DNA of 52,957 nucleotides, taken from Candidatus Hatepunaea meridiana. Lineage in GTDB: Bacteria; Electryoneota; AABM5-125-24; Hatepunaeales; Hatepunaeaceae. Positions 1 to 52,957 of this stretch are shown here, in pieces (the stretch's first letter is position 1; each line of letters opens with the position of its first letter). Location of the stretch: positions 1 through 52,957 of the forward strand of contig JAVCDD010000366.1 of the NCBI GenBank assembly GCA_030765125.1, written 5' to 3'. The position numbers and the translations under genes were made by a program. The notes beneath the pieces were generated by a model. That model searched no databases. It saw only the letters and a list, made by a program, of their open reading frames with translations, and was not told the DNA's origin.

Positions 1-753
1 AATATTCAAGAAATTGGAGGTGCCAAAACCAACAACAAAGAGTCTTGTTGTGTCAGATTTCTAAATTGAAATTTAAGTAACTGTAGGTGCTCCAAGGGAT
101 TACTGGATTACAGGTGTTAAACTCAGGTTGTACCCTCACAGTACAGTTACTGAAATAGACGCTGACAGGGTTTTTACTTAAATGAAAAACCATATCTCTG
201 GATTTTTCTCTTTCATCCCTTACCTTATATGAATTGCTATCACTCCTGTATAATTATTATTAACATTTCCATTTTAAAACATTTATAATTATAGTTATAA
301 TAAAATGTTATATTGACTATCTATATTTCAAAGTACTATATAGTGTCTGACCGGAAAGCCCCTTTTTTGTCATTCCCGCGAAGGCGGGAATCCAGATAAC
401 TTATTGTTTCTCCTGGATTCCCGCCTTCGCGGGAATGACAAAAGAGGGTTATTATCCAGAAAAACGGAGGTTTTCGGTCAAACACTATATAACATGATTT
501 GATTGAAACAGATAATTAAAAATCTCACTTTGCAGCTTTTTCCTAATTCCCAACTTCAAACAGGAAATTACGAACTGAGAAATGTTAGTTATTATTGATA
601 AGATATTTATACTCACTTGATATTTTTCTATAAAATACTTCATTGTGATACTTGTCTTTATTAACTTGTCAAGTTGAAGGAAAACAACTGGAAACTGCTA
701 TGTAGCAGATAGGTACAAAATAACAATGTGACTAAAACATTTTGGAGGCGAAC
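1..753. other. left flank, mostly non-coding
   Basis: No convincing complete gene. Bases 2-64 read as an open frame running in from the left edge and ending in TAA, which could be the last 20 codons of an upstream gene, but this is too short to identify. The rest is AT-rich. It holds a MITE-like element near 337-491 (listed separately) and a 13-bp palindrome AACTTGTCAAGTT at 663-675, about 80 bases before the first gene, which could be an operator. Confidence 0.5.
337..491. repeat. MITE-like palindromic element, copy 1
   Basis: Two perfect 28-bp inverted arms at 368-395 and 413-440 contain the CATTCCCGCGAAGGCGGGAA core. Outside them lie imperfect terminal inverted repeats of about 21 bp (337-357 and 471-491, both built on TATATAGTGT.TGACCG). 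Arms plus terminal repeats make a non-autonomous transposable element likely. A related copy is at 12467-12643, and a single arm lies inside the hybrid synthase gene at 36424-36450. Confidence 0.8.
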
Positions 754-1437
754 TTGGATAATAAAACAGAACCAGCCGCGAAAAACAACCGCGAAAAGAA
801 CAAATCAGTTAAAATTACAACCGATAGTGAAGGAATTAAAGTAAACATTATTAGTAAAACATCCTTTGGTGAATTACTAAAAAGTTGGGCGCCAATCATA
901 GTTTCAATAATGGCGCTGTATTCAACAATCATCCAATTGCAGAAAATCAGGGAACACCAGAGAATATCTGTAACCCCTAAACTTTCTTTCTATCTTCAAG
1001 ATAGTCGCTATTTAGAAAAATTTGGTCTCAGGATTGAGAATCATGGATTGGGACCTGCTATAATTGATTCAGTTATTATGTACGTTGATGAAGATAAAAT
1101 AGATACTAACGATCCAAGTATATACTGGAATTTGGTCTTAGAAAAATTAATCGAAAACAAAGTATCAGTAGATTTAGATAGTTATAAAAAGATATATAAA
1201 GAGTGGTATGTGCCTGGTTACGCTTTGCAAGCTAATGCAGAGGCAATCTTTTTTGGCGTACCGGAAGCATTCACGATGCAGGTTGAAGAAGATAAAGATG
1301 GTATACAAGTTAGTAAAATATGCGATACAACTGCAGAAGTGTTAAAACACCTCGATATGGCAATATATTATTCCTCCTTTTTTGGAGATACAGATTTCGT
1401 TTTGTTTGAAAAAAAGTATATTCAGTATGATTTCTAA
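754..1437 (+). CDS. hypothetical single-pass membrane protein
   Basis: I do not recognise this protein. I place the start at the TTG at 754 because a strong GGAGG lies at 744-748, five bases upstream; the in-frame TTG at 742 has that sequence inside its own codons. The product is about 227 residues. It has a lysine-rich hydrophilic N-terminus, one predicted membrane helix near residues 47-66, and then a soluble domain of about 150 residues with alternating beta-like segments. It stands alone between two repeat elements, upstream of NRPS-1 in the same direction. Nothing ties it to the synthetases except position. Confidence 0.6.
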   Translation: MDNKTEPAAKNNREKNKSVKITTDSEGIKVNIISKTSFGELLKSWAPIIVSIMALYSTIIQLQKIREHQRISVTPKLSFYLQDSRYLEKFGLRIENHGLGPAIIDSVIMYVDEDKIDTNDPSIYWNLVLEKLIENKVSVDLDSYKKIYKEWYVPGYALQANAEAIFFGVPEAFTMQVEEDKDGIQVSKICDTTAEVLKHLDMAIYYSSFFGDTDFVLFEKKYIQYDF

Positions 1438-1440
1438 GGT

Positions 1441-1644
1441 AGTGTCCCTGTAAAGTTATTTGTACATCCCAACACTGTCATTCCCGTGAAGACGGGAATC
1501 CAGATTGAGAGTTATCTTCTCAACTAAACTAACATACTGATTTATCAATGGAATGAACATACTAAACTTTTAAACTGGATTCCCGTCTTCACGGGAATGA
1601 CAGTGTCGGGAATGACAGTGTCGGGAATGACAGTTACGGACACT
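1441..1644. repeat. MITE-like palindromic element upstream of NRPS-1
   Basis: Perfect 29-bp inverted arms at 1475-1503 and 1575-1603 use the core CATTCCCGTGAAGACGGGAA, a variant of the core in copies 1 and 2. Short outer inverted repeats (AGTGTCCCTGTAA at 1441 and its imperfect complement ending at 1644) bound it. The right arm runs into a 15-bp direct repeat, GGGAATGACAGTGTC, at 1593, 1608 and (partly) 1623. The repeat is open in frame with NRPS-1 and creates spurious upstream ATG codons. Confidence 0.75.
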
Positions 1645-1683
1645 TCTAACAATTTTATAGGAACAATACAATTTCTAAGAAAT

Positions 1684-4600
1684 ATGAATAAAAAAATCCT
1701 CAACACAGTATTCGAATCTATTGCAAATCAGAATCCAGATGCAATCGCTGTAGTAGACAGCGAATCCGACATAAGTTATTCGGATTTGAATTCCTACGCC
1801 AACATTATCCAGAATCTACTCCTTCAGTCAAATGTGGATGATGCCGGAATAGTAGGAATTTACCTTCCGCACAGTATCGAATACATCGCTTCTGTCTTAG
1901 GCGTAATGAAATCAGGGTCGGCATTTATGCCCATAAATCCCGATTTCCCCGATTCGAGAAATATTAAGGTTATTCAAAAGACCCATCCATCGGTTTTGAT
2001 AACCTTTGATAAGTATAAAGATAAATTACATCAATTATTCAATCGAGAAAATCTCGATATTCCGATTATAATTGTTCCAGCCAGGTTTGAATCATTGCAG
2101 GAACAAACCCCCAATATTCCAACCCATACACCCGACATCAAGCAAAAACCTGATGATAATTGTTATATCATTAATACTTCCGGAACCACAGGCGATCCTA
2201 AAACTATAGTCGGTCGTCATAAAGGATTAAGTCACTTCATCCACTGGGAAATCGGTGAATTTTCTATAGATACAGAATGTAAAATAGCGATCTTCGCGCC
2301 AACGACATTTGACGTCAGCTTGCGTGATATTTTTGTACCGCTTATTTCCGGAGGTACAACGATTGTTCCGCCGGAGCATATTTATGAAAATGTTACCTAT
2401 CTGGTAGACTGGATAAATGACAACAATCTAACCCATATTCATATAGTCCCTTCCCTGTTTCGACTTATCCTTACTGATCTTGAACGAAGAGAGTCTGTTA
2501 ATAGTTTATTTCCAAATTTAAAATATATTCTACTTGCAGGAGAACCTCTATACGGCAGGGACGTTAATCGTTGGCGGGGACTTTTTAATAACAGAATCGA
2601 ATTGGTTAATCTATATGGTCCATCTGAAAGCACATTGGCAAAATGCTGCAACCGGTTAAACGAGGATTCATACCCAAACGATAAAATCATCCCCGTTGGA
2701 AAACCGATTTCCAATACAGCGATTCTGATATTGAAGGATAATGAACTCTGTCCAATTGGTGAAATTGGGGAACTCTATATTAAGTCTCCCTTCATAACAA
2801 AGGGATATTACAATGATCCGGAATTGACTTCGCAACTGTTCATTCAAAATCCTCTTAATTTGAAAGCATCCGATATAATATATAAAACAGGCGATTTGGG
2901 AAGGTACCTTGCAGACCGTTCAATTGAATTACTCGGCAGGTTGGATAGGCAAGTCAAAGTAAACGGCAACCGGATCGAGTTGGGTGATATTGAATCCTCA
3001 GTTCTGTCCCATCCCAACGTTCATCAATGCTATGCAAGCGTAGTTACCAATAAAAGTAATAATTTCATAGCCTGCTATTTCACCGGTAATGTAAATATCA
3101 GTTCCGATGATATGATAAAATATCTCGCCTCACTTTTACCTGATTATATGATTCCATCCTTTTATATATACCTTGACCAATTCCCCCTTACCATTAATGG
3201 AAAAATAGATAAAAGACGTCTGCCTGAACCGGATGAAATTCTATATGCAAATATATCCTACGAACCACCTGCCGATGAGTATGAGGAAAAGTTAGCCGAT
3301 ATATGGTCGCAAATACTCGGTATAAAAAAAGTAGGCGTAGATAATCCATTCTTTGAACTTGGTGGTACATCTCTAAGCGCTATGAAGTTGGTATCGGAAA
3401 TATATCAGGTTTTTTCGGTAAATTTGACTCTAAAGGACGTATTTCAAAGCCCGACCATTCGTCAGTCTGCTGAAGTTATTAAGTCAAAACTTGAAACAGA
3501 AAAGATATCGAAAATATTGCCCTTACCGCAGCAGGAATACTATGATATTTCTCCTGCTCAAAGAAGAGTTTGGTTTCTGCACCAATTACAGGGCGGTGAT
3601 GTCGTGAATAATATCCCCGCTCTTTTCAAAGGATATGGAGAAACGGATATCGACGTCCTTGAGAAAGCTTTAAATCATGTTATTCAAAGACACGAAGCAT
3701 TGCGCACGTCGTTTGTGGTAAAAGGTAGTGTTCCTGTTCAGGTTATTAGTGATAACGGTATTGAAATTGAGCGATTGCGATTATCATCCAGTCAGGATAA
3801 AGATACATTCCTTAAAGATATATTCAGAACTGAAATTAATACACCATTCAAATTGGATACTGCTCCTTTGATGAGATGCAAGGTGGTTAAGCTGGCCGAT
3901 AAAGAACATGCATTTCTTATGGTAATCCATCATATCATCGGTGATGGATTGTCTCTGGATATTATTGCGCAGGAAATGTTCACTGCGTATAGCGCTTTAA
4001 TGGAGGGGCAAGAGCCGAATTTACCTGAGCTTTCTTTTCATTATAAAGATTTTTCTCATTGGCAGAATGAATACCTGCAATCGGCAGAAGGAAACAGACA
4101 TCGCCAATACTGGCATGATACATTTAAACAAAAGGTAGAGCCGGTTGAGTTCCCCACAGATTATCCTCGATCAGCAATGCAAACGTTTTCAGGTAAAACA
4201 GTAACGAATGAAATTCCCGATCACTGCTCTAAAGGTTTAAGCGATTTAGCTATTAAAAAAGGCGTCTCGCTGTTTACACTTTTAACGGCACTGGTAAAAA
4301 CGACTATTTACAGATACACCGGTCAAAATGATATCACTCTCGGTACAGCTATTGCCGGTAGAAACCATCCCGATTTAGTTAATCAGGTTGGGTTATTTGT
4401 AAATCTGGTTCCTCTTAGAGATGATGTGCAAGGTGACGAGTCATTTAAGTCATTTTTGAGTAAAGTAGAAAAAACAATTGAAAACAGCCACGAACATCAA
4501 TCGTATCCTTATGATCAATTGGTAGGAGAATTGAATCTCGAAAGGACGATGTCCCGCTCACCACTGTTTGACATAAACATTACACTTCAGGAGGATTACC

Positions 4601-7600
4601 ACTCTTTTAATTTACCTTCGGGATTTCAGATCGAACCTATTGAAATGGACTGGGAGATGAGCCGTTATGATATGATGTTCAGATTCAGGCAATTATCGGA
4701 TGAAATGAAGCTTGATATTATCTATAATTCGAGTCTTTTTACGAATGATACAATTGAATTGTTACATAACCATCTAATGGAATTATCTCAAAGTGTAATA
4801 GAATTACCCGGCAAACCGATAGACCTGCTTAATATGCTGCCACTGCACGAGAAGGAACTGTTAGACGGTTTTGCTCGAATTGATGATGGAACGTCTGAGA
4901 TCGAATTACTTGTTTTAGAGAAAATCGATAAGTTCACAGAATTAAACCCGGATCATCTTGCGCTTTCGGATGGTGAAGCTGAAATATCTTACGGTCAACT
5001 GTCGAAATTGACGAATGGAGTTGCTAATAATCTATTAGAGAAGCAATTACCGACAGAAACGATAGTGGCGATGATTCTGGATCGAACGGTAGACGCTATC
5101 GTCACCCTGATTGGAATTATGAAATCCGGGAACGTATATCTCCCTATAGACCCTAAATTTCCATCAGAGCGGATTGAAACCATATTAAATCAATCCGGAT
5201 GCAAGCATATAGTCACTGACGATCAGTATTATGAACTGGTTCGAGAAATAATCGTTCCAATTCTAGAGAGTGGGAACGAGAACGAGAAATCTGTCTATCT
5301 GATATCGGATTTAATCCACGAGAGCGATAAGCGACCGGATGTTGTTGTCAAGCCAGAAAGTTTAGCTTATCTGTTGTTTACATCAGGATCTACAGGAGTG
5401 CCTAAAGGCGCTATGGTTGAGCATCAAAGTCTATCCAATTCTATTGCCGGTATGGTGCAAAGATATGGTGTTACGCCTCAGGATAAGACGTTACAGTTTG
5501 CTTCCCTGACTTTTGACGCATCAATAGGTGATATTTATACTGCATTAACTTCCGGAGCGTCGCTGTTTGTGCTTCCCCGACAAGAAATGGACAATCCTGT
5601 GTTATTTGTGGAATTTCTTAATAATCATCAAATCAGCTTTGCAGTATTGCCGCCGATCCTTCTAAGGAGTCTCAACCAGCAGCCTCTGCCATTTATGCGC
5701 GCTTTAGTAACCGCCGGTGAATCGCCATATAATGAAGACATCGAATTCTATTCAAAGACGATGCAATACATTAATGCTTATGGACCTACAGAGTGTTCGA
5801 TATGTATTTCCACACATAATGTAAACGATTCAGATTTAAATCGAGCCAGAATTCCCATAGGAAAGCCTATTCCTAATATGAGCGTTGGAGTATTGGATAA
5901 AAATCAGAAAACCGTGCCTATAGGAGTTCCCGGTGAATTATACGCTTCCGGCGTTAGTGTAAGCAGGGGTTATATTAATGAGTCTGAATTAACTTCTAAG
6001 TATTTTGTGACCATCCCCGAAATGTCTGATAAAAGAGCGTATCGGACGGGTGATTTAGTTCGGTGGCTGCCAGACGGTCAGCTTGAATATATGGGCAGAA
6101 TAGATAAGCAGGTGAAAATTCGCGGTTACCGGATCGAGATCGAGGAGGTAGAACAGGCATTATTACAGCATCCTGAAATAGGCGATGCAGCAGTGATCGA
6201 GACACGGAGCGAGGGTGCCCACAAGCAGCTTGCAGCATTTTTAACTCGCTCAAAAAAAGTAAGATCAATACAACCTTCGACTGATTATTTTACGCCTGAT
6301 GAACTGAGACGTTATCTGAAGAAAAAGCTGCCGGAGTATATGATTCCGCAATATTTTATGGAATTGGAATCGATCCCATTAACCGCCAGCGGGAAAATTG
6401 ATAGGCGAAAGCTCGATGAATTATTTGTGACTCAACCGCATCAACATAAACAGGCGGATCGTCTGCCGAATGAAATTGAAGCTCAACTTATTAAAGTATG
6501 GGAAGCGGTGTTAGGACGAACCGGAATCGGTATAAATGACGATTTCTTCTCCATGGGTGGTGATTCCATTAAGGCAATTCAAATCATTGCCCGGCTGTAT
6601 CAAAACAATATACAACTCAGTGTGGCAGATATTTTCAAGCAATCCACTATTAAGGAATGCGCCAAGGTGGTTAAATTTATCGATAAATATAAGGTTCAGA
6701 GAACAGTAACGGGTTCAGTTCCTTTAACCGCTATACAGGAGTGGTTTTTCGAGACTTACGGCGACATGCCTCATCATTTTCATCAATCGCTAACGCTGTT
6801 CAGTGAATCCAGGATTGATATGAACGCCTTGAATACCGCCTTGAATATGCTGATCAGCCAACACGATATGCTGCGCACTGTGATTCGGAAAGAAGGCGAG
6901 CAAATAAAACAGGAAATATTACCTATTGATGCGGTTAAGCTGGATCCCGTTTTTAAGGACTTGAGAGGGTTCAATGATTTAAGTGAATTGGAAAAGGAAA
7001 TAGAGGGAGTACATTCAAGCATTAATATCGAGCATAATCCGTTGATTAATGTTGGTGTTTTCCGGATACAGGGAGGCAGCATCCTGCATATAGTTATTCA
7101 TCATCTTGCAGTGGACGGTATATCATGGCGGGTTATTATGGAGGACTTCACCCGCAGCTACCTATCTTTGAAATTAGGATCGGAAGACTATTTACCGGTT
7201 AAAACCGCTTCTTTCAAGGAATGGTCGGAAAACATACACACTCATTCTAAATCAAATAAAATCCTGAATGAGCTTCCCTTTTGGAAATCCCAGGCAAGCC
7301 AGTCAAGAATCGGATTAAACTATGATTATCCGAACTCAAAAGACGGGAAATATACTCTTAAAGAAATGGAAAAATTGAGTTACTCGCTAAATTCCGAATT
7401 GACTTCGAGATTACTCGATATGTGGAGGCACAAAAACATTAAAACGGATGTTTATCTCCTGACGCTATTTGCCAGAAATTTCCTGAAACAGCAGAATAGC
7501 GACAGGATTTCTATTCTTATGGAGGGACATGGTCGCGAGGAGCTATTCCCTGATATTGATACATCAAGGACTGTAGGCTGGTTTACGTCCATATATCCGT

Positions 7601-8091
7601 TAGTATTGAGTTTTAATCCGGATAGCGAACTCGATCATTGTCTGAATATGGTTAGGTCTTCTTTATCGCAGATACCTTCAAACGGAATCGGTTATGGAAT
7701 TCTCAGATATATAACGTCTCAATCATTTAAGGAAGCTCAATCGTTAAATTTCAATCCAAAAATCAGGTTTAATTACCTGGGTCATTTTAATACGGATATC
7801 GAAATAGAGGAGTTTCAGTTTATTGATTCTTATGGCGATAAAAACCAGGGAGAAAAACTGCCAGCCGAGGTTGATATCGCTTTCGAAGCAATGATTGCAA
7901 ATGGCGAGTTAAACTTTAATCTGCTGTTTAACAATCATTTATTTTCGGATATGTCAATGTTGGAATTTTATTCGGGGATACTGACTGATATATACGATGA
8001 TTTGCAAGGGTCAACGGAAGCTGCATCCGAGATTGATTCCGATGATGATATTGACGAAATGCTTGAAGATTTTGATTTGATGGATGATTGA
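1684..8091 (+). CDS. NRPS-1, modules A-T-C-A-T-E
   Basis: Two-module non-ribosomal peptide synthetase of 2135 residues, with the start at 1684 because the in-frame ATGs from 1597 lie in a repeat. Order: A1 (about 1-530, NTSGTTGDPK, YGPSES), T1 (GGTS, Ser563), C (about 620-1050, HHIIGDG 749-755), A2 (about 1077-1577, FTSGSTGVPKG, NAYGPTE), T2 (GGDS, Ser1628), E (about 1676-2106). The E domain is secure: it has HHLAVDGISWR (from His1806), EGHGRE, RTVGWFTSIYP, GIGYG and FNYLG motifs, and is preceded by the GGDS-type T domain usual before epimerases. It should present a D-residue. My hand-read ten-residue codes are DVRHLALLAK (A1, only weakly Ser-like) and DAGVVAAICK (A2, near the Phe type). It starts with A and no C, so it needs an upstream C donor. 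The last 20 residues are highly acidic, which suggests a docking tail. Confidence 0.95.
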   Translation: MNKKILNTVFESIANQNPDAIAVVDSESDISYSDLNSYANIIQNLLLQSNVDDAGIVGIYLPHSIEYIASVLGVMKSGSAFMPINPDFPDSRNIKVIQKTHPSVLITFDKYKDKLHQLFNRENLDIPIIIVPARFESLQEQTPNIPTHTPDIKQKPDDNCYIINTSGTTGDPKTIVGRHKGLSHFIHWEIGEFSIDTECKIAIFAPTTFDVSLRDIFVPLISGGTTIVPPEHIYENVTYLVDWINDNNLTHIHIVPSLFRLILTDLERRESVNSLFPNLKYILLAGEPLYGRDVNRWRGLFNNRIELVNLYGPSESTLAKCCNRLNEDSYPNDKIIPVGKPISNTAILILKDNELCPIGEIGELYIKSPFITKGYYNDPELTSQLFIQNPLNLKASDIIYKTGDLGRYLADRSIELLGRLDRQVKVNGNRIELGDIESSVLSHPNVHQCYASVVTNKSNNFIACYFTGNVNISSDDMIKYLASLLPDYMIPSFYIYLDQFPLTINGKIDKRRLPEPDEILYANISYEPPADEYEEKLADIWSQILGIKKVGVDNPFFELGGTSLSAMKLVSEIYQVFSVNLTLKDVFQSPTIRQSAEVIKSKLETEKISKILPLPQQEYYDISPAQRRVWFLHQLQGGDVVNNIPALFKGYGETDIDVLEKALNHVIQRHEALRTSFVVKGSVPVQVISDNGIEIERLRLSSSQDKDTFLKDIFRTEINTPFKLDTAPLMRCKVVKLADKEHAFLMVIHHIIGDGLSLDIIAQEMFTAYSALMEGQEPNLPELSFHYKDFSHWQNEYLQSAEGNRHRQYWHDTFKQKVEPVEFPTDYPRSAMQTFSGKTVTNEIPDHCSKGLSDLAIKKGVSLFTLLTALVKTTIYRYTGQNDITLGTAIAGRNHPDLVNQVGLFVNLVPLRDDVQGDESFKSFLSKVEKTIENSHEHQSYPYDQLVGELNLERTMSRSPLFDINITLQEDYHSFNLPSGFQIEPIEMDWEMSRYDMMFRFRQLSDEMKLDIIYNSSLFTNDTIELLHNHLMELSQSVIELPGKPIDLLNMLPLHEKELLDGFARIDDGTSEIELLVLEKIDKFTELNPDHLALSDGEAEISYGQLSKLTNGVANNLLEKQLPTETIVAMILDRTVDAIVTLIGIMKSGNVYLPIDPKFPSERIETILNQSGCKHIVTDDQYYELVREIIVPILESGNENEKSVYLISDLIHESDKRPDVVVKPESLAYLLFTSGSTGVPKGAMVEHQSLSNSIAGMVQRYGVTPQDKTLQFASLTFDASIGDIYTALTSGASLFVLPRQEMDNPVLFVEFLNNHQISFAVLPPILLRSLNQQPLPFMRALVTAGESPYNEDIEFYSKTMQYINAYGPTECSICISTHNVNDSDLNRARIPIGKPIPNMSVGVLDKNQKTVPIGVPGELYASGVSVSRGYINESELTSKYFVTIPEMSDKRAYRTGDLVRWLPDGQLEYMGRIDKQVKIRGYRIEIEEVEQALLQHPEIGDAAVIETRSEGAHKQLAAFLTRSKKVRSIQPSTDYFTPDELRRYLKKKLPEYMIPQYFMELESIPLTASGKIDRRKLDELFVTQPHQHKQADRLPNEIEAQLIKVWEAVLGRTGIGINDDFFSMGGDSIKAIQIIARLYQNNIQLSVADIFKQSTIKECAKVVKFIDKYKVQRTVTGSVPLTAIQEWFFETYGDMPHHFHQSLTLFSESRIDMNALNTALNMLISQHDMLRTVIRKEGEQIKQEILPIDAVKLDPVFKDLRGFNDLSELEKEIEGVHSSINIEHNPLINVGVFRIQGGSILHIVIHHLAVDGISWRVIMEDFTRSYLSLKLGSEDYLPVKTASFKEWSENIHTHSKSNKILNELPFWKSQASQSRIGLNYDYPNSKDGKYTLKEMEKLSYSLNSELTSRLLDMWRHKNIKTDVYLLTLFARNFLKQQNSDRISILMEGHGREELFPDIDTSRTVGWFTSIYPLVLSFNPDSELDHCLNMVRSSLSQIPSNGIGYGILRYITSQSFKEAQSLNFNPKIRFNYLGHFNTDIEIEEFQFIDSYGDKNQGEKLPAEVDIAFEAMIANGELNFNLLFNNHLFSDMSMLEFYSGILTDIYDDLQGSTEAASEIDSDDDIDEMLEDFDLMDD

Positions 8092-8263
8092 ATTGGTTTC
8101 AGTAGAAGCGACACTCTTGTCGCTTGGATGTGCTGTTGGAGCGTTGTTTAGGGAGAATTTCAATGAAACAAGATTCTGCATTAGGAAGAAAGAGTATTTG
8201 CTTTCCTATATGAGTAGAGAGCACGTTCTGAAAAAAAGGTTACTTTAATATTTTGCAGAAACC
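8092..8263. repeat. intergenic gap with hairpin arm shared with NRPS-2
   Basis: Bases 8101-8125 are identical to the 25-bp arm at 17849-17873 inside NRPS-2. The core GCGACACTCTTGTCGC is itself a hairpin. It could act as a weak terminator for NRPS-1, but no T-run follows. The convergent gene at 8264 ends just beyond. Confidence 0.7.
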
Positions 8264-9760
8264 TCATTTGTAATAATTTATAATTCGAATGTTGGTAGGA
8301 ATATTCGGATATTTTAAAGTTGTTCTCTCGCCTAAACCAGTCAAAATGCAATTTTCCGCATTTACCGATAGAGCGCTCTTTACAGTAATTTTCGTTTTCT
8401 CTCCATGGAATCTGTGTAGAACATCACCATCTGCAGTAATAATGACAATGTAGTAGGTATCCCAGCAATTAAAAGACGAGCCACTTAGCATTGATTGTGC
8501 ATTGGTAATCCACCCTGTAACTAAAAAACCACCGTCACCCCAGGGCACAAAATCCGCTATATAACCATTAAGCCATCCAACTGACTTTCGCCATAATAAC
8601 CCACCTTCACTATCTATTTTTAATAAAATGGCAGTTATCCTGGTTATGCCTTCTTCTTTGGTTTTACGTTGACCTAACACCATAAAATTGCCATCTTCAG
8701 TCTCCATTATTGCAAGGCCTTTTTCAGTTTCCGTATCTGTATATATTCTATCCCATTCAATCTCACCTTTATGATTCAATTGAAATACTCGTAGTCTCTT
8801 GTTCACGTCAACGGTATTAGTTCCCACAACCAGAATATTTCCATCCTCGGTTTGAACCAATGTGTGGCTAATGTTGCCAGGATAAAATTCACCATCTTCA
8901 GGTTGTGTATTGGACCAGATGACATCTCCGTTTGGTTTAATTTTTTGAAGATGTGTTCTGGTTGCTGATGACGAATCAATTCTGTTTCTCTTAATAATAA
9001 GATAATTAGAATCAAGTGTCTCAGAAATGAAGCGAATTGAGCCGGGCATTTTCATATCGAAGGTATATGAACTGAGACTATCGCCACTTAGAGATAATCT
9101 GAATAAACTAACCTCATTCTCAATCTTCAATGAAGTCGTGCAGAGAATAATCCTGCCTTTATTGTCAATTGTTGCACATCCAGAGCAATCTTTGAATGTC
9201 CTCTCCCATATCTTTTTACCTTCCAAGTTGGTACAAATTAGCTGTGCAGATGTCGATTCATAATTATCTTCGGGTGGAAATTTACTTATCGTCCCAACAG
9301 TAATAATATTTGTGTCTGGTAGCAACATTGAGTACGAAGCGGAGATGCTGTACCTTTCCTCACTACATGTGAATGTTTTGGTATTCCCGACAGGATGATT
9401 GGAAACAGGTTTTAAATAACTAATTAGGGAAATAAAGAATATTTCACTATAGATACCGAAAAGAATAGCAAATATCCCTGTTACAAGACCAGTGACTGCA
9501 AATCCCTTACCACGGAGTGGTTGACTTTCCTTTTTGGATTCCCGTCTATATCTGAATAAAAGATATAAAGCACTACCACCGGAAAATACACCTAATCCGG
9601 GTAAAATACAGAATAAAAGCATCCATGAAGAATAATTAATAAAAAGACTTTGGAACTTAACGGGGAGAACGCTCACAAACGGAATGAAAATGAAAGACAG
9701 AAATGTAAATAATAAACCTAATAGTCCTAAGAAAAATGGAATCTTAACATTATTACTCAT
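8264..9760 (-). CDS. membrane-anchored beta-propeller-like protein
   Basis: Product of 498 residues. The N-terminal 120 residues hold three or four hydrophobic helices (about 7-32, 42-70, 84-118). The remainder looks like a repetitive beta-propeller: units built around TEDGNILVVGTN, ETEDGNFMVLGQ and WGDGGFLVTGW recur every 45-50 residues, with W-x-(R/K) strands between them. Such repeats are common in surface or periplasmic proteins of environmental bacteria. No enzyme signature is seen. The start is supported by GGAG a few bases upstream on the minus strand. It converges with NRPS-1 and has no obvious link to the pathway. The function is unknown. Confidence 0.7.
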   Translation of the reverse strand: MSNNVKIPFFLGLLGLLFTFLSFIFIPFVSVLPVKFQSLFINYSSWMLLFCILPGLGVFSGGSALYLLFRYRRESKKESQPLRGKGFAVTGLVTGIFAILFGIYSEIFFISLISYLKPVSNHPVGNTKTFTCSEERYSISASYSMLLPDTNIITVGTISKFPPEDNYESTSAQLICTNLEGKKIWERTFKDCSGCATIDNKGRIILCTTSLKIENEVSLFRLSLSGDSLSSYTFDMKMPGSIRFISETLDSNYLIIKRNRIDSSSATRTHLQKIKPNGDVIWSNTQPEDGEFYPGNISHTLVQTEDGNILVVGTNTVDVNKRLRVFQLNHKGEIEWDRIYTDTETEKGLAIMETEDGNFMVLGQRKTKEEGITRITAILLKIDSEGGLLWRKSVGWLNGYIADFVPWGDGGFLVTGWITNAQSMLSGSSFNCWDTYYIVIITADGDVLHRFHGEKTKITVKSALSVNAENCILTGLGERTTLKYPNIPTNIRIINYYK

Positions 9761-9864
9761 TGTACTCTCCTATATTACTTGCAGTATAACATTTGAAAAG
9801 TGAATATGCAAGTTATTTATGCGGAGCATTGGTGATTTCTTATTTGAGTGATAACTAAGAAGGG

Positions 9865-9951
9865 AAATATGGGGACAGTATACCTATTTTTCAAAAGACT
9901 GTCGGTCATTCTAAAAGCATTTATAAAAATAGGTATACTGTCCCCATATTT
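9865..9951. repeat. inverted repeat, GGGGACAGTATACC family copy 1
   Basis: Perfect 27-bp inverted arms at 9865-9891 and 9925-9951, containing GGGGACAGTATACCTATTTT, flank a 33-bp centre with GTCGGTCATTCTAA. The copy at 23846-23933 keeps both arms and centre; a decayed copy is at 12801-12889. The conserved centre and arms suggest a mobile element rather than a terminator. Confidence 0.8.
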
Positions 9952-10022
9952 CCTTGAGGGTTTGAGATTTGATTCGGCGGGTTTCACCCACCGCTATTCA
10001 TATTCATTCCCTTCGGGAATGC
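9952..10022. repeat. CATTCCCTTCGGGAATG hairpin block, copy 1
   Basis: A GTGGGTTTCACCCAC-like hairpin followed by CTATTCATATTCATTCCC and the palindrome CATTCCCTTCGGGAATG. Related blocks lie near 11218, 23934, 30537, 44418 and 45441, in both orientations. Several end shortly before a start codon. Confidence 0.7.
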
Positions 10023-10084
10023 TAAAGAACCAGTATTGAAATGCTGTTTATATCCATTTATGTATCCATTTATATCCATATAAC

Positions 10085-10113
10085 TTGACTTTTACGAAAT
10101 AATTGGATATAAT
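10085..10113 (+). promoter_or_regulatory. sigma-70-type promoter of the Fic gene
   Basis: TTGACT at 10085-10090 and TATAAT at 10108-10113 are separated by exactly 17 bases, 35 bases before the Fic start codon. TATCCATT-like units upstream (10047-10080) and inverted AATTGGAT/AAATGGAC units overlapping and following the -10 could be operator sites, possibly for the winged-helix domain of the Fic protein itself. Confidence 0.75.
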
Positions 10114-10147
10114 TGGATGTGTAAATGGACATCATCATTAAAAGATT

Positions 10148-11170
10148 ATGAAAACCGGCATTATTAGACTCATCGCTGAAATCGATGAATTCAAAGGTTA
10201 CTGGAAGGGATTAAGTGTTCTTCCTGCTGAAACGCTCTCCAGGCTTCGCGTCCTTGCAACCATCGAATCAATCGGTTCGTCTACCCGGATAGAAGGGGCA
10301 AAACTAAGTGACCGTGAAGTAGAGGCGCTGCTTTCGGGGCTGACTCTCACCTCTTTTCGCAATCGCGACGAAGAGGAAGTCGCAGGATACGCCGAAGCTA
10401 TGAAGTTGATCCACGAATCACATGCTGATATGGAGTTGACCGAGAACAACATTAAGTATCTCCACAAGGTTCTCCTGCAGTTTTCGTCTAAGGATCAATG
10501 GCACTTAGGTAACTATAAGCATCATCCGAATCATGTTGCAGCTTTTGATGAAACCGGTCGCCAGATGGGGATAATCTTTGAAACCACTTTGCCTGCAGAT
10601 ACGCCGGGAGAAATGGAACGACTTGTTACAGCCCTCCGGGATGACATAGATAAAGGCGAGCTTCATCCTTTGCTGATTATTGCTGATTTCACGCTCCGTT
10701 TCCTGGCGATACATCCCTTCCAGGACGGCAATGGTCGTCTATCCCGTATTCTGACTAATCTGCTGCTTCTGCGTGCCGGCTACGATTATATCCAATACAG
10801 TTCCCTCGAACGAATGGTGGAAGCTAATAAAGATGATTACTATTCATCACTGAGAACTTCACAAACCGCACTCAAAGATGGCAGCATTGATTCAGATGTC
10901 TGGACTCTGTTCTTCCTTGAAATGCTGAAGAAACAAAAGGATCTACTTCTTCAGAAACTTGAACGGGAAAGATTGATGACCGTTCGCTCCAAGCTCTCCG
11001 CTGAAATCCTTCGCTATGCTGAAGAACAGGGACGCATTACAGTGGCACAACTCTCTGAAGCTCTTAACTCTAATCGCAGTACAATCAAATCACACCTGCA
11101 AAGACTTGTTAAAGAAGGATTATTATCCCTTCAGGGTCGAGGTCGGGGAGCTTATTATATACGTACTTGA
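10148..11170 (+). CDS. Fic family protein with C-terminal winged helix
   Basis: Product of 340 residues. The Fic core motif HPFQDGNGRLSR occupies residues 189-200, with the catalytic His189 and a complete anion-binding loop, so it should be able to transfer AMP (or another nucleotide) to protein hydroxyls. STRIEG at 45-50 matches the [S/T]xxxE[G/N] inhibitory helix of class II Fic proteins, where Glu49 would block ATP gamma-phosphate binding and hold the enzyme off. The last 65 residues form a probable winged helix-turn-helix (AQLSEALNSNRSTIKSHLQRL), which suggests DNA binding and autoregulation. It sits alone behind its own promoter and has a slightly more GC-rich sequence than its neighbours. 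No antitoxin gene is adjacent, which fits the built-in inhibitory helix. The target is unknown, and a link to the pathway is not implied. Confidence 0.9.
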   Translation: MKTGIIRLIAEIDEFKGYWKGLSVLPAETLSRLRVLATIESIGSSTRIEGAKLSDREVEALLSGLTLTSFRNRDEEEVAGYAEAMKLIHESHADMELTENNIKYLHKVLLQFSSKDQWHLGNYKHHPNHVAAFDETGRQMGIIFETTLPADTPGEMERLVTALRDDIDKGELHPLLIIADFTLRFLAIHPFQDGNGRLSRILTNLLLLRAGYDYIQYSSLERMVEANKDDYYSSLRTSQTALKDGSIDSDVWTLFFLEMLKKQKDLLLQKLERERLMTVRSKLSAEILRYAEEQGRITVAQLSEALNSNRSTIKSHLQRLVKEGLLSLQGRGRGAYYIRT

Positions 11171-11217
11171 TTAACATCCGGATCAAATGATATAAACAGG
11201 AATTATGAACCCGTGTC

Positions 11218-11307
11218 ATGTTCGACCCCTTCGGGATCGCTATAGGGTTGGGATTTGATTCAGTGGATTTCACCCACTGCTATTCACATTCATTCCCTTC
11301 GGGAATG
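11218..11307. repeat. CATTCCCTTCGGGAATG hairpin block, copy 2
   Basis: It contains TTCGACCCCTTCGGGATCG, then a GTGGATTTCACCCAC hairpin, then CTATTCACATTCATTCCC and the CATTCCCTTCGGGAATG palindrome. It fills the space between the convergent Fic and EcsC/TerB-like genes and could end transcription from both sides. Confidence 0.7.
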
Positions 11308-11309
11308 CG

Positions 11310-12431
11310 TTACTTCTTAAAAAGCCTGATCCTCTGAATTAAATCTATCTCTCTATAATTAACATTAGTGGATTCTGCAACGGAACGTAAGAATTTATGA
11401 TCTTCGGATGTTGCATTTAGTGTCGATGCCGCTTTTGTTAACAGAGCAAGTTCGAAAAGGCTGTTTCGCAAATCGGGTTTTCTTTTTCTTTTCAACCGCT
11501 TGAAGACTTCCTCCTGAATCATTTCAGAATTGATAAATCGTTCAAGATCTTCTCTTTCTTCCGAGGTCAGATTTAGACGCTTTATAACTTGATTATATAC
11601 AATTACACTATTTATGGTTAACGCTTCATCAGTTGTTACCGTTAAAAAAACCAATCCTGCCAGTAATTCAATATTCCTACGATCATAGTTTATAATCTCA
11701 TCTACTGTTTTTAAAGTGTCTGCTCGTATTCTTGCATTTATTTTACTCCAATTGCCGACATTATTTGTTACTGAGTAATTAGATACCGTTCCTATTGCAA
11801 TATTAAGGACAGGAATAAGCCTCGTAATATATTTTTGGGTTAATAATCTTGCAATTATCGGGATCATTCGCGTTCGAATCCATATTTTGATCGATTTACC
11901 GATACCTTCGCTAATCCATTGTTTGAATCTATCACGAGCGAGTTCCATATATACATTTTGTGAAAAATCACCAATCTGTTCAACTCCTTTGGTTCCTAAA
12001 GCAGTCGCAAATATCATCCATATATCTTCATAATCATCCAGATCATAAGGCGCACGGTATAGATGAGCTACATCGAAGATTAGTTGCATCTGTATTTTAA
12101 CCGTAATTACAATATCAGCGGAAATCGATGAAATTACACCGCCAATTCCACCGGCTTTTAACAACTGTGTGATGTCAGGCAGTGCAATTAATGCTTCGGA
12201 ACCGGTTAAAGTTAGACTGCTTATACATCCACTCATAGCGGTTTTTCGTTTAGCGCGGTTAATCAGGATTTCAGCCAGGTCACCATTTGATAACCGCGGA
12301 TTTTTTTTAATGATTTCATCAATGCGATCCGGACTTACTTCAGGTTTAATTCCCTGCATAAACAGTTGTGAAAGCTGTTTTTCAATTTGATTAGATAATG
12401 CCTTAGTAATTCTCTTACGAGAGATTGCCAT
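11310..12431 (-). CDS. EcsC/TerB-like membrane-associated protein
   Basis: Product of 373 residues. Residues about 75-215 resemble EcsC-type and related DUF697-like domains: a glycine-rich hydrophobic stretch, then ADIVITVKIQMQLIFDVAHL, then a YDLDDYEDIWMIFATALG segment, followed by more amphipathic helices (IPIIARLLTQKYITRLIPVL). The last 115 residues are helical with LFELALLTKAAS and SEDHKFLRSVAE, like TerB-type domains of stress and membrane-sensing proteins. GGAG precedes the start codon on the minus strand. The biochemical role of this family is not known; membrane surveillance or lipid association is usually suggested. Two smaller DUF697-like proteins are encoded nearby (12920 and 44718), so the locus holds three related membrane proteins around the synthetases. 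Confidence 0.6.
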   Translation of the reverse strand: MAISRKRITKALSNQIEKQLSQLFMQGIKPEVSPDRIDEIIKKNPRLSNGDLAEILINRAKRKTAMSGCISSLTLTGSEALIALPDITQLLKAGGIGGVISSISADIVITVKIQMQLIFDVAHLYRAPYDLDDYEDIWMIFATALGTKGVEQIGDFSQNVYMELARDRFKQWISEGIGKSIKIWIRTRMIPIIARLLTQKYITRLIPVLNIAIGTVSNYSVTNNVGNWSKINARIRADTLKTVDEIINYDRRNIELLAGLVFLTVTTDEALTINSVIVYNQVIKRLNLTSEEREDLERFINSEMIQEEVFKRLKRKRKPDLRNSLFELALLTKAASTLNATSEDHKFLRSVAESTNVNYREIDLIQRIRLFKK

Positions 12432-12466
12432 ATTTGTTTTCTCCAGTATAATTTAGCGTTACTTCG

Positions 12467-12643
12467 TTAAGTAGGATCTACTGAAAAAGACTCTTTTCTG
12501 TCATTTATTCTCTCAACTTGTCATTCCCGCGAAGGCGGGAATCCAGGACAAACAATAGATTATCTGGATTCCCGCCTTCGCGGGAATGACAGAAAAGAGT
12601 CGTTAATGACAAAAGGAGGATTTTTCGGTCAGGCACTACTTAA
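12467..12643. repeat. MITE-like palindromic element, copy 2
   Basis: The 28-bp inverted arms at 12519-12546 and 12564-12591 are identical in sequence to those of copy 1. The right outer end, TTTTCGGTCAGGCACTACTTAA, resembles copy 1's right end; the left outer end is more decayed. The different flanking bases (TTAAGTA here, CTATATA in copy 1) suggest AT-rich target sites. Confidence 0.75.
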
Positions 12644-12800
12644 TATATCGAAAAACAATGATAATATCAATTTATGAAATTGATTTGGGTATAACTAAAC
12701 ACGATAATATGAATTTAATTGATAATTTGTGTGCAAAAGGTTGATTTCAATGATTTATAACTTTAATTTGTTTTCTCATTAAACAAAAGAGTAATAATCG

Positions 12801-12889
12801 AGAAATCTGGGGACAGGATACCTATTATATTTATGGTCTAAAGTTTATCAAGGAAACAAGACAAAACAGGTATATTGTTCCCGAATTTT
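12801..12889. repeat. decayed inverted repeat, GGGGACAG family copy 2
   Basis: GGGGACAGGATACCTATT at the left and an imperfect complement (AACAGGTATATTGTTCCC) at the right, with an unrelated centre. It ends about 30 bases before the DUF697-like start codon and produces a spurious upstream start at 12875. Confidence 0.6.
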
Positions 12890-12919
12890 CAGAACTCAAT
12901 AAACACAAGAGGAATTATG

Positions 12920-13393
12920 ATGGAAGAAAAACAAAAACTCGGAAAAGCGCATAAAATTGTCAAAGTTCATCTCCACAGTGCTTTAGGTGGCGGTTTGATC
13001 CCGTTTACTGGATTGGACATAGCAGCCGTGTTGGGCATTCAAATGTCTATGATAAACTCTCTGTCAAAGCTGTACGGCGTTGATTTTTCTAAAAATGCAG
13101 TGAGTTCTTCATTAACTTCACTGATTGGTTCGGTTTTGCCATTCGCCTTGTCCCGTGGAGTTTTCAACTCTCTTCTCAAGATCATCCCCCTGGTTGGAAC
13201 GACCTTAGCCAGTGTTTCAATGCCCGTATTTTCTGCTGCATTCACTTCTGCTATCGGCAGAGTGTATATTCAGCACTTTGAAGCCGGAGGCGATGTTTTT
13301 AACTTCGATCCGAAAGAAATGAAAGAGACTTTTAAGGCGGCTTTTACTGAAGCCAAGCAAGAAGTCAAGCAGGAAGTCAAAGATTCTGCTTAA
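12920..13393 (+). CDS. DUF697-like membrane protein, copy 1
   Basis: About 157 residues. AGAGG at 12908-12912 is seven bases before the ATG at 12920 (an adjacent ATG at 12917 is possible). The start also matches the paralogue at 44718, since both begin MEEK. The conserved core is GGGLIPFTGLDIAAVLGIQM, then a SMINSLSKLYGVDF segment, then long hydrophobic helices and IGRVYIQHFEAGG. The paralogue has GGGLIPIPWVDLVAVTGVQL and IGKVFIQHFETGG at the same places. The tail is charged and helical. The family is found as small membrane proteins or as C-terminal domains of GTPases; its function is unknown. It lies between a repeat element and the thioesterase gene, on the same strand. Confidence 0.75.
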   Translation: MEEKQKLGKAHKIVKVHLHSALGGGLIPFTGLDIAAVLGIQMSMINSLSKLYGVDFSKNAVSSSLTSLIGSVLPFALSRGVFNSLLKIIPLVGTTLASVSMPVFSAAFTSAIGRVYIQHFEAGGDVFNFDPKEMKETFKAAFTEAKQEVKQEVKDSA

Positions 13394-13690
13394 GCTGATA
13401 TTCATTCACTATAGATTAGACAGACTCCCCACCAGGTTACTCCCGAAGTTTCGGGATGAAATCCTGACGGTAACGTGAAATTGTATTGACAAATAAGGTT
13501 GTCATACACTCTAACCCGTTGGTAGAAGCCCCGTCTGACAGCAATATACAGCAGTTATAACATGCACTTAACTGTCAGACGAGGGCGTCTGCCAGCGGGT
13601 TGATTTATGTGATAACCTATCGTATCAGTACGTGTATTCGTTTGACTGCGCATTCTTATAAATCAACTCCACATCACTCACTCAACGAAT
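13394..13690. repeat. intergenic region with inverted repeat
   Basis: Imperfect arms at 13513-13541 and 13572-13601 (AACCCGTTGGTAGAAGCCCC with CGTCTGACAG, and complement) form a 90-base hairpin element unlike the other families. A short hairpin CCCGAAGTTTCGGG lies at 13443-13456. No gene is seen. Confidence 0.65.
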
Positions 13691-14356
13691 ATGATGACAG
13701 AAAAAACTAATTTAATCTGCCTGCCCCATGCAGGTGGTTATGCAGATGGTTACTCAAAACTAAAACACTATCTGGATAACAACATAGAGCAAATTCTCGT
13801 TGAATATCCCGGGCATGGAAGAAAACATAGAGAACCTTTACTAACTTCATTAGAAGAACTGGTAGATTTCGTTTATAATGAAATCAAACCATACTTAAAC
13901 ACAAAATACGCTGTCTATGGTCATAGTATGGGGGGACGCATTGCCTGGCTTGTGTCCCATAGACTGAGAGAATTGAACCTTCCACAACCCATTCAGTTAT
14001 TTATTAGCGGATGTCCGGCGCCATCCGCACCGTTTATGTCTCCTGATGATGTTGACTTTCGAACTATTTTCAATCTTAGCGGTCCGGGAATGGATGCGCT
14101 AAGGGAGATGTTTGAACCGATTATTCAGGCGGATTTAAAGGCGGTAGATGATTATCAGTATGAGACAAAAGAACCGTTATCGGTTCCAATAACGGTTTGC
14201 TATGGGCTTGAAGATGATTTTCCGGTTGAAGATTTTTTGAAGTGGGATATTGAGACCACACATAAAATAGACAGCCATGAATTTCAGGGAGATCACTTCT
14301 TCAATTTTAAGAATTTTGATAGAATAGGTGAGATTATTAATCAAACGTTGCGTTGA
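13691..14356 (+). CDS. type II thioesterase
   Basis: Alpha/beta hydrolase of 221 residues, a usual length for the stand-alone thioesterases that accompany NRPS and PKS lines (GrsT/SrfAD type). It removes wrong acyl groups or acetyl stubs from carrier-protein phosphopantetheine arms. Family marks: LICLPHAGGYADGYSKL at the N-terminus, EYPGHGRK, nucleophile elbow GHSMGG with Ser79, acid Asp175 or Asp176 in GLEDDF, and His202 in QGDHFFNF. All three catalytic residues are present. Two ATGs (13691, 13694) are possible starts, and no strong ribosome-binding site is seen. It is the only thioesterase in the window: none of the four megasynthases carries an integrated TE domain, so this protein is for editing rather than product release. 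Confidence 0.92.
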   Translation: MMTEKTNLICLPHAGGYADGYSKLKHYLDNNIEQILVEYPGHGRKHREPLLTSLEELVDFVYNEIKPYLNTKYAVYGHSMGGRIAWLVSHRLRELNLPQPIQLFISGCPAPSAPFMSPDDVDFRTIFNLSGPGMDALREMFEPIIQADLKAVDDYQYETKEPLSVPITVCYGLEDDFPVEDFLKWDIETTHKIDSHEFQGDHFFNFKNFDRIGEIINQTLR

Positions 14357-14428
14357 ATAGTTACACACCCCTTTGGGGAATTGTTCTATCTGGTTTCACT
14401 ACCATTACTGAAATAGATTGATACACTA

Positions 14429-14460
14429 AAAAAGGGCGGACATTCTTGTCCGCCCTTTTT
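14429..14460. terminator. bidirectional terminator
   Basis: A perfect 14-bp stem, AAAAAGGGCGGACA, with loop TTCT and its exact complement ending in a T-run. The A-run at the other side makes it work for both strands. It lies between the convergent thioesterase and beta-lactamase-fold genes. Confidence 0.92.
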
Positions 14461-14490
14461 GTATAAATCCAATCACAAAGATTTAATGCG

Positions 14491-15771
14491 TTAGTGCGTT
14501 TGACATCCCTGGTAATAGGCTTTTACAGAATTGAAGTCCATAGATTGACCACTCTGCACTGAAGTCGGTTTAGTTCCTGCAAGAATTTCGATAGTTCTCA
14601 TTAATATCTCATCTGCAGGATTTCCAAACGCGCGAGCAGGAATTAGAGACGCCACAGGAGCGGATGAGTTAACTAAGACAACAATATTATTTCCAAGTTT
14701 ATCCTTGAACAGTGAGGCTGAGAATCCATCGATTCCGCCAATATGTCCTAATACCGGTTGGTTATCCCCTGGTGTTGGATTTTCGTCAACTATACCCAAC
14801 CCAAACGCCAAAGGCGCACCGGGAGCAACCGGTACGGTCTTAAGTCTTTCGACCTGAGTAGCGGCGGAGAGCAAATCACCATCAATCAAAGCATCCAGCC
14901 ATTTGAGCATATCGGGAGCATTTGACACCATAGCGCCTGCTGCCATAGCAACAGTTGGGCTTACAGCGGTGGCGTCATTCCAAATATCAAGCACACCGTT
15001 ACGGTCAAAATCCATATATCCATTAACGATGTCTGGTGGGTTTTCCAATTCACAGTACTCTGTTGCGGGGAGTCCGACAGGTCCGAAAACGCGCGTATCC
15101 AACTCGTGTTTAAGTGAATTGCCGGTTAGATGCTCGACCATTAGTTGAAGATAGACATATCCGGTATTGCAGTAATTCCAGGCTGTTCCCGGTTTATGAG
15201 TCAGACTGTCGGTTGTTAGAGACAACAATTGAACCGCTGTCCATACCATTGATCCATAACTGGCTTGCTGAACCATTTGAAATTCAGGTGTATGGTTGAA
15301 ATTGATCAGTCCACAGGTATGATTTAAGACCGATCTGAGAGTCATTATTGTATCGGGATGTACCGGGATCATCGCTGCGATGCTATCGGGAAGATACTTC
15401 TGAATAGCAGAGTCAAGCTCTATTGAGTCTGCATCCACAAGCTGGAGAACAACGGTTGCTACATAGGTTTTGGTGATGCTGCCAATTTTGAAACGGTCGT
15501 CCCACTCAATGTCCACGTCAAAGTTAAGATTTGCCTTTCCGGTGGTTCCAATCCAGATATCATTTCTACCAACCAGCTTGACTCCAACTAACCCGCCGGC
15601 TACCTGGAATTCAGCGATAGACCCGTCAAGCATATTCTGTATCTGATCTGCTGCTCCCGGATAAACCGAAGATGGACTGGTTGGATTACTGTCTTCATCC
15701 TCGTCACATCCTATGAAAACAAAGAAAGATACGAAGATTAATAGAAAAAGTATAGTTTTGAGTTCGCGCAT
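14491..15771 (-). CDS. beta-lactamase-fold serine hydrolase lipoprotein
   Basis: Product of 426 residues from the class C beta-lactamase/DD-peptidase family, which includes esterases and D-amino-acid peptidases. The signal peptide ends in a lipobox, FIGC, with Cys22, followed by an acidic linker (DEDEDSN), so it is a membrane-anchored lipoprotein. The catalytic SxxK is SITK at 98-101, the second motif is YCN at 200-202 (usually YxN), and the third is HIGG near residue 360 in place of KTG, as in the esterase-like branch. AAGGAG stands upstream of the start. It lies directly downstream of NRPS-2 on the same strand. Action on the exported peptide, as a maturation or resistance hydrolase, is possible but not shown; a housekeeping role is equally possible. 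Confidence 0.85.
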   Translation of the reverse strand: MRELKTILFLLIFVSFFVFIGCDEDEDSNPTSPSSVYPGAADQIQNMLDGSIAEFQVAGGLVGVKLVGRNDIWIGTTGKANLNFDVDIEWDDRFKIGSITKTYVATVVLQLVDADSIELDSAIQKYLPDSIAAMIPVHPDTIMTLRSVLNHTCGLINFNHTPEFQMVQQASYGSMVWTAVQLLSLTTDSLTHKPGTAWNYCNTGYVYLQLMVEHLTGNSLKHELDTRVFGPVGLPATEYCELENPPDIVNGYMDFDRNGVLDIWNDATAVSPTVAMAAGAMVSNAPDMLKWLDALIDGDLLSAATQVERLKTVPVAPGAPLAFGLGIVDENPTPGDNQPVLGHIGGIDGFSASLFKDKLGNNIVVLVNSSAPVASLIPARAFGNPADEILMRTIEILAGTKPTSVQSGQSMDFNSVKAYYQGCQTH

Positions 15772-15826
15772 AACTTAATACTCCTTATTGAAATGTAAAA
15801 TTTGTTCGAGTAAAAACAGAAATATT

Positions 15827-15856
15827 GTTGCGTCACTTGTTAACACCAGACGCAAT
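15827..15856. repeat. degenerate copy of the 30-bp palindrome
   Basis: An imperfect version of the GTTGCGTCAGGTGTT palindrome found at 16734 and 37716, with several mismatches. It lies in the gap between NRPS-2 and the beta-lactamase-fold gene. It shows the element also occurs outside genes. Confidence 0.7.
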
Positions 15857-15946
15857 TGGGAATTCATGCAAACATACAAAGATAAATCTCATATTGCAAT
15901 CTCTTTATAGAGAATTTGACTGTGAAATATCAAATTGTTGCTTTTT

Positions 15947-18900
15947 TTATTGAAACTTCTTTCTAAAAGCTTCCGCATAGTCAGACTCTAAAGAATAATT
16001 GCTTATATGAAATTCTCCACCCGTAAACCCACGTTTTTTCAATGTAGTATAATTTTCAACGCAATCATCGGCTAAAGGAATACCTATCGTAGGAGTAATA
16101 TTTTCATCTTTTAACGTCAACAGGCAGGATAATACGCATCCGGTGAGATGACGAGAATTAAACCCTTCATAAGGGTCGGTATTGTTCTTGCGATAGATAT
16201 TTTGCATTTGCTCAGGTACGTAAGAAGTAACGTTCAGGTTTTCCGGTGTGAACAGAACTCCTCCCTCGGTAATAAGTATATCGGATTTATCCTGTATACG
16301 TTTAATCGCTTCCCCGATATGAAAACAGTGCGGTCCGGAGTCGTCTATAACAATCGAACCGGGCATTAGTTTTTCAATCTGTAAGATTTCCGCTACGTTA
16401 GTTGCTCCGATGTAAAAGCTAGAATCGTAGAATTGATCGGGAGGATAAGGCTGAGAGAATTGGATGTCAACCTGACCTTTGAATTTATATTCCCTTTTTA
16501 TCCGATCTTTTAAATCTTCCAGGTATTCACGCCTATTATACAAATCACACAGTATTATCTTCTTAGGATGGGGAAAGACTTGCAGCATCGAGAGCGCTAA
16601 TACAGATCCTACCGATCCTAATCCCAAAATGCCGACGTTCTCATTCTGAAATGATCTTCCTGTTTCCATAATGGTTTTTTCGATTTGTAACAGGATTGTT
16701 CCTATTGTCGTGGCGTGACCAGTAGTAATTAGTGTTGCGTCAGGTGTTAACACCTGACGCAACGTATTCGAGTTCAGGTATTTTACAATATCTTTTCCAT
16801 AGTCTGTCGCCGATGGAATCAGTCCGGTAAGTGAAATCGATTTAGCGCCGAGTTTTTCAGACAGGTCTTTAACCTGTTTGATCTCCGACAGTAATTTGTC
16901 CTTATCCTGATACATCGATCCGGTAAATCTGGGAAGAATAACGTATCCGATTGTGCCAAAATGCGTTTCGATTACATCACTGAGTATGGGAACATCTTCT
17001 ATTCTGGACAGGAATTCTTCTTCAGTAACTCTCATTGAAGTTAAAACCGATTCAGTAAAATACCCCAATGCAACCGCATCTAATCGAGGAAGTCTATTTG
17101 ATTCTATTAAGTCTTCCAACGATTGATCTGTGATGTGTAAGCGCTTTCTATCCTCGGTTAAATGTACCTTCGGGATTGGAGTGTCAACTGTCTTTGCTGT
17201 TTCAGGCTTAGGTTTCGACCTTTGATTATCTACGTACTTGGCGAACTGACGAACAGTCGGAGACGTAAATAGTTCTTTGGTAGAAACAGTAATACTTAGT
17301 TCTGACTGAATTGTATGGATCAATTGTATTGCATTCAAAGAACTGCCGCCAAGATCAAAGAAACTTGTGTCTATATCTATCGTTTCTATATTCAAGATAT
17401 TGCGCCAGATTTTGATTAAATGGTTTTCAGTATCACTGTATGATCTTTCAGCGCTCTCTGTTATTCGTGTTTCTTCTTCCGTATCCGGTAAAGCTTCGGT
17501 ATCTATCTTCCCATTATCAGTCAGCGGGAAACTTTCAACTGTTACAAACCAATCCGGTACCATATACAGCGGTAATCTTTCGCGAAGATATGATTTCAGG
17601 TCTTCAATTGACATCTCTTTTTTTTCTATTAAGTACACAACAAGCGCTTTAGTATTACCTTTGCTGCGAGTGATTACAACTGATCTGATTACATCCGGGT
17701 GTTCGTCTATAGTTGACTCTATTTCGCTTAATTCAACTCGGAATCCCCGGATTTTCACCATATTATCTGCTCTGCCGAGATACAGGATATTGCCATCCGG
17801 CAGCCATTTTCCGATGTCGCCTGACTTGAAAAGTTTCCCTTGATAAATAGTAGAAGCGACACTCTTGTCGCTTGAACTCTCGTATTTTGAAGACATTGCG
17901 CAAGCGACAAGAGTGTCGCTTCTACTATTTTTTGTATAGGGATCAGGAATAAACCGTTCTTCCGTGAGTTCTTGACTCTTGAAATATCCCCTTGCTACAT
18001 TATCGCCACCGAGATACAATTCACCGGGAACTCCAATCGGTACCGGTTGCTGGTTTTTATCCAGAATGTAAACCTTAGTATTAGGGAGGGGTTTGCCTAT
18101 AGGAATAAACTTGATATTAGATCCCGGATCATAGCTGTAAAAGGCGCTGCATACCGCTGTTTCTGTCGGACCATAGGCATTGTAAAAGTTTAAGTACCGG
18201 CTGTAATACTCTGCGTCCTCAGTACGCGCCGCTTCTGCTACGGAAGCCAGTATCCGCAGGTTTTTCAAGCAGCCTTTTCTTAAAGAAGCGATGTAACCCG
18301 GAGGTAATGTAGCTGCTGTAATTTTATACTTTTCAAGTGTTTCTTCAAATTTATTGGGATCGAGCACAACATCTCGCTGAATTGGAACCTGATGCGCTCC
18401 GAATACTAACGCCAGCAATATTTCCATAACCGAGGCATCGAAACTCAGCGAGGAGAACTGAAGCATAGTATCATCCCCGGTGAAACCCATCCGATTTCCC
18501 TGTCCCATTACTGTTGTCAGGATATTATGATGTTCGACCATAACACCTTTAGGCTTGCCGGTAGTGCCTGAAGTATAAATTACGTAGGCTAAATCACTTC
18601 CGCTAATGTGTCTTTCTGGATTTGGTGAATCCGATCTGGATATGGATTCTATATCGACAACATTCAGCGCAGGATCAAAATTAGAGAGTGTTATTTCATC
18701 AGACTTTAGCAATATCTTACATTCGCTGTCCTTAAGGATATATCGGACTCTTTTTTCGGGCAAATCACCATCAAGGGGCAGGAACGCAGCGCCGGTCTTA
18801 ACTACAGCCAGTATCGAAGCTATAGCAGCATCCGAACGGTTCATTAGAACTGCAATAATGTCATCGGGGTGGATAGAGTTTGACTCAATTAGAGTATGTG

Positions 18901-21900
18901 CGATGTCATTAGACCAACTGTTTAGTTCACTATAAGTTAATTTTCTTTCCTTGAACGATACAGCCAATTTGTCAGGATTAGCTCTGACCCGATCTTCGAT
19001 TATATCGACAACGGTCTTATCAGGCAGACTAATGCGATGTCTGTTGAAATGGTTAACGAGCAAATCTAATTCCTTATCGGGTATGTATGCGAGCCTGTCT
19101 AAAGACAATTGGTCGTCATCAAGGATACTCTGATTTAACTCGATAAAATGCGAGAGGATTCTCTCTATTGTATCGCGAGTGAACAGTGAGTCGTTGAAAT
19201 TTATAGAAGCTCTTATTTTTCCGGATGTCCATTTAAACTGGAATACCAGATCGAACTTGCTTGTTTTTTCTTCGATTGGAATCGGTTTAATTTGGTAATC
19301 ACTTTCCCACCAGGCATCATCCGAACCTTCTTCAAACACAACCATTACATTGAACAGTGAATTTTGATCCTCATATCGATCTAACCCAAGCATTTCAATG
19401 AGCAGATCATAGGGGTATAAACGATTATCGTGAGCGCGGGTTGTATTCTGTTTTACCTTCTTAAGGAACTCAGGGAATGTTGCCCAACCTTCCAGTTTGT
19501 TTCTCACAGCAAGGACATTCACATAAAACCCGATTTGGTTCTCTAAATCAGGATGAATTCTAAGACTTGTCGGCAGTCCGATAACAATATCGGATTGAGT
19601 GGTGTATTTATAAAGGAGAACATTTACCGCTGACAGCAGATACATAAAGGGAGTTACCTTATGGTTTCTGACATATTCTCTGATACGATCACCAAGCTCA
19701 TCATCAATTGTCATATTGACCGTCTGTCCTGTATCTTGTTTCTTATCGCTTCGAGGAAAGTCTGTGGGGAGGTTCAGGGGCGCCGGTTTATCCTTAAATT
19801 GATTGAGCCAATACTTTTCATATTTTCTAAAATATGGAGAATTGATAAACTGTTGCTGCCAATCCGAATAATCTTTGTATTGAACTCTTAATGCACCGAG
19901 AGGATACGATTCGTTTGATAAACAGGATTTATAAAGGATCAGTAATTCCTCAAAGAAGACGTCAATCGACTGTTCGTCGGCAATGATATGATGAATATTC
20001 AGGTAGAGAATAGATGATTTATCGCTTATCCTGAACAACTTGCATCTGAACAAGGGAGGAGCAGTCAAATTGAAAGAGGTATGCACGTCTGACCGGATTT
20101 GTTCGATGGCGTTTTTATAACCGTTCTCGTGTATAGAAGAGTATTGAGTACGCGCTTCAGCGCGTGTAATATCAGGAATATGGGGATTTGCTTCTACGCG
20201 CTGAAGCACGCACTCAATTACTTCCAAATCCACTTCAACAGAATCACAGATCACCTGCCTTGGCTCATTATCCCTCATTATGAAGGAAGTCCTTAATATT
20301 TCGTGTCTTTCTGTAAGTTTGGTAATAGCTCTTCGTAAAATATCCGGATCAATTTCTTTATCAACCTGGATTGCGCTAGGCATATTGTATTCAACCGATC
20401 CTGACTTTAGTTGGTCGATTGTCCATATCTGCTTTTGCGAATGAGATAACGGATAGTCCTCTTGACTTTCAGCAACTTCTATCCATGGTATCCCGGATGG
20501 TTTTTGACTGGCGACGAATTGATATAGTTGATTTAAGGTAGGATTATTAAAGAGGTCTTGAAGTTCCAAATCAATCATAAATTCTTTGCGAATAGCTGCT
20601 GCCAGCCGCATCGCTTTAAGGCTATGACCGCCCAGGTCAAAAAAGTCATCGTCCCAACTAAAATCGTCCCGGTTCAGTATCAACCGGTATAGTTCTTCGA
20701 GTTTCTGCCGGTTAGCCTTTCTGCTCGCATTCGTTTTTACCTGTCTTTTCTTCTGTTCCGATGGTGATGGTAGCAATTTCCTGTTAATTTTCCCGCTGCT
20801 CATAAGTGGGAACTGATCGAGGTGCATCAATTGTGTTGGTATCATATAATCGGGCAGGAATTTTTTAAGGTGGGTTTTAACATCAATAATACTATCGATT
20901 TCCTCGCCAGTGTAATAAGCAATTAAATCTTCACTGAACAATCCCGTGCCGCTAACGACAATACATCCTGTAATTCCTGGGAATTCAATAATATGATGTT
21001 CTATCTCACCTGGTTCAACCCGAAATCCTCTAACCTTGATCTGGTGATCGGCTCGTCCGAGGAATTCGATATCGCCGTTGGATAAGAACTTTCCTCTATC
21101 ACCGGTTAAATACATCTGCTCAGAATGTCCAAAGGGATTGTTAAAGAAAGCCTTTTCAGTCAGGTCAGGATTGTTATAATATCCCCTTCCAACGCCTTCG
21201 CCGCCTATATAAATATCACCCTCAACGCCTATCGGAACAGGTCTGAACTTCCTGTCCAGAATATACATGGTTTCGTTGATGAGTGGACTTCCTATTACAG
21301 GCATTTCGTCATCAATCTTCTTTGTTGTCGACCAGATAGTAGTCTCAGTTGGACCGTATACATTGAAAACCTTTGTCCCTTTCAACAAAGACAGGGTTCT
21401 ATATAAGTCCTTTGGAATTGGTTCGCCGCCTACCAGTAAAGTTTTTAGGTTAGCGAGAAATTCTGATCCAAGGTTTTCAAGTAATACTCTTAAATGAGAA
21501 GGTGTGATCTGAAGTGTATTGCATTTATGTTTTTCTAAAATCACCTGAATCTTAGCGGGGTCTTCAATTTCTTTTATATCAGCAATAAAAACAGTCATAC
21601 CAATGGTTAGAGGAAGAAACAGCTCAAGCACGGATATGTCAAAGGTATAAGTAGTCATTGCGAGTATAGTATCATCGGAATCGAGTCCAAATCTATCAAT
21701 CAAATTCGGCACGAAAGAAGATAGGTTCTTATGGGTTATCATTACTCCTTTAGGTGTGCCTGTTGATCCTGAAGTATAAAAAACATAAGCCAGATTAGAG
21801 TTGCTGATTTCTGCTTTATAAACCGGAGTGTTGAAGCTTGCTTCGGCATGCGCAAGCAAGCTTGCGCACTCCGGTTCATTAGCATCAATAGCTATTACCG

Positions 21901-23668
21901 GGACGTCTTGAATATCTTTCAATTGATCTATAACATCCGAATGCGTCAGTATTGCTTTTGGTGAGGTTTGATCCAGAATATATCGGATTCTCTCAGCGGG
22001 GTAATCCGGATCAATCGGCACATAAGCCGCTCCTGTTTTCCAGACACTTATTACACCTAAGATCATCCACTTACTGCGAGGAATTATAAGTGCAATCAAA
22101 TCGCCGTTTTTACAATCGCTTATCCTTATTAAGTCCTTAGCGATATAATTGGCAGCGCCGGTTAATTGTTGATAACTCAGTTCTTCGGATGAACTACTTA
22201 TCGCAATCTTCTCTGGGTATTTTTGGGATGTATCATCTATTAATTCTAATATGGTTCTATCATCTGAAGTTTTTTCAGTACTGCCACTATAATTGTCTAT
22301 AATGATTTTCTTTTCCTTCACGGGGAGGATTTCAATGTCTGACAATAATCCAGCCGGATCGTCTAAACAAAGTCTGAGTATTTGTTGAAAGTGTTCCCCT
22401 GTTCGAGTCATATCGTCTTCTGTATACACATTACGATTGTAAGAAAATCGAAGGTCAAGTTCTTCTCCTGGAAATATTGTCAGTTCAAGATCGTAGTGTG
22501 TTTGTTCATACATTTCCGATGAAATAATCTTGATTCCGGGCACGAATTCAGAGTTTTCAGATAATTTGTCTTTAGGTAGATTCTCAAAGACTAATATGTG
22601 TCTGAAGAGGTTCTCCCTTACTTCTGAAAGCGCTTGGATATCTGCTAGTGAATAATGAGAGTGAGGTCTCATTTCCACACTCGCATCGTGGATATTTTTA
22701 ACCAGTTTAGAAAAAGAGTCATTATCGGCTATTTGTGCTCTGAAAGGTATCGTATTTATCATTAAACCGACTACGCTTTCGATACCGATAATTTCGGACG
22801 GTCTTATCGATAAAGTGGAACCGAAGACAACGTCATTCGTATCATTATATCGGGAGAGTAATATTGACCAAATTGCATTAATCAGGGAATTTGCAGTTAC
22901 TTTGAGTTCTACGGTAAGCCGGTTTAATTGCGAGATGCGCTCTTTCTCTATGTTGATCCAATGTATGCCCAGATCGTAGGCTGATTTATTAGCCTCATCT
23001 GAAGTGTTAGGGAGAACGATTGCTTTATCATAACTTTTTAAGTAACCTTGCCAAAATTCACGGCTTTTTTCCGCGTCTTGTTTTTGTAACCAGTGTATGT
23101 ATTTACGATATTCTATTGAGGGTGGTAAAGTAACGGCTTCATTGTTTTTAAGCGATTGATAAACGGAATACAATTCGTTGTGTATTATACCTGAACACCA
23201 GCCGTCCATAAGGATATGATGGAACGTCCAGAGAATTATGTGCTCATCGGGTCTGATCTTTATTATCATTAATCTCATCGTTTCACCGACAGCGAGGTCT
23301 AACCGTCTTGTTCGTTCTTTTAGACGATATTTCTCAATTAATTCCTGCTGTTTAGTAGGGTTGTCGGTTAGGTCTTGATACTTAAAGTTTATTGCTTTTT
23401 TTGCGAGTATTACCTGGACGGGTCTTTGGCTTTTTTTATACTGAAATGCCGTTCGCAATACTTCATGGCGTTCCAGAATTATATCCCAACTCTTTGCAAG
23501 GCAGTCTATATCAAGTTCTCCGGATACATGCAGTGTCATTTGTTGAACGTAAGCCTGACTGTCTTTATCAAACAAAGAGTGGAAGAGCATTCCCTCCTGT
23601 AAAGGAGTAAGCGGAAGGATTTCGATGATGTTCTTTTTGGAAAGCAAATTCGTGGTTTTTAATCCCAT
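15947..23668 (-). CDS. NRPS-2, C-A-T-C-A-T with terminal AAR-like reductase
   Basis: Synthetase of 2573 residues. Order: C1 (about 10-440, LPLTPLQEGMLFH, HHILMDG 150-156), A1 (about 470-975, YTSGSTGTPKG), T1 (GGHS, Ser1016), C2 (about 1070-1500, HHIIADE 1226-1232), A2 (about 1555-2063, YTSGTTGKPKG), T2 (GGSS, Ser2110), and a C-terminal reductase-like domain (about 2165-2573). C1 begins with the motif typical of C domains placed after an epimerase. A1 code reads DILQLGVIWK, nine of ten residues of the known glycine code. A2 reads about DAMTAVAVCK, loosely Phe-like. The last domain has a Rossmann motif GLGSVGS near 2347, preceded by ITTGHATT and followed by VIDDSGPH and EGGVLF, and a GCVLSC segment with Cys2511. 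This order matches long-chain acyl-ACP reductase of cyanobacteria. C2 has Glu in place of the motif glycine. Four palindromic insertions lie in frame. AAAGG precedes the start. Confidence 0.93.
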   Translation of the reverse strand: MGLKTTNLLSKKNIIEILPLTPLQEGMLFHSLFDKDSQAYVQQMTLHVSGELDIDCLAKSWDIILERHEVLRTAFQYKKSQRPVQVILAKKAINFKYQDLTDNPTKQQELIEKYRLKERTRRLDLAVGETMRLMIIKIRPDEHIILWTFHHILMDGWCSGIIHNELYSVYQSLKNNEAVTLPPSIEYRKYIHWLQKQDAEKSREFWQGYLKSYDKAIVLPNTSDEANKSAYDLGIHWINIEKERISQLNRLTVELKVTANSLINAIWSILLSRYNDTNDVVFGSTLSIRPSEIIGIESVVGLMINTIPFRAQIADNDSFSKLVKNIHDASVEMRPHSHYSLADIQALSEVRENLFRHILVFENLPKDKLSENSEFVPGIKIISSEMYEQTHYDLELTIFPGEELDLRFSYNRNVYTEDDMTRTGEHFQQILRLCLDDPAGLLSDIEILPVKEKKIIIDNYSGSTEKTSDDRTILELIDDTSQKYPEKIAISSSSEELSYQQLTGAANYIAKDLIRISDCKNGDLIALIIPRSKWMILGVISVWKTGAAYVPIDPDYPAERIRYILDQTSPKAILTHSDVIDQLKDIQDVPVIAIDANEPECASLLAHAEASFNTPVYKAEISNSNLAYVFYTSGSTGTPKGVMITHKNLSSFVPNLIDRFGLDSDDTILAMTTYTFDISVLELFLPLTIGMTVFIADIKEIEDPAKIQVILEKHKCNTLQITPSHLRVLLENLGSEFLANLKTLLVGGEPIPKDLYRTLSLLKGTKVFNVYGPTETTIWSTTKKIDDEMPVIGSPLINETMYILDRKFRPVPIGVEGDIYIGGEGVGRGYYNNPDLTEKAFFNNPFGHSEQMYLTGDRGKFLSNGDIEFLGRADHQIKVRGFRVEPGEIEHHIIEFPGITGCIVVSGTGLFSEDLIAYYTGEEIDSIIDVKTHLKKFLPDYMIPTQLMHLDQFPLMSSGKINRKLLPSPSEQKKRQVKTNASRKANRQKLEELYRLILNRDDFSWDDDFFDLGGHSLKAMRLAAAIRKEFMIDLELQDLFNNPTLNQLYQFVASQKPSGIPWIEVAESQEDYPLSHSQKQIWTIDQLKSGSVEYNMPSAIQVDKEIDPDILRRAITKLTERHEILRTSFIMRDNEPRQVICDSVEVDLEVIECVLQRVEANPHIPDITRAEARTQYSSIHENGYKNAIEQIRSDVHTSFNLTAPPLFRCKLFRISDKSSILYLNIHHIIADEQSIDVFFEELLILYKSCLSNESYPLGALRVQYKDYSDWQQQFINSPYFRKYEKYWLNQFKDKPAPLNLPTDFPRSDKKQDTGQTVNMTIDDELGDRIREYVRNHKVTPFMYLLSAVNVLLYKYTTQSDIVIGLPTSLRIHPDLENQIGFYVNVLAVRNKLEGWATFPEFLKKVKQNTTRAHDNRLYPYDLLIEMLGLDRYEDQNSLFNVMVVFEEGSDDAWWESDYQIKPIPIEEKTSKFDLVFQFKWTSGKIRASINFNDSLFTRDTIERILSHFIELNQSILDDDQLSLDRLAYIPDKELDLLVNHFNRHRISLPDKTVVDIIEDRVRANPDKLAVSFKERKLTYSELNSWSNDIAHTLIESNSIHPDDIIAVLMNRSDAAIASILAVVKTGAAFLPLDGDLPEKRVRYILKDSECKILLKSDEITLSNFDPALNVVDIESISRSDSPNPERHISGSDLAYVIYTSGTTGKPKGVMVEHHNILTTVMGQGNRMGFTGDDTMLQFSSLSFDASVMEILLALVFGAHQVPIQRDVVLDPNKFEETLEKYKITAATLPPGYIASLRKGCLKNLRILASVAEAARTEDAEYYSRYLNFYNAYGPTETAVCSAFYSYDPGSNIKFIPIGKPLPNTKVYILDKNQQPVPIGVPGELYLGGDNVARGYFKSQELTEERFIPDPYTKNSRSDTLVACAMSSKYESSSDKSVASTIYQGKLFKSGDIGKWLPDGNILYLGRADNMVKIRGFRVELSEIESTIDEHPDVIRSVVITRSKGNTKALVVYLIEKKEMSIEDLKSYLRERLPLYMVPDWFVTVESFPLTDNGKIDTEALPDTEEETRITESAERSYSDTENHLIKIWRNILNIETIDIDTSFFDLGGSSLNAIQLIHTIQSELSITVSTKELFTSPTVRQFAKYVDNQRSKPKPETAKTVDTPIPKVHLTEDRKRLHITDQSLEDLIESNRLPRLDAVALGYFTESVLTSMRVTEEEFLSRIEDVPILSDVIETHFGTIGYVILPRFTGSMYQDKDKLLSEIKQVKDLSEKLGAKSISLTGLIPSATDYGKDIVKYLNSNTLRQVLTPDATLITTGHATTIGTILLQIEKTIMETGRSFQNENVGILGLGSVGSVLALSMLQVFPHPKKIILCDLYNRREYLEDLKDRIKREYKFKGQVDIQFSQPYPPDQFYDSSFYIGATNVAEILQIEKLMPGSIVIDDSGPHCFHIGEAIKRIQDKSDILITEGGVLFTPENLNVTSYVPEQMQNIYRKNNTDPYEGFNSRHLTGCVLSCLLTLKDENITPTIGIPLADDCVENYTTLKKRGFTGGEFHISNYSLESDYAEAFRKKFQ
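16734..16763. repeat. perfect 30-bp palindrome inside NRPS-2
   Basis: Half-site GTTGCGTCAGGTGTT followed by its exact complement. It is read in frame as TLRQVLTPDAT, near residues 2302-2312, just before the Rossmann fold of the terminal reductase domain. The identical 30 bases occur at 37716-37745 in the hybrid gene. Confidence 0.95.
17849..17926. repeat. hairpin insertion inside NRPS-2 (A2 domain)
   Basis: 25-bp inverted arms (AGTAGAAGCGACACTCTTGT plus CGCTT, 17849-17873; complement 17902-17926) flank a 28-bp spacer. It is read in frame near residues 1915-1940, between the GYFKSQELTEERF stretch and the TGDxG-like motif of A2, adding about 26 residues absent from other A domains. The left arm is identical to 8101-8125. 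Confidence 0.9.
20142..20216. repeat. hairpin insertion inside NRPS-2 (C2 domain)
   Basis: 23-bp near-perfect arms (ATTGAGTACGCGCTTCAGCG and complement) at 20142-20164 and 20194-20216. It is read in frame near residues 1151-1176 of C2, ahead of the HHIIADE motif, in a surface-loop region. Confidence 0.85.
21821..21876. repeat. palindromic insertion inside NRPS-2 (A1 domain)
   Basis: AACCGGAGTG...CACTCCGGTT outer arms with inner AAGCTTGC/GCAAGCTT units. It is read in frame near residues 598-616 of A1, in the variable loop just before the YTSGSTGTPKG loop. Confidence 0.8.
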
Positions 23669-23845
23669 AATTTACCTTTTCAATTTAATGAAATTAAGAA
23701 AATATTGCGTTTTGGTGTATACCGTTTTAACTTATGGTTTTTTGCATTCTTGCAAACTATCAAGATACACTGATAAGTGTTACAACGCAATATTTTCTAT
23801 GAAATTTGAGGTCGGTATACCTAAAACACCCCGAAGGGATTGCTG

Positions 23846-23933
23846 AAATATGGGGACAGTATACCTGTTTTTTCAATAGATTGTCGGTCATTCTAATAGC
23901 ACTTATAAAAATAGGTATACTGTCCCCATATTT
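23846..23933. repeat. inverted repeat, GGGGACAGTATACC family copy 3
   Basis: Arms AAATATGGGGACAGTATACC and complement around the same GTCGGTCATTCTAA centre as copy 1 at 9865. The two copies differ at only a few positions, so they are recent. Confidence 0.8.
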
Positions 23934-24003
23934 CTTTGAGGGTTTGCAATTTAATTTGGTGGGTTTCACCCACCGCTATTTACATTCATTCCCTTTGGGA
24001 ATA
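23934..24003. repeat. CATTCCCTTCGGGAATG hairpin block, copy 3
   Basis: GTGGGTTTCACCCAC hairpin, CTATTTACATTCATTCCC, then CATTCCCTTTGGGAAT. As at 9952, it directly follows the GGGGACAG inverted repeat, so the two repeats form one compound unit present twice in the window. Confidence 0.75.
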
Positions 24004-24022
24004 TCTAATAAGGAATAATAAA

Positions 24023-27000
24023 ATGAAGGTTTCTAACAAAGTTAAACAACCAATCAAGAATCAAGGTCTGGTATTCATTTTCCCGGGCTTGGCGCCTCAA
24101 TGGGCTAAGATGGGCATGGAACTTTATAAAACTGAACCATTATATAGAGAAGTACTGGAAGACTTCGACAATCGATTTGCGAAATACTCCGGATGGTCGG
24201 TAATCGATGAGATAAAAAGAGAAGAAGCAGACTCGAAACTGGCTGAAGGCAAGTATGGTTGGACTTGTACCGTAGCCGTTCAAATATCCCTGCTTGAACT
24301 ACTCAAACACAGGGGCTTTAAACCTGATGCAGTTGTTGGTCACAGTGGAGGCGAGATCGTAGCTGCCTATGCCGCTCGTGTAATAGACATGGATGATGTC
24401 TTTAAATTAGTTTTTGGTTACCAGCATTTAATTACCAGTATTGAAGGTCAGGGCATATTGGCGCACATCGCTGCTGAGGCTCCGGTAGTGTCGGAATTGA
24501 TAGAGAAAGGTAACTTCGATGCCGCAATAATCGGAGATAACAGCCCCAAATCAACCTTGATTGCGGGTATTGAAAAAGATATTCAGAAAATCACCGGAAT
24601 ATTCACAGAGAGAGAAGTTTTTAACCGAATTATTAATTCTGAAGTACCTTTTCATACACGATTTGTAGCCCCGCATCAGGAACTTCTTTATGAGTATTTT
24701 GAGGGTATAAAACCCAAAGAGACTGATATTGACATCTATTCAATGGTTTACGGCAAGAAGAAGGAAGCGTTCTCTATGTCGCGTTACTATTGGGTCACCG
24801 CCCCCCGTGAGACTGTATTATTTCATCAGGCAGTACGTTCAGCCATCCTTGATGGGTACCGTAATTTTGTTGAGATCAGTCCTCATCCCATTCTGCTGTT
24901 TTTTATTGAAGAAACACTCGAATCAATCAAGACTACCGATTATAAAGTTGTTCCCTGTCTTATACGAGAAAACAATGATGTTGACTGCTTTGAGGAATGC
25001 GTAACGGATCTGCAAAATATTAAGGATGCGAAGATTGAGAAGAAAGTACCGGTAAAAACTGTTGCAGTGACAACACCAAAATCAATAACGGATTATTCTT
25101 CAGATATTACTGATAAAGAAGATCACCACGAACCGATCGCTGTTATCGGATTATCGTGCAGGTTTCCTGGTGGAGGGAATAGCCCCGAAGAGTTCTGGAA
25201 GTTCTTAATGGATTATGGTGATTCAAACATTGAAGTGCCTCTTGAGCGGTGGGATATGTCTAAATATTATTCACCCAATCCTGAAGAACCGGGCAAGTCA
25301 ATCACAAACGCAGCTCATTTCCTGAAAGGAATCGATGTCCATAAATTCGACGCCGCTTTCTTCAGCATAACTCCCAAGGAGGCTCTTTCACTTGACCCAA
25401 TGCAGAAATGGCTTCTTGAAGTTGCCTGGGAGGCTATGGAAAATGCGGCGATTCCCCCTTCAGATTTAATGGGCGAAAATGTCGGTGTTTTTCTGGGTCA
25501 AAGCGGTGATGATAATAAAGGTCGTCACCTTGAGACCGCGGATTTAATGAATATTGACAATTATACCGCATCAGGTTCTCTATTAAGTTCCGCAGGCGGC
25601 AGAATGTCGTATGTCTACGGTTTTACAGGTCCGAATATCTCGGTAGATACAGCATGTTCATCCGCCTTGGTTGCTCTCCATTTATCTATAAATGCCTTAA
25701 GGAATCGCGAATGTGATATGGCTTTTACTGCAGGCGCTAATGCGATTTTCAGACCTAATGGGTTTGTTGCTTTTTCAAAACTTGGCGCAATGTCTCCCGA
25801 TGGAAAATGTAAAACATTCGATGAATCCGCTGATGGCTTTGGAAGAGGCGAAGGATGCGGGGTTGTGATTCTTAAGCGTCTAAGCGATGCTTTACGCGAC
25901 AAGGATAATATCCGTGCAGTTATTGAAGGTTCGGCGCTTAATCAAGATGGCGACAGCCCCAGTTTTACATCGCCAAGCGAATCTGCACAAGAGGAAATAG
26001 TAAGGAAAGCGCTTAGGAATGCCGGTCTGAAACCTTCCGATATTGATTATGTAGAAGCCCATGGAACCGGAACGTCAGTCGGGGATGTTTTTGAATTAAA
26101 TGGTTTAAATAACGTATTTTGCGGAGGTAACGGTAGAGGTGAAAAGCTCACAGTCGGTTCTGTCAAGTCAAATATCGGTCACCTTGAAGGTTCAGCGGCA
26201 ATGCCCAGTATCATTAAAGTTATTTTGTCTTTGAAGAATGAAACTATTCCACCGAACATCCATTTTAATAATCCTAATCCCGGTTTCAATTGGGATGAAG
26301 GCTGCATTCAAGTTCCTACAAAAGCAAAACCGTGGAGAAGAGGTGAAAGGAAACGATATGCCGGCGTCAGCGCTTATGGTTTTTCTGGAACTAACGGCAA
26401 CGTCGTTTTTGGTGAGGCTCCGGTAGTTACGTATGAGGAAAACTCCGTAGACAGACCATTACATCTACTCACAATTTCCGCAAGAGAAGCAAAGGCGTTG
26501 GAGCAATTAACATCTAAATATGTGCAATATCTCGAAAATAATCCGTCAGTAAATATTGGCGATTTTTGCTATACCGCCGGTTCAGGAAGGGATCACTTTA
26601 ATCATCGTCTGTGTGTCTCAGGTCAAACCATAGACGATTTTAAGAAGCATCTTAATGAATTTCAAGAGAAAGGCTCGAGCCGTCAGATTCTGACCGGTAA
26701 ATCGAAAAGTAAAAAATCTCCACTGGTATTTCTTTATTCCGGACAAGGATCCCAATATTCAGGAATGACACAACAGCTTTATGATACGTACAAACCTTTC
26801 CGTGATTCACTCGACAAGGTTGATCGGATTATCCAACCTTACTTAGACATTTCACTCGTTGAATTATTTTTTGATTCCTCGCAAAAAGAACTCATCAATA
26901 GGACAGACATCACCCAACCGGCGATATTTGCCGTACAATGCGCACTGACTGAATTATGGAAGTTCTGGGGCATTGTACCCGATGCGGTTGCCGGTCATAG

Positions 27001-30000
27001 TATCGGTGAATATGCGGCTGCGGTGACTGCTGGAATTATGACACTGGAAGATGCGGCGCGCCTGGTGGTGGCTCGAGGGAGACTTATGCACAGCGCACCT
27101 GGCGATGGAGCGATGGGCGTCGTTTTTGCCGATATTAAGGACGTAGAAAAGTGTGTCGAACCGTATCTTGACAGAATTTCAATTGCGGCGGTTAATGCGC
27201 CAAATACGGTAACCATTTCAGGCGAAAACTCAACGGTTGAAGAAATTCTGAACAACTACAAGGAAAAAGGTGTCAAGGTCCGGCAACTGACGGTATCACA
27301 CGCTTTCCATTCACCTCTTATGGATTCTATTCTGGATGAATTCCGTGAGGTTGCCGAAGACGTTGAGTATTCCCTTCCGACTATTCAATTCATGTCATGT
27401 TTGACCGGCAAGGAAGAGGAAGAGAAATTCGCTTCCGCTGAATACTGGACAGACCATATCAGACAACCGGTGCTCTTTCAAGCAGGCTTTCAAGCTTTGG
27501 AATCTGCCGGATATAAGCACTTCTTAGAGATTGGGGCGGATACAACCTTAAGCGGCTTGGGCAAGCGCTGCACTGAAAGTCTGGAAACGGTCATTTTGCC
27601 GTCTTTACGCAAGAAAGACCCTAATTGGCTTACACTATTAAAGACACTGGGAACCCTTTATACTGCCGGATTTAATCCTGATTGGCGAAAATTTGATGCG
27701 CCGTATAGCCGAAGGAAACTGGAACTTCCGACTTATGCATTTCAAGGCAAGACATACTGGATGGATTTCATGCCAAAACAGAAAGATACCGGAGTTTCAT
27801 CGGTAATAGGATCATCGAAGAAATTCCTTGGTGTTGAATTGTCATCTCCTGCATTAGAAAACACGCGGATTTTCCAGAATCGATTCTCAGGTAAAACTCA
27901 TCAATTCATCAGGGATCATGTGATTGCTGATTATATGATATTCCCGGGTGCGGGGATGCTCTCGCTCATTTATTCAGCTATAAAGGATACTTACGGATTG
28001 ACTTCAGGTGTCTTTAAGAACACCGGTTTCCTTAATATGATGAGATTCAACGATGACGAAGACGTCCGCGATACTCAAGTGATTCTCAAGAAAAACCACA
28101 ATGACATCGATATGCAATTCATAAGCAAGAACCCGGCAATACATCAGGAATGGTCGGTTAACCTTGAAGGGCATTTTCAATTGGATGACAGTAGTGAGGC
28201 TGCAGAACCGTTTGAATTGCTTGAGATTGACCCGAACATGACGCTTGAACCATTTGATCCAAGTAAAATGTATGATATGTTGAGAACTATTGATAGTAAT
28301 TTCGGTCCATCATTCCGTTTGATCGATGATTTTAATCTATCTCCTGACTTATCTCGATCACGGGTTGTATTAGGCGATAAACTGAATGACGGTGTGGAGT
28401 ATGACTTTTATCCCGGCGTAATCGATGGAGTAATTGTATCGATGTTCTTATTTGATATGATTATACAACCTGAAGTGTTCGAAATGTTTGTGAGGGATAG
28501 AAAGGTAGTTGTTCCGTATGCAATTGAAACTTTCCGGTTCTACCGGGAAGCTACACAAGAAGTGGTATGCGTATCCAGGTCTAAGCTCGAAGGCGACAGC
28601 CTTTTCGCTGATGCTGATATCTTTACACCGGATGGAGAATTAATATTTCAAATTCGAGGTCTATACGGAAGAGTCATCGAGACATCGTTTATCCAGAAAC
28701 CGGATCTGACTGAGGTAGCAAATTATCTTCACAAAGTGGCTTGGATAGAGACTCCTTATGAAGAGTCGGAAGAAATCCGGACGGAACAACAATGGATGCT
28801 TGTAAATCACGGGATTAACCAACTCTCCGAAAAAATAAAACTGTCTCTTGAGCAGGACAAGCATCAGGTTACATTAATCGAAAGCAACGAAATCCAGGAC
28901 AGGTTGACATCCGGCAAGTTCGACGGAATAGCCTATCTTGCAGCGACGCCAGATAGTGAAGACAACGGTGAAATACCAAATCAAGTTGATAATCTGCTTC
29001 ATGATGCTCTTGGCTTCGCTCAAGCGTTAATCGCTGCCGGTTATCAGGATCAGGTTTACTTTGTTACTCAGGGTGTGCATTCACTACATCCAGAGACTGA
29101 AGAACCGAACCTTATCGAGGCTCCTTTATGGGGCTTTGGTTTGACGCTTGAGAAAGAGTTCCCTGAACTTAATTGTATCTGTATAGATGTATCCCGTTCC
29201 CTTGACGATTCTGAGGTTCAGCAGCTTTGTAAGGATTTGGCGGACCCAGGCGTTCACGACCAAATTGCAATCAGAGGTTCGCAGCGAAGCGTTGCTAAGT
29301 TTGCCAATATAGAGCCCGAAGATAAAAAATCGCTGAAATCGCCTGCTATGTTGGAACAAGACCTGTTCCAAGAGGATGCTTCCTATATGATTACAGGTGG
29401 AACAGGTGGATTAGGACTGACATTGGTTGACTGGATGGTTGAAAAGGGAGCCGGAAAAATCATTCTGACCGATATTAAGAATGAAGATGATATCGATTTA
29501 GATTTGAAAGAGCTTGCAAAAGGTGAAAAAACAGAAATCATTTACATCCGTTGTAATGTTTCCGATGAAGGTGAGGTGAAGGATTTATTTGAGCAAATCA
29601 AATCCGTTAATCCGCCTCTAAAGGGTGTTTTCCACCTCGCAGGTGTGGTAGACGACGGTGTGATTCAGGAGCAGACGATGGAAAAATTCCGGAGGGTGCT
29701 TGCCCCTAAAGCCAACGGAGCATTCTATCTTCACCAGGCAACAGAAGCAATGGATCTGGATTATTTTGTAATGTTCTCCTCCATAGCTTCAGTAATGGGG
29801 AGCCCCGGACAAGCCAATTACAGTTCCGCCAACCGTTTTCTCGATTCGCTGGCTGAATATCGTCGTCAAAAAGAGCTTCCCGCCATTAGTGTCAATTGGG
29901 GTCCCTGGAAAGACGTCGGTATGGCGGTTGTTTCAGATAAACGCGGCAAACGTATAGAAGAGATGGGAGTATCAAGTTTGTCCGCTTATGCGAGCACTAC

Positions 30001-30535
30001 GGTGTTGGAAAAAATTCTTATGGATAACTTGAACGGGGTTACGGTTACCAGCATTAATTGGCAAAAATATATCCAAATACTAAACGAAAAAGAGAAACAG
30101 GGGTTTTACAGTAATTTCCAACAGATTATTCAAGAATCAGATCATCAGGAAAAGGAAGCAAAATCCGACTATCGTCTTAAGGAAATACTTGTCGATACAT
30201 TGCCTAAACTACGGCATTCGGTTCTTACGGAAAACGTTATTCAAATAGCTTCCGACGTCATTGGATACGCCGATGAGGACGGTCTGGAAGACGATCAACC
30301 TCTAACAGATCAGGGCTTCGATTCACTTTCAGCAGTTGAACTACGCAATCAATTGGGACAAGCAATCGGAACTTCGCTGCCGGTTTCTTTACTCTTCGAT
30401 TATCCTACAGTACAGAAAATCACCGATTTTCTATTAAATGACGTGTTAAAATTTGAGGATAGCCCAGAAGAACCTGATATGGTGAGTGAAACGGAAATAC
30501 TGGATAATATTGAACAACTTATTAAGGGGCAGTGA
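24023..30535 (+). CDS. PKS-1, modular polyketide synthase AT-KS-AT-DH-KR-ACP
   Basis: Type I polyketide synthase of 2170 residues. AAGGA at 24010-24014 fixes the start; the frame extends upstream only through a repeat. Order: AT1 (about 15-335, GHSGGE with Ser108, His211), KS (about 370-805, Cys545, His680, His720), AT2 (about 899-1215, GHSIGE with Ser993, HAFH 1093-1096, the malonyl-CoA signature), DH (about 1270-1553, His1299, Asp1468), KR (about 1775-2020, TGGTGGLG, Ser1920, Tyr1933, VDD motif of B-type reductases), ACP (Ser2101). It should extend an acyl starter with malonyl-CoA and reduce it to a hydroxy or enoyl chain. DH has HVIADYMIFP instead of HxxxGxxxxP and Val1472 where Q or H is usual, so dehydration is uncertain. 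AT1 stands before the KS without a loading ACP. The C-terminal helix ETEILDNIEQLIKGQ looks like a docking element. Confidence 0.93.
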   Translation: MKVSNKVKQPIKNQGLVFIFPGLAPQWAKMGMELYKTEPLYREVLEDFDNRFAKYSGWSVIDEIKREEADSKLAEGKYGWTCTVAVQISLLELLKHRGFKPDAVVGHSGGEIVAAYAARVIDMDDVFKLVFGYQHLITSIEGQGILAHIAAEAPVVSELIEKGNFDAAIIGDNSPKSTLIAGIEKDIQKITGIFTEREVFNRIINSEVPFHTRFVAPHQELLYEYFEGIKPKETDIDIYSMVYGKKKEAFSMSRYYWVTAPRETVLFHQAVRSAILDGYRNFVEISPHPILLFFIEETLESIKTTDYKVVPCLIRENNDVDCFEECVTDLQNIKDAKIEKKVPVKTVAVTTPKSITDYSSDITDKEDHHEPIAVIGLSCRFPGGGNSPEEFWKFLMDYGDSNIEVPLERWDMSKYYSPNPEEPGKSITNAAHFLKGIDVHKFDAAFFSITPKEALSLDPMQKWLLEVAWEAMENAAIPPSDLMGENVGVFLGQSGDDNKGRHLETADLMNIDNYTASGSLLSSAGGRMSYVYGFTGPNISVDTACSSALVALHLSINALRNRECDMAFTAGANAIFRPNGFVAFSKLGAMSPDGKCKTFDESADGFGRGEGCGVVILKRLSDALRDKDNIRAVIEGSALNQDGDSPSFTSPSESAQEEIVRKALRNAGLKPSDIDYVEAHGTGTSVGDVFELNGLNNVFCGGNGRGEKLTVGSVKSNIGHLEGSAAMPSIIKVILSLKNETIPPNIHFNNPNPGFNWDEGCIQVPTKAKPWRRGERKRYAGVSAYGFSGTNGNVVFGEAPVVTYEENSVDRPLHLLTISAREAKALEQLTSKYVQYLENNPSVNIGDFCYTAGSGRDHFNHRLCVSGQTIDDFKKHLNEFQEKGSSRQILTGKSKSKKSPLVFLYSGQGSQYSGMTQQLYDTYKPFRDSLDKVDRIIQPYLDISLVELFFDSSQKELINRTDITQPAIFAVQCALTELWKFWGIVPDAVAGHSIGEYAAAVTAGIMTLEDAARLVVARGRLMHSAPGDGAMGVVFADIKDVEKCVEPYLDRISIAAVNAPNTVTISGENSTVEEILNNYKEKGVKVRQLTVSHAFHSPLMDSILDEFREVAEDVEYSLPTIQFMSCLTGKEEEEKFASAEYWTDHIRQPVLFQAGFQALESAGYKHFLEIGADTTLSGLGKRCTESLETVILPSLRKKDPNWLTLLKTLGTLYTAGFNPDWRKFDAPYSRRKLELPTYAFQGKTYWMDFMPKQKDTGVSSVIGSSKKFLGVELSSPALENTRIFQNRFSGKTHQFIRDHVIADYMIFPGAGMLSLIYSAIKDTYGLTSGVFKNTGFLNMMRFNDDEDVRDTQVILKKNHNDIDMQFISKNPAIHQEWSVNLEGHFQLDDSSEAAEPFELLEIDPNMTLEPFDPSKMYDMLRTIDSNFGPSFRLIDDFNLSPDLSRSRVVLGDKLNDGVEYDFYPGVIDGVIVSMFLFDMIIQPEVFEMFVRDRKVVVPYAIETFRFYREATQEVVCVSRSKLEGDSLFADADIFTPDGELIFQIRGLYGRVIETSFIQKPDLTEVANYLHKVAWIETPYEESEEIRTEQQWMLVNHGINQLSEKIKLSLEQDKHQVTLIESNEIQDRLTSGKFDGIAYLAATPDSEDNGEIPNQVDNLLHDALGFAQALIAAGYQDQVYFVTQGVHSLHPETEEPNLIEAPLWGFGLTLEKEFPELNCICIDVSRSLDDSEVQQLCKDLADPGVHDQIAIRGSQRSVAKFANIEPEDKKSLKSPAMLEQDLFQEDASYMITGGTGGLGLTLVDWMVEKGAGKIILTDIKNEDDIDLDLKELAKGEKTEIIYIRCNVSDEGEVKDLFEQIKSVNPPLKGVFHLAGVVDDGVIQEQTMEKFRRVLAPKANGAFYLHQATEAMDLDYFVMFSSIASVMGSPGQANYSSANRFLDSLAEYRRQKELPAISVNWGPWKDVGMAVVSDKRGKRIEEMGVSSLSAYASTTVLEKILMDNLNGVTVTSINWQKYIQILNEKEKQGFYSNFQQIIQESDHQEKEAKSDYRLKEILVDTLPKLRHSVLTENVIQIASDVIGYADEDGLEDDQPLTDQGFDSLSAVELRNQLGQAIGTSLPVSLLFDYPTVQKITDFLLNDVLKFEDSPEEPDMVSETEILDNIEQLIKGQ

Positions 30536-30866
30536 AAACCCCAAAGGGATTAAATATGAATAGTCGTAGGTGAAACCTACGGAGGTGTAACAACCCAAAC
30601 CACCTAACCCTGAAAGGGTTAAACAATCTGTTTCATCCGGATTATTCTTGTTCGACCCCTTCGGGGTCGAGGGCATTACCGACAATGTCTCCGTAGGTTT
30701 CACCTGTGGCTATTTACCTTATTCCCCTTCGTGGAATTGTTTTACGTTTCCGCAATGTTTCAATCCTACCAAGACGGGAGTAACCTGATTCGTTTGAAAT
30801 ATTAGATCAAACAGTTTATATTACCTTGAAGACTTTAAAACAACCAGATTAACAGAGGATTAAAAA
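30536..30866. repeat. intergenic repeat block of 331 bases
   Basis: It holds an inverted pair GAATAGTCGTAGGTGAAACC (30558) / complement (to 30715) enclosing smaller hairpins: AACCCTGAAAGGGTT and TTCGACCCCTTCGGGGTCGA. It belongs to the CATTCCCTTCGGGAATG block family. It may end PKS-1 transcription. No gene is seen. Confidence 0.65.
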
Positions 30867-31160
30867 ATGAACGATTTACAAAATCGGATGAATGCGAGAC
30901 TAAACAATGCATTAACTTCGTTAATACAAAAAGAAAAGGTACCAGACATATACCTTGTTAAGATTAAAAAAGCTTCAGAATTCTTTGAAGAAGGCGAATC
31001 AATAAAAGCTGAACTCCTTGAAGTAAAAGAAGACCATATTGTTATAGGAGATATGTTCGGTAATACCGAGGAATTGTCTTTTGAGAAAATTACACATTGG
31101 GGATATTCAGTAGATGATCCAATTATGCACCTAATTCTACTTAATAAGGCAACACCATAA
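30867..31160 (+). CDS. small hypothetical protein
   Basis: 97 residues, soluble, no signal peptide. AGAGGA lies eight bases before the ATG. Sequence features are an N-terminal helix followed by about 50 residues of beta-rich sequence (EGESIKAELLEVKEDHIVIG) that looks like a small barrel or Sm-like fold, but I do not recognise the family. An antisense open frame of 128 codons covers the same bases and is not supported. It is the first of a short run of same-strand genes leading to the TPR-CHAT protein. Confidence 0.6.
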   Translation: MNDLQNRMNARLNNALTSLIQKEKVPDIYLVKIKKASEFFEEGESIKAELLEVKEDHIVIGDMFGNTEELSFEKITHWGYSVDDPIMHLILLNKATP

Positions 31161-31234
31161 GGAAACAAGGATACTCCTTTCTCAAACAATAACGTAACAT
31201 AATAGCAACACAACATTAGAAAAAAGAGGTCAAA

Positions 31235-31285
31235 ATGTCTAAACACACCATTTTACTTCTTCTTTTTTCTTTGCTGCATAGATGA
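31235..31285 (+). pseudogene. orphan leader, remnant duplicate of the TPR-CHAT gene start
   Basis: An AAAAAGAGG ribosome-binding site and an ATG open a 16-codon frame, MSKHTILLLLFSLLHR, then TGA. Both the upstream bases and the coding start closely match those of the gene at 31865 (MSKYTILILFIFF with AAAAGAGG upstream). This looks like the preserved 5' end of a lost paralogue, deleted before the small zinc-ribbon gene. Confidence 0.6.
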
Positions 31286-31304
31286 TTGGTGGATTATACC
31301 TATA

Positions 31305-31709
31305 ATGATTACTTACAGATGTCCTTATTGCCAATGTCAGTTTTCCGAGAGTGAAATAGCTGAAGTGCACTTCACAAAGTTGTGTCCACGTTGCGACGGT
31401 CTAGTCGAGATAAACGCGCATGAAGCCTTGGGACAGTCGCGGATAGCGTACTTTATAGCCCTCATATTCCTCGGAATATTTGTAATTGGTGTCTTTAGTT
31501 TTCTTGGTTTTCTTGGGTTTGACATCGAAAACTTTGACAAGCTCAATGCATTAGAACACAATAATTTGCGTTATTATGTAGTACTAATAGCTCTGGTTTT
31601 GGTAATCTGTATCCCTTGTTTTGCGGTTTTGCTACTTGTACGAAAACGCTACATAAGAATTCGACTTCACATCGCTTACTGCAAGCTGAAGAAAACGGGG
31701 AAGGTTTAG
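31305..31709 (+). CDS. zinc-ribbon membrane protein
   Basis: 134 residues. A four-cysteine zinc ribbon at the N-terminus (CPYC at about 6-9, CPRC at about 27-30) is followed by two membrane helices (about 48-70 and 90-112) and a basic cytoplasmic tail. Such small proteins are widespread and mostly uncharacterised. The ribosome-binding site is weak (GGTGG about 14 bases upstream). Confidence 0.65.
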   Translation: MITYRCPYCQCQFSESEIAEVHFTKLCPRCDGLVEINAHEALGQSRIAYFIALIFLGIFVIGVFSFLGFLGFDIENFDKLNALEHNNLRYYVVLIALVLVICIPCFAVLLLVRKRYIRIRLHIAYCKLKKTGKV

Positions 31710-31864
31710 TGATAAATAATAAGGTATTGAAGTCGGACTAGCAAAAGAGGGCAACTATATCATTAGCCATGTAGTTTGACCTCTACAATGCTGTATATTC
31801 CTGATTATCTCCGGATTCGGGGATTTCGTTATAATTAGTTAGTCTTCATAGAAAAGAGGATAAC

Positions 31865-34732
31865 ATGTCAAAATACACAATTTTAATTCTTTTTATTTTC
31901 TTTACCGCTAATACGTCTTTAAGCCAAACTGCCGATGACTATTACAATTTAGCTAAACATGCACAAAAAGAATACCGATACGATGATGCGATAAAATACT
32001 TCCAACTTGCTGGTGATTTATTTATAAAGGTAGGAAGAAAAGATTATTATGCAACAATGCTAAACGAGATCGGTGTAATGTATAAAACCTTGGGGCAATA
32101 TGATAAGGCAATTGAGTATTTCACCAAAGTGCTGGCTATAGATGAAGAACTTGGTATGAAAGAAGGTATTGCAACAACATTGAACAACATCGGACTGGTG
32201 TATCAAACATGGGGACAATATGATAGAGCAATTAAGCATTACACCAAAGCGCTGGCTATAGCTAAAGAACTTGGACAACAAGGAAGTGTTGCAACTTTAT
32301 TAAACAACATAGGGATGATAAATAAAGCGTGGGGAAAATATGATAAGGCGGTTGAGCATTTCTCTAAAGCGCTTGTTATTTTTAAAGAACACGGACAACA
32401 AGGAAGTGTTGCAACTTTACTTAACAACATCGGGACGGTGTATTATCTCTGGGGACAACATGATAAGGCAAATGAATATTACACCAAAGCACTCGTTATT
32501 AATAAAGAACTTGGTAAAAAAGACGGAATTGCTGTTTCATTGAACAACATCGGAAGTGTGTATAAAGATAGGGGACAGTACAAAAAGGCGATCGAGAATT
32601 ACACCGAAGCACTGTCGGTTCATAAAGAAATCAGACAACAGGAAGGTATTGCTACAGATCTGAACAATATCGGGAGTGTGTATCAAGTTTGGGGACAATA
32701 CGATAAGGCATTTGAGTATCTCACCAAAGCGCAAGCTATTAATGAAAAGCTTGGGAGAATGGACCAGCTTGCTATTCAATTGAACAACATCGGATTTATA
32801 TATCAAACCTGGGGACAATATGATAAGGCGATTGAGCATTACACCAGAGCACTGGCTATTAATGAAAAACTTGGTAAAAAAGACGGTATTGCATTTCTAT
32901 TGAACAACATTGGTTTTATATATCAAACCTTGGGACAATATAGTAAGGCAATTGAGTATTACAACAAAGCACTTACTATTGCTGAAGAGCTTGGTCAGAA
33001 AGAAGGCATTGCTACCTCATTGAACAATATCGGGCTGGTGTATCAAGCCTGGGAACAATACGATAATGCACTGGAGCATTTCATCAAAGCACATGCTATT
33101 GCTGAAGAACTTGGTAAAAAGGAAGGTATTGCAACAGATATGAACAACATCGGAGTTGTTTACGCTGATTTGAAAGAATATACAAAAGCAGGAGAGTATT
33201 TAAGAAAATCCATTGCAATTAAAGAAGAATTAAGGCTAACCGCTACCGGATCAATTCGCCGTGATTATCTTGCCTCACAACTTTATACTTATCAATTTCT
33301 TGTATCAACATACATAAGAGATAACAAACCAGATTTGGCATTTAATACAGTAGAGCTTTCTTCAACCAAGTACCTTTTAGAACAAATGGGAGAAAGGTTG
33401 AATGAAAAGGATATTCGATTCGGGGGTGTTGAAAACTACCGGAAAAAATTAAATAACAATACCGCGATTATAAATTATGCAAATATAAATACATGGATGG
33501 GAACCGAACAGATCGTTGTGGATAGAAATAATATTTTCGCAGTTGAAGTTGAGCCGGATAATTTAATCTCAAACATCAATAGCAGATATACAGATGTAAT
33601 ATCAAATGCCTTTGAGAATTTAAGGGGTATGAAAAGAATAACAAAAAGTGAAGATGAAAAGATGATTAAAAAAGAGGAGAACGCTGATTTTGATAAAATA
33701 ATAAATTATTACCGCTTATTGCTTTCAAAGCCGCGCCTCACATCAAAAGAAAGAGAAACTGTCAAATATATCGGTAAAGAGCTTTACAAATTCCTCTTTG
33801 GCAGTATTGAAGCACATCTCAATGGAAAAGATGAATTGATTATCATCCCTGACGGTGTTTTATCCTTCCTGCCATTCGAGACTTTAATTATGCCTGACGG
33901 TAGATATTTGATTGAAAAGTATCATATAAAATATACGCAGTCTTTGGCTGTATCAGAAATCATAGCCAGGAGAAACTACAGTCAAGACCGAAAACCGATG
34001 CTTGCGTTTGGCGGGGCGGTATATGATGAGATGTCATATCAGGCGGATATTGTCAAATCTGAAAAACAGTTGGAATACCTGACGAACGAAACATTATTGG
34101 CTCTCAATAGAGGTCAAAGCGCAAGAGGCGCTTATTCAAGTCTTGGATTTGAAGAATGGAAAAACCTGCCTGGCACCTTAACGGAAGTAAACGCCATCAA
34201 GGAATTAATAAACGGGTCGGATATTTATACTGGGAAATCCGTAGATGAATCAAAAGTAAAGTCCTTATCGAGGGAAGGCGTAATGAAGAGATATAAAGTC
34301 CTTCACTTTGCAACGCATGGTCTGGTTGTGCCTGAAATACCGGAGTTATCGGCAATAGTGCTTTCGCTGTCAAAACAGGAAGGCAGCGAAGACGGGTATT
34401 TGACAATGAAGGAGATAGCCGGACTTGATATTAACGCTGATTTTGTGAACCTTTCCGCTTGTGAGACAGGTTTGGGTAAGATATACGGCGGAGAGGGCGT
34501 AGTAGGATTAACCCAGAGTTTTTTGGTAGCCGGCGCAAATGGTCTTTCGGTATCACTCTGGCAGGTCTCGGATGAATCCACAATGAAATTTATGATCGGG
34601 GTTTACAAGCTTGTACAGGAAAAAGGGATCGGTTATGATAAAGCGATTACAGAGATGAAGAGAGCGTTTTTGGAGATAGAAAGCTATTCCAGTCCGTTTT
34701 ACTGGGCGCCGTTTGTGTATTATGGGGAATAG
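31865..34732 (+). CDS. secreted TPR-repeat protein with CHAT protease domain
   Basis: 955 residues. A signal peptide (about 1-20, cleavage after TSLSQ) is followed by about ten near-identical 40-residue tetratricopeptide repeats (LNNIGxVYxxWGQYDKAIEH), of the kinesin-light-chain type, to about residue 465. A helical linker leads to a CHAT domain (about 640-955), a caspase-like cysteine protease fold. Its catalytic dyad is intact: His818 in HFATHG and Cys866 in LSACETG. The ribosome-binding site is AAAAGAGG. CHAT-TPR proteins act in programmed proteolysis, defence or signalling; this one is exported, so its substrate should be periplasmic or extracellular. It lies between the two PKS genes on the same strand. 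It may be a bystander or a processing or self-protection factor. Confidence 0.88.
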   Translation: MSKYTILILFIFFTANTSLSQTADDYYNLAKHAQKEYRYDDAIKYFQLAGDLFIKVGRKDYYATMLNEIGVMYKTLGQYDKAIEYFTKVLAIDEELGMKEGIATTLNNIGLVYQTWGQYDRAIKHYTKALAIAKELGQQGSVATLLNNIGMINKAWGKYDKAVEHFSKALVIFKEHGQQGSVATLLNNIGTVYYLWGQHDKANEYYTKALVINKELGKKDGIAVSLNNIGSVYKDRGQYKKAIENYTEALSVHKEIRQQEGIATDLNNIGSVYQVWGQYDKAFEYLTKAQAINEKLGRMDQLAIQLNNIGFIYQTWGQYDKAIEHYTRALAINEKLGKKDGIAFLLNNIGFIYQTLGQYSKAIEYYNKALTIAEELGQKEGIATSLNNIGLVYQAWEQYDNALEHFIKAHAIAEELGKKEGIATDMNNIGVVYADLKEYTKAGEYLRKSIAIKEELRLTATGSIRRDYLASQLYTYQFLVSTYIRDNKPDLAFNTVELSSTKYLLEQMGERLNEKDIRFGGVENYRKKLNNNTAIINYANINTWMGTEQIVVDRNNIFAVEVEPDNLISNINSRYTDVISNAFENLRGMKRITKSEDEKMIKKEENADFDKIINYYRLLLSKPRLTSKERETVKYIGKELYKFLFGSIEAHLNGKDELIIIPDGVLSFLPFETLIMPDGRYLIEKYHIKYTQSLAVSEIIARRNYSQDRKPMLAFGGAVYDEMSYQADIVKSEKQLEYLTNETLLALNRGQSARGAYSSLGFEEWKNLPGTLTEVNAIKELINGSDIYTGKSVDESKVKSLSREGVMKRYKVLHFATHGLVVPEIPELSAIVLSLSKQEGSEDGYLTMKEIAGLDINADFVNLSACETGLGKIYGGEGVVGLTQSFLVAGANGLSVSLWQVSDESTMKFMIGVYKLVQEKGIGYDKAITEMKRAFLEIESYSSPFYWAPFVYYGE
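32065..33264 (+). repeat. tandem 120-bp repeats encoding TPR units
   Basis: Ten units with an exact 120-base period, each built around AACAACATCGG and TGGGGACAATATGATAAGGC. High similarity between units at the DNA level suggests recent expansion by recombination; copy number may vary between strains. Confidence 0.9.
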
Positions 34733-34735
34733 TGG

Positions 34736-34880
34736 ATTTTCACCACGAAGAACACTAAGACACGAAGGTTTATTTTCGTGTTCTATTTGCTTTAGTCTCG
34801 CAGCCCGGATTCTCCGAATGCGAGAAACCCATTTCCCGATCACTCTTTGTTCTCTGCGATCTCCGCGGTAAAAAAATTTC
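34736..34880. repeat. CACGAAGACACGAAGG-type intergenic repeat
   Basis: CACCACGAAGAACACTAAGA at the left and CTCTGCGATCTCCGCGGTAA at the right are the two ends of a dispersed intergenic repeat type seen in many environmental bacterial genomes. It fills the gap between the TPR-CHAT gene and the hybrid synthase. Confidence 0.45.
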
Positions 34881-34902
34881 TTAATATTTAAACAATCAAG
34901 CA

Positions 34903-37900
34903 ATGAATACCAATAAAGAACAACAATACATCTCAGCTTTAAAACAAGCTGCTGCAAAGATTAAAGAACTTAGCTCAAAGGTACAGCAGGATAAATCGAA
35001 CGAAGCGATTGCAATTATCGGCGCTGGGTGCAGATACCCCGGTGGGGTGAATGATCTGGAAGGTTACTGGCGTATTCTTGAAGATGGGATCGATACCCGT
35101 TCGGAAATGCCTTTGGACAGGTTCACTTCGAAACTCCCTGAATCAGAGTTCAGATCAAGAGTTGATGGAGGACATTTTTGGGGATGTTTCCTCGACGACC
35201 TTGAGTATTTTGATCCTACGTTCTTTCATATTACCCCGAATGAATCGATTGCTTATGAACCGAATCAAAAATTGCTGCTTGAAACCGCGTGGCAGACCTT
35301 TGAAAATGCAGGATTAACCCCCGATAAAATAAATGGAAGTCTAACCGGCGTCTACATTGGATTAACAGGTGTTGATTATGGTTCCGCCCAGCTTCTTACA
35401 GGAAATCTGGATACTATTACACCTTACTCTCTCACTGGTCTTTTACCTTGTGTGGGAGCCGCTCGTCTGTCCTACTTTTTCGATTTGAATGGACCAAGTA
35501 TGGCTTTTGACACGGCTTGTTCCTCGTCTCTTGTCGCTTTGCACAACGCAATACTCGCGCTGCGTAACAATGAAATTGATATGGCGGTAGTTGGAGGCGC
35601 AAGTGTAGTAATTTCACCGGAAGTGCATATCGGCTTCTCGCAACTCCAGGCTATTACCCCCACCGGAGTATGCCGCGCTTTTGATGATACTGCCGATGGT
35701 TATATACGGGGCGAGGGATGCGGAGTTGTGTTAATCAAGCGATTATCGGACGCTCAGAGAGATAAAAACAACATACTCGCAGTCATACGAGGTTCGGCGA
35801 TTAACAGCGACGGTCGCAGCGCAGGAATGACTGCGCCAAACGGATTGGCACAAGAACGGGTGATAAAAGACGCATTGAAAGATGCAGGAATAGATGCAAA
35901 TGAAATAGACTACATAGAAGCTCACGGAACCGGAACGATTCTTGGCGATCCTATTGAAGTAAATGCTTTATCGAGAGTCTTCTCTAATCGTTCGAAAAGC
36001 AATCCTCTTTTAATCGGAACGGTAAAAACAAATATTGGACACCAGGAAAGCGGCGCTGGTGTTGCCGGATTGATTAAATTAATACTGGCTCTTAATCATA
36101 AGAAAATACCTGCAAGTCTGAATTTTAGAAACCCTAATAAACAAATACCCTGGGAGAATATACCAATCCAGGTATTAGATAAAACAATTGACTGGAAGAA
36201 AACCGATGGAATTAGAACCGCTGGTTTAAGCAGCTTTGGCTTCAGTGGTACGAATGCGCACGTTATCATTCAAGAGCCACCGGAAATCATTGAACCGGAA
36301 ACGCAATCCGTTGAAAGACCACATCATATAATTGCGATTTCCGGTATGAATGATAATGCCCTTTCCGAGTCAATCCAAAGACATTCCCAAGCTATTAAAA
36401 ATACTGTAGCTATTAAAAACACTGTCATTCCCGCGAAGGCGGGAATCCAGAACTCCAATCATAAACTTGCTGATTACTGTTACAGCGCAAATTCAGGACG
36501 GGCACACTTCAATAAAAGAAAAGCTTTCCACGGAAAGACAAAATCAGAGCTTCTAAATAGACTGTCAAAATGGTCAAAATCGGCTAAATCACCGAGATCA
36601 TCTGCAAAAAAAGGGAAATTGGTATTCCTCTTCACCGGAGGAGGCAGTCAGTACAAAGAAGCGAGTCGTTCGCTTTGGGAAACGCATTCGGACTTCCGTG
36701 AGAACCTTTTAAAATGCGATGAGTTGTTCTATCCGCATATCAATGCTAGGATAACCGAACTGCTGTTTTCACCGGATTCGGATCCGCAGTTGCTTGACCA
36801 AATACTGTATATGCAGCCGGTAATATTCTCCGTAGGATATGCATTAGCGCAACTATGGATGGATTGGGGTATCTATCCGGATATGGTGATTGGACACTCA
36901 ATTGGAGAGTATATCGCTGCGTGCATAGCCAATGTTTTCAGTCTTAAGGATGCCGTTGCAATCGTTTCCAAACGCGGTCAACTGTTGCAATCGTTGCCTG
37001 ATAATGGTTGTATGCTGTCAATCAATGGAAGTTTCGATGAGGTTCAAGACTATATCGCTCCGTATTCTGATTCAGTTTCTATGGCGGCGATTAATGCGCC
37101 TGATTCCATAACGGTATCAGGTGAAAAGAAAGCGATAGATGAGATTACTTCTCGATTAGAGCGGGAAGAGATCAAATTCAAGAACCTGAGCATCTCAATT
37201 TCATCCCATTCTCCGTTGACTAAACCGATATTGGGCGAGTTTAAAAAAGAGCTTTCACTTCACAAATTCCGCGATCCACAAATCCCCTTGATCACAAATA
37301 TTAACGGAAAGTTCGCTGAGAAGGGTGAAATCAGCAGCCCGGATTACTGGTGTAATCACCTCTTGAAACCGGTTCAATTCTTGGATTCTATTCAATTTGC
37401 CGCTTCTAAAAAAGCGAATTACTTCTTAGAAATTGGGAGCCATAGTACACTCAGTTCAATGGGACAACAATGTCTCGATGGTGATAATCATCTGTTTCTG
37501 CCTTCTCTAATTCGGGATCAGGATGACTGGGACGTCATTTTAGAAACCGTCTCTATACTCTATCAAGAAGGCTACAATATTGATTGGGAAGCATTCGATA
37601 AGCCATATCCAAGACGAAGGATACAAGTGGCTCACTATCCTTTCCAAAAGGAATACAATTGGCTAAAACCGGTTGCAGGCGGAGGTCGAGCCGGTGAACG
37701 TTTAACCGAACCAAAGTTGCGTCAGGTGTTAACACCTGACGCAACAGAAAAAATGCTAAAAACTGACGTAAGAGAACCAATGACGACTCCGATAACAGCA
37801 GAATCGGTTGCAACCCATATTGCGAGTGAACCCGCCGTCGTTGAGGATATTATAGTTGAAGGCGCGATCGATGAGATTGTCGAGAAAGTAAAGGAGTTCA

Positions 37901-40900
37901 TCAACCAGGTAAGCGGGATTAGAGCCGATTCGATTGATCCGGATGCGAACCTGTTTTATATAGGATTAGATTCGCTTACAATTGTTGAGCTTCAGAATAA
38001 GATCAACGACCATTACAGTATAGAGCTTAACGTACAGGAGATTTACGAGAAGTATAATACGACACAACTGATTGCCGAATATATCCAGCAGAACGCGGTT
38101 TTTCATAAGGCAGTCCCCAAAGAAACTAAACAACTCGTTAAGTCCATCGAACCTGTCGAGACACCCATAACAGCCGGAAGCAGCGTCACCGATATAATTA
38201 ACCAACAGCTTCAATTGATGAATAAGCAGTTGGAAGTATTATCGGCTGCCGGTCAAGCGCCGCCTGATGATTTGGTTCAGAGAATTGAAAGCAAACCTCA
38301 ACCGATAGAATCACTATCGACTGTTCTTGTCAAGACACGATCTATCATCACCGATGATGTCAATCCAATTAGAGGGATGATCTTCGTTGATGAGAATTTG
38401 TCACCGCAGCAGCGCAATTTTATACAAGACCTTACAACGCGATATAACAGGAAGACTCCAAAATCAAAAGAGTACGCTCAGAAAAACAGGAAGCTTTCAG
38501 CGGATTGGATTGCCTCGCTGGGTTATAGAAAGAGTTTGCGGGATTTGATCTATCCAATAGTATCCGCACACTCGCAAGGTTCACACTTTACTGATATAGA
38601 CGGTAACGATTATGTCGATACTGCAATGGGATACGGAGTTCATTTCTTTGGTCACCAGCCGCCGTTTGTTATGGATGCGATAAGACATCAGTTGGACGAA
38701 GGGTTTGAATTAGGTCCTCAGACGGACTTGATTGATGAAAATGCCCGAATGGTGCAGGATTTAACAGGTGTTGATCGTGTAGTGTTTACTAATACGGGAA
38801 CGGAAGCTGTAATGGCTGCCGTGAGGCTGGCGCGCGCTGTAACCGGCAAGAATCAGCTCGTGATCTTCTCAGGCGCTTTCCACGGCACTTTCGATGGCAT
38901 TCTTGCAATGGCGGAAGGTGATTACACTATGCCGTTTTCACCGGGGACTCCTCCAGGAATGGTGTCTGACGTCAAGGTGCTAACTTATGGATCCGAAGAT
39001 TCATTGAAATATATCAGGAAAAACGCTGATAAAATTGCCGCAGTACTGACTGAACCGGTGCAGAGTCGTCGACCGGGATTCCACCCTGTCGAATTCCTGA
39101 GGAATCTCAGGTCTATTACGGATCAACATTCCGTGGCGTTGATCTTTGATGAAATGGTTTCCGGGTTTCGTATCCACCCCGGCGGCGCACAGTACACCTT
39201 TGGAGTAAAGGCTGATATTATTGCTTATGGTAAGTTAATCGGCGGAGGGATGCCTATAGGAATAGTTGCAGGAAAATCGGATTATCTCGATGCGTTTGAC
39301 GGCGGTTACTGGACTTTCGAAGATGAAAACTCTGCACCGAACACAAAGACAATGGTTTACGGTGGTACATTCTGCAAACATCCCTTAACAATGGCAGCAA
39401 CCAACGCTGTCCTAAAGTATTTAATCGCCCAAGGACCCAGATTGCAGGATCGGGTTAATGCGCTAACAGTTGGACTGTCGGATCAATTGAACCGATACTT
39501 TGAGAATAAATCCGCACCGGTAAGAATTCGCAATTACAGCTCAATGCTGCGGTTTGAATCGTTTGGAAAATACGATCTCACGCGTATGCCGATAGAGATG
39601 GATCTGCTGTTCTATTCGATGATTGAAAAAGGCGTCTATACGTGGGAACGACGGATTTGTTTCCTGTCTACTGTTCACGATGATAATGATATTGCACAGA
39701 TAGTCGATGCAGTTTGCGAATCAATCGAAGATATTCGCAAGGGTGGGTTCTCTTTTAGAGATGATGATCAGGAAAAGATCACTTCGCAGGCAGGTACACC
39801 TGCGCCACCGGTCACTTCGTTTCCGATGAGTTCAGCTCAACAGCGGTTGTTTGTTCTTTCACAATTTCCCGGTGGTGAGTTAAGCTATCATATAAGCGGC
39901 GCAATTAAATTAACCGGAAACCTTGATCGTGATAAAATCGAGTCAACCCTTAGAGAGCAGTTACTTCGTCATGAAACCCTTCGCACTGGATTTAAAGTTG
40001 AGAATGATACCTTGATAAGAGTTATTCATAAAGACGCGCCTCTGAATATTGAAACAACTCAAATAGAACCGGATCCTGATAAAATACAGGATTATCTTAA
40101 GAGTTTCATAAGACCGTTTGACCTTTCGGAGCCGCCCTTATTTAGAGTTGGTCTCGCAGAGATTACTCCAACAGAGCACTTGCTGGTATTAGACGTACAT
40201 CATATTGCAGTGGATGGCTTTTCACTGAATATTATAATGCAGGAATTCATGCGTTTGTATCTTGGACAGCAATTGCCGCAATTAACCGCGACATATTCCG
40301 ATTATCCAATTGAAGAATTAGAATACTTCAAATCCGAAAAATTTGCTAATGATGAGAATTACTGGTTAGAAACTTACAAGGGTGATATTCCCGTCCTAGA
40401 TCTGCCTTTAGACTATTCTCATCCACCTGTTCAGGATTTTTCAGGTTTTACTAACAGAAGCACGTTAGAAGAATCAATCGTGCAATCGTGTGAGGCATTA
40501 GCGCGTGAGACCAATTCAACGCTATTTACCGTGCTGTTCACCGCATTTAACGTTTTACTGCATAGATTATCAACCCAAACCGATCTTATAGTCGGTGTGC
40601 CGGTAATAGGACGCCCGTCAGGAAAGTACTCTAACGTTATTGGAATGTTCGCTAATACTCTGCCTATAAGAACCGGAATCGAAGAAGGCGATACATTCCT
40701 GACCTATCTGGAAAGGGTGAAGAATATTCTTGGTTCCTCATTTGCGCACCAGCAATATCCCTTTGAAAAACTGGTAGATCAACTTAACCTCGAAAGAGAT
40801 ATGAGTCGCAATGTCCTTTTTACGACCTCGTTTGTATATGAGAAAGCTGATGATCGTCTACCTGCTTTACCTGGCTTGACGCTTGAGGAAGTTGATATTA

Positions 40901-43900
40901 ATATTAAATCATCCCTCTTCGATCTGACCTTTGAATGCATCCAGGCGCGCGGGCAAATTAAGCTGAATATAAATTACAGAACAGATTTATTCAAAGAAGA
41001 TACGATTGAACGGTGGAAGGACTATTTCATTAACATTCTGGATGAAGTTTCACAAAAACCTGAAACACAATTATCACAAATTGATTTGTTGAGGGATTTG
41101 GATTCAAAAAGCATAATTATTGGCGAAACCTATCCTATTGAACCTTCCCAGTCAACCATAATAGATATCTTCCATCAGTCAGCAAAAGCTCACCCGGATA
41201 GAACTGCCATTCTATTTGAAGATACATCCTTAACACTTCAGGAAGTAGAGGATTTATCCGATCATATTGCTGCCAGATTGATCAAACAGTATAAAACCGA
41301 AACTGGTGAACCGATTGGAATGTTTGTAGCGCCTGATGAGAACCTATTTCCATTGATGATGGGTATTATGAAATCGGGTGGCGCTTTCCTGCCTATAGAC
41401 CGTGATACTCCTGAAAGTCGAATTCAATATATTATTGAAAATTCTGAACTAAAATTAATTATAACAGATTCTATGGATATTGATGACTATCGATTAGAAT
41501 GTAAAGTTATATCAATTGAAGACCTGATATCAGGTGAAAGGGAACAGCTTCCATCAAATCTATCCGCGCAAATAGCGCCGGATAATATCGCTTATATCAT
41601 ATATACATCAGGCACTACCGGCAACCCTAAAGGTGTAATTGTATCGCATTTTGGAGTGGCTAATTATATTCACTGGGTAAATAAAGAGTATAATATTGAA
41701 CCGGAAGACCGTTCTATACTTTTAACACCGCATTCATTCGATCACAGTTTTACACATTTGCTTGGAATTCCGGCTTTGGGCGGGAGTTTATATATATGCA
41801 ATGATATTGACAGGAAGGACCCTGATAGACTAATACAGTATATTGTAAATAAAGGTATTACTATATTAACATTAATTCCCTCATATTTACATTTAGTCCT
41901 GCAATCAAAGTATGTGAAGGATTTAAAAAATTCTACTCAACTTCGATTATTCCTATCAGGCGGTGAGGCTATTCGACCGAATGATATTCAGGCATTGCAT
42001 CAACTATGCCCGAATACTCGCATGGATGACCATTACGGACCTGCTGAAAGCACTATTAGCAGTATTATCCATGAAATTGATTTTAACAACTACGAGAAAT
42101 TTCTGAACAAACCCGTCGTTGGTAAGCCTGTTGGTAATTCGGAAGTACTAATTCTCAGTAAAGAGCTTAAAATACAACCTATAGGTGTTCCGGGTGAGAT
42201 TGTTATTGGAGGCGCCTGTCTGGCTAAAGGTTACATTAACAATCCGGAACGAACAAACCAATCTTTCATAAAGCTTTCCGATGAATCCGATAAAGTGTAT
42301 TACCGGACAGGCGACCTTGGGACGATCACATCGGATGGAACAGTTGAATTTCTGGGAAGAATTGACAGACAGATTAAATGGAATGGTTTCAGGCTTGAGC
42401 TGGGTGAAATAGAGGGTGCAGTAACAAGAATTAGAGCTATTAACGATGCTGTGGTAATTCTGCGTGATGATATTCCATCTATGCCTGAATTGGTTGCATT
42501 TTATACATCTTCAGAAAATATAGATTCTGAAACCATTCGTGAACACCTGAAACGGACCCTTCCGGTCTATTCCATTCCTTCAAGATTCATTCGGTTAGAT
42601 AAGATTCCCTTAACGCCAAATGGTAAAATAGATCAGAAAGAACTCAAGCAATATCCGATAGATAGCATTGTATCTCCACCATCAGTAGGTAGGACACTCC
42701 TGTCCGACACTCCCAATCCGACAGACAAGAGTGTCTATCCTACTACGGTAATAAATGAGGAGGAAACACACAATGAATTATTACATTTATGGCGAGAAGT
42801 ATTGGGGAACGATCAAATTCAACCGACTGATAACTTTTTTGAAGTCGGTGGAACAAGCATCAAAGCTATCTTGCTGATGATGAAAATACGCGATCAGCTC
42901 AATTGGGATGTAACCTTGCAGGACATCTTCAAGTATCCTACAGTGAAGCAGTTTGTAAATAACGTTGATTCGTCAGTATCCATTTCCCTGCCGCCTTTAG
43001 AACCATTGTCCTATCAGGAATCTTATGATTTATCTCACGCACAGAAGCGACTGTGGATACTCTCTAACCGGAAGGAAAGTTCGCAGGCTTACAATATGCA
43101 CATCGTTTATGAGTACAATACTACTTTCGATGAAGAACTCTTGCGTATGACAACAGAGCAGCTTTGCTTGCGTCACGAAGCATTACGAACGACTTTTAAG
43201 GTTATAGATGGAAAACCACGTCAAGTGATACATAGTGAACCATTATACGACTTGAAGGTTATTGCTGTTGAAAAAGAAGTAGATATGGAAGATAAAATAC
43301 AAAGTGTTTACTATGAAGAAGTTAATTACCAATTCGATCTAACACAAGGGCCATTGCTTCGCATCACAAATCTGTATTCTCCATCCAATCCAGATAAGTC
43401 CTTCCTGGTTCTTAACGTACATCACATCATTACTGATGGTTGGTCAAACAATATTCTGATGAAAGAATTTATACTTCTTTATCAAAATGCACAGACCGAT
43501 GAGTTGCCACCCCTGGATATACAATACAAGGATTATGCAGTATGGCACAATCAAATAATTCAGAGCGCTCTCGTTGAACCACACCGTCAATACTGGCAGA
43601 ATAAACTAACAGGAATCCTGCCGGTTCTGGATTTATTCGGGGAAATATTACCGGAAACGATGGGCTTCAAAGGTAAATGGTTTGCGTCCGACCTTTCAAA
43701 TGAATTATCACAGAATCTGCATAATCTGGCAAAGAAGCATAAAATCAGTTTGTATAATCTTTTTGTTTCCTGTATAAAAACGCTTTTAATAGTCCACGCT
43801 TCGCAGAAAGACATTATTATATCGACTCCGGTTTCCGGGCGGGTTCATCCGAAATTGGAAAACCAGGTTGGCTTTTATCTAAATATGTTAGTATTAAGAG

Positions 43901-44394
43901 ATACCTTCACGGGTGATGAAACCCTAAATGAAATAATGAATATGGTTTCCCGTACATTCAATGAAAGTATTGAACATGAAATTTATCCTTATGATGCAAT
44001 TATCGATGATCTAAACCTGGTTTATGGGAATAAACGAATTCCATTATTAGATGTGATAGTAAACTCAGTTGATTACGAAAATCTACAAAACATAGAAATT
44101 CAAGGAATTAGAGGTGTTCCGCACCTTGAGGATTCTCACACCAGTCGAGCGTTATTGAACTTTTATTGTATTCAAAAGGAAGCCATACAAGTTGCTATAG
44201 AATATGATAGCGAACTGTTAAATCCATCACAAGTAGAAACACTATCGGATGACCTGCAAAGAATTATGAACATATTCATTGCTCAACCCAATCTAACATT
44301 GAATCAGATAAAAACCATGTTCACCTCGACTGATGTAATTGAAGAACAACAGGAGTATCTTGATTCGACTATAGATATTGATGAGGATTTTTAG
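34903..44394 (+). CDS. hybrid PKS/NRPS: KS-AT-ACP-aminotransferase-C-A-T-C
   Basis: 3163 residues. Order: N-terminal docking-like coiled coil (1-32), KS (about 33-460, Cys206, His341, His380), AT (about 570-925, GHSIGE with Ser666, ISSH ending at His769 where HAFH or YASH is usual), ACP (GLDSL, Ser1024), class III aminotransferase (about 1190-1615, PLP Lys1444, Asp1416 in FDEMVSGFR), C1 (about 1638-2060, HHIAVDG 1766-1772), A (about 2085-2580, YTSGTTGNPKG), T (GGTS, Ser2652), C2 (about 2706-3140, HHIITDG), acidic tail. The embedded aminotransferase should turn the beta-ketone left by the KS into a beta-amine, as in mycosubtilin and iturin synthetases (MycA/ItuA), which share the order KS-AT-ACP-AMT-C-A-T-C. 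The A code reads about DHTTLGHISK, weakly Asp-like. There is no A-T after C2, so the acceptor is NRPS-1. Three repeat insertions lie in frame. No ribosome-binding site is visible. Confidence 0.94.
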   Translation: MNTNKEQQYISALKQAAAKIKELSSKVQQDKSNEAIAIIGAGCRYPGGVNDLEGYWRILEDGIDTRSEMPLDRFTSKLPESEFRSRVDGGHFWGCFLDDLEYFDPTFFHITPNESIAYEPNQKLLLETAWQTFENAGLTPDKINGSLTGVYIGLTGVDYGSAQLLTGNLDTITPYSLTGLLPCVGAARLSYFFDLNGPSMAFDTACSSSLVALHNAILALRNNEIDMAVVGGASVVISPEVHIGFSQLQAITPTGVCRAFDDTADGYIRGEGCGVVLIKRLSDAQRDKNNILAVIRGSAINSDGRSAGMTAPNGLAQERVIKDALKDAGIDANEIDYIEAHGTGTILGDPIEVNALSRVFSNRSKSNPLLIGTVKTNIGHQESGAGVAGLIKLILALNHKKIPASLNFRNPNKQIPWENIPIQVLDKTIDWKKTDGIRTAGLSSFGFSGTNAHVIIQEPPEIIEPETQSVERPHHIIAISGMNDNALSESIQRHSQAIKNTVAIKNTVIPAKAGIQNSNHKLADYCYSANSGRAHFNKRKAFHGKTKSELLNRLSKWSKSAKSPRSSAKKGKLVFLFTGGGSQYKEASRSLWETHSDFRENLLKCDELFYPHINARITELLFSPDSDPQLLDQILYMQPVIFSVGYALAQLWMDWGIYPDMVIGHSIGEYIAACIANVFSLKDAVAIVSKRGQLLQSLPDNGCMLSINGSFDEVQDYIAPYSDSVSMAAINAPDSITVSGEKKAIDEITSRLEREEIKFKNLSISISSHSPLTKPILGEFKKELSLHKFRDPQIPLITNINGKFAEKGEISSPDYWCNHLLKPVQFLDSIQFAASKKANYFLEIGSHSTLSSMGQQCLDGDNHLFLPSLIRDQDDWDVILETVSILYQEGYNIDWEAFDKPYPRRRIQVAHYPFQKEYNWLKPVAGGGRAGERLTEPKLRQVLTPDATEKMLKTDVREPMTTPITAESVATHIASEPAVVEDIIVEGAIDEIVEKVKEFINQVSGIRADSIDPDANLFYIGLDSLTIVELQNKINDHYSIELNVQEIYEKYNTTQLIAEYIQQNAVFHKAVPKETKQLVKSIEPVETPITAGSSVTDIINQQLQLMNKQLEVLSAAGQAPPDDLVQRIESKPQPIESLSTVLVKTRSIITDDVNPIRGMIFVDENLSPQQRNFIQDLTTRYNRKTPKSKEYAQKNRKLSADWIASLGYRKSLRDLIYPIVSAHSQGSHFTDIDGNDYVDTAMGYGVHFFGHQPPFVMDAIRHQLDEGFELGPQTDLIDENARMVQDLTGVDRVVFTNTGTEAVMAAVRLARAVTGKNQLVIFSGAFHGTFDGILAMAEGDYTMPFSPGTPPGMVSDVKVLTYGSEDSLKYIRKNADKIAAVLTEPVQSRRPGFHPVEFLRNLRSITDQHSVALIFDEMVSGFRIHPGGAQYTFGVKADIIAYGKLIGGGMPIGIVAGKSDYLDAFDGGYWTFEDENSAPNTKTMVYGGTFCKHPLTMAATNAVLKYLIAQGPRLQDRVNALTVGLSDQLNRYFENKSAPVRIRNYSSMLRFESFGKYDLTRMPIEMDLLFYSMIEKGVYTWERRICFLSTVHDDNDIAQIVDAVCESIEDIRKGGFSFRDDDQEKITSQAGTPAPPVTSFPMSSAQQRLFVLSQFPGGELSYHISGAIKLTGNLDRDKIESTLREQLLRHETLRTGFKVENDTLIRVIHKDAPLNIETTQIEPDPDKIQDYLKSFIRPFDLSEPPLFRVGLAEITPTEHLLVLDVHHIAVDGFSLNIIMQEFMRLYLGQQLPQLTATYSDYPIEELEYFKSEKFANDENYWLETYKGDIPVLDLPLDYSHPPVQDFSGFTNRSTLEESIVQSCEALARETNSTLFTVLFTAFNVLLHRLSTQTDLIVGVPVIGRPSGKYSNVIGMFANTLPIRTGIEEGDTFLTYLERVKNILGSSFAHQQYPFEKLVDQLNLERDMSRNVLFTTSFVYEKADDRLPALPGLTLEEVDINIKSSLFDLTFECIQARGQIKLNINYRTDLFKEDTIERWKDYFINILDEVSQKPETQLSQIDLLRDLDSKSIIIGETYPIEPSQSTIIDIFHQSAKAHPDRTAILFEDTSLTLQEVEDLSDHIAARLIKQYKTETGEPIGMFVAPDENLFPLMMGIMKSGGAFLPIDRDTPESRIQYIIENSELKLIITDSMDIDDYRLECKVISIEDLISGEREQLPSNLSAQIAPDNIAYIIYTSGTTGNPKGVIVSHFGVANYIHWVNKEYNIEPEDRSILLTPHSFDHSFTHLLGIPALGGSLYICNDIDRKDPDRLIQYIVNKGITILTLIPSYLHLVLQSKYVKDLKNSTQLRLFLSGGEAIRPNDIQALHQLCPNTRMDDHYGPAESTISSIIHEIDFNNYEKFLNKPVVGKPVGNSEVLILSKELKIQPIGVPGEIVIGGACLAKGYINNPERTNQSFIKLSDESDKVYYRTGDLGTITSDGTVEFLGRIDRQIKWNGFRLELGEIEGAVTRIRAINDAVVILRDDIPSMPELVAFYTSSENIDSETIREHLKRTLPVYSIPSRFIRLDKIPLTPNGKIDQKELKQYPIDSIVSPPSVGRTLLSDTPNPTDKSVYPTTVINEEETHNELLHLWREVLGNDQIQPTDNFFEVGGTSIKAILLMMKIRDQLNWDVTLQDIFKYPTVKQFVNNVDSSVSISLPPLEPLSYQESYDLSHAQKRLWILSNRKESSQAYNMHIVYEYNTTFDEELLRMTTEQLCLRHEALRTTFKVIDGKPRQVIHSEPLYDLKVIAVEKEVDMEDKIQSVYYEEVNYQFDLTQGPLLRITNLYSPSNPDKSFLVLNVHHIITDGWSNNILMKEFILLYQNAQTDELPPLDIQYKDYAVWHNQIIQSALVEPHRQYWQNKLTGILPVLDLFGEILPETMGFKGKWFASDLSNELSQNLHNLAKKHKISLYNLFVSCIKTLLIVHASQKDIIISTPVSGRVHPKLENQVGFYLNMLVLRDTFTGDETLNEIMNMVSRTFNESIEHEIYPYDAIIDDLNLVYGNKRIPLLDVIVNSVDYENLQNIEIQGIRGVPHLEDSHTSRALLNFYCIQKEAIQVAIEYDSELLNPSQVETLSDDLQRIMNIFIAQPNLTLNQIKTMFTSTDVIEEQQEYLDSTIDIDEDF
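36424..36450 (+). repeat. single MITE arm inside the hybrid gene (KS-AT linker)
   Basis: One arm of the CATTCCCGCGAAGGCGGGAA element, read in frame as TVIPAKAGIQ (residues about 507-516), in the linker between KS and AT. Just upstream an 18-bp unit is duplicated, giving AIKNTVAIKNTV. Confidence 0.85.
37716..37745. repeat. perfect 30-bp palindrome inside the hybrid gene
   Basis: Identical to 16734-16763. It is read in frame as LRQVLTPDAT (residues about 939-948), in the flexible linker between AT and ACP. Confidence 0.95.
42685..42743. repeat. hairpin insertion inside the hybrid gene (A-T linker)
   Basis: Imperfect 20-bp arms GTAGGTAGGACACTCCTGTC (42685-42704) and GACAAGAGTGTCTATCCTAC (42724-42743). 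It is read in frame as SVGRTLLSDT...TDKSVYPT between the A and T domains. Confidence 0.85.
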
Positions 44395-44417
44395 TGGATA
44401 CCCGAAAAACAGTATTC

Positions 44418-44510
44418 AGCATTCCTGAAGGGAATGAATGTGAATAGCGGTGGGTGAAAACCCACCGAATGAATTTGCAAATCCGATAGCGACCCCGAAG
44501 GGATCGAATA
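44418..44510. repeat. CATTCCCTTCGGGAATG hairpin block, copy 5 (reverse)
   Basis: CATTCCTGAAGGGAATGAAT, then GTGAATAGCGGTGGGTG with the complementary CCCACCG, then GACCCCGAAGGGATCGA. It may end transcription of the hybrid gene. Confidence 0.7.
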
Positions 44511-44589
44511 ATGTTAGATATGTATAAGATAATAAAAGAAGGCACTCTTGTATATTTTCTATTTTTATCTAATTAAAATAGATAGTCAC

Positions 44590-44619
44590 TTGACTTTTGT
44601 TCTCTTTTTTCTTTATACT
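44590..44619 (+). promoter_or_regulatory. sigma-70-type promoter of the export operon
   Basis: TTGACT at 44590-44595 and TATACT at 44614-44619, spaced 18 bases, about 100 bases before the DUF697-like start. It could drive that gene and, with read-through of the repeat block at 45441, the transporter genes. Confidence 0.65.
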
Positions 44620-44717
44620 TACGAAAGTTTAGTATTGCAGGTCATACGAAGGTTTTAATTTAATATTATATGAAACTGCAAAATAAATCATCTAACATAT
44701 TTCTGAAAGGAAACAAT

Positions 44718-45332
44718 ATGGAAGAAAAGATTGAAAAATCTGAAAAAAAACGTTTTGATTACATAAGAAAACTCAAAACAAGTAGTCTAAATATTCTGAA
44801 AGGAAATTACGTGGGAGAAAGACAAGCAGTCGCCGATAAAATCGTCCAAAACAGGGTTTGGTGGTCTGTAGGCGGTGGTTTAATTCCTATTCCATGGGTA
44901 GATCTAGTAGCCGTTACTGGAGTACAGTTATCAATGATCTACGCTCTATCTAAAAATTACGACGTTGAATTTAAGAAAAATCAGGCGAGAACTATTGTTG
45001 CTTCGCTTTTAGGTTCAATTGTTCCATCATCTCTTGCTCGCGGTACTGTCGGAAGTTCTTTGAAAGCAATACCGGTATTAGGCGCAACGCTCGGTGGTAT
45101 TTCAATGTCCGCCTTCTCCGGAGCTGCGACTTACGCAATTGGTAAGGTATTCATCCAGCACTTTGAGACCGGTGGTACGTTTATGGACCTTGATGTTGAA
45201 AAAATGCGCGAATTCTTCAAGGAACAATTCGAAGAAGGTAAAGTCGAAGCTGAGAAAATAGACAAAGAAGAATTAGCTCCAAAAAAAGACAACGTGAAGC
45301 CAAAGCCAACGCCAGTAAAAAAGACAGAGTAA
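44718..45332 (+). CDS. DUF697-like membrane protein, copy 2
   Basis: About 204 residues. GAAAGGAA lies six bases before the ATG at 44718; the in-frame ATG at 44670 has no such site. It is a paralogue of the protein at 12920, sharing the MEEK start, GGGLIPIPWVDLVAVTGVQL, YALSKNYDVEF and IGKVFIQHFETGG. It is longer at the N-terminus (a charged helix) and has a lysine/glutamate-rich C-terminus. Two hydrophobic stretches should insert in or lie on the membrane. Its position, right after the last synthase and just before the exporter genes, suggests a role at the membrane in this pathway, but none is known for the family. Confidence 0.75.
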   Translation: MEEKIEKSEKKRFDYIRKLKTSSLNILKGNYVGERQAVADKIVQNRVWWSVGGGLIPIPWVDLVAVTGVQLSMIYALSKNYDVEFKKNQARTIVASLLGSIVPSSLARGTVGSSLKAIPVLGATLGGISMSAFSGAATYAIGKVFIQHFETGGTFMDLDVEKMREFFKEQFEEGKVEAEKIDKEELAPKKDNVKPKPTPVKKTE

Positions 45333-45658
45333 TTCCTAACGGAACTTTGTTTTAAAGTTGTTCCAGTCAGGTTGTGTTTCACTTAAAACGTGACGGGAAC
45401 TAACAGTCAGTGTGAATCTGATTATTTATAATGGTTCATTAAGCATTCTCGAAGGGAATGAATGTGAATAGCGGTGGATTTCACCCACCGAACCAAATTG
45501 CAAACTCTAAATGATCCCGAAGGGGTCGAACAATACATCGCTTTGTAAATTTGTTTGTTCAACCCCTTCGGAGTTGGTTGGGGTAATGATATTTCCCCCA
45601 CTGGCTGACGCCAGTGGCTATTCACATTTCACCCCTTCGGGGTATTTAAAGGTTCAAA
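45333..45658. repeat. intergenic repeat block of 326 bases
   Basis: Two hairpin blocks of the CATTCCCTTCGGGAATG family in opposite orientations (45441-45535 and 45555-45645), with internal GACCCCTTCGGGGTC-like and CACTGGCTGACGCCAGTG hairpins. The second ends about ten bases before the next start codon. No gene is seen; short open frames here are made of repeat sequence. Confidence 0.65.
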
Positions 45659-45853
45659 ATGCCAATTTTAGTAATTGTAATACCGCTATATATATTAGCG
45701 TGCATGTTTTCCGGTTTCCTTGGTAGGAAAACCAGGATCGGTTATTGGGGGTACTTGTTTCTTTCCCTGATTACTACTCCCATAATAAGTTTACTATTTC
45801 TATACTTTACTAATCCTCATAAAAAGCCTAAGCCGAAGAAGTTAGATGATTGA
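45659..45853 (+). CDS. small two-helix membrane protein
   Basis: 64 residues: two membrane helices (about 2-20 and 28-50) and a lysine/proline-rich tail (HKKPKPKKLDD). AAAGG lies about seven bases before the ATG. Its stop overlaps the exporter start by eight bases, so the two are probably translationally coupled. I do not recognise it; it resembles small superinfection-immunity or accessory membrane proteins. Confidence 0.7.
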   Translation: MPILVIVIPLYILACMFSGFLGRKTRIGYWGYLFLSLITTPIISLLFLYFTNPHKKPKPKKLDD

Positions 45854-47513
45854 GCAAATCCGACTGCTACATATGTATCGGCAGGAATCGAAGGATGAAA
45901 ACGAGGGACTCAAACTTCTTGGCTATACTTTCATTTCCGCCATTTCCAATACATTACTACTCGTAATTATCAACACTGCAGCACATAATGTGGAGTATAA
46001 AGTCCTGAATATTCAATACTTCATAATGTTTGCAGCATGTATGGCAGCTTTTATTGTAACTCAGAGACACGTCCTTAAACAAGCGGTTATTATATCAGAG
46101 AATATAATCAATCGAATTAGAATCCGAATCGGTGATAAGGTCAGAAAATGTAATTTCTATGAATTGGAAAAACTCGGTCATACGGAAATATACTCGAAAC
46201 TAACCAAAGATGCTGTGGTTGTAACGCAGTCCGCACCGCTTATTATTAGTGCCACACAGTGTATTATTATGGTAGTTTTAAGTATGATATATGTCGCCTT
46301 TCTATCAAAAATCGCTTTTGTAATAGCGCTTGGAGTAATAATCCTGTCAATATTGTATTACCTGAAAAACGATAAGATTGTATCGAAAAATATGAGAAAG
46401 GCTATGGAAAGGGAAGTGGACTTGTTTGGCACTCTTTCTCATATCTTAGACGGATTTAAAGAAATTAAAATGAACAAAAAGAAAAGCGATGAAGTAATTG
46501 AAGATTTACGATTAGATTCAGATGATGTGAAAAATTTGAAAATTAAGGGATTAGTACCCTATGCAGATAACTATATTTTTTCTATTGCATTTTTCTTCGC
46601 TTTAATTGCAATAATAATATTTGTATTACCCAACCTCTCAACTTCATTTAACGACGTTGTTGTGAAATTAACAACAGCAATAATCTTCATTGTCGGTCCT
46701 ATATCGAACGTCGTAAATATTTTTACGGTATTGGCTCAATCAAATATTGCTATTGACAACATTTATGGATTAGAAAAAGCATTAGACGAACATAAAGATA
46801 TTATCAATGATAATAAACAAATCGTTATTCCCGATGCAAAAGATTATAATCTGATTAATATTGATGATATGTATTTCGAGTATACCGACAAGGAAGGAAA
46901 TCCTGTTTTTAGCGTCGGTCCGATTAATCTCAAGATAAAACGAAATGAAATCATTTATGTTGTTGGGGGGAACGGCAGCGGCAAAACAACATTCTTGAAG
47001 TTACTGACCGCTTTATATTATCCAAAATATGGCAGCATATCGCTGGATAAAGTTAGCCTAAGCAAGGAAAACATCCAATCGTACCGTGAATTGTATTCGA
47101 TTATTTTGTCAGAATTTCATTTATTTAATAAACTTTACGGATTAAGTCAAATAGATGAAAAACACGTATTTGAATTACTGAAATTGATGGAAATCGAGAA
47201 TAAAACAGGCTATGTTGACGGTCGCTTCACGAATCTTGACCTTTCAACCGGACAAAGGAAGCGATTGGCATTAGTTGTTACATACCTGGAAGATAAAGAG
47301 ATTTATGTATTTGATGAATGGGCTGCGGATCAGGATCCTTACTTCAGGAAATATTTCTACGAGGAATTAATTCCTGATCTGAAAAAACGCGGGAAAACTG
47401 TTATCGCTGTAACACACGATGATCGATATTATGATTCATGCGATAGAGTTCTAAAAATGGACTTCGGGAAAATGACAACCTATCTGGATAACAACAATGA
47501 AAAAATTCTTTAG
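45846..47513 (+). CDS. ABC exporter of the cyclic-peptide transporter family
   Basis: 555 residues, membrane domain first (about 20-310, six helices), then ATPase (about 335-550). Walker A GGNGSGKTT (Lys380), signature LSTGQ (466-470), Walker B ending FDE (Glu491), followed by WAADQDPYFRKYFY, and switch His524 in THDDRYY. The DEWAADQDPxFR sequence and the length of about 550 are typical of the SyrD/PvdE/YojI group that exports non-ribosomal peptides, siderophores or microcins across the inner membrane. It is the obvious exporter for the peptide made here. The next gene overlaps it by 17 bases. Confidence 0.92.
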   Translation: MIEQIRLLHMYRQESKDENEGLKLLGYTFISAISNTLLLVIINTAAHNVEYKVLNIQYFIMFAACMAAFIVTQRHVLKQAVIISENIINRIRIRIGDKVRKCNFYELEKLGHTEIYSKLTKDAVVVTQSAPLIISATQCIIMVVLSMIYVAFLSKIAFVIALGVIILSILYYLKNDKIVSKNMRKAMEREVDLFGTLSHILDGFKEIKMNKKKSDEVIEDLRLDSDDVKNLKIKGLVPYADNYIFSIAFFFALIAIIIFVLPNLSTSFNDVVVKLTTAIIFIVGPISNVVNIFTVLAQSNIAIDNIYGLEKALDEHKDIINDNKQIVIPDAKDYNLINIDDMYFEYTDKEGNPVFSVGPINLKIKRNEIIYVVGGNGSGKTTFLKLLTALYYPKYGSISLDKVSLSKENIQSYRELYSIILSEFHLFNKLYGLSQIDEKHVFELLKLMEIENKTGYVDGRFTNLDLSTGQRKRLALVVTYLEDKEIYVFDEWAADQDPYFRKYFYEELIPDLKKRGKTVIAVTHDDRYYDSCDRVLKMDFGKMTTYLDNNNEKIL

Positions 47514-48354
47514 AAGAATAAAAAACAGCATAGAACAATATGCGAGAGAGCATATCTTGAGGATAGTTCTAACATCTTCAAGTTTTATCTTTCTAATCGC
47601 TATGTTAGCGCCACATATGCTTATCTTTGTCGAACCCGGTGAAGCAGGTGTTCTTTGGCGAAGGTTTGCAGGTGGAACGGTAGTCGATAGATACTACGGT
47701 GAGGGAACGCATTTAATCCCTCCCTGGGATAATATGCATATCTATAATATGAGAACACAGGAAGTCGGGGATTCCGTCGCCGTTTTATCTTTAAATGGAT
47801 TAACCATAACATCGGAAATTTCAATACGATACAGACCTAATTATGATATTGTAGGATTACTTCATAAGAATGTAGGACCTGATTATGTGAATGTTGTAGT
47901 TATCCCTGAGATTGAAGCGGTGGTGCGTACAATTATCGGTCAATATATGCCTGAAGAGATATATCAATCGCAGAAATCAATTGCTGAACAAATCGTTAAA
48001 GAAGCTTATGTACAAGTTGAAGAAAGATATATCTCTCTGGATGATGTTCTAATAAAAAGAATTAGATTGCCATCGAAGATTAAGGAGGCGATTGAGGCTA
48101 AGTTAGAGCAACAACAGAAAGCTCAGGAATACGACTTCAGACTGCAACGGGAAGTAAAAGAAGCTGAGCGGAAGAAGATTGAAGCGGAGGGTATTGCCAA
48201 ATACCATTCGATAGTCCAACCTTCTTTGACACAGGATATTTTAACCTGGCAAGGTATCGCCGCAACTAAGATACTGGCTGAGTCGGAGAATGCTAAAGTC
48301 GTCATAATAGGCGCCGGTGATAAAGGATTGCCACTTATATTAGGAAATCAGTAA
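47497..48354 (+). CDS. SPFH/Band 7 (prohibitin-like) membrane protein
   Basis: 285 residues. One N-terminal membrane helix (about 20-42) is followed by the Band 7 domain (EPGEAGVLWRRFAGGTVVDR, then YGEGTHLIPPWDNMHIYNMR, both typical of prohibitins) and a long coiled coil (about 190-240). SPFH proteins form large membrane rings that organise lipids or shield proteases. It starts inside the exporter gene (17-base overlap), so the two are translated together; it may form a scaffold around the transporter. An SPFH protein in an NRPS export operon is unusual. Confidence 0.88.
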   Translation: MKKFFRRIKNSIEQYAREHILRIVLTSSSFIFLIAMLAPHMLIFVEPGEAGVLWRRFAGGTVVDRYYGEGTHLIPPWDNMHIYNMRTQEVGDSVAVLSLNGLTITSEISIRYRPNYDIVGLLHKNVGPDYVNVVVIPEIEAVVRTIIGQYMPEEIYQSQKSIAEQIVKEAYVQVEERYISLDDVLIKRIRLPSKIKEAIEAKLEQQQKAQEYDFRLQREVKEAERKKIEAEGIAKYHSIVQPSLTQDILTWQGIAATKILAESENAKVVIIGAGDKGLPLILGNQ

Positions 48355-48355
48355 A

Positions 48356-50020
48356 TTGAAGCTAAGTAATTTAAAATATGTTTTTGCCTTATTTCTTATA
48401 TCCCTGATATCTTGTACTACTACCGATAAGATTGTAGAAGAGAGGTATTCTAAAGCAAAGCGCGGTGAAGGTGATATTGTAATTGGAGTTGTCTGGCCGG
48501 AATCAAAACTAAAATCCGATTTTAGTAATGGCGTTAAAATGGCTTTAAGTGAAGTTAATAGCGATGGAGCAATAAACGGTCGGAGAATTAGAGCAATTTA
48601 CCGGGATAGTAAAGGAGATAAAAGCAGAAATAGAGAAATTGCGCATGAATTTTCAAGAAATACTGATATGATAGGGGTCTTTGGTCATTTCTATTCCTCT
48701 TTAGCTCTTCCCTCTTCTGTAACCTACCAGGAAAACGGATTAATATTCTTAACACCAGGGTCACTTCAACAAGAACTTAGTATGCATGGTTTTGATAAGT
48801 TCTTCAGGTCTATACCAAATACCAATTCCGTAGGTCAAATTTGCGCATCTTATACTTATAAATTGGGTTTTCATAAACCTCTTGTATTATGGGAAAGAAG
48901 CGGGTATGGGAAAAATACTTACCAAATCTATAAATCGTATCTGGCAAAAGTTGGTATTAATATTGAGAATTCATTCTCTTTCTTTTCGCTGGATAAGGAT
49001 TATAGGAGTATTATTGCTGAAATGAAGAATTTGGATTTCGATGTAATATTTATGGCGGTTTCTTCATCAGACGCACCTAATGTTATTCGCATTGCAAGGG
49101 AAAACGGTATTGAAGAACCATTTCTAGGTGTAAACCTTGTCGAAGAAGTGCTGCGTGAACGTACGGGAGAATATGCGCGCAATATATATACCGTTAGTAA
49201 TTTCGATCCTGAAAGCGACTATCCTGCAACGGTTGAATTCGTTAAGAAGTTCAAAGAGAAATACGATCATACTCCTGATGTTTGGGGCGCTTATGGTTAT
49301 GATGGTATTAAATTGTTTGCATATCTAATTAAAACCCACAAAACAAGCCATCCGGAAGTATTAGCATCAAATCTAAGGTATTTAGAGAATTGGGCAGGCG
49401 CTACCGGTTCACATACGTTTACAAATCGGGGTGAGATTAAATCCAAGCCGTTATATCTTAATCAATTGATAAATAACCGATTCGTGCAGATTTCGGTAGA
49501 TACTCTTAAGGAAATTGATCTATATAGCGCGTATAATCGTTTATTGAGAAAGGAAATAGAAAAAGGATATTTAAAGTTATTTAAATCTGATGACGTCACG
49601 ATAGTTCTTCTTCCGGATGTTTCCATTTTCACAGGAACTAAATACAAAATATCAGAACTTGGCAGTCGGATTTTTAATGTTATTTCAGAAGAACTTATGA
49701 AACATCCTGAATATAAAATTGTTATTGAAGGTTATGCAGATATAACGTTTATTTATGATAGGACAAAATCAAAGAGTGAAGTCTTACTCGATTTGTCATT
49801 ACTGAAATCGTCTCAAGTTGCAAAAAAACTGTACGAAGCAGGATGTGCTAGATCAAGGATAAAAGTAAAAGGTCAAGGATTTAGTGAGCGATCCAAGTAT
49901 GCTGCTGAAATTGCTGGGAAAAAGTCATTTGACAACCGTATTGAACTTGTGATGACTCCAATTAAAAAGAAAGAAATGCAGGAAGAAGAACCTGCCACGC
50001 TGTCTGGGCGCCGTCCTTAA
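48356..50020 (+). CDS. PBP1-OmpA fusion lipoprotein
   Basis: 554 residues from a TTG start one base after the previous stop codon. The signal peptide ends in a lipobox LISC (Cys20). Residues about 35-375 match the type 1 periplasmic binding fold of branched-chain amino acid receptors (GDIVIGVVWPES, IGVFGHFYSSLALPSS, WGAYGYDGIKLFAYL). Residues about 420-545 resemble the OmpA-like peptidoglycan-binding domain (KIVIEGYAD, LDLSLLKSSQVAKKLYEAGC, RIKVKGQG, DNRIELVM). It is thus a ligand receptor fixed to membrane and cell wall. It could bind the exported peptide, as an immunity, chaperone or uptake factor. No permease of the branched-chain family is nearby, which argues against ordinary amino acid uptake. 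Confidence 0.8.
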   Translation: MKLSNLKYVFALFLISLISCTTTDKIVEERYSKAKRGEGDIVIGVVWPESKLKSDFSNGVKMALSEVNSDGAINGRRIRAIYRDSKGDKSRNREIAHEFSRNTDMIGVFGHFYSSLALPSSVTYQENGLIFLTPGSLQQELSMHGFDKFFRSIPNTNSVGQICASYTYKLGFHKPLVLWERSGYGKNTYQIYKSYLAKVGINIENSFSFFSLDKDYRSIIAEMKNLDFDVIFMAVSSSDAPNVIRIARENGIEEPFLGVNLVEEVLRERTGEYARNIYTVSNFDPESDYPATVEFVKKFKEKYDHTPDVWGAYGYDGIKLFAYLIKTHKTSHPEVLASNLRYLENWAGATGSHTFTNRGEIKSKPLYLNQLINNRFVQISVDTLKEIDLYSAYNRLLRKEIEKGYLKLFKSDDVTIVLLPDVSIFTGTKYKISELGSRIFNVISEELMKHPEYKIVIEGYADITFIYDRTKSKSEVLLDLSLLKSSQVAKKLYEAGCARSRIKVKGQGFSERSKYAAEIAGKKSFDNRIELVMTPIKKKEMQEEEPATLSGRRP

Positions 50021-50044
50021 CAGCTACGTTATTAAATACTATTA

Positions 50045-50686
50045 ATGATTTCTGTTTTATATACGCACTTTGAAAAACCTTTTTCACCTAATACCTGGAA
50101 TAAATACTTAACACAACTGCCATCAAATTTCCACGACAGGATTAATCGCTTTGTGCGTTGGCAGGATCGTCATGCAAACTTGTTGGACAAACTACTACTC
50201 ATTGAAGGTTTGAAACGATATGGGCTACCTCGCGAAAAATTAAATGATATCAAATATAATCGTTACAAACGACCATATTTTGAAGGTGGGTTTGATTTCA
50301 ACATATCACATTCCGGTGAATACGTAATATGCGCACTATCAGATGAAGGGACTATAGGTATTGATCTTGAGAGGATACGTGATATTAAAATAAACGAATT
50401 TAAGTCTTTCTTTTCAGCGAGCCAGTGGGAACTATTATCAAAAGATTTCAGTTTGCAGGGATTTTTCAGGTTATGGACTAAGCTTGAATCAGTTATAAAA
50501 TGGGATGGAAGTGGATTATATGTTGAGATGAATAAGGTGCAATTGATGAATGATCGTGCTGAAGTGAACGGAAAGACCTGTTTTCTACATAAGGTTTCAA
50601 TAGACAGGGAATACCCCTGTTATTTTTCAACAAATAATTTTGTAAATAATTTCATCTTAAAAAAAATAGAATTTGGAGAACCGTAA
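50045..50686 (+). CDS. Sfp-type phosphopantetheinyl transferase
   Basis: 213 residues. It transfers phosphopantetheine from CoA to the serine of carrier domains, and the four synthases here carry six of them (Ser563, Ser1628, Ser1016, Ser2110, Ser2652 plus ACPs Ser2101 and Ser1024, seven in total with both ACPs). Motifs: FNISHSGEY (85-93), GIDLE (105-109, Mg ligands Asp107 and Glu109) and LWTKLESVIK (143-152, Glu148 and Lys152). The usual WxxKE reads WTKLE here, with Leu147 in place of Lys; the metal ligand Glu is kept. Length is close to Sfp (224). It lies 25 bases after the PBP1-OmpA gene. Confidence 0.92.
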   Translation: MISVLYTHFEKPFSPNTWNKYLTQLPSNFHDRINRFVRWQDRHANLLDKLLLIEGLKRYGLPREKLNDIKYNRYKRPYFEGGFDFNISHSGEYVICALSDEGTIGIDLERIRDIKINEFKSFFSASQWELLSKDFSLQGFFRLWTKLESVIKWDGSGLYVEMNKVQLMNDRAEVNGKTCFLHKVSIDREYPCYFSTNNFVNNFILKKIEFGEP

Positions 50687-50687
50687 A

Positions 50688-51572
50688 ATGGTAAAAAAAC
50701 TATTATTCATTCTTGTTTGTTTCATTCTTCTATGTTTCCCTCTACTCATCCAAGCTGAGGATAAAGCTGAAACAGAAGATGCAGAGCGCGATATCGGGAA
50801 ATGGTGGAATAAAAGTTCCCTAACCTATTCACCGATGATTAAAAACTTCCTGATTCACAGCGAAATCTCTTCTTGTTCATACACTAAACATCATGGTAAT
50901 GCTGAAGGATTTGAATATACAGGACTTTTTCTCTTCTCAATGCGACAAAATAGATTCACTTATTATATGTTTTGTCAATTGAGTAAAGAGGATATTGAAA
51001 TACCTTTCATGGGTGCAATGATGTTGACTGAAGACTCATTCTACGATAATGTTTTACGCACCGATTTATTTAAAAATCTTTACCTTGATTTGGGATGGAG
51101 GTGGGAGCGTAATACGGAAAGAATGATAGAAAACCGGTATGTGAAGTACGCAGGGCTGGGAACTTACCATGAAATCCTGCCAATATATAATACATCTTTG
51201 ATTGCTGGTATAGGGCAGATGGAGGAAGAGTATGACAGGAGTACTCCAATTGTACCTGCAACATTAGAGGATGATGAACGTCCGGTGTTTTTCCTCATTC
51301 AAAATGGATGGATCAACCTTGATCCGTGGGGAAGGACTTCATTAAGGGATAGATTAATTTACAGAATTCCCCTTGATGACAGCGAAGCGTATCAAATCAT
51401 TCTTAAATATACATTTGACTTTGCTATTACCAAATTTCTGTCTGTTTCGTACCAATATGAATTAGATTACTTTGGCAAGGTTTGGCCTATGGTGGGGGAC
51501 TCAGATGAAAAACATATTTATGGATTGACTGTGAAATTTGATTGGAAAAGTGGTGATAAGCTGATTTGGTAA
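50688..51572 (+). CDS. predicted outer-membrane beta-barrel protein
   Basis: 294 residues. I place the start at the ATG at 50688, one base after the previous stop, with GGAG nine bases upstream. A clear signal peptide (about 1-24, cleavage after IQA) is followed by a short acidic linker and alternating aromatic/hydrophilic strands (FEYTGLFLFSMRQNRFTYYM, YQIILKYTFDFAITKFLSVS), ending in a strand with aromatic residues (YGLTVKFDW). This fits a small barrel like DUF481 or a porin-like channel. As last gene of the export operon it may carry the product through the outer membrane or give resistance. Confidence 0.65.
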   Translation: MVKKLLFILVCFILLCFPLLIQAEDKAETEDAERDIGKWWNKSSLTYSPMIKNFLIHSEISSCSYTKHHGNAEGFEYTGLFLFSMRQNRFTYYMFCQLSKEDIEIPFMGAMMLTEDSFYDNVLRTDLFKNLYLDLGWRWERNTERMIENRYVKYAGLGTYHEILPIYNTSLIAGIGQMEEEYDRSTPIVPATLEDDERPVFFLIQNGWINLDPWGRTSLRDRLIYRIPLDDSEAYQIILKYTFDFAITKFLSVSYQYELDYFGKVWPMVGDSDEKHIYGLTVKFDWKSGDKLIW

Positions 51573-51891
51573 AAATATTTGTTTAATACAGGAACAGACT
51601 ATGTTATTTTGCGTCACATCGTCACCTAATGCTGGAAAGTATGGATGGGTATAGAGATACGAGGTGACGATGATTTGCATTATCGTCACCGAACTTCACA
51701 AGAGGGTATGGACTCCTAACAATAGATTGATAATTAAATAATTAAATAGTAACGAAGCCCGTTCAGCAATAAATAAGCTGAACGGGCTTTCTTTTTAAAC
51801 AATCAAACAATCATTCCACCCTTATTCCATATTTTAGTGATTGGAATATCCGTTTAAATCGCTGTATTAACAGGATTACATAGTGTAACCC
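51573..51891. other. intergenic region of 319 bases with terminator
   Basis: It holds a terminator at 51755-51789 and an upstream inverted pair CATCGTCACCT (51618) / AGGTGACGATG (51662). The rest is AT-rich with no gene. Confidence 0.65.
51755..51789 (+). terminator. terminator of the export operon
   Basis: AAGCCCGTTCAGC, a nine-base loop, and the exact complement GCTGAACGGGCTT, followed by CTTTTT. It marks the right end of the cluster operon. Confidence 0.9.
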
Positions 51892-52323
51892 TTGACTAAC
51901 GATGATTTTTCCGTTATTTTCCGTTATAATGTGGGGAGCGGCGACTACAAGAACCGCTTATGGCACATCGCTTATCATGCCCTTTTCTTCACGCACGTTT
52001 ACGCTCAGGTTGATGATAAAGCCTTCAAACCATGGGAGCATCACCGTGCGGAGTATCAGTACATGGGATTTCTTCCCTATCCACCTAACGACATGCCTAA
52101 GATCGGTGAGCCTTACACTAAGGATGAGATACTGGCATACATTAAGTTCTGTGAAGAGAGAGTATCCGGCTGGGTGGATGCGCTGGACTTGAGCGCTCCC
52201 GAATGTGGTATCCGGATGTACAAGATGTCCAAGCTGGAGCACCAGTTTAATAACCTGCGGCATGTGCAGCATCATGTTGGGCAGCTTGCGGGGCGGTTGA
52301 GGGATGTTTCGGGTTTCAGATAG
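51892..52323 (+). pseudogene. 5'-truncated DinB-like gene
   Basis: An open frame of 143 codons begins right after an in-frame TAA at 51886. It matches the later part of DinB-type four-helix-bundle proteins: RLWHIAYHALFFTHVYAQ, FKPWEHHRAEYQY, IGEPYTKDEILAYI and LRHVQHHVGQLAGRL, with the metal-binding histidines. The first helix (about 30-40 residues) is missing and the only start is a weak TTG without ribosome-binding site, so it is probably a decayed copy. It lies beyond the cluster terminator and is unrelated to the pathway. Confidence 0.6.
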
Positions 52324-52776
52324 TTATCCTCGAAAAACGTGATGTGAAGATTTGCTGGTATAGACACGAGATAGTCCAAAAACCAGAAGATATTTGGAGT
52401 TTATTTATCAGGGTGTTATCTTAGTGTGAAGTTGACGACTGTAAGATTATAATTAACATTTTGCACTTCAATCTGTTTCAATTTTATCAGTTTCGTAATT
52501 TCTTTTTCTGGATTCCGGATCAAGTCCGGAATGACAAATCATGTTAACGGATACCTCACTTGACTTTGCAGTTTTAATGATTATATTACAATTATGAATA
52601 AGGCAGCAGGTACTACTTGAATGAGATTCATTCCCGGCTTGCGGAGAAGCCGGGCTACGAAACTGACATAGCACACCGTGTAATGCAGATATACTATTGT
52701 ATTTGCAGACTATGATATGTATATTACATTGTATTCGATAATTACTCATGTTGCATCTATTAAGGGGGATGTTCAA
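52324..52776. other. intergenic region of 453 bases
   Basis: A short dispersed repeat TGGATTCCGGATCAAGTCCG with GAATGACA lies at about 52509-52537, another member of the CATTCC...GGAATG palindromic world. I see no gene; the open frame on the minus strand here reads through this repeat. Confidence 0.55.
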
Positions 52777-52833
52777 ATGAAGCTTATTCTCTGCGTCCTG
52801 TTAGTCTTTACCCTTTCACTCGTGTCCTGCTGA
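52777..52833 (+). pseudogene. lipoprotein gene cut by an insertion element
   Basis: AAGGGGG is followed by ATG and a complete lipoprotein signal peptide, MKLILCVLLVFTLSLVSC, whose lipobox Cys is directly followed by TGA. The stop lies at the point where the IS21-like end begins, so the mature part of the protein has been displaced. Confidence 0.6.
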
Positions 52834-52957
52834 TGAACGACAATTAGAATTCCCGTCTAACGACAATTAAAATTCCCACATTGAATAACAGAATCAGGTA
52901 TACTATTCAGATCATATATAAGGAGGATCTGAATGGTCACTGATCAACAGGTGAGGA
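52831..52957 (+). mobile_element. left end of an IS21-like insertion sequence
   Basis: Direct repeats AACGACAATTAGAATTCCC (52836) and AACGACAATTAAAATTCCC (52859), period 23, are the multiple end repeats typical of IS21-family termini. A non-coding leader and the start of an open frame follow. The right part lies outside the window. Confidence 0.6.
52933..52957 (+). CDS. transposase start (IstA-like), partial
   Basis: AAGGAGG (52920-52926) stands six bases before an ATG opening MVTDQQVR at the window edge. This resembles the N-terminus of IstA transposases of IS21-family elements. Only eight codons are visible, so identity rests mainly on the end repeats upstream. Confidence 0.5.

Follow-up and report, generated by a model that had tools for sequence, protein, structure and literature searches.

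Domain Organization of NRPS-2

How does a non-ribosomal peptide synthetase (NRPS) release its product when it ends in neither a thioesterase nor a classic reductive (R) domain? The question is raised by NRPS-2, a 2573-aa protein encoded as one unbroken frame at 15947–23668 (minus strand) of the window, by which is meant the whole stretch of 52,957 nucleotides that was analyzed. ORF translation and Pfam matches (two Condensation, two AMP-binding, and two PP-binding) indicate the order C-A-T-C-A-T, and by domain order NRPS-2 is the last module of the assembly line. A C-terminal domain with the fold of acyl-ACP reductase (AAR) completes the protein. Beyond residue 2156, Pfam gives no match at the curated cut-off. 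A thioesterase (PF00975) fused to NRPS-2 was not detected with Pfam, and the classic R domain (NAD_binding_4, an extended SDR) was undetected in the terminal domain even at E 10; likewise, none of the four megasynthases has a Pfam match to a thioesterase or to NAD_binding_4.

The terminal domain consists of residues 2165–2573 (about 410 residues; 15950–17176, minus strand), and the stop codon of NRPS-2 lies at 15947–15949. The last carrier domain has an LGGSSL motif starting at residue 2106, which, together with the PP-binding match, places the phosphopantetheine serine at Ser2110 (codon 17339–17341, minus strand). All sequence blocks named in the original prediction (ITTGHATT, GLGSVGS, VIDDSGPH, EGGVLF, and GCVLSC with Cys2511) are present in the C-terminus, and its numbering of Ser2110 and Cys2511 agrees with the NRPS-2 translation.

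Fold and Superfamily of the Terminal Domain

An AlphaFold2 model of the terminal domain, built from a 57-row alignment (A2), has a pLDDT of 91.1 and a pTM of 0.92, whereas single-sequence folding reaches a pLDDT of only 35. When the model was compared with known structures using Foldseek, all ten chains of the carmabin TAD (see below) ranked first (TM about 0.90, rmsd 2.1), followed in a second tier by all seven AAR chains (E 9e-15 to 8e-13, TM 0.56–0.68). Amino-acid dehydrogenases trail well behind, with E-values roughly seven orders of magnitude poorer than those of AAR. The model and the AAR matches (E ~1e-14) bear out the earlier proposal of an AAR-like fold in place of an SDR-type R domain. 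In a profile–profile comparison (hhalign) of A2 with five AAR sequences (E 1.7e-6), Cys2511 (codon 16136–16138, minus strand; GCVLSC) corresponds, as had been proposed, to AAR Cys294, a cysteine in 5/5 AARs, and is the predicted acyl-accepting residue.

Family models place the domain outside AAR itself. The NCBIfam PigE model (NF053554) matches all 57 aligned members and the AAR model (TIGR04058) matches six, the strongest TIGR04058 match of any member having an E-value of 3.2e-5. The NRPS-2 domain scores 35 bits with the PigE model, below the cut-off of 850 bits, and is unlisted with TIGR04058 (cut-off 449.7 bits) even at E 10; no dedicated Pfam or NCBIfam model for a TAD-type domain matched. 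The AAR-like fold thus marks the domain as a relative within the AAR superfamily, not as an AAR family member. AAR (TIGR04058; 6jzu, 6jzy) shares with the NRPS-2 domain its fold, block order, and catalytic cysteine column, but identity is about 17%, and AAR is a free-standing, NADPH-dependent fatty-acyl reductase that has DGGYPKN where the TAD family has DDSxPHCF and lacks an Asp ending strand 2. The thioester reductase domains of PigE and TamH belong to the same superfamily, but, unlike the NRPS-2 domain, are fused to aminotransferases and form aldehydes. The classic NRPS R domain resembles the NRPS-2 domain in position and release role.

Relationship to the Carmabin TAD and to HcaD and VatR

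A phmmer search of PDB sequences matched two distinct chains over almost the full length (about 400 residues) with an E-value of 4e-79. The best match in both sequence and fold is entitled "TAD from Carmabin Biosynthetic Pathway" (PDB 9e4s, 9e4u, 9e4x, 9e50, 9e56; released 2025-02-26); we read TAD as terminal amidation domain, the PDB titles carrying the abbreviation only. The NRPS-2 domain is 35% identical to 9e4s (phmmer E 4e-79, TM 0.90). The deposits include complexes with NAD and NADH and a disulfide between Cys2238 and dephospho-CoA, and Cys2238 of 9e56 is assumed, by analogy with AAR, to be the equivalent of Cys2511. A full-length match of this strength to a crystallized NRPS terminal domain, together with a cysteine that is unchanged in 60/60 sequences, argues that the terminal domain is not a product of chance. 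The carmabin TAD has the cysteine, the NAD(H)-type Rossmann site, the DDSGPHCF loop, and the NRPS-pathway setting in common with the NRPS-2 domain, but it comes from a marine cyanobacterial clade, another subclade, and another assembly line.

Domains of this kind have been discussed in two further pathways. HcaD, of the hectoramide B pathway, has no thioesterase, and the C-terminal domain that follows its PCP was described as a putative amidation domain, 83.5% identical to that of VatR of the vatiamide pathway (PMC10949194, 2024). Such domains are believed to offload the peptide by amidation, with a primary amide as the proposed product; an amide likewise terminates carmabin A as well as vatiamides E and F (PMC10949194). 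An enzyme assay on any TAD was not found in the literature searched. HcaD and VatR are tied to the family of NRPS-2 through a Moorena protein (locus L009, 1962 aa), which has the HcaD/VatR layout (C 77–526, A 547–892, methyltransferase about 1060–1160, PCP 1467–1528, TAD 1559–1958) and a TAD 90% identical to 9e4s. Compared through L009 only, the "amidotransferase" domains of HcaD and VatR are terminal, follow a PCP, and occur without a thioesterase, as in NRPS-2; unlike that layout, NRPS-2 has no detected N-methyltransferase domain. With the carmabin TAD structures and the HcaD and VatR domains already described, the earlier statement that no NRPS with this terminus was known does not hold, and we judge the NRPS-2 terminal domain to be an intact, sequence-divergent member of the carmabin-TAD family, not a new kind of domain.

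Distribution and Conservation of the Family

In one scan of a genome collection, relatives of the terminal domain were found at 61 loci (L numbers), spanning some eleven phyla by the labels stated in the sequence records, many of which are binned genomes. They occur as NRPS ends after a carrier domain or as separate small proteins. A TAD-type domain is the last in its ORF in essentially all intact cases, and a carrier domain lies directly upstream in 45 of 47. Separate small proteins are found in Pantoea, Erwinia, Hahella, Robbsia, and Rickettsia; at Rickettsia L056, the TAD-like ORF starts 28 bases past an NRPS whose last domain is a carrier. The domain is carried by two of the 39 genomes examined from the window's phylum, homologues are present in only two plasmid records, and no phage homologue was found. 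A release domain that we found described only in marine cyanobacteria is now linked to about eleven phyla, and the NRPS-2 member comes from a phylum with few sampled genomes, its own being a draft.

Cys2511, Asp2375, Gly2349, Gly2351, Gly2354, and four residues of the family signature DDSGPHCF (residues 2442–2449; 16322–16345, minus strand), namely Asp2442, Asp2443, Ser2444, and Pro2446, are invariant in 60/60 sequences; 58 of them have His2318, and 55 have Cys2448. These signature residues could enable genome mining to recognize TAD-type domains. In a tree that has long branches and unsure deep placements, the window's domain forms a group (SH-aLRT 95) with the L031 domain and those of two Neomarinimicrobiota loci, away from the TADs of Moorena and Okeania.

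Some of the loci have features of their own. The separate Rickettsia protein is encoded at L056 9962–11164, where it adjoins a PKS-NRPS, and at L054 416–1630. Of the stand-alone TAD-like genes (L003 13557–16014; L039 9878–11176), which Robbsia, Hahella, and Erwinia have as well, that of Pantoea comes after a gene for a MupA/Atu3671-type luciferase-like monooxygenase. A PKS-NRPS of Streptomyces fungicidicus (L004 14800–16137) ends in a very divergent relative with 29% identity, in which DDSxPHCF and the cysteine are kept.

Cofactor Preference

In Rossmann dehydrogenases, a preference for NAD(H) is usually signaled by an Asp that ends strand 2. Asp2375 (codon 16544–16546, minus strand; LCD) closes Rossmann strand 2 in the AlphaFold2 model (residues 206–212 of the domain), where it predicts a preference for NAD(H) over NADP(H); the NAD(H) site in the NRPS-2 domain is seen as the Rossmann motif and this invariant Asp only. 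AAR has no such Asp. With the Asp invariant and the relatives solved with NAD and NADH, the NADPH of the original prediction is unlikely. From its sequence, the NRPS-2 terminal domain would be expected to use NAD(H).

Release of the Peptide

NRPS-2 has the fold, the family membership, the position after a carrier domain, and the conserved cysteine and dinucleotide site of a carmabin-TAD-type domain. We read it as a terminal release domain of this family, a branch of the AAR superfamily found in NRPSs, in which Cys2511 would capture the peptidyl thioester and the peptide would leave most likely as a primary amide. Transacylation, the identity of the cofactor, ammonia as the nucleophile, and any redox role of the bound NAD(H) are what we infer. 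The peptide on the phosphopantetheine of Ser2110 would pass to Cys2511 as a thioester, as AAR and the TAD–CoA disulfide structure suggest; this thioester would sit beside bound NAD(H), to which the invariant Rossmann site and the structures of the relatives point; and ammonia may then attack it to give a C-terminal primary amide, the ending known from the carmabin pathway and from those of hectoramide B and vatiamides E and F. Conserved active-site residues point to chemistry that is shared across the family, so that amide is favored over aldehyde, and the product predicted for NRPS-2 moves from an aldehyde to probably an amide. Several points weigh against this reading: the amide role of TADs is itself a proposal; the invariant dinucleotide site is odd, being unexpected for plain ammonolysis; the domain has an identity of only 35% with the carmabin TAD and belongs to another subclade; and TamH, the nearest outgroup with an assay, makes an aldehyde.

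Release as an aldehyde had been predicted originally: NAD(P)H would reduce the Cys2511 thioester, and the freed aldehyde might be reduced further or cyclized. We now regard this outcome as the less likely of the two, because primary amides are what the pathways of the named, closest relatives give. It would fit the AAR fold found with Foldseek, the alignment of Cys2511 with AAR Cys294, and the matches of the PigE model to 57/57 members and of TIGR04058 to six, and the NADH-dependent domain of TamH, the nearest assayed outgroup and of the same superfamily, reduces acyl-ACP to an aldehyde (PMC9594044). However, the DDSxPHCF loop is unlike the DGGYPKN of AAR, and the neighbors annotated with Pfam include no partner that would process an aldehyde, neither a free-standing aminotransferase nor an alcohol dehydrogenase.

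One unlikely explanation for an invariant NAD(H) site in an amide-linked domain is redox-neutral amidation: bound NADH would reduce the cysteine thioester as far as an aldehyde, and after the addition of ammonia the newly formed NAD+ would regain the hydride, so that an amide is left. Mechanistically, this is a special case of amide release, and the likelihoods given to the two overlap. It would account for the invariant site and fits the solved NAD and NADH complexes alike, but would be superfluous if ammonia attacks the cysteine thioester directly. Extended to the family, the idea of a widespread (about eleven phyla) NRPS release family with an AAR fold, in which NAD(H) acts as an internal hydride shuttle that turns a thioester into a primary amide with no net redox, is just as unlikely. 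A weak similarity to amino-acid dehydrogenases and SbnB would fit a domain that is inactive or serves amino-acid-dehydrogenase-like editing, with release by the stand-alone thioesterase or hydrolysis. This is improbable, since Foldseek prefers AAR, the domain's cysteine and dinucleotide site are invariant in 60/60 sequences, and it is terminal and follows a carrier domain.

Loss of an extra C-terminal amino acid that leaves an amide was also considered and dropped, as the module count of HcaD equals the residue count (PMC10949194).

Gene Cluster and Neighbors

Pfam and motif matches delimit the remaining megasynthases, all on the plus strand: NRPS-1 (1597–8091; A-T-C-A-T-E, with an EGHGRE motif near the end), which probably acts just upstream of NRPS-2 in the assembly line; a PKS (23936–30535; AT-KS-AT-DH-KR-ACP); and a PKS-NRPS (34903–44394; KS-AT-ACP-aminotransferase-C-A-T-C). 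Judging by the order of the domains, the putative product of the cluster is a beta-amino acyl pentapeptide, which NRPS-2 would release. A stand-alone type II-like thioesterase (13691–14356, plus strand; PF00975) and a 4′-phosphopantetheinyl transferase (50045–50686, plus strand; PF01648) are also encoded.

Directly downstream of NRPS-2 lies a gene for a lipoprotein-like serine hydrolase (14491–15771, minus strand; PF00144) that has the beta-lactamase fold and SITK, YCN, and HIGG motifs. A 39% identical protein is also encoded directly after the NRPS in the same-phylum relative (L031 11190–12449; L002 2762–4021). Within the window's phylum, the two genomes that have the domain thus share this order, a TAD-ending NRPS and then the hydrolase. 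The hydrolase possibly has a role in self-protection or product processing. The relative (L002/L031/L066) also has in common with the window DUF697 proteins, an ABC protein, a Band 7 protein, a periplasmic binding protein, the thioesterase, and the phosphopantetheinyl transferase.

TAD clusters of the window's phylum and of Neomarinimicrobiota repeatedly encode DUF697 proteins (window 12875–13393 and 44670–45332; L031 2891–3634 and 12659–13153; L036 2910–3644); in L031 and L036, one DUF697 gene lies between a ParA/MinD-like ATPase gene (directly 5′) and the NRPS. The start of NRPS-1 carries a 15-base repeat (1592–1634, 2.9 copies) that yields MTVSGMTVSGMTVT and three in-frame start codons. A TPR-CHAT protein in the cluster (31865–34732) has a 120-base internal repeat in nine copies, and the protein encoded at 10148–11170 combines a Fic domain with a winged helix at its C-terminus.

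Follow-up and report, generated by a model that had tools for sequence, protein, structure and literature searches.

A 30-bp palindrome, probably a very small mobile element, inserted in frame in unrelated genes of Candidatus Hatepunaea meridiana

The palindromic elements of Rickettsia (RPEs, RPE-1 among them) are found in frame in unrelated conserved genes as well as between genes; the insert is tolerated, and no dedicated transposase has been identified for them (PMC2229807; PMC3733652). The RPEs reviewed are stem-loops of 105-146 bp, and a guanylate kinase tested with its RPE insert stays active (PMC2229807). RPE-4 and RPE-6 have been filed as CGTC REPs, which have no dedicated transposase and some of which are intragenic (PMC3733652). 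REPs as a whole are mostly intergenic; intragenic ones have been reported from a number of species, most abundantly from O. terrae and R. conorii (PMC3733652). The genes for REP-associated tyrosine transposases (RAYTs) are reported to lie, without exception, between two inverted REPs (PMC2817692), and REPINs have been proposed as the unit that is moved (PMC3116915).

The window considered here (the whole stretch of DNA analysed, 52,957 nucleotides) contains two identical, perfect 30-bp palindromes, both encoding LRQVLTPDAT in frame, in host genes on opposite strands, just as an earlier note on this DNA had claimed. One is at 16734..16763, in the C-terminal reductase domain of an NRPS of 2573 aa (15947..23668, minus strand), a homologue of PDB 9e4s. 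The other, an exact match at 37716..37745, lies between the AT and the ACP of a hybrid megasynthase of 3163 aa (34903..44394, plus strand); it falls at about residue 350 of the queried fragment, after the acyltransferase match (2-289) and before the carrier-protein match (406-473), and the domain calls of that note hold at both sites. The degenerate copy it had placed at 15827 is real by sequence match (15827..15856) and lies between two genes, with 4 mismatches and symmetry retained at 11 of 15 arm positions. Over the window, the half-site at <=3 mismatches is observed 6 times where 0.7 would be expected.

The earlier note had proposed counting copies in the genome, and the count is about 95. 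The window's genome (G000, a MAG of 5.3 Mb in 382 contigs, 92% complete) has 93-96 copies of the palindrome GTTGYGTCAGGTGTTAACACCTGACRCAAC, 93 of them full at <=3 mismatches, against 0 matches to a reversed control pattern; they are spread across many contigs, and many are identical. When 85 copies are aligned with their surrounding DNA, the flanks are unrelated beyond sharp 30-bp borders, and the unit is therefore 30 bp. The two main subtypes (GTTGCG and GTTGTG) are each symmetric on both arms, and are accompanied by rarer symmetric variants and by many one-sided changes resembling decay. Substitutions are common to both arms more often than independent decay predicts. As single-stranded DNA the palindrome is predicted to form a hairpin (-15.1 kcal/mol, z -7.3) with a 13-bp stem and a TTAA loop, symmetric to its ends and without an unpaired GTAG-type tag. 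Exact half-site pairs, searched among 84,980 species genomes, occur elsewhere only in the Calditrichaeota MAG VGIO and in JADHWD, of the same phylum. A phage or plasmid origin is rejected, with no match in the viral contigs searched or in plasmids, for which a 30-base query is borderline in the search used. The DNA that was read has 11 tRNAs, none within 60 bp of a palindrome copy.

The RPEs, to which the earlier note had likened this palindrome, are a good match in behavior: both elements are inserted in frame into conserved genes whose orthologs lack them, both are tolerated there, and both occur in genes and between them. The likeness does not extend to sequence or length. The reviewed RPEs are 105-146 bp long, differ in sequence and belong to intracellular, alphaproteobacterial Rickettsia, whereas the 30-mer is 30 bp long, perfectly symmetric, at home in Calditrichota, and has RAYT-linked relatives in sister genera. 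Given its length and its Calditrichota host, the 30-mer therefore resembles an RPE in the way it works without being one. With REP/RAYT systems it shares a hairpin in the 20-40 bp range, a high copy number and, in a sister genus, relatives that flank a RAYT in inverted orientation (PMC2817692, PMC3116915), but it lacks the unpaired GTAG tag, occurs as singlets rather than as inverted pairs, and flanks no RAYT found in its own genome. CGTC REPs are similar in having no dedicated transposase, some intragenic copies, and the letters CGTC or TGTC, which the 30-mer has in its arm (PMC3733652). In CGTC REPs, however, this tag is unpaired at one end, the stem is 8-9 bp and the tail (CCA-like) is unpaired, whereas in the 30-mer the same letters are paired inside the 13-bp stem and there are no tails. 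Palindromes in the coding sequence of Nematomorpha mitochondria are likewise perfect inverted repeats whose arm identity is maintained, but they do not represent a single inserted sequence in dispersed copies (PMC6649704). No report of such repeats in Calditrichota was found in open-licence papers. The small dispersed repeats of cyanobacteria described by Elhai and colleagues, known mainly from intergenic sites, resemble the 30-mer in being very small (a few tens of bases), mobile and devoid of a gene of their own.

Insertion of a mobile palindrome into coding DNA, the central claim of the earlier note, is supported both by the number of copies and by comparison with orthologs. Orthologs from across the phylum, all from outside the genus, were found with one joined query and then aligned at the insertion sites. 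At 13 sites in 12 host genes, the window's 16734 included, every relative aligned is without the insert; the same peptide in orthologs, which that note had named as the finding that would count against it, appears at none of these sites. The gain over relatives is exactly 10 residues (10 codons) in NAD synthase (nadE) and in a radical-SAM gene, and in some other host proteins a net 7 to 20 residues, by way of extra tandem pieces or loop divergence. In the window's NRPS reductase, the peptide is missing from both the relative L157 and the solved homolog 9e4s; the net gain is 7 residues, not 10, and therefore the loop itself differs too. Solved PurM homologs are also without the peptide, and the best solved homolog of IspH aligns as two pieces flanking the insert. 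In relatives, divergence at the DNA level is too great for empty sites to be resolved, and paralogs gave one clean case, in which the copy at L036 6907 adds exactly 30 bp, with no target duplication, to what is seen in a paralogous empty stretch 3.7 kb away. For the copy at 37716, it is the identity of its DNA to other copies that points to insertion.

The coding statistics come from 1.1 of the 5.3 Mb, with 727 genes making up 87% of it under a simple coding model; this DNA was picked around known copies, which inflates their density but should not inflate the results on frame and host genes. Of 84 copies placed, 52 are in genes, 30 are intergenic, and 2 are at gene edges. The consensus is stop-free in a single frame (reading LRQVLTPDA or LCQVLTPDT), and 50 coding copies use that frame. 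The two others are called in frame 0, where symmetric changes convert that frame's TGA to CGA, and all 52 are therefore readable. Thus the observation that length 30 keeps the frame, and that the frame used is open, extends from the window to every coding copy, each being stop-free and adding ten codons. The coding share of 63% is close to the 68.5% expected from random insertion with one surviving frame of three (p=0.34) and differs from the 87% expected without a frame filter (p=9e-8). Substitutions in the coding copies (15 synonymous, 33 nonsynonymous) match the neutral expectation (p=0.76) and affect codon positions evenly; therefore the encoded peptide seems to be tolerated rather than used. 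Ten of the 52 lie within the first tenth of the called gene, and for some of these the true start codon may lie after the palindrome. Hosts come from unrelated protein families, as the earlier note had said of its two domains, and include PurM, IspH (LytB), NAD synthase, a FolC-type ligase, apolipoprotein N-acyltransferase (lnt), FtsX, a ROK protein, squalene/phytoene synthase, an M16C peptidase, a LUD-domain protein and a radical-SAM protein. One squalene/phytoene synthase gene has two in-frame palindromes, L052:12632 and L052:13097, 465 bp apart.

Another REP family in the same DNA, TGTCATTCCCGCGAAGGCGGGAATCCAG, which we take to be of the dRS3/CGTC-1 type, provides a useful comparison. Its 96 copies are 95% intergenic (91 intergenic, 5 coding), and 39 of its 48 forward copies have an inverted partner <=200 bp away. 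The 30-mer, genic in 52 of 84 copies against 5 of 96 (Fisher p=8e-18), thus departs from the mostly extragenic habit of REPs; as the TGTCATTCCCGCGAAGGCGGGAATCCAG family is almost wholly intergenic in the same DNA, the in-gene habit belongs to the 30-mer and not to the genome or to the gene calls. Within the window, one TGTCATTCCCGCGAAGGCGGGAATCCAG copy (36423-36450, peptide VIPAKAGIQ) is in frame within the hybrid megasynthase, and further copies of this intergenic family, mostly in inverted pairs, are at 368, 413, 1476, 1575, 12519 and 12564. Repeats of about 125 bp are seen at many contig ends of this genome (e.g. the right flanks of L030:16890 and L080:12802), and probably break the assembly.

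The borders of 74 copies show no direct repeat of >=5 bp, with a weak excess of repeats at 2 bp (13 vs 5) and 4 bp (3 vs 0.3), and the 30-mer does not group with MITEs that have a target-site duplication. Counting outward from the 30 bp, C is depleted at +1 and A enriched at +5 and +6 (p=1.7e-8 at +6), a preference that persists without the tandem cases (p=1.4e-5), and the flanks of insertions are preferentially AT-rich. A strict target motif is rejected, and the target-site rule that the earlier note suggested looking for comes down to this weak preference.

At 20 similarity-selected places the palindrome is trailed by a second partial arm, with a period of 21-30 bp; this period is 21, 27 or 30 (multiples of three) within genes and mostly 28, 23 or 26 between genes. 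The second arm has diverged by 16%, vs 4% for the adjoining palindrome (p=0.0006), in a comparison biased by the selection of palindromes at <=7 mismatches. Weaker cases may be chance, including the window's possible decayed partial arm at 37759..37772 (plus strand), 27 bp downstream of its counterpart in the palindrome, which matches the consensus arm at 10 of 14 letters. If the fragments are real, the greater divergence of the second arms makes the intact palindromes younger than the fragments they adjoin, an age order suggesting that old sites are converted or receive a new insertion.

Related genomes (G007, G017, G002, G011, G001, G006 and G003) have palindromes that share the core TCAGGTG-N4-CACCTGA and differ in loops and outer bases; those read with their surroundings are mostly outside long ORFs. 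A search of G007, from a sister genus, with its own consensus yields 45 palindromes with a conserved GTGG at one end. The same genome encodes (contig C89) a RAYT of 164 aa, with HUH motif HIH and its tyrosine in KLNYIHNSP, between GCTGTCAGGTGTCCTCACCTGACAGC and GCCGTCAGGTGAGGACACCTGACGGC; these flanking hairpins have the core GTCAGGTG-N4-CACCTGAC and a TCCT loop, and are in inverted orientation. Several of the closest homologs of this RAYT in the phylum have flanking hairpins of the same layout with other sequences, as expected if enzyme and repeat change together. A RAYT, which the earlier note offered as an example of a mobilizing transposase, is thus seen beside same-core hairpins in the sister genus. 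In the window's genome, none was detected between GTTGYGTCAGGTG palindromes, an absence that is no proof because that genome is only 92% complete. The five Y1 proteins (RAYTs) of G000 each have their own, different flanking repeats. None is a close homolog of the G007 enzyme, and the palindrome is therefore an orphan in this assembly. A parent transposon bounded at both ends by the palindrome was looked for and rejected, none being seen and the RAYTs of G000 having other REPs.

Among these RAYTs, the one in L096 (G000:C381, at 35227-35463) lies amid several CCCGGCTTCTCCGAAGCCGGG-type hairpins, apparent copies of which are translated within it (repeat KKPGLSVLND). Three more RAYT genes, in L093, L095 and L097 (G000:C303, C381 and C232), have their own flanking repeats, with a GTAG motif in those of C381 (AGTAGATGCGACACTCTTGTCGCAT) and C232 (CGCGTAGGGGCCGATTTATCG), which makes for several independent REP-RAYT pairs in this genome. 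In the G006 relative L092, a 31-bp relative of the palindrome occurs at 5792-5822 and 5972-6002, 180 bp apart in one ORF, in a different frame (VASGVFHLT). Related hairpins also form regular tandem arrays in G007 (C4:12564-13069, C22:23817-24196 and C44:12551-13138, with spacings of about 158 bp, 87 bp and multiples of 62 bp).

Very likely, the 30-mer is mobile DNA, a tiny element that is non-autonomous and probably selfish. It would land close to randomly, selection would remove insertions in the two stop-containing frames, and insertions in the open frame would survive with ten extra residues tolerated, probably in surface loops, a placement drawn from alignments with relatives and solved homologs. 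As to its origin, we lean toward descent from a REP with a hairpin recognized by a RAYT (an HUH Y1 transposase), because hairpins on either side of the sister-genus RAYT have the same stem core. In the G000 lineage, a TTAA loop and symmetric outer bases would have turned this hairpin into a unit that is palindromic throughout and folds identically on either strand. Such a unit could be moved in single-stranded, folded form, in keeping with the absent target duplication; its mobilizer may have been lost, may lie in the unassembled part of the genome, or may be another RAYT acting in trans. More doubtful is a broader proposal, in which this perfectly symmetric 30-bp element would rank among the smallest gene invaders described, insert almost at random without duplicating its target, have no tie to a host transposase, and renew its older sites by re-insertion or conversion.

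Readings other than a mobile element account for parts of these data. Both window copies encode the same peptide, as would native protein sequence shared by ancestry or convergence, but the hosts are from unrelated families, the same DNA occurs in intergenic copies, and the substitutions show no protein constraint; with orthologs lacking the peptide at all 13 sites tested, this reading is rejected for the tested genes and has next to no credibility. It is highly improbable, too, that the inserts go untranslated, through translational bypassing or removal from RNA, as for the bypassed palindromic elements of mitochondrial genes in the yeast Magnusiomyces capitatus (as cited in PMC6649704). Frame should not matter to bypass or splicing, yet all coding copies are stop-free, and tandem periods inside genes are multiples of three (21, 27, 30) where intergenic ones include 23, 26 and 28; on these two grounds the reading is rejected.

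A perfect palindrome is also the usual shape of a dimer site, and many identical copies over many contigs might be binding sites for a host protein (a regulator, nucleoid or segregation factor) kept by selection, with the coding copies as tolerated sites. We find this improbable, as the copies are whole 30-bp insertions rather than point-mutated sites, the genic/intergenic split matches random insertion plus a frame filter, and the sister-genus relatives differ in loops and outer bases and flank the G007 RAYT gene. Less improbable, though still unlikely, is an origin with no transposase at all, the palindromes arising and being renewed by template switching and by conversion between copies during replication. 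Arms that share substitutions above the level of independent decay, intact palindromes that adjoin more decayed partial arms, and the want of a cognate RAYT in G000 would all fit. Template switching, however, perfects a palindrome in place and does not alone carry 30 bp into unrelated genes, and the family includes the RAYT-flanking relative in G007.

Insertion of a mobile palindrome into genes is thus well supported, while a mobilizing transposase is something we only infer. With this finding, a Rickettsia-like palindrome invasion of essential genes is seen in a phylum far removed from Rickettsia, and the named relatives there were sampled from open water. Provided that the share in the sampled DNA is representative, the same ten-residue peptide would be naturally inserted in about 60 genes, a ready data set on protein insertion tolerance. 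Because RAYT-flanking relatives survive in sister genera, both the transition from REP to gene invader and any continued need for the enzyme are testable.

Follow-up and report, generated by a model that had tools for sequence, protein, structure and literature searches.

The region 44670-51572 of the window (the whole stretch of 52,957 nucleotides analysed here) probably provides export and activation at the end of an NRPS/PKS natural-product cluster; a periplasm-facing ring of an SPFH protein would scaffold or enclose a dedicated exporter. Judged from sequence, a smaller core of exporter, SPFH protein, a protein of about 60 amino acids and a DUF697 protein occurs consistently and widely, in several phyla. 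In the window the core has three additions: a PBP1-OmpA lipoprotein, a PPTase and a probable outer-membrane protein.

The six tightly packed genes at 45659-51572 lie at the end of a 50-kb NRPS/PKS cluster (Table 1). The small ORF overlaps the exporter gene by 8 bases, the exporter gene the SPFH gene by 17 and the PPTase gene the last gene by 14, while gaps of 1 and 24 bases separate the PBP1 gene from the SPFH and PPTase genes, respectively. The first-pass annotation had described overlapping or closely spaced genes here and had named five of them; all five are present where it placed them, on the plus strand, and their Pfam/NCBIfam identities fit. The position from which it counted, 45659, is where the small ORF begins, a gene that it left unnamed, and it passed over the adjoining upstream NRPS/PKS cluster and the DUF697 gene at 44670-45332. 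A scan for promoters and terminators gave signals no more frequent than in shuffled sequence. The architecture of the large PKS-NRPS is identical in locus L028, with 35 % identity across 2609 columns, and relatives of the type II thioesterase are located inside the module at L032, L031, L065 and other loci.

Table 1 Features of the NRPS/PKS cluster and its probable export end, in window positions
Feature	Position	Strand	Basis
NRPS, C/A/PCP modules	1597..8091	+	Pfam Condensation, AMP-binding, PP-binding; same cluster
First DUF697 protein of cluster	12875..13393	+	DUF697 35.2 bits (cut-off 27.7)
Type II thioesterase	13691..14356	+	PF00975
S12 (beta-lactamase-fold) lipoprotein hydrolase	14491..15771	-	PF00144 133 bits
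NRPS	15947..23668	-	Pfam
PKS, AT-KS-AT-DH-KR-ACP	23936..30535	+	Pfam
PspC-like membrane protein	31305-31709		25.5 bits, just below cut-off 27
PKS-NRPS with class III aminotransferase, KS-AT-ACP-AMT-C-A-PCP-C	34903..44394	+	Pfam
Second DUF697 protein, conserved core	44670..45332	+	DUF697 50.5 bits
~64-aa two-helix membrane protein, conserved core	45659..45853	+	No Pfam family above cut-off
Predicted cyclic-peptide-type ABC exporter	45846..47513	+	TIGR01194
Prohibitin-like SPFH protein	47497..48354	+	Band_7
PBP1 (LIV-type) ligand-binding lipoprotein, C-terminal OmpA domain	48356..50020	+	Pfam, lipobox
Sfp-type 4'-phosphopantetheinyl transferase (PPTase)	50045..50686	+	ACPS 42.6 bits (cut-off 25), AASDHPPT_N 36.4 bits (above cut-off)
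Probable outer-membrane beta-barrel, DUF481-like	50673..51572	+	DUF481 17.9 bits (cut-off 21.1)

The exporter scored 325 bits against TIGR01194 (cut-off 286.2), residues 28-543 matching positions 27-547 of the 554 in the profile, and is a full-length member of the family and a predicted cyclic-peptide-type ABC exporter. TIGR01194 includes exporters of the PvdE/SyrD/YojI type. The exporter resembles other cyclic peptide exporters of the family in scoring above the curated cut-off and in its NRPS neighbourhood, but differs in belonging to a subgroup paired with an SPFH protein, the small protein and a DUF697 protein. In the tree, 9 of the 13 SPFH-less exporters group in a single clade that is separate from the exporters with an adjacent SPFH gene (96 % SH-aLRT), and the other four are scattered. 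Some TIGR01194 exporters are near NRPS/PKS genes yet have no SPFH gene (L141, L146, L147, L152). The earlier suggestion of a dedicated export or immunity complex is well supported as regards export: the family to which the exporter belongs, its NRPS/PKS neighbours and the way the SPFH protein is conserved together with one exporter subgroup agree. The PPTase does not belong to such a complex: since the six-gene string ends an NRPS/PKS cluster, it is a carrier-protein activator for the adjoining synthases.

The SPFH protein matched Band_7 with 95.8 bits (cut-off 23.6), and by both sequence and fold its nearest relatives are prohibitins (by sequence, E 3.9e-28 versus 7.9e-4 for HflC). The structure model (pLDDT 84.7) has an N-terminal helix, an SPFH body and a long helix, the arrangement of the prohibitin complex (PHB1/2), HflK/C-FtsH and QmcA-YbbJ. 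Its best fold matches were human prohibitin complexes (Z 20.2), with an rmsd of 12.9 over 229 residues, a large value that has no bearing on ring size. No AAA protease or NfeD partner was matched among the seven neighbouring ORFs scanned (44670-52323), and in contrast to HflK/C-FtsH and QmcA-YbbJ the partner encoded here is the exporter. A positive N-terminus ahead of a membrane helix generally places the body of a protein on the periplasmic side; the SPFH protein has both, which suggests that its body is periplasmic and away from the synthases.

Homologues of these genes lie together in other genomes: 24 of the 30 SPFH matches in the three sampled groups were within 3 kb of an exporter, and 6 were not. 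The first-pass annotation had proposed searching for the five-gene string elsewhere. The whole string, in the same order and with a thioesterase inserted, was found in only one other genome, that of a relative (G011, locus L032), beside another NRPS cluster, and this shared order of homologous frames puts the string beyond chance. It is the smaller core that is widespread, and two of its proteins, the DUF697 and ~64-aa proteins, were absent from or unnamed in the earlier list.

For this core 38 linked loci were compared: the window, L032, L028, L029, L031, L121-L140 (all 20 alphaproteobacterial SPFH matches), L065-L070 and L185-L191. L065-L070 are 6 of 20 plasmid matches, 8 of which were inspected; of the other two, H1 coincides with L124, and H20, from Hymenobacter and with 26.5 % identity, was excluded as generic. 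L185-L191 are 7 of the 8 high-scoring matches in the Desulfuromonas phylum, the eighth being L028's own, and L192 was left out of the count, its SPFH being on a different contig. Fourteen of 42 exporter places were picked as SPFH-less controls, and 13 stayed after L148, with an SPFH split over two matches, the small protein and four DUF697 matches, was moved to the linked side after inspection (not among the 38). The small protein was found at 33 of the 38 linked loci and DUF697 at 28, whereas both were at 0/13 SPFH-less exporter flanks and 0/15 generic SPFH flanks. NRPS/PKS domains within 10 kb were present at 22/38, 4/13 and 0/15, respectively. Generic SPFH genes (L034-L039, L193-L201) were rejected as module members, none of the 15 having exporter, small protein, DUF697 or NRPS/PKS neighbours. 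The 16 linked loci with no NRPS/PKS domain within 10 kb include some on short contigs, and also L128, L067 and L070 with full or nearly full flanks. HlyD and TolC adjoin the module at L030. Culturable carriers include Skermanella mucosa, Azospirillum argentinense and Tistrella mobilis. The locus on T. mobilis pTM3 was rejected as the tistrellabactin cluster, whose genes are on another plasmid according to the part of PMC10391617 available; as to didemnin, the available part of PMC10811503 does not mention an ABC transporter or prohibitin.

Whole-genome counts agree in direction. In alphaproteobacteria TIGR01194 is present in 26 of the 385 genomes sampled and in every one of the 18 with the SPFH type (Fisher 4e-25, without correction for phylogeny). 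The small-protein profile matched 19 of the 385, 17 of these being among the 18 SPFH genomes; eight of the 19 had given rows to the profile (A2), and excluding them the Fisher value was 1.4e-15. Of 39 genomes of the window's own phylum, two hold TIGR01194, and in both the SPFH gene adjoins the exporter. In the Desulfuromonas phylum the SPFH scores fall in two sets, eight of them reaching 294 bits or more and nine staying at 229 or less, and all 7 TIGR01194 genomes have the high-scoring type; the split (>=235 or >=294 bits) was set after the scores were known. Each genome contributed only 3-16 scored candidates to the large searches, which makes absences soft, and the loci are not independent, since several look like sisters (L122/L123, L124/L127, L185/L186, L187-L189, L067/L070, L137/L138).

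The genes that extend the core recur less. The PBP1 protein scored 136.1 bits for Peripla_BP_6 (cut-off 31.7) and 29.8 bits for OmpA (PF00691, cut-off 27.2), and its nearest solved structure is 4mlc (E 9.5e-47). Its lipobox is LISC, and its predicted location follows the lipoprotein sorting rule. With 17.0 bits the OmpA domain of the relative in L032 is below the cut-off, and the fusion is convincing in the window only. The outer-membrane protein gene was seen in the window and L032 only, among the loci compared; the L032 relative reaches DUF481 (PF04338, 28.3 bits), unlike the window protein, whose structure model (pLDDT 37) was too poor for use. The S12 lipoprotein is a possible periplasmic maturation peptidase. 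It has SITK, YCN and HIG motifs and a lipobox, and its nearest solved structure is the alkaline D-peptidase 4y7p (E 2.9e-40; ClbP E 7.8e-7). ClbP-type prodrug peptidases have C-terminal membrane helices, and the hydrolase has no long C-terminal tail past the domain. A reading of this hydrolase as a SurE-like cyclase was dropped in favour of the periplasmic role because of the lipobox.

In the mechanism we propose, the PPTase would activate the synthases and the exporter would carry the finished, probably prodrug-like, peptide over the inner membrane. The SPFH protein, held by its N-terminal helix with the body in the periplasm, would oligomerise to a ring or dome; we infer that this keeps the exporter in place and confines the product to its exit point. 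The small and DUF697 proteins would be membrane subunits of the SPFH-exporter assembly, the S12 lipoprotein would trim the product, and the wall-attached PBP1 protein would receive it and pass it to the outer-membrane protein. More tentatively, and with doubt, the ring could form a prohibitin-type vault, a closed periplasmic chamber round the exporter from which trimmed peptide goes to the PBP1-OmpA protein and the outer membrane; free active product would therefore never meet the producer.

That these genes are chance neighbours is hardly credible. Edges of biosynthetic clusters often carry unrelated genes, but the sets recur in several phyla and are absent from the control flanks, and the co-occurrence counts led us to reject chance adjacency. 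LIV-binding-type PBP1 domains usually serve uptake or sensing, so that the PBP1 lipoprotein and outer-membrane protein could recapture or sense the product instead of exporting it. This seems improbable: a LIV-type permease and a sensor kinase were not found among the scanned neighbours, and a PBP1 gene lies within 2 kb of the SPFH gene in 10 of the 38 linked loci. Somewhat less improbable, though still unlikely, is that the SPFH, DUF697 and small proteins stabilise the inner membrane of the producer against a membrane-active product. The near confinement of the small protein and SPFH type to exporter-bearing genomes would suit such self-protection, as would the PspC-like protein of the cluster; however, the SPFH gene shares bases with the exporter gene and follows a single subgroup of exporters, and it is missing beside the other NRPS/PKS-linked TIGR01194 exporters named above.

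There is a minor chance that an SPFH microdomain gathers the synthases at the exporter, as a scaffold for biosynthesis and not a periplasmic cage. When the balhimycin exporter Tba was used for proximity labelling, a paraslipin (SPFH) was tagged, for which the authors suggest a microdomain that anchors the machinery (PMC11960670, in the part available). There too an exporter of an NRPS product is close to an SPFH protein, but the evidence is a proximity-labelling match and the available text does not place the SPFH gene in the cluster. In the 95-kb NRPS/PKS cluster GI13 of Thalassobaculum sp. OXR-137 a gene of the prohibitin family comes after that of a cyclic peptide exporter, as in the window, and an interaction of the prohibitin with NRPS/PKS is speculated (PMC12016528); that report concerns a single genome and, in the part available, does not mention DUF697, the small protein or a systematic survey. 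It was the one instance of cyclic peptide export with prohibitin in the open-licence PMC literature, where no report of DUF697 with nonribosomal peptides was found, and the pairing of exporter, SPFH, small and DUF697 proteins is almost unmentioned there. The suggested periplasmic location of the SPFH body, its prohibitin relatives and the module at L138, which adjoins a RiPP-type YcaO/ThcOx pair instead of megasynthases, speak against the scaffold and leave the periplasm-facing ring as the reading we prefer.

Where an SPFH gene is tied so closely to an exporter and to the pathway of its cargo, the SPFH protein has a defined client for study. Few membrane assemblies have been imaged as well as SPFH rings, and their functions are among the least settled. 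The proposed assembly would name two uncharacterised protein families, DUF697 and the ~60-aa protein, as export components, and would supply a specific gene signature by which natural-product clusters could be found in Gram-negative phyla that are understudied. If true, the vault would represent an exporter assembly of a new kind, common to NRPS, PKS and some RiPP clusters.

The first-pass annotation had described a compact run, which was borne out: six plus-strand genes at 45659-51572 overlap by 8, 17 and 14 bases at three junctions and lie 1 and 24 bases apart at the two others. The run is the end of a biosynthetic cluster, which also contains, upstream, a type II thioesterase, an S12-fold lipoprotein hydrolase, a CHAT-TPR protein and two DUF697 proteins. 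The upstream NRPS/PKS cluster likely provides the cargo of the exporter, and because of it we regard the PPTase as a biosynthetic enzyme. The PPTase thus leaves the five-gene export or immunity complex proposed in the first-pass annotation, and a dedicated export module remains the best supported reading.

Features of the biosynthetic cluster and of the gene run at its end
Feature	Position	Strand
NRPS	1597-8091	
Fic/DOC-domain protein with winged helix	10148-11170	
EcsC-family protein	11310-12431	
NRPS	15947-23668	
PKS	23936-30535	
CHAT-TPR protein, 955 aa	31865-34732	
PKS-NRPS with class III aminotransferase	34903-44394	
REP-like repeats	44414-44453, 45438-45477, 45617-45641	
Membrane protein, 64 aa	45659-45853	+
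Exporter, 555 aa	45846-47513	+
SPFH protein, 285 aa	47497-48354	+
PBP1-OmpA lipoprotein, 554 aa	48356-50020	+
PPTase	50045-50686	+
Probable outer-membrane protein, 299 aa	50673-51572	+

The Fic/DOC and EcsC-family genes lie between NRPS genes, and the CHAT-TPR protein carries TPR and a C-terminal CHAT (caspase-like) domain. The REP-like repeats comprise an inverted arm and two direct 40-nt copies (93% alike), and they lie on both sides of a DUF697 gene.

When the string was searched for elsewhere, the order exporter, SPFH, PBP1, PPTase and last protein was found in G011, a genome of the same phylum and a different family, with a thioesterase between PBP1 and PPTase. The full order there is NRPS, DUF697, NRPS, S12 hydrolase, DUF697, small protein, exporter, SPFH, PBP1, thioesterase, PPTase and last protein; identity to the window is 57% for the exporter, 60% for SPFH and 25% for the last protein. 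A Desulfuromonas contig combines an S12 hydrolase, exporter and SPFH with a PBP1 that lacks OmpA and with a PKS-NRPS whose aminotransferase-bearing architecture matches the window's. Exporter and SPFH also adjoin in an Opitutaceae contig, where the exporter is cut by the contig end, and in Paracraurococcus, an Azospirillaceae contig, Skermanella, Azospirillum, a Rhodobacteraceae plasmid and Tistrella mobilis pTM3.

In the window's phylum the exporter family (TIGR01194) occurs in two of 39 genomes, directly followed by the SPFH gene in both; ten further genomes have SPFH genes solely of lower score. Among 385 alphaproteobacterial genomes the SPFH profile (E ≤ 1e-55) matched 18 (20 places), all 18 with TIGR01194, which is found in 26 overall. 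In the phylum of Desulfuromonas (297 genomes) it matched 17, whose scores fall into two separate sets, eight at ≥294 bits and nine at ≤229. Seven genomes have TIGR01194, all within the eight of higher score, and in the eighth (G491) SPFH lies on a 3.9-kb contig. For the 30 high-type matches of the three groups, the exporter is within 3 kb in 24 cases, 33 and 43 kb off in two and on a different contig in four. In the exporter tree, poorly supported at 23 of 56 inner branches and with some long branches, one clade takes 9 of the 13 exporters without SPFH, and most SPFH-adjacent exporters fall outside it.

In the small protein (frames of 51-73 aa, as cut by script) two hydrophobic segments enclose a G-x(4)-R/K-x-G-F/Y-like motif and a conserved proline, and the tail is basic. 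No Pfam model passed its cut-off for the copy in the window; across all 18 members the best E-value was 0.0067. The small protein is present in 33 of the 38 SPFH loci counted as linked, and at 32 of these it lies no more than 1 kb from the exporter, SPFH or DUF697 gene. DUF697 is present in 28 of the 38. Neither occurs in the flanks of the 13 control exporters that lack SPFH or of the 15 generic SPFH genes. The small-protein profile matched 19 of the 385 alphaproteobacteria: 17 of the 18 SPFH genomes (G445 missing), G478, where the match belongs to a module whose SPFH is divided between two hits (L148), and lastly G392, with a weak match (31 bits) within a longer frame at another place. Near the L148 module stands a row of four DUF697 hits (15640-17909).

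The predicted SPFH structure (pLDDT 84.7) combines an N-terminal helix pair and the SPFH body with a helix of 48 residues. Prohibitins are the closest matches in sequence (9urz, E 3.9e-28) as well as in fold (9o9z, Z 20.2, rmsd 12.9 over 229; 8rrh, Z 19.7, rmsd 11.3 over 259). Its family and genetic link suggest that the SPFH protein may ring the exporter, and its charged N-terminus that it would face the periplasm. The DUF697 and small proteins are putative subunits, as proposed from their co-conservation. Ten of the 38 linked loci have a PBP1 gene no more than 2 kb from SPFH; some copies have a lipobox (the window, L125 and, by eye, the G011 locus), and those of L028 and L191 apparently have an N-terminal membrane anchor instead, in our reading of the sequence. 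A relay via PBP1-OmpA to the last protein would belong at most to the window-type version of the module. Other PBP1 forms were seen in L136 (2496-6032; a 1179-aa fusion, 4 kb away from the module, with a mechanosensitive channel domain and a cyclic-nucleotide-binding domain), near L140 (a 1019-aa frame) and in L190 (3815-8780; a tandem pair that follows SPFH, with an SBP_bac_5 peptide-binding domain fused to its first member).

An NRPS/PKS cluster with adjoining exporter and prohibitin has been reported from one genome, its authors speculating on an interaction (PMC12016528), and PMC11960670 reports a paraslipin close to the exporter of balhimycin; in our search of open-licence papers we found no account of the core of four proteins (exporter, SPFH, small protein and DUF697). 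At 22 of the 38 linked SPFH genes there is an NRPS/PKS domain no more than 10 kb away, as there is at 4 of the 13 control exporters and at none of the 15 generic SPFH genes. Beyond that distance L066 has a KS domain and L126 an A domain; the DNA examined for L128, L067, L070 and others held none. HlyD and TolC adjoin the module in L030, and on pTM3 (L064) it stands beside an NRPS and an RND pump (HlyD-AcrB pair). In L138 (12106-19692) the module adjoins a RiPP-type cluster of YcaO and a ThcOx-type oxidase/nitroreductase gene; since these lie beside the exporter, the cargo of the module is probably not restricted to NRPS products.
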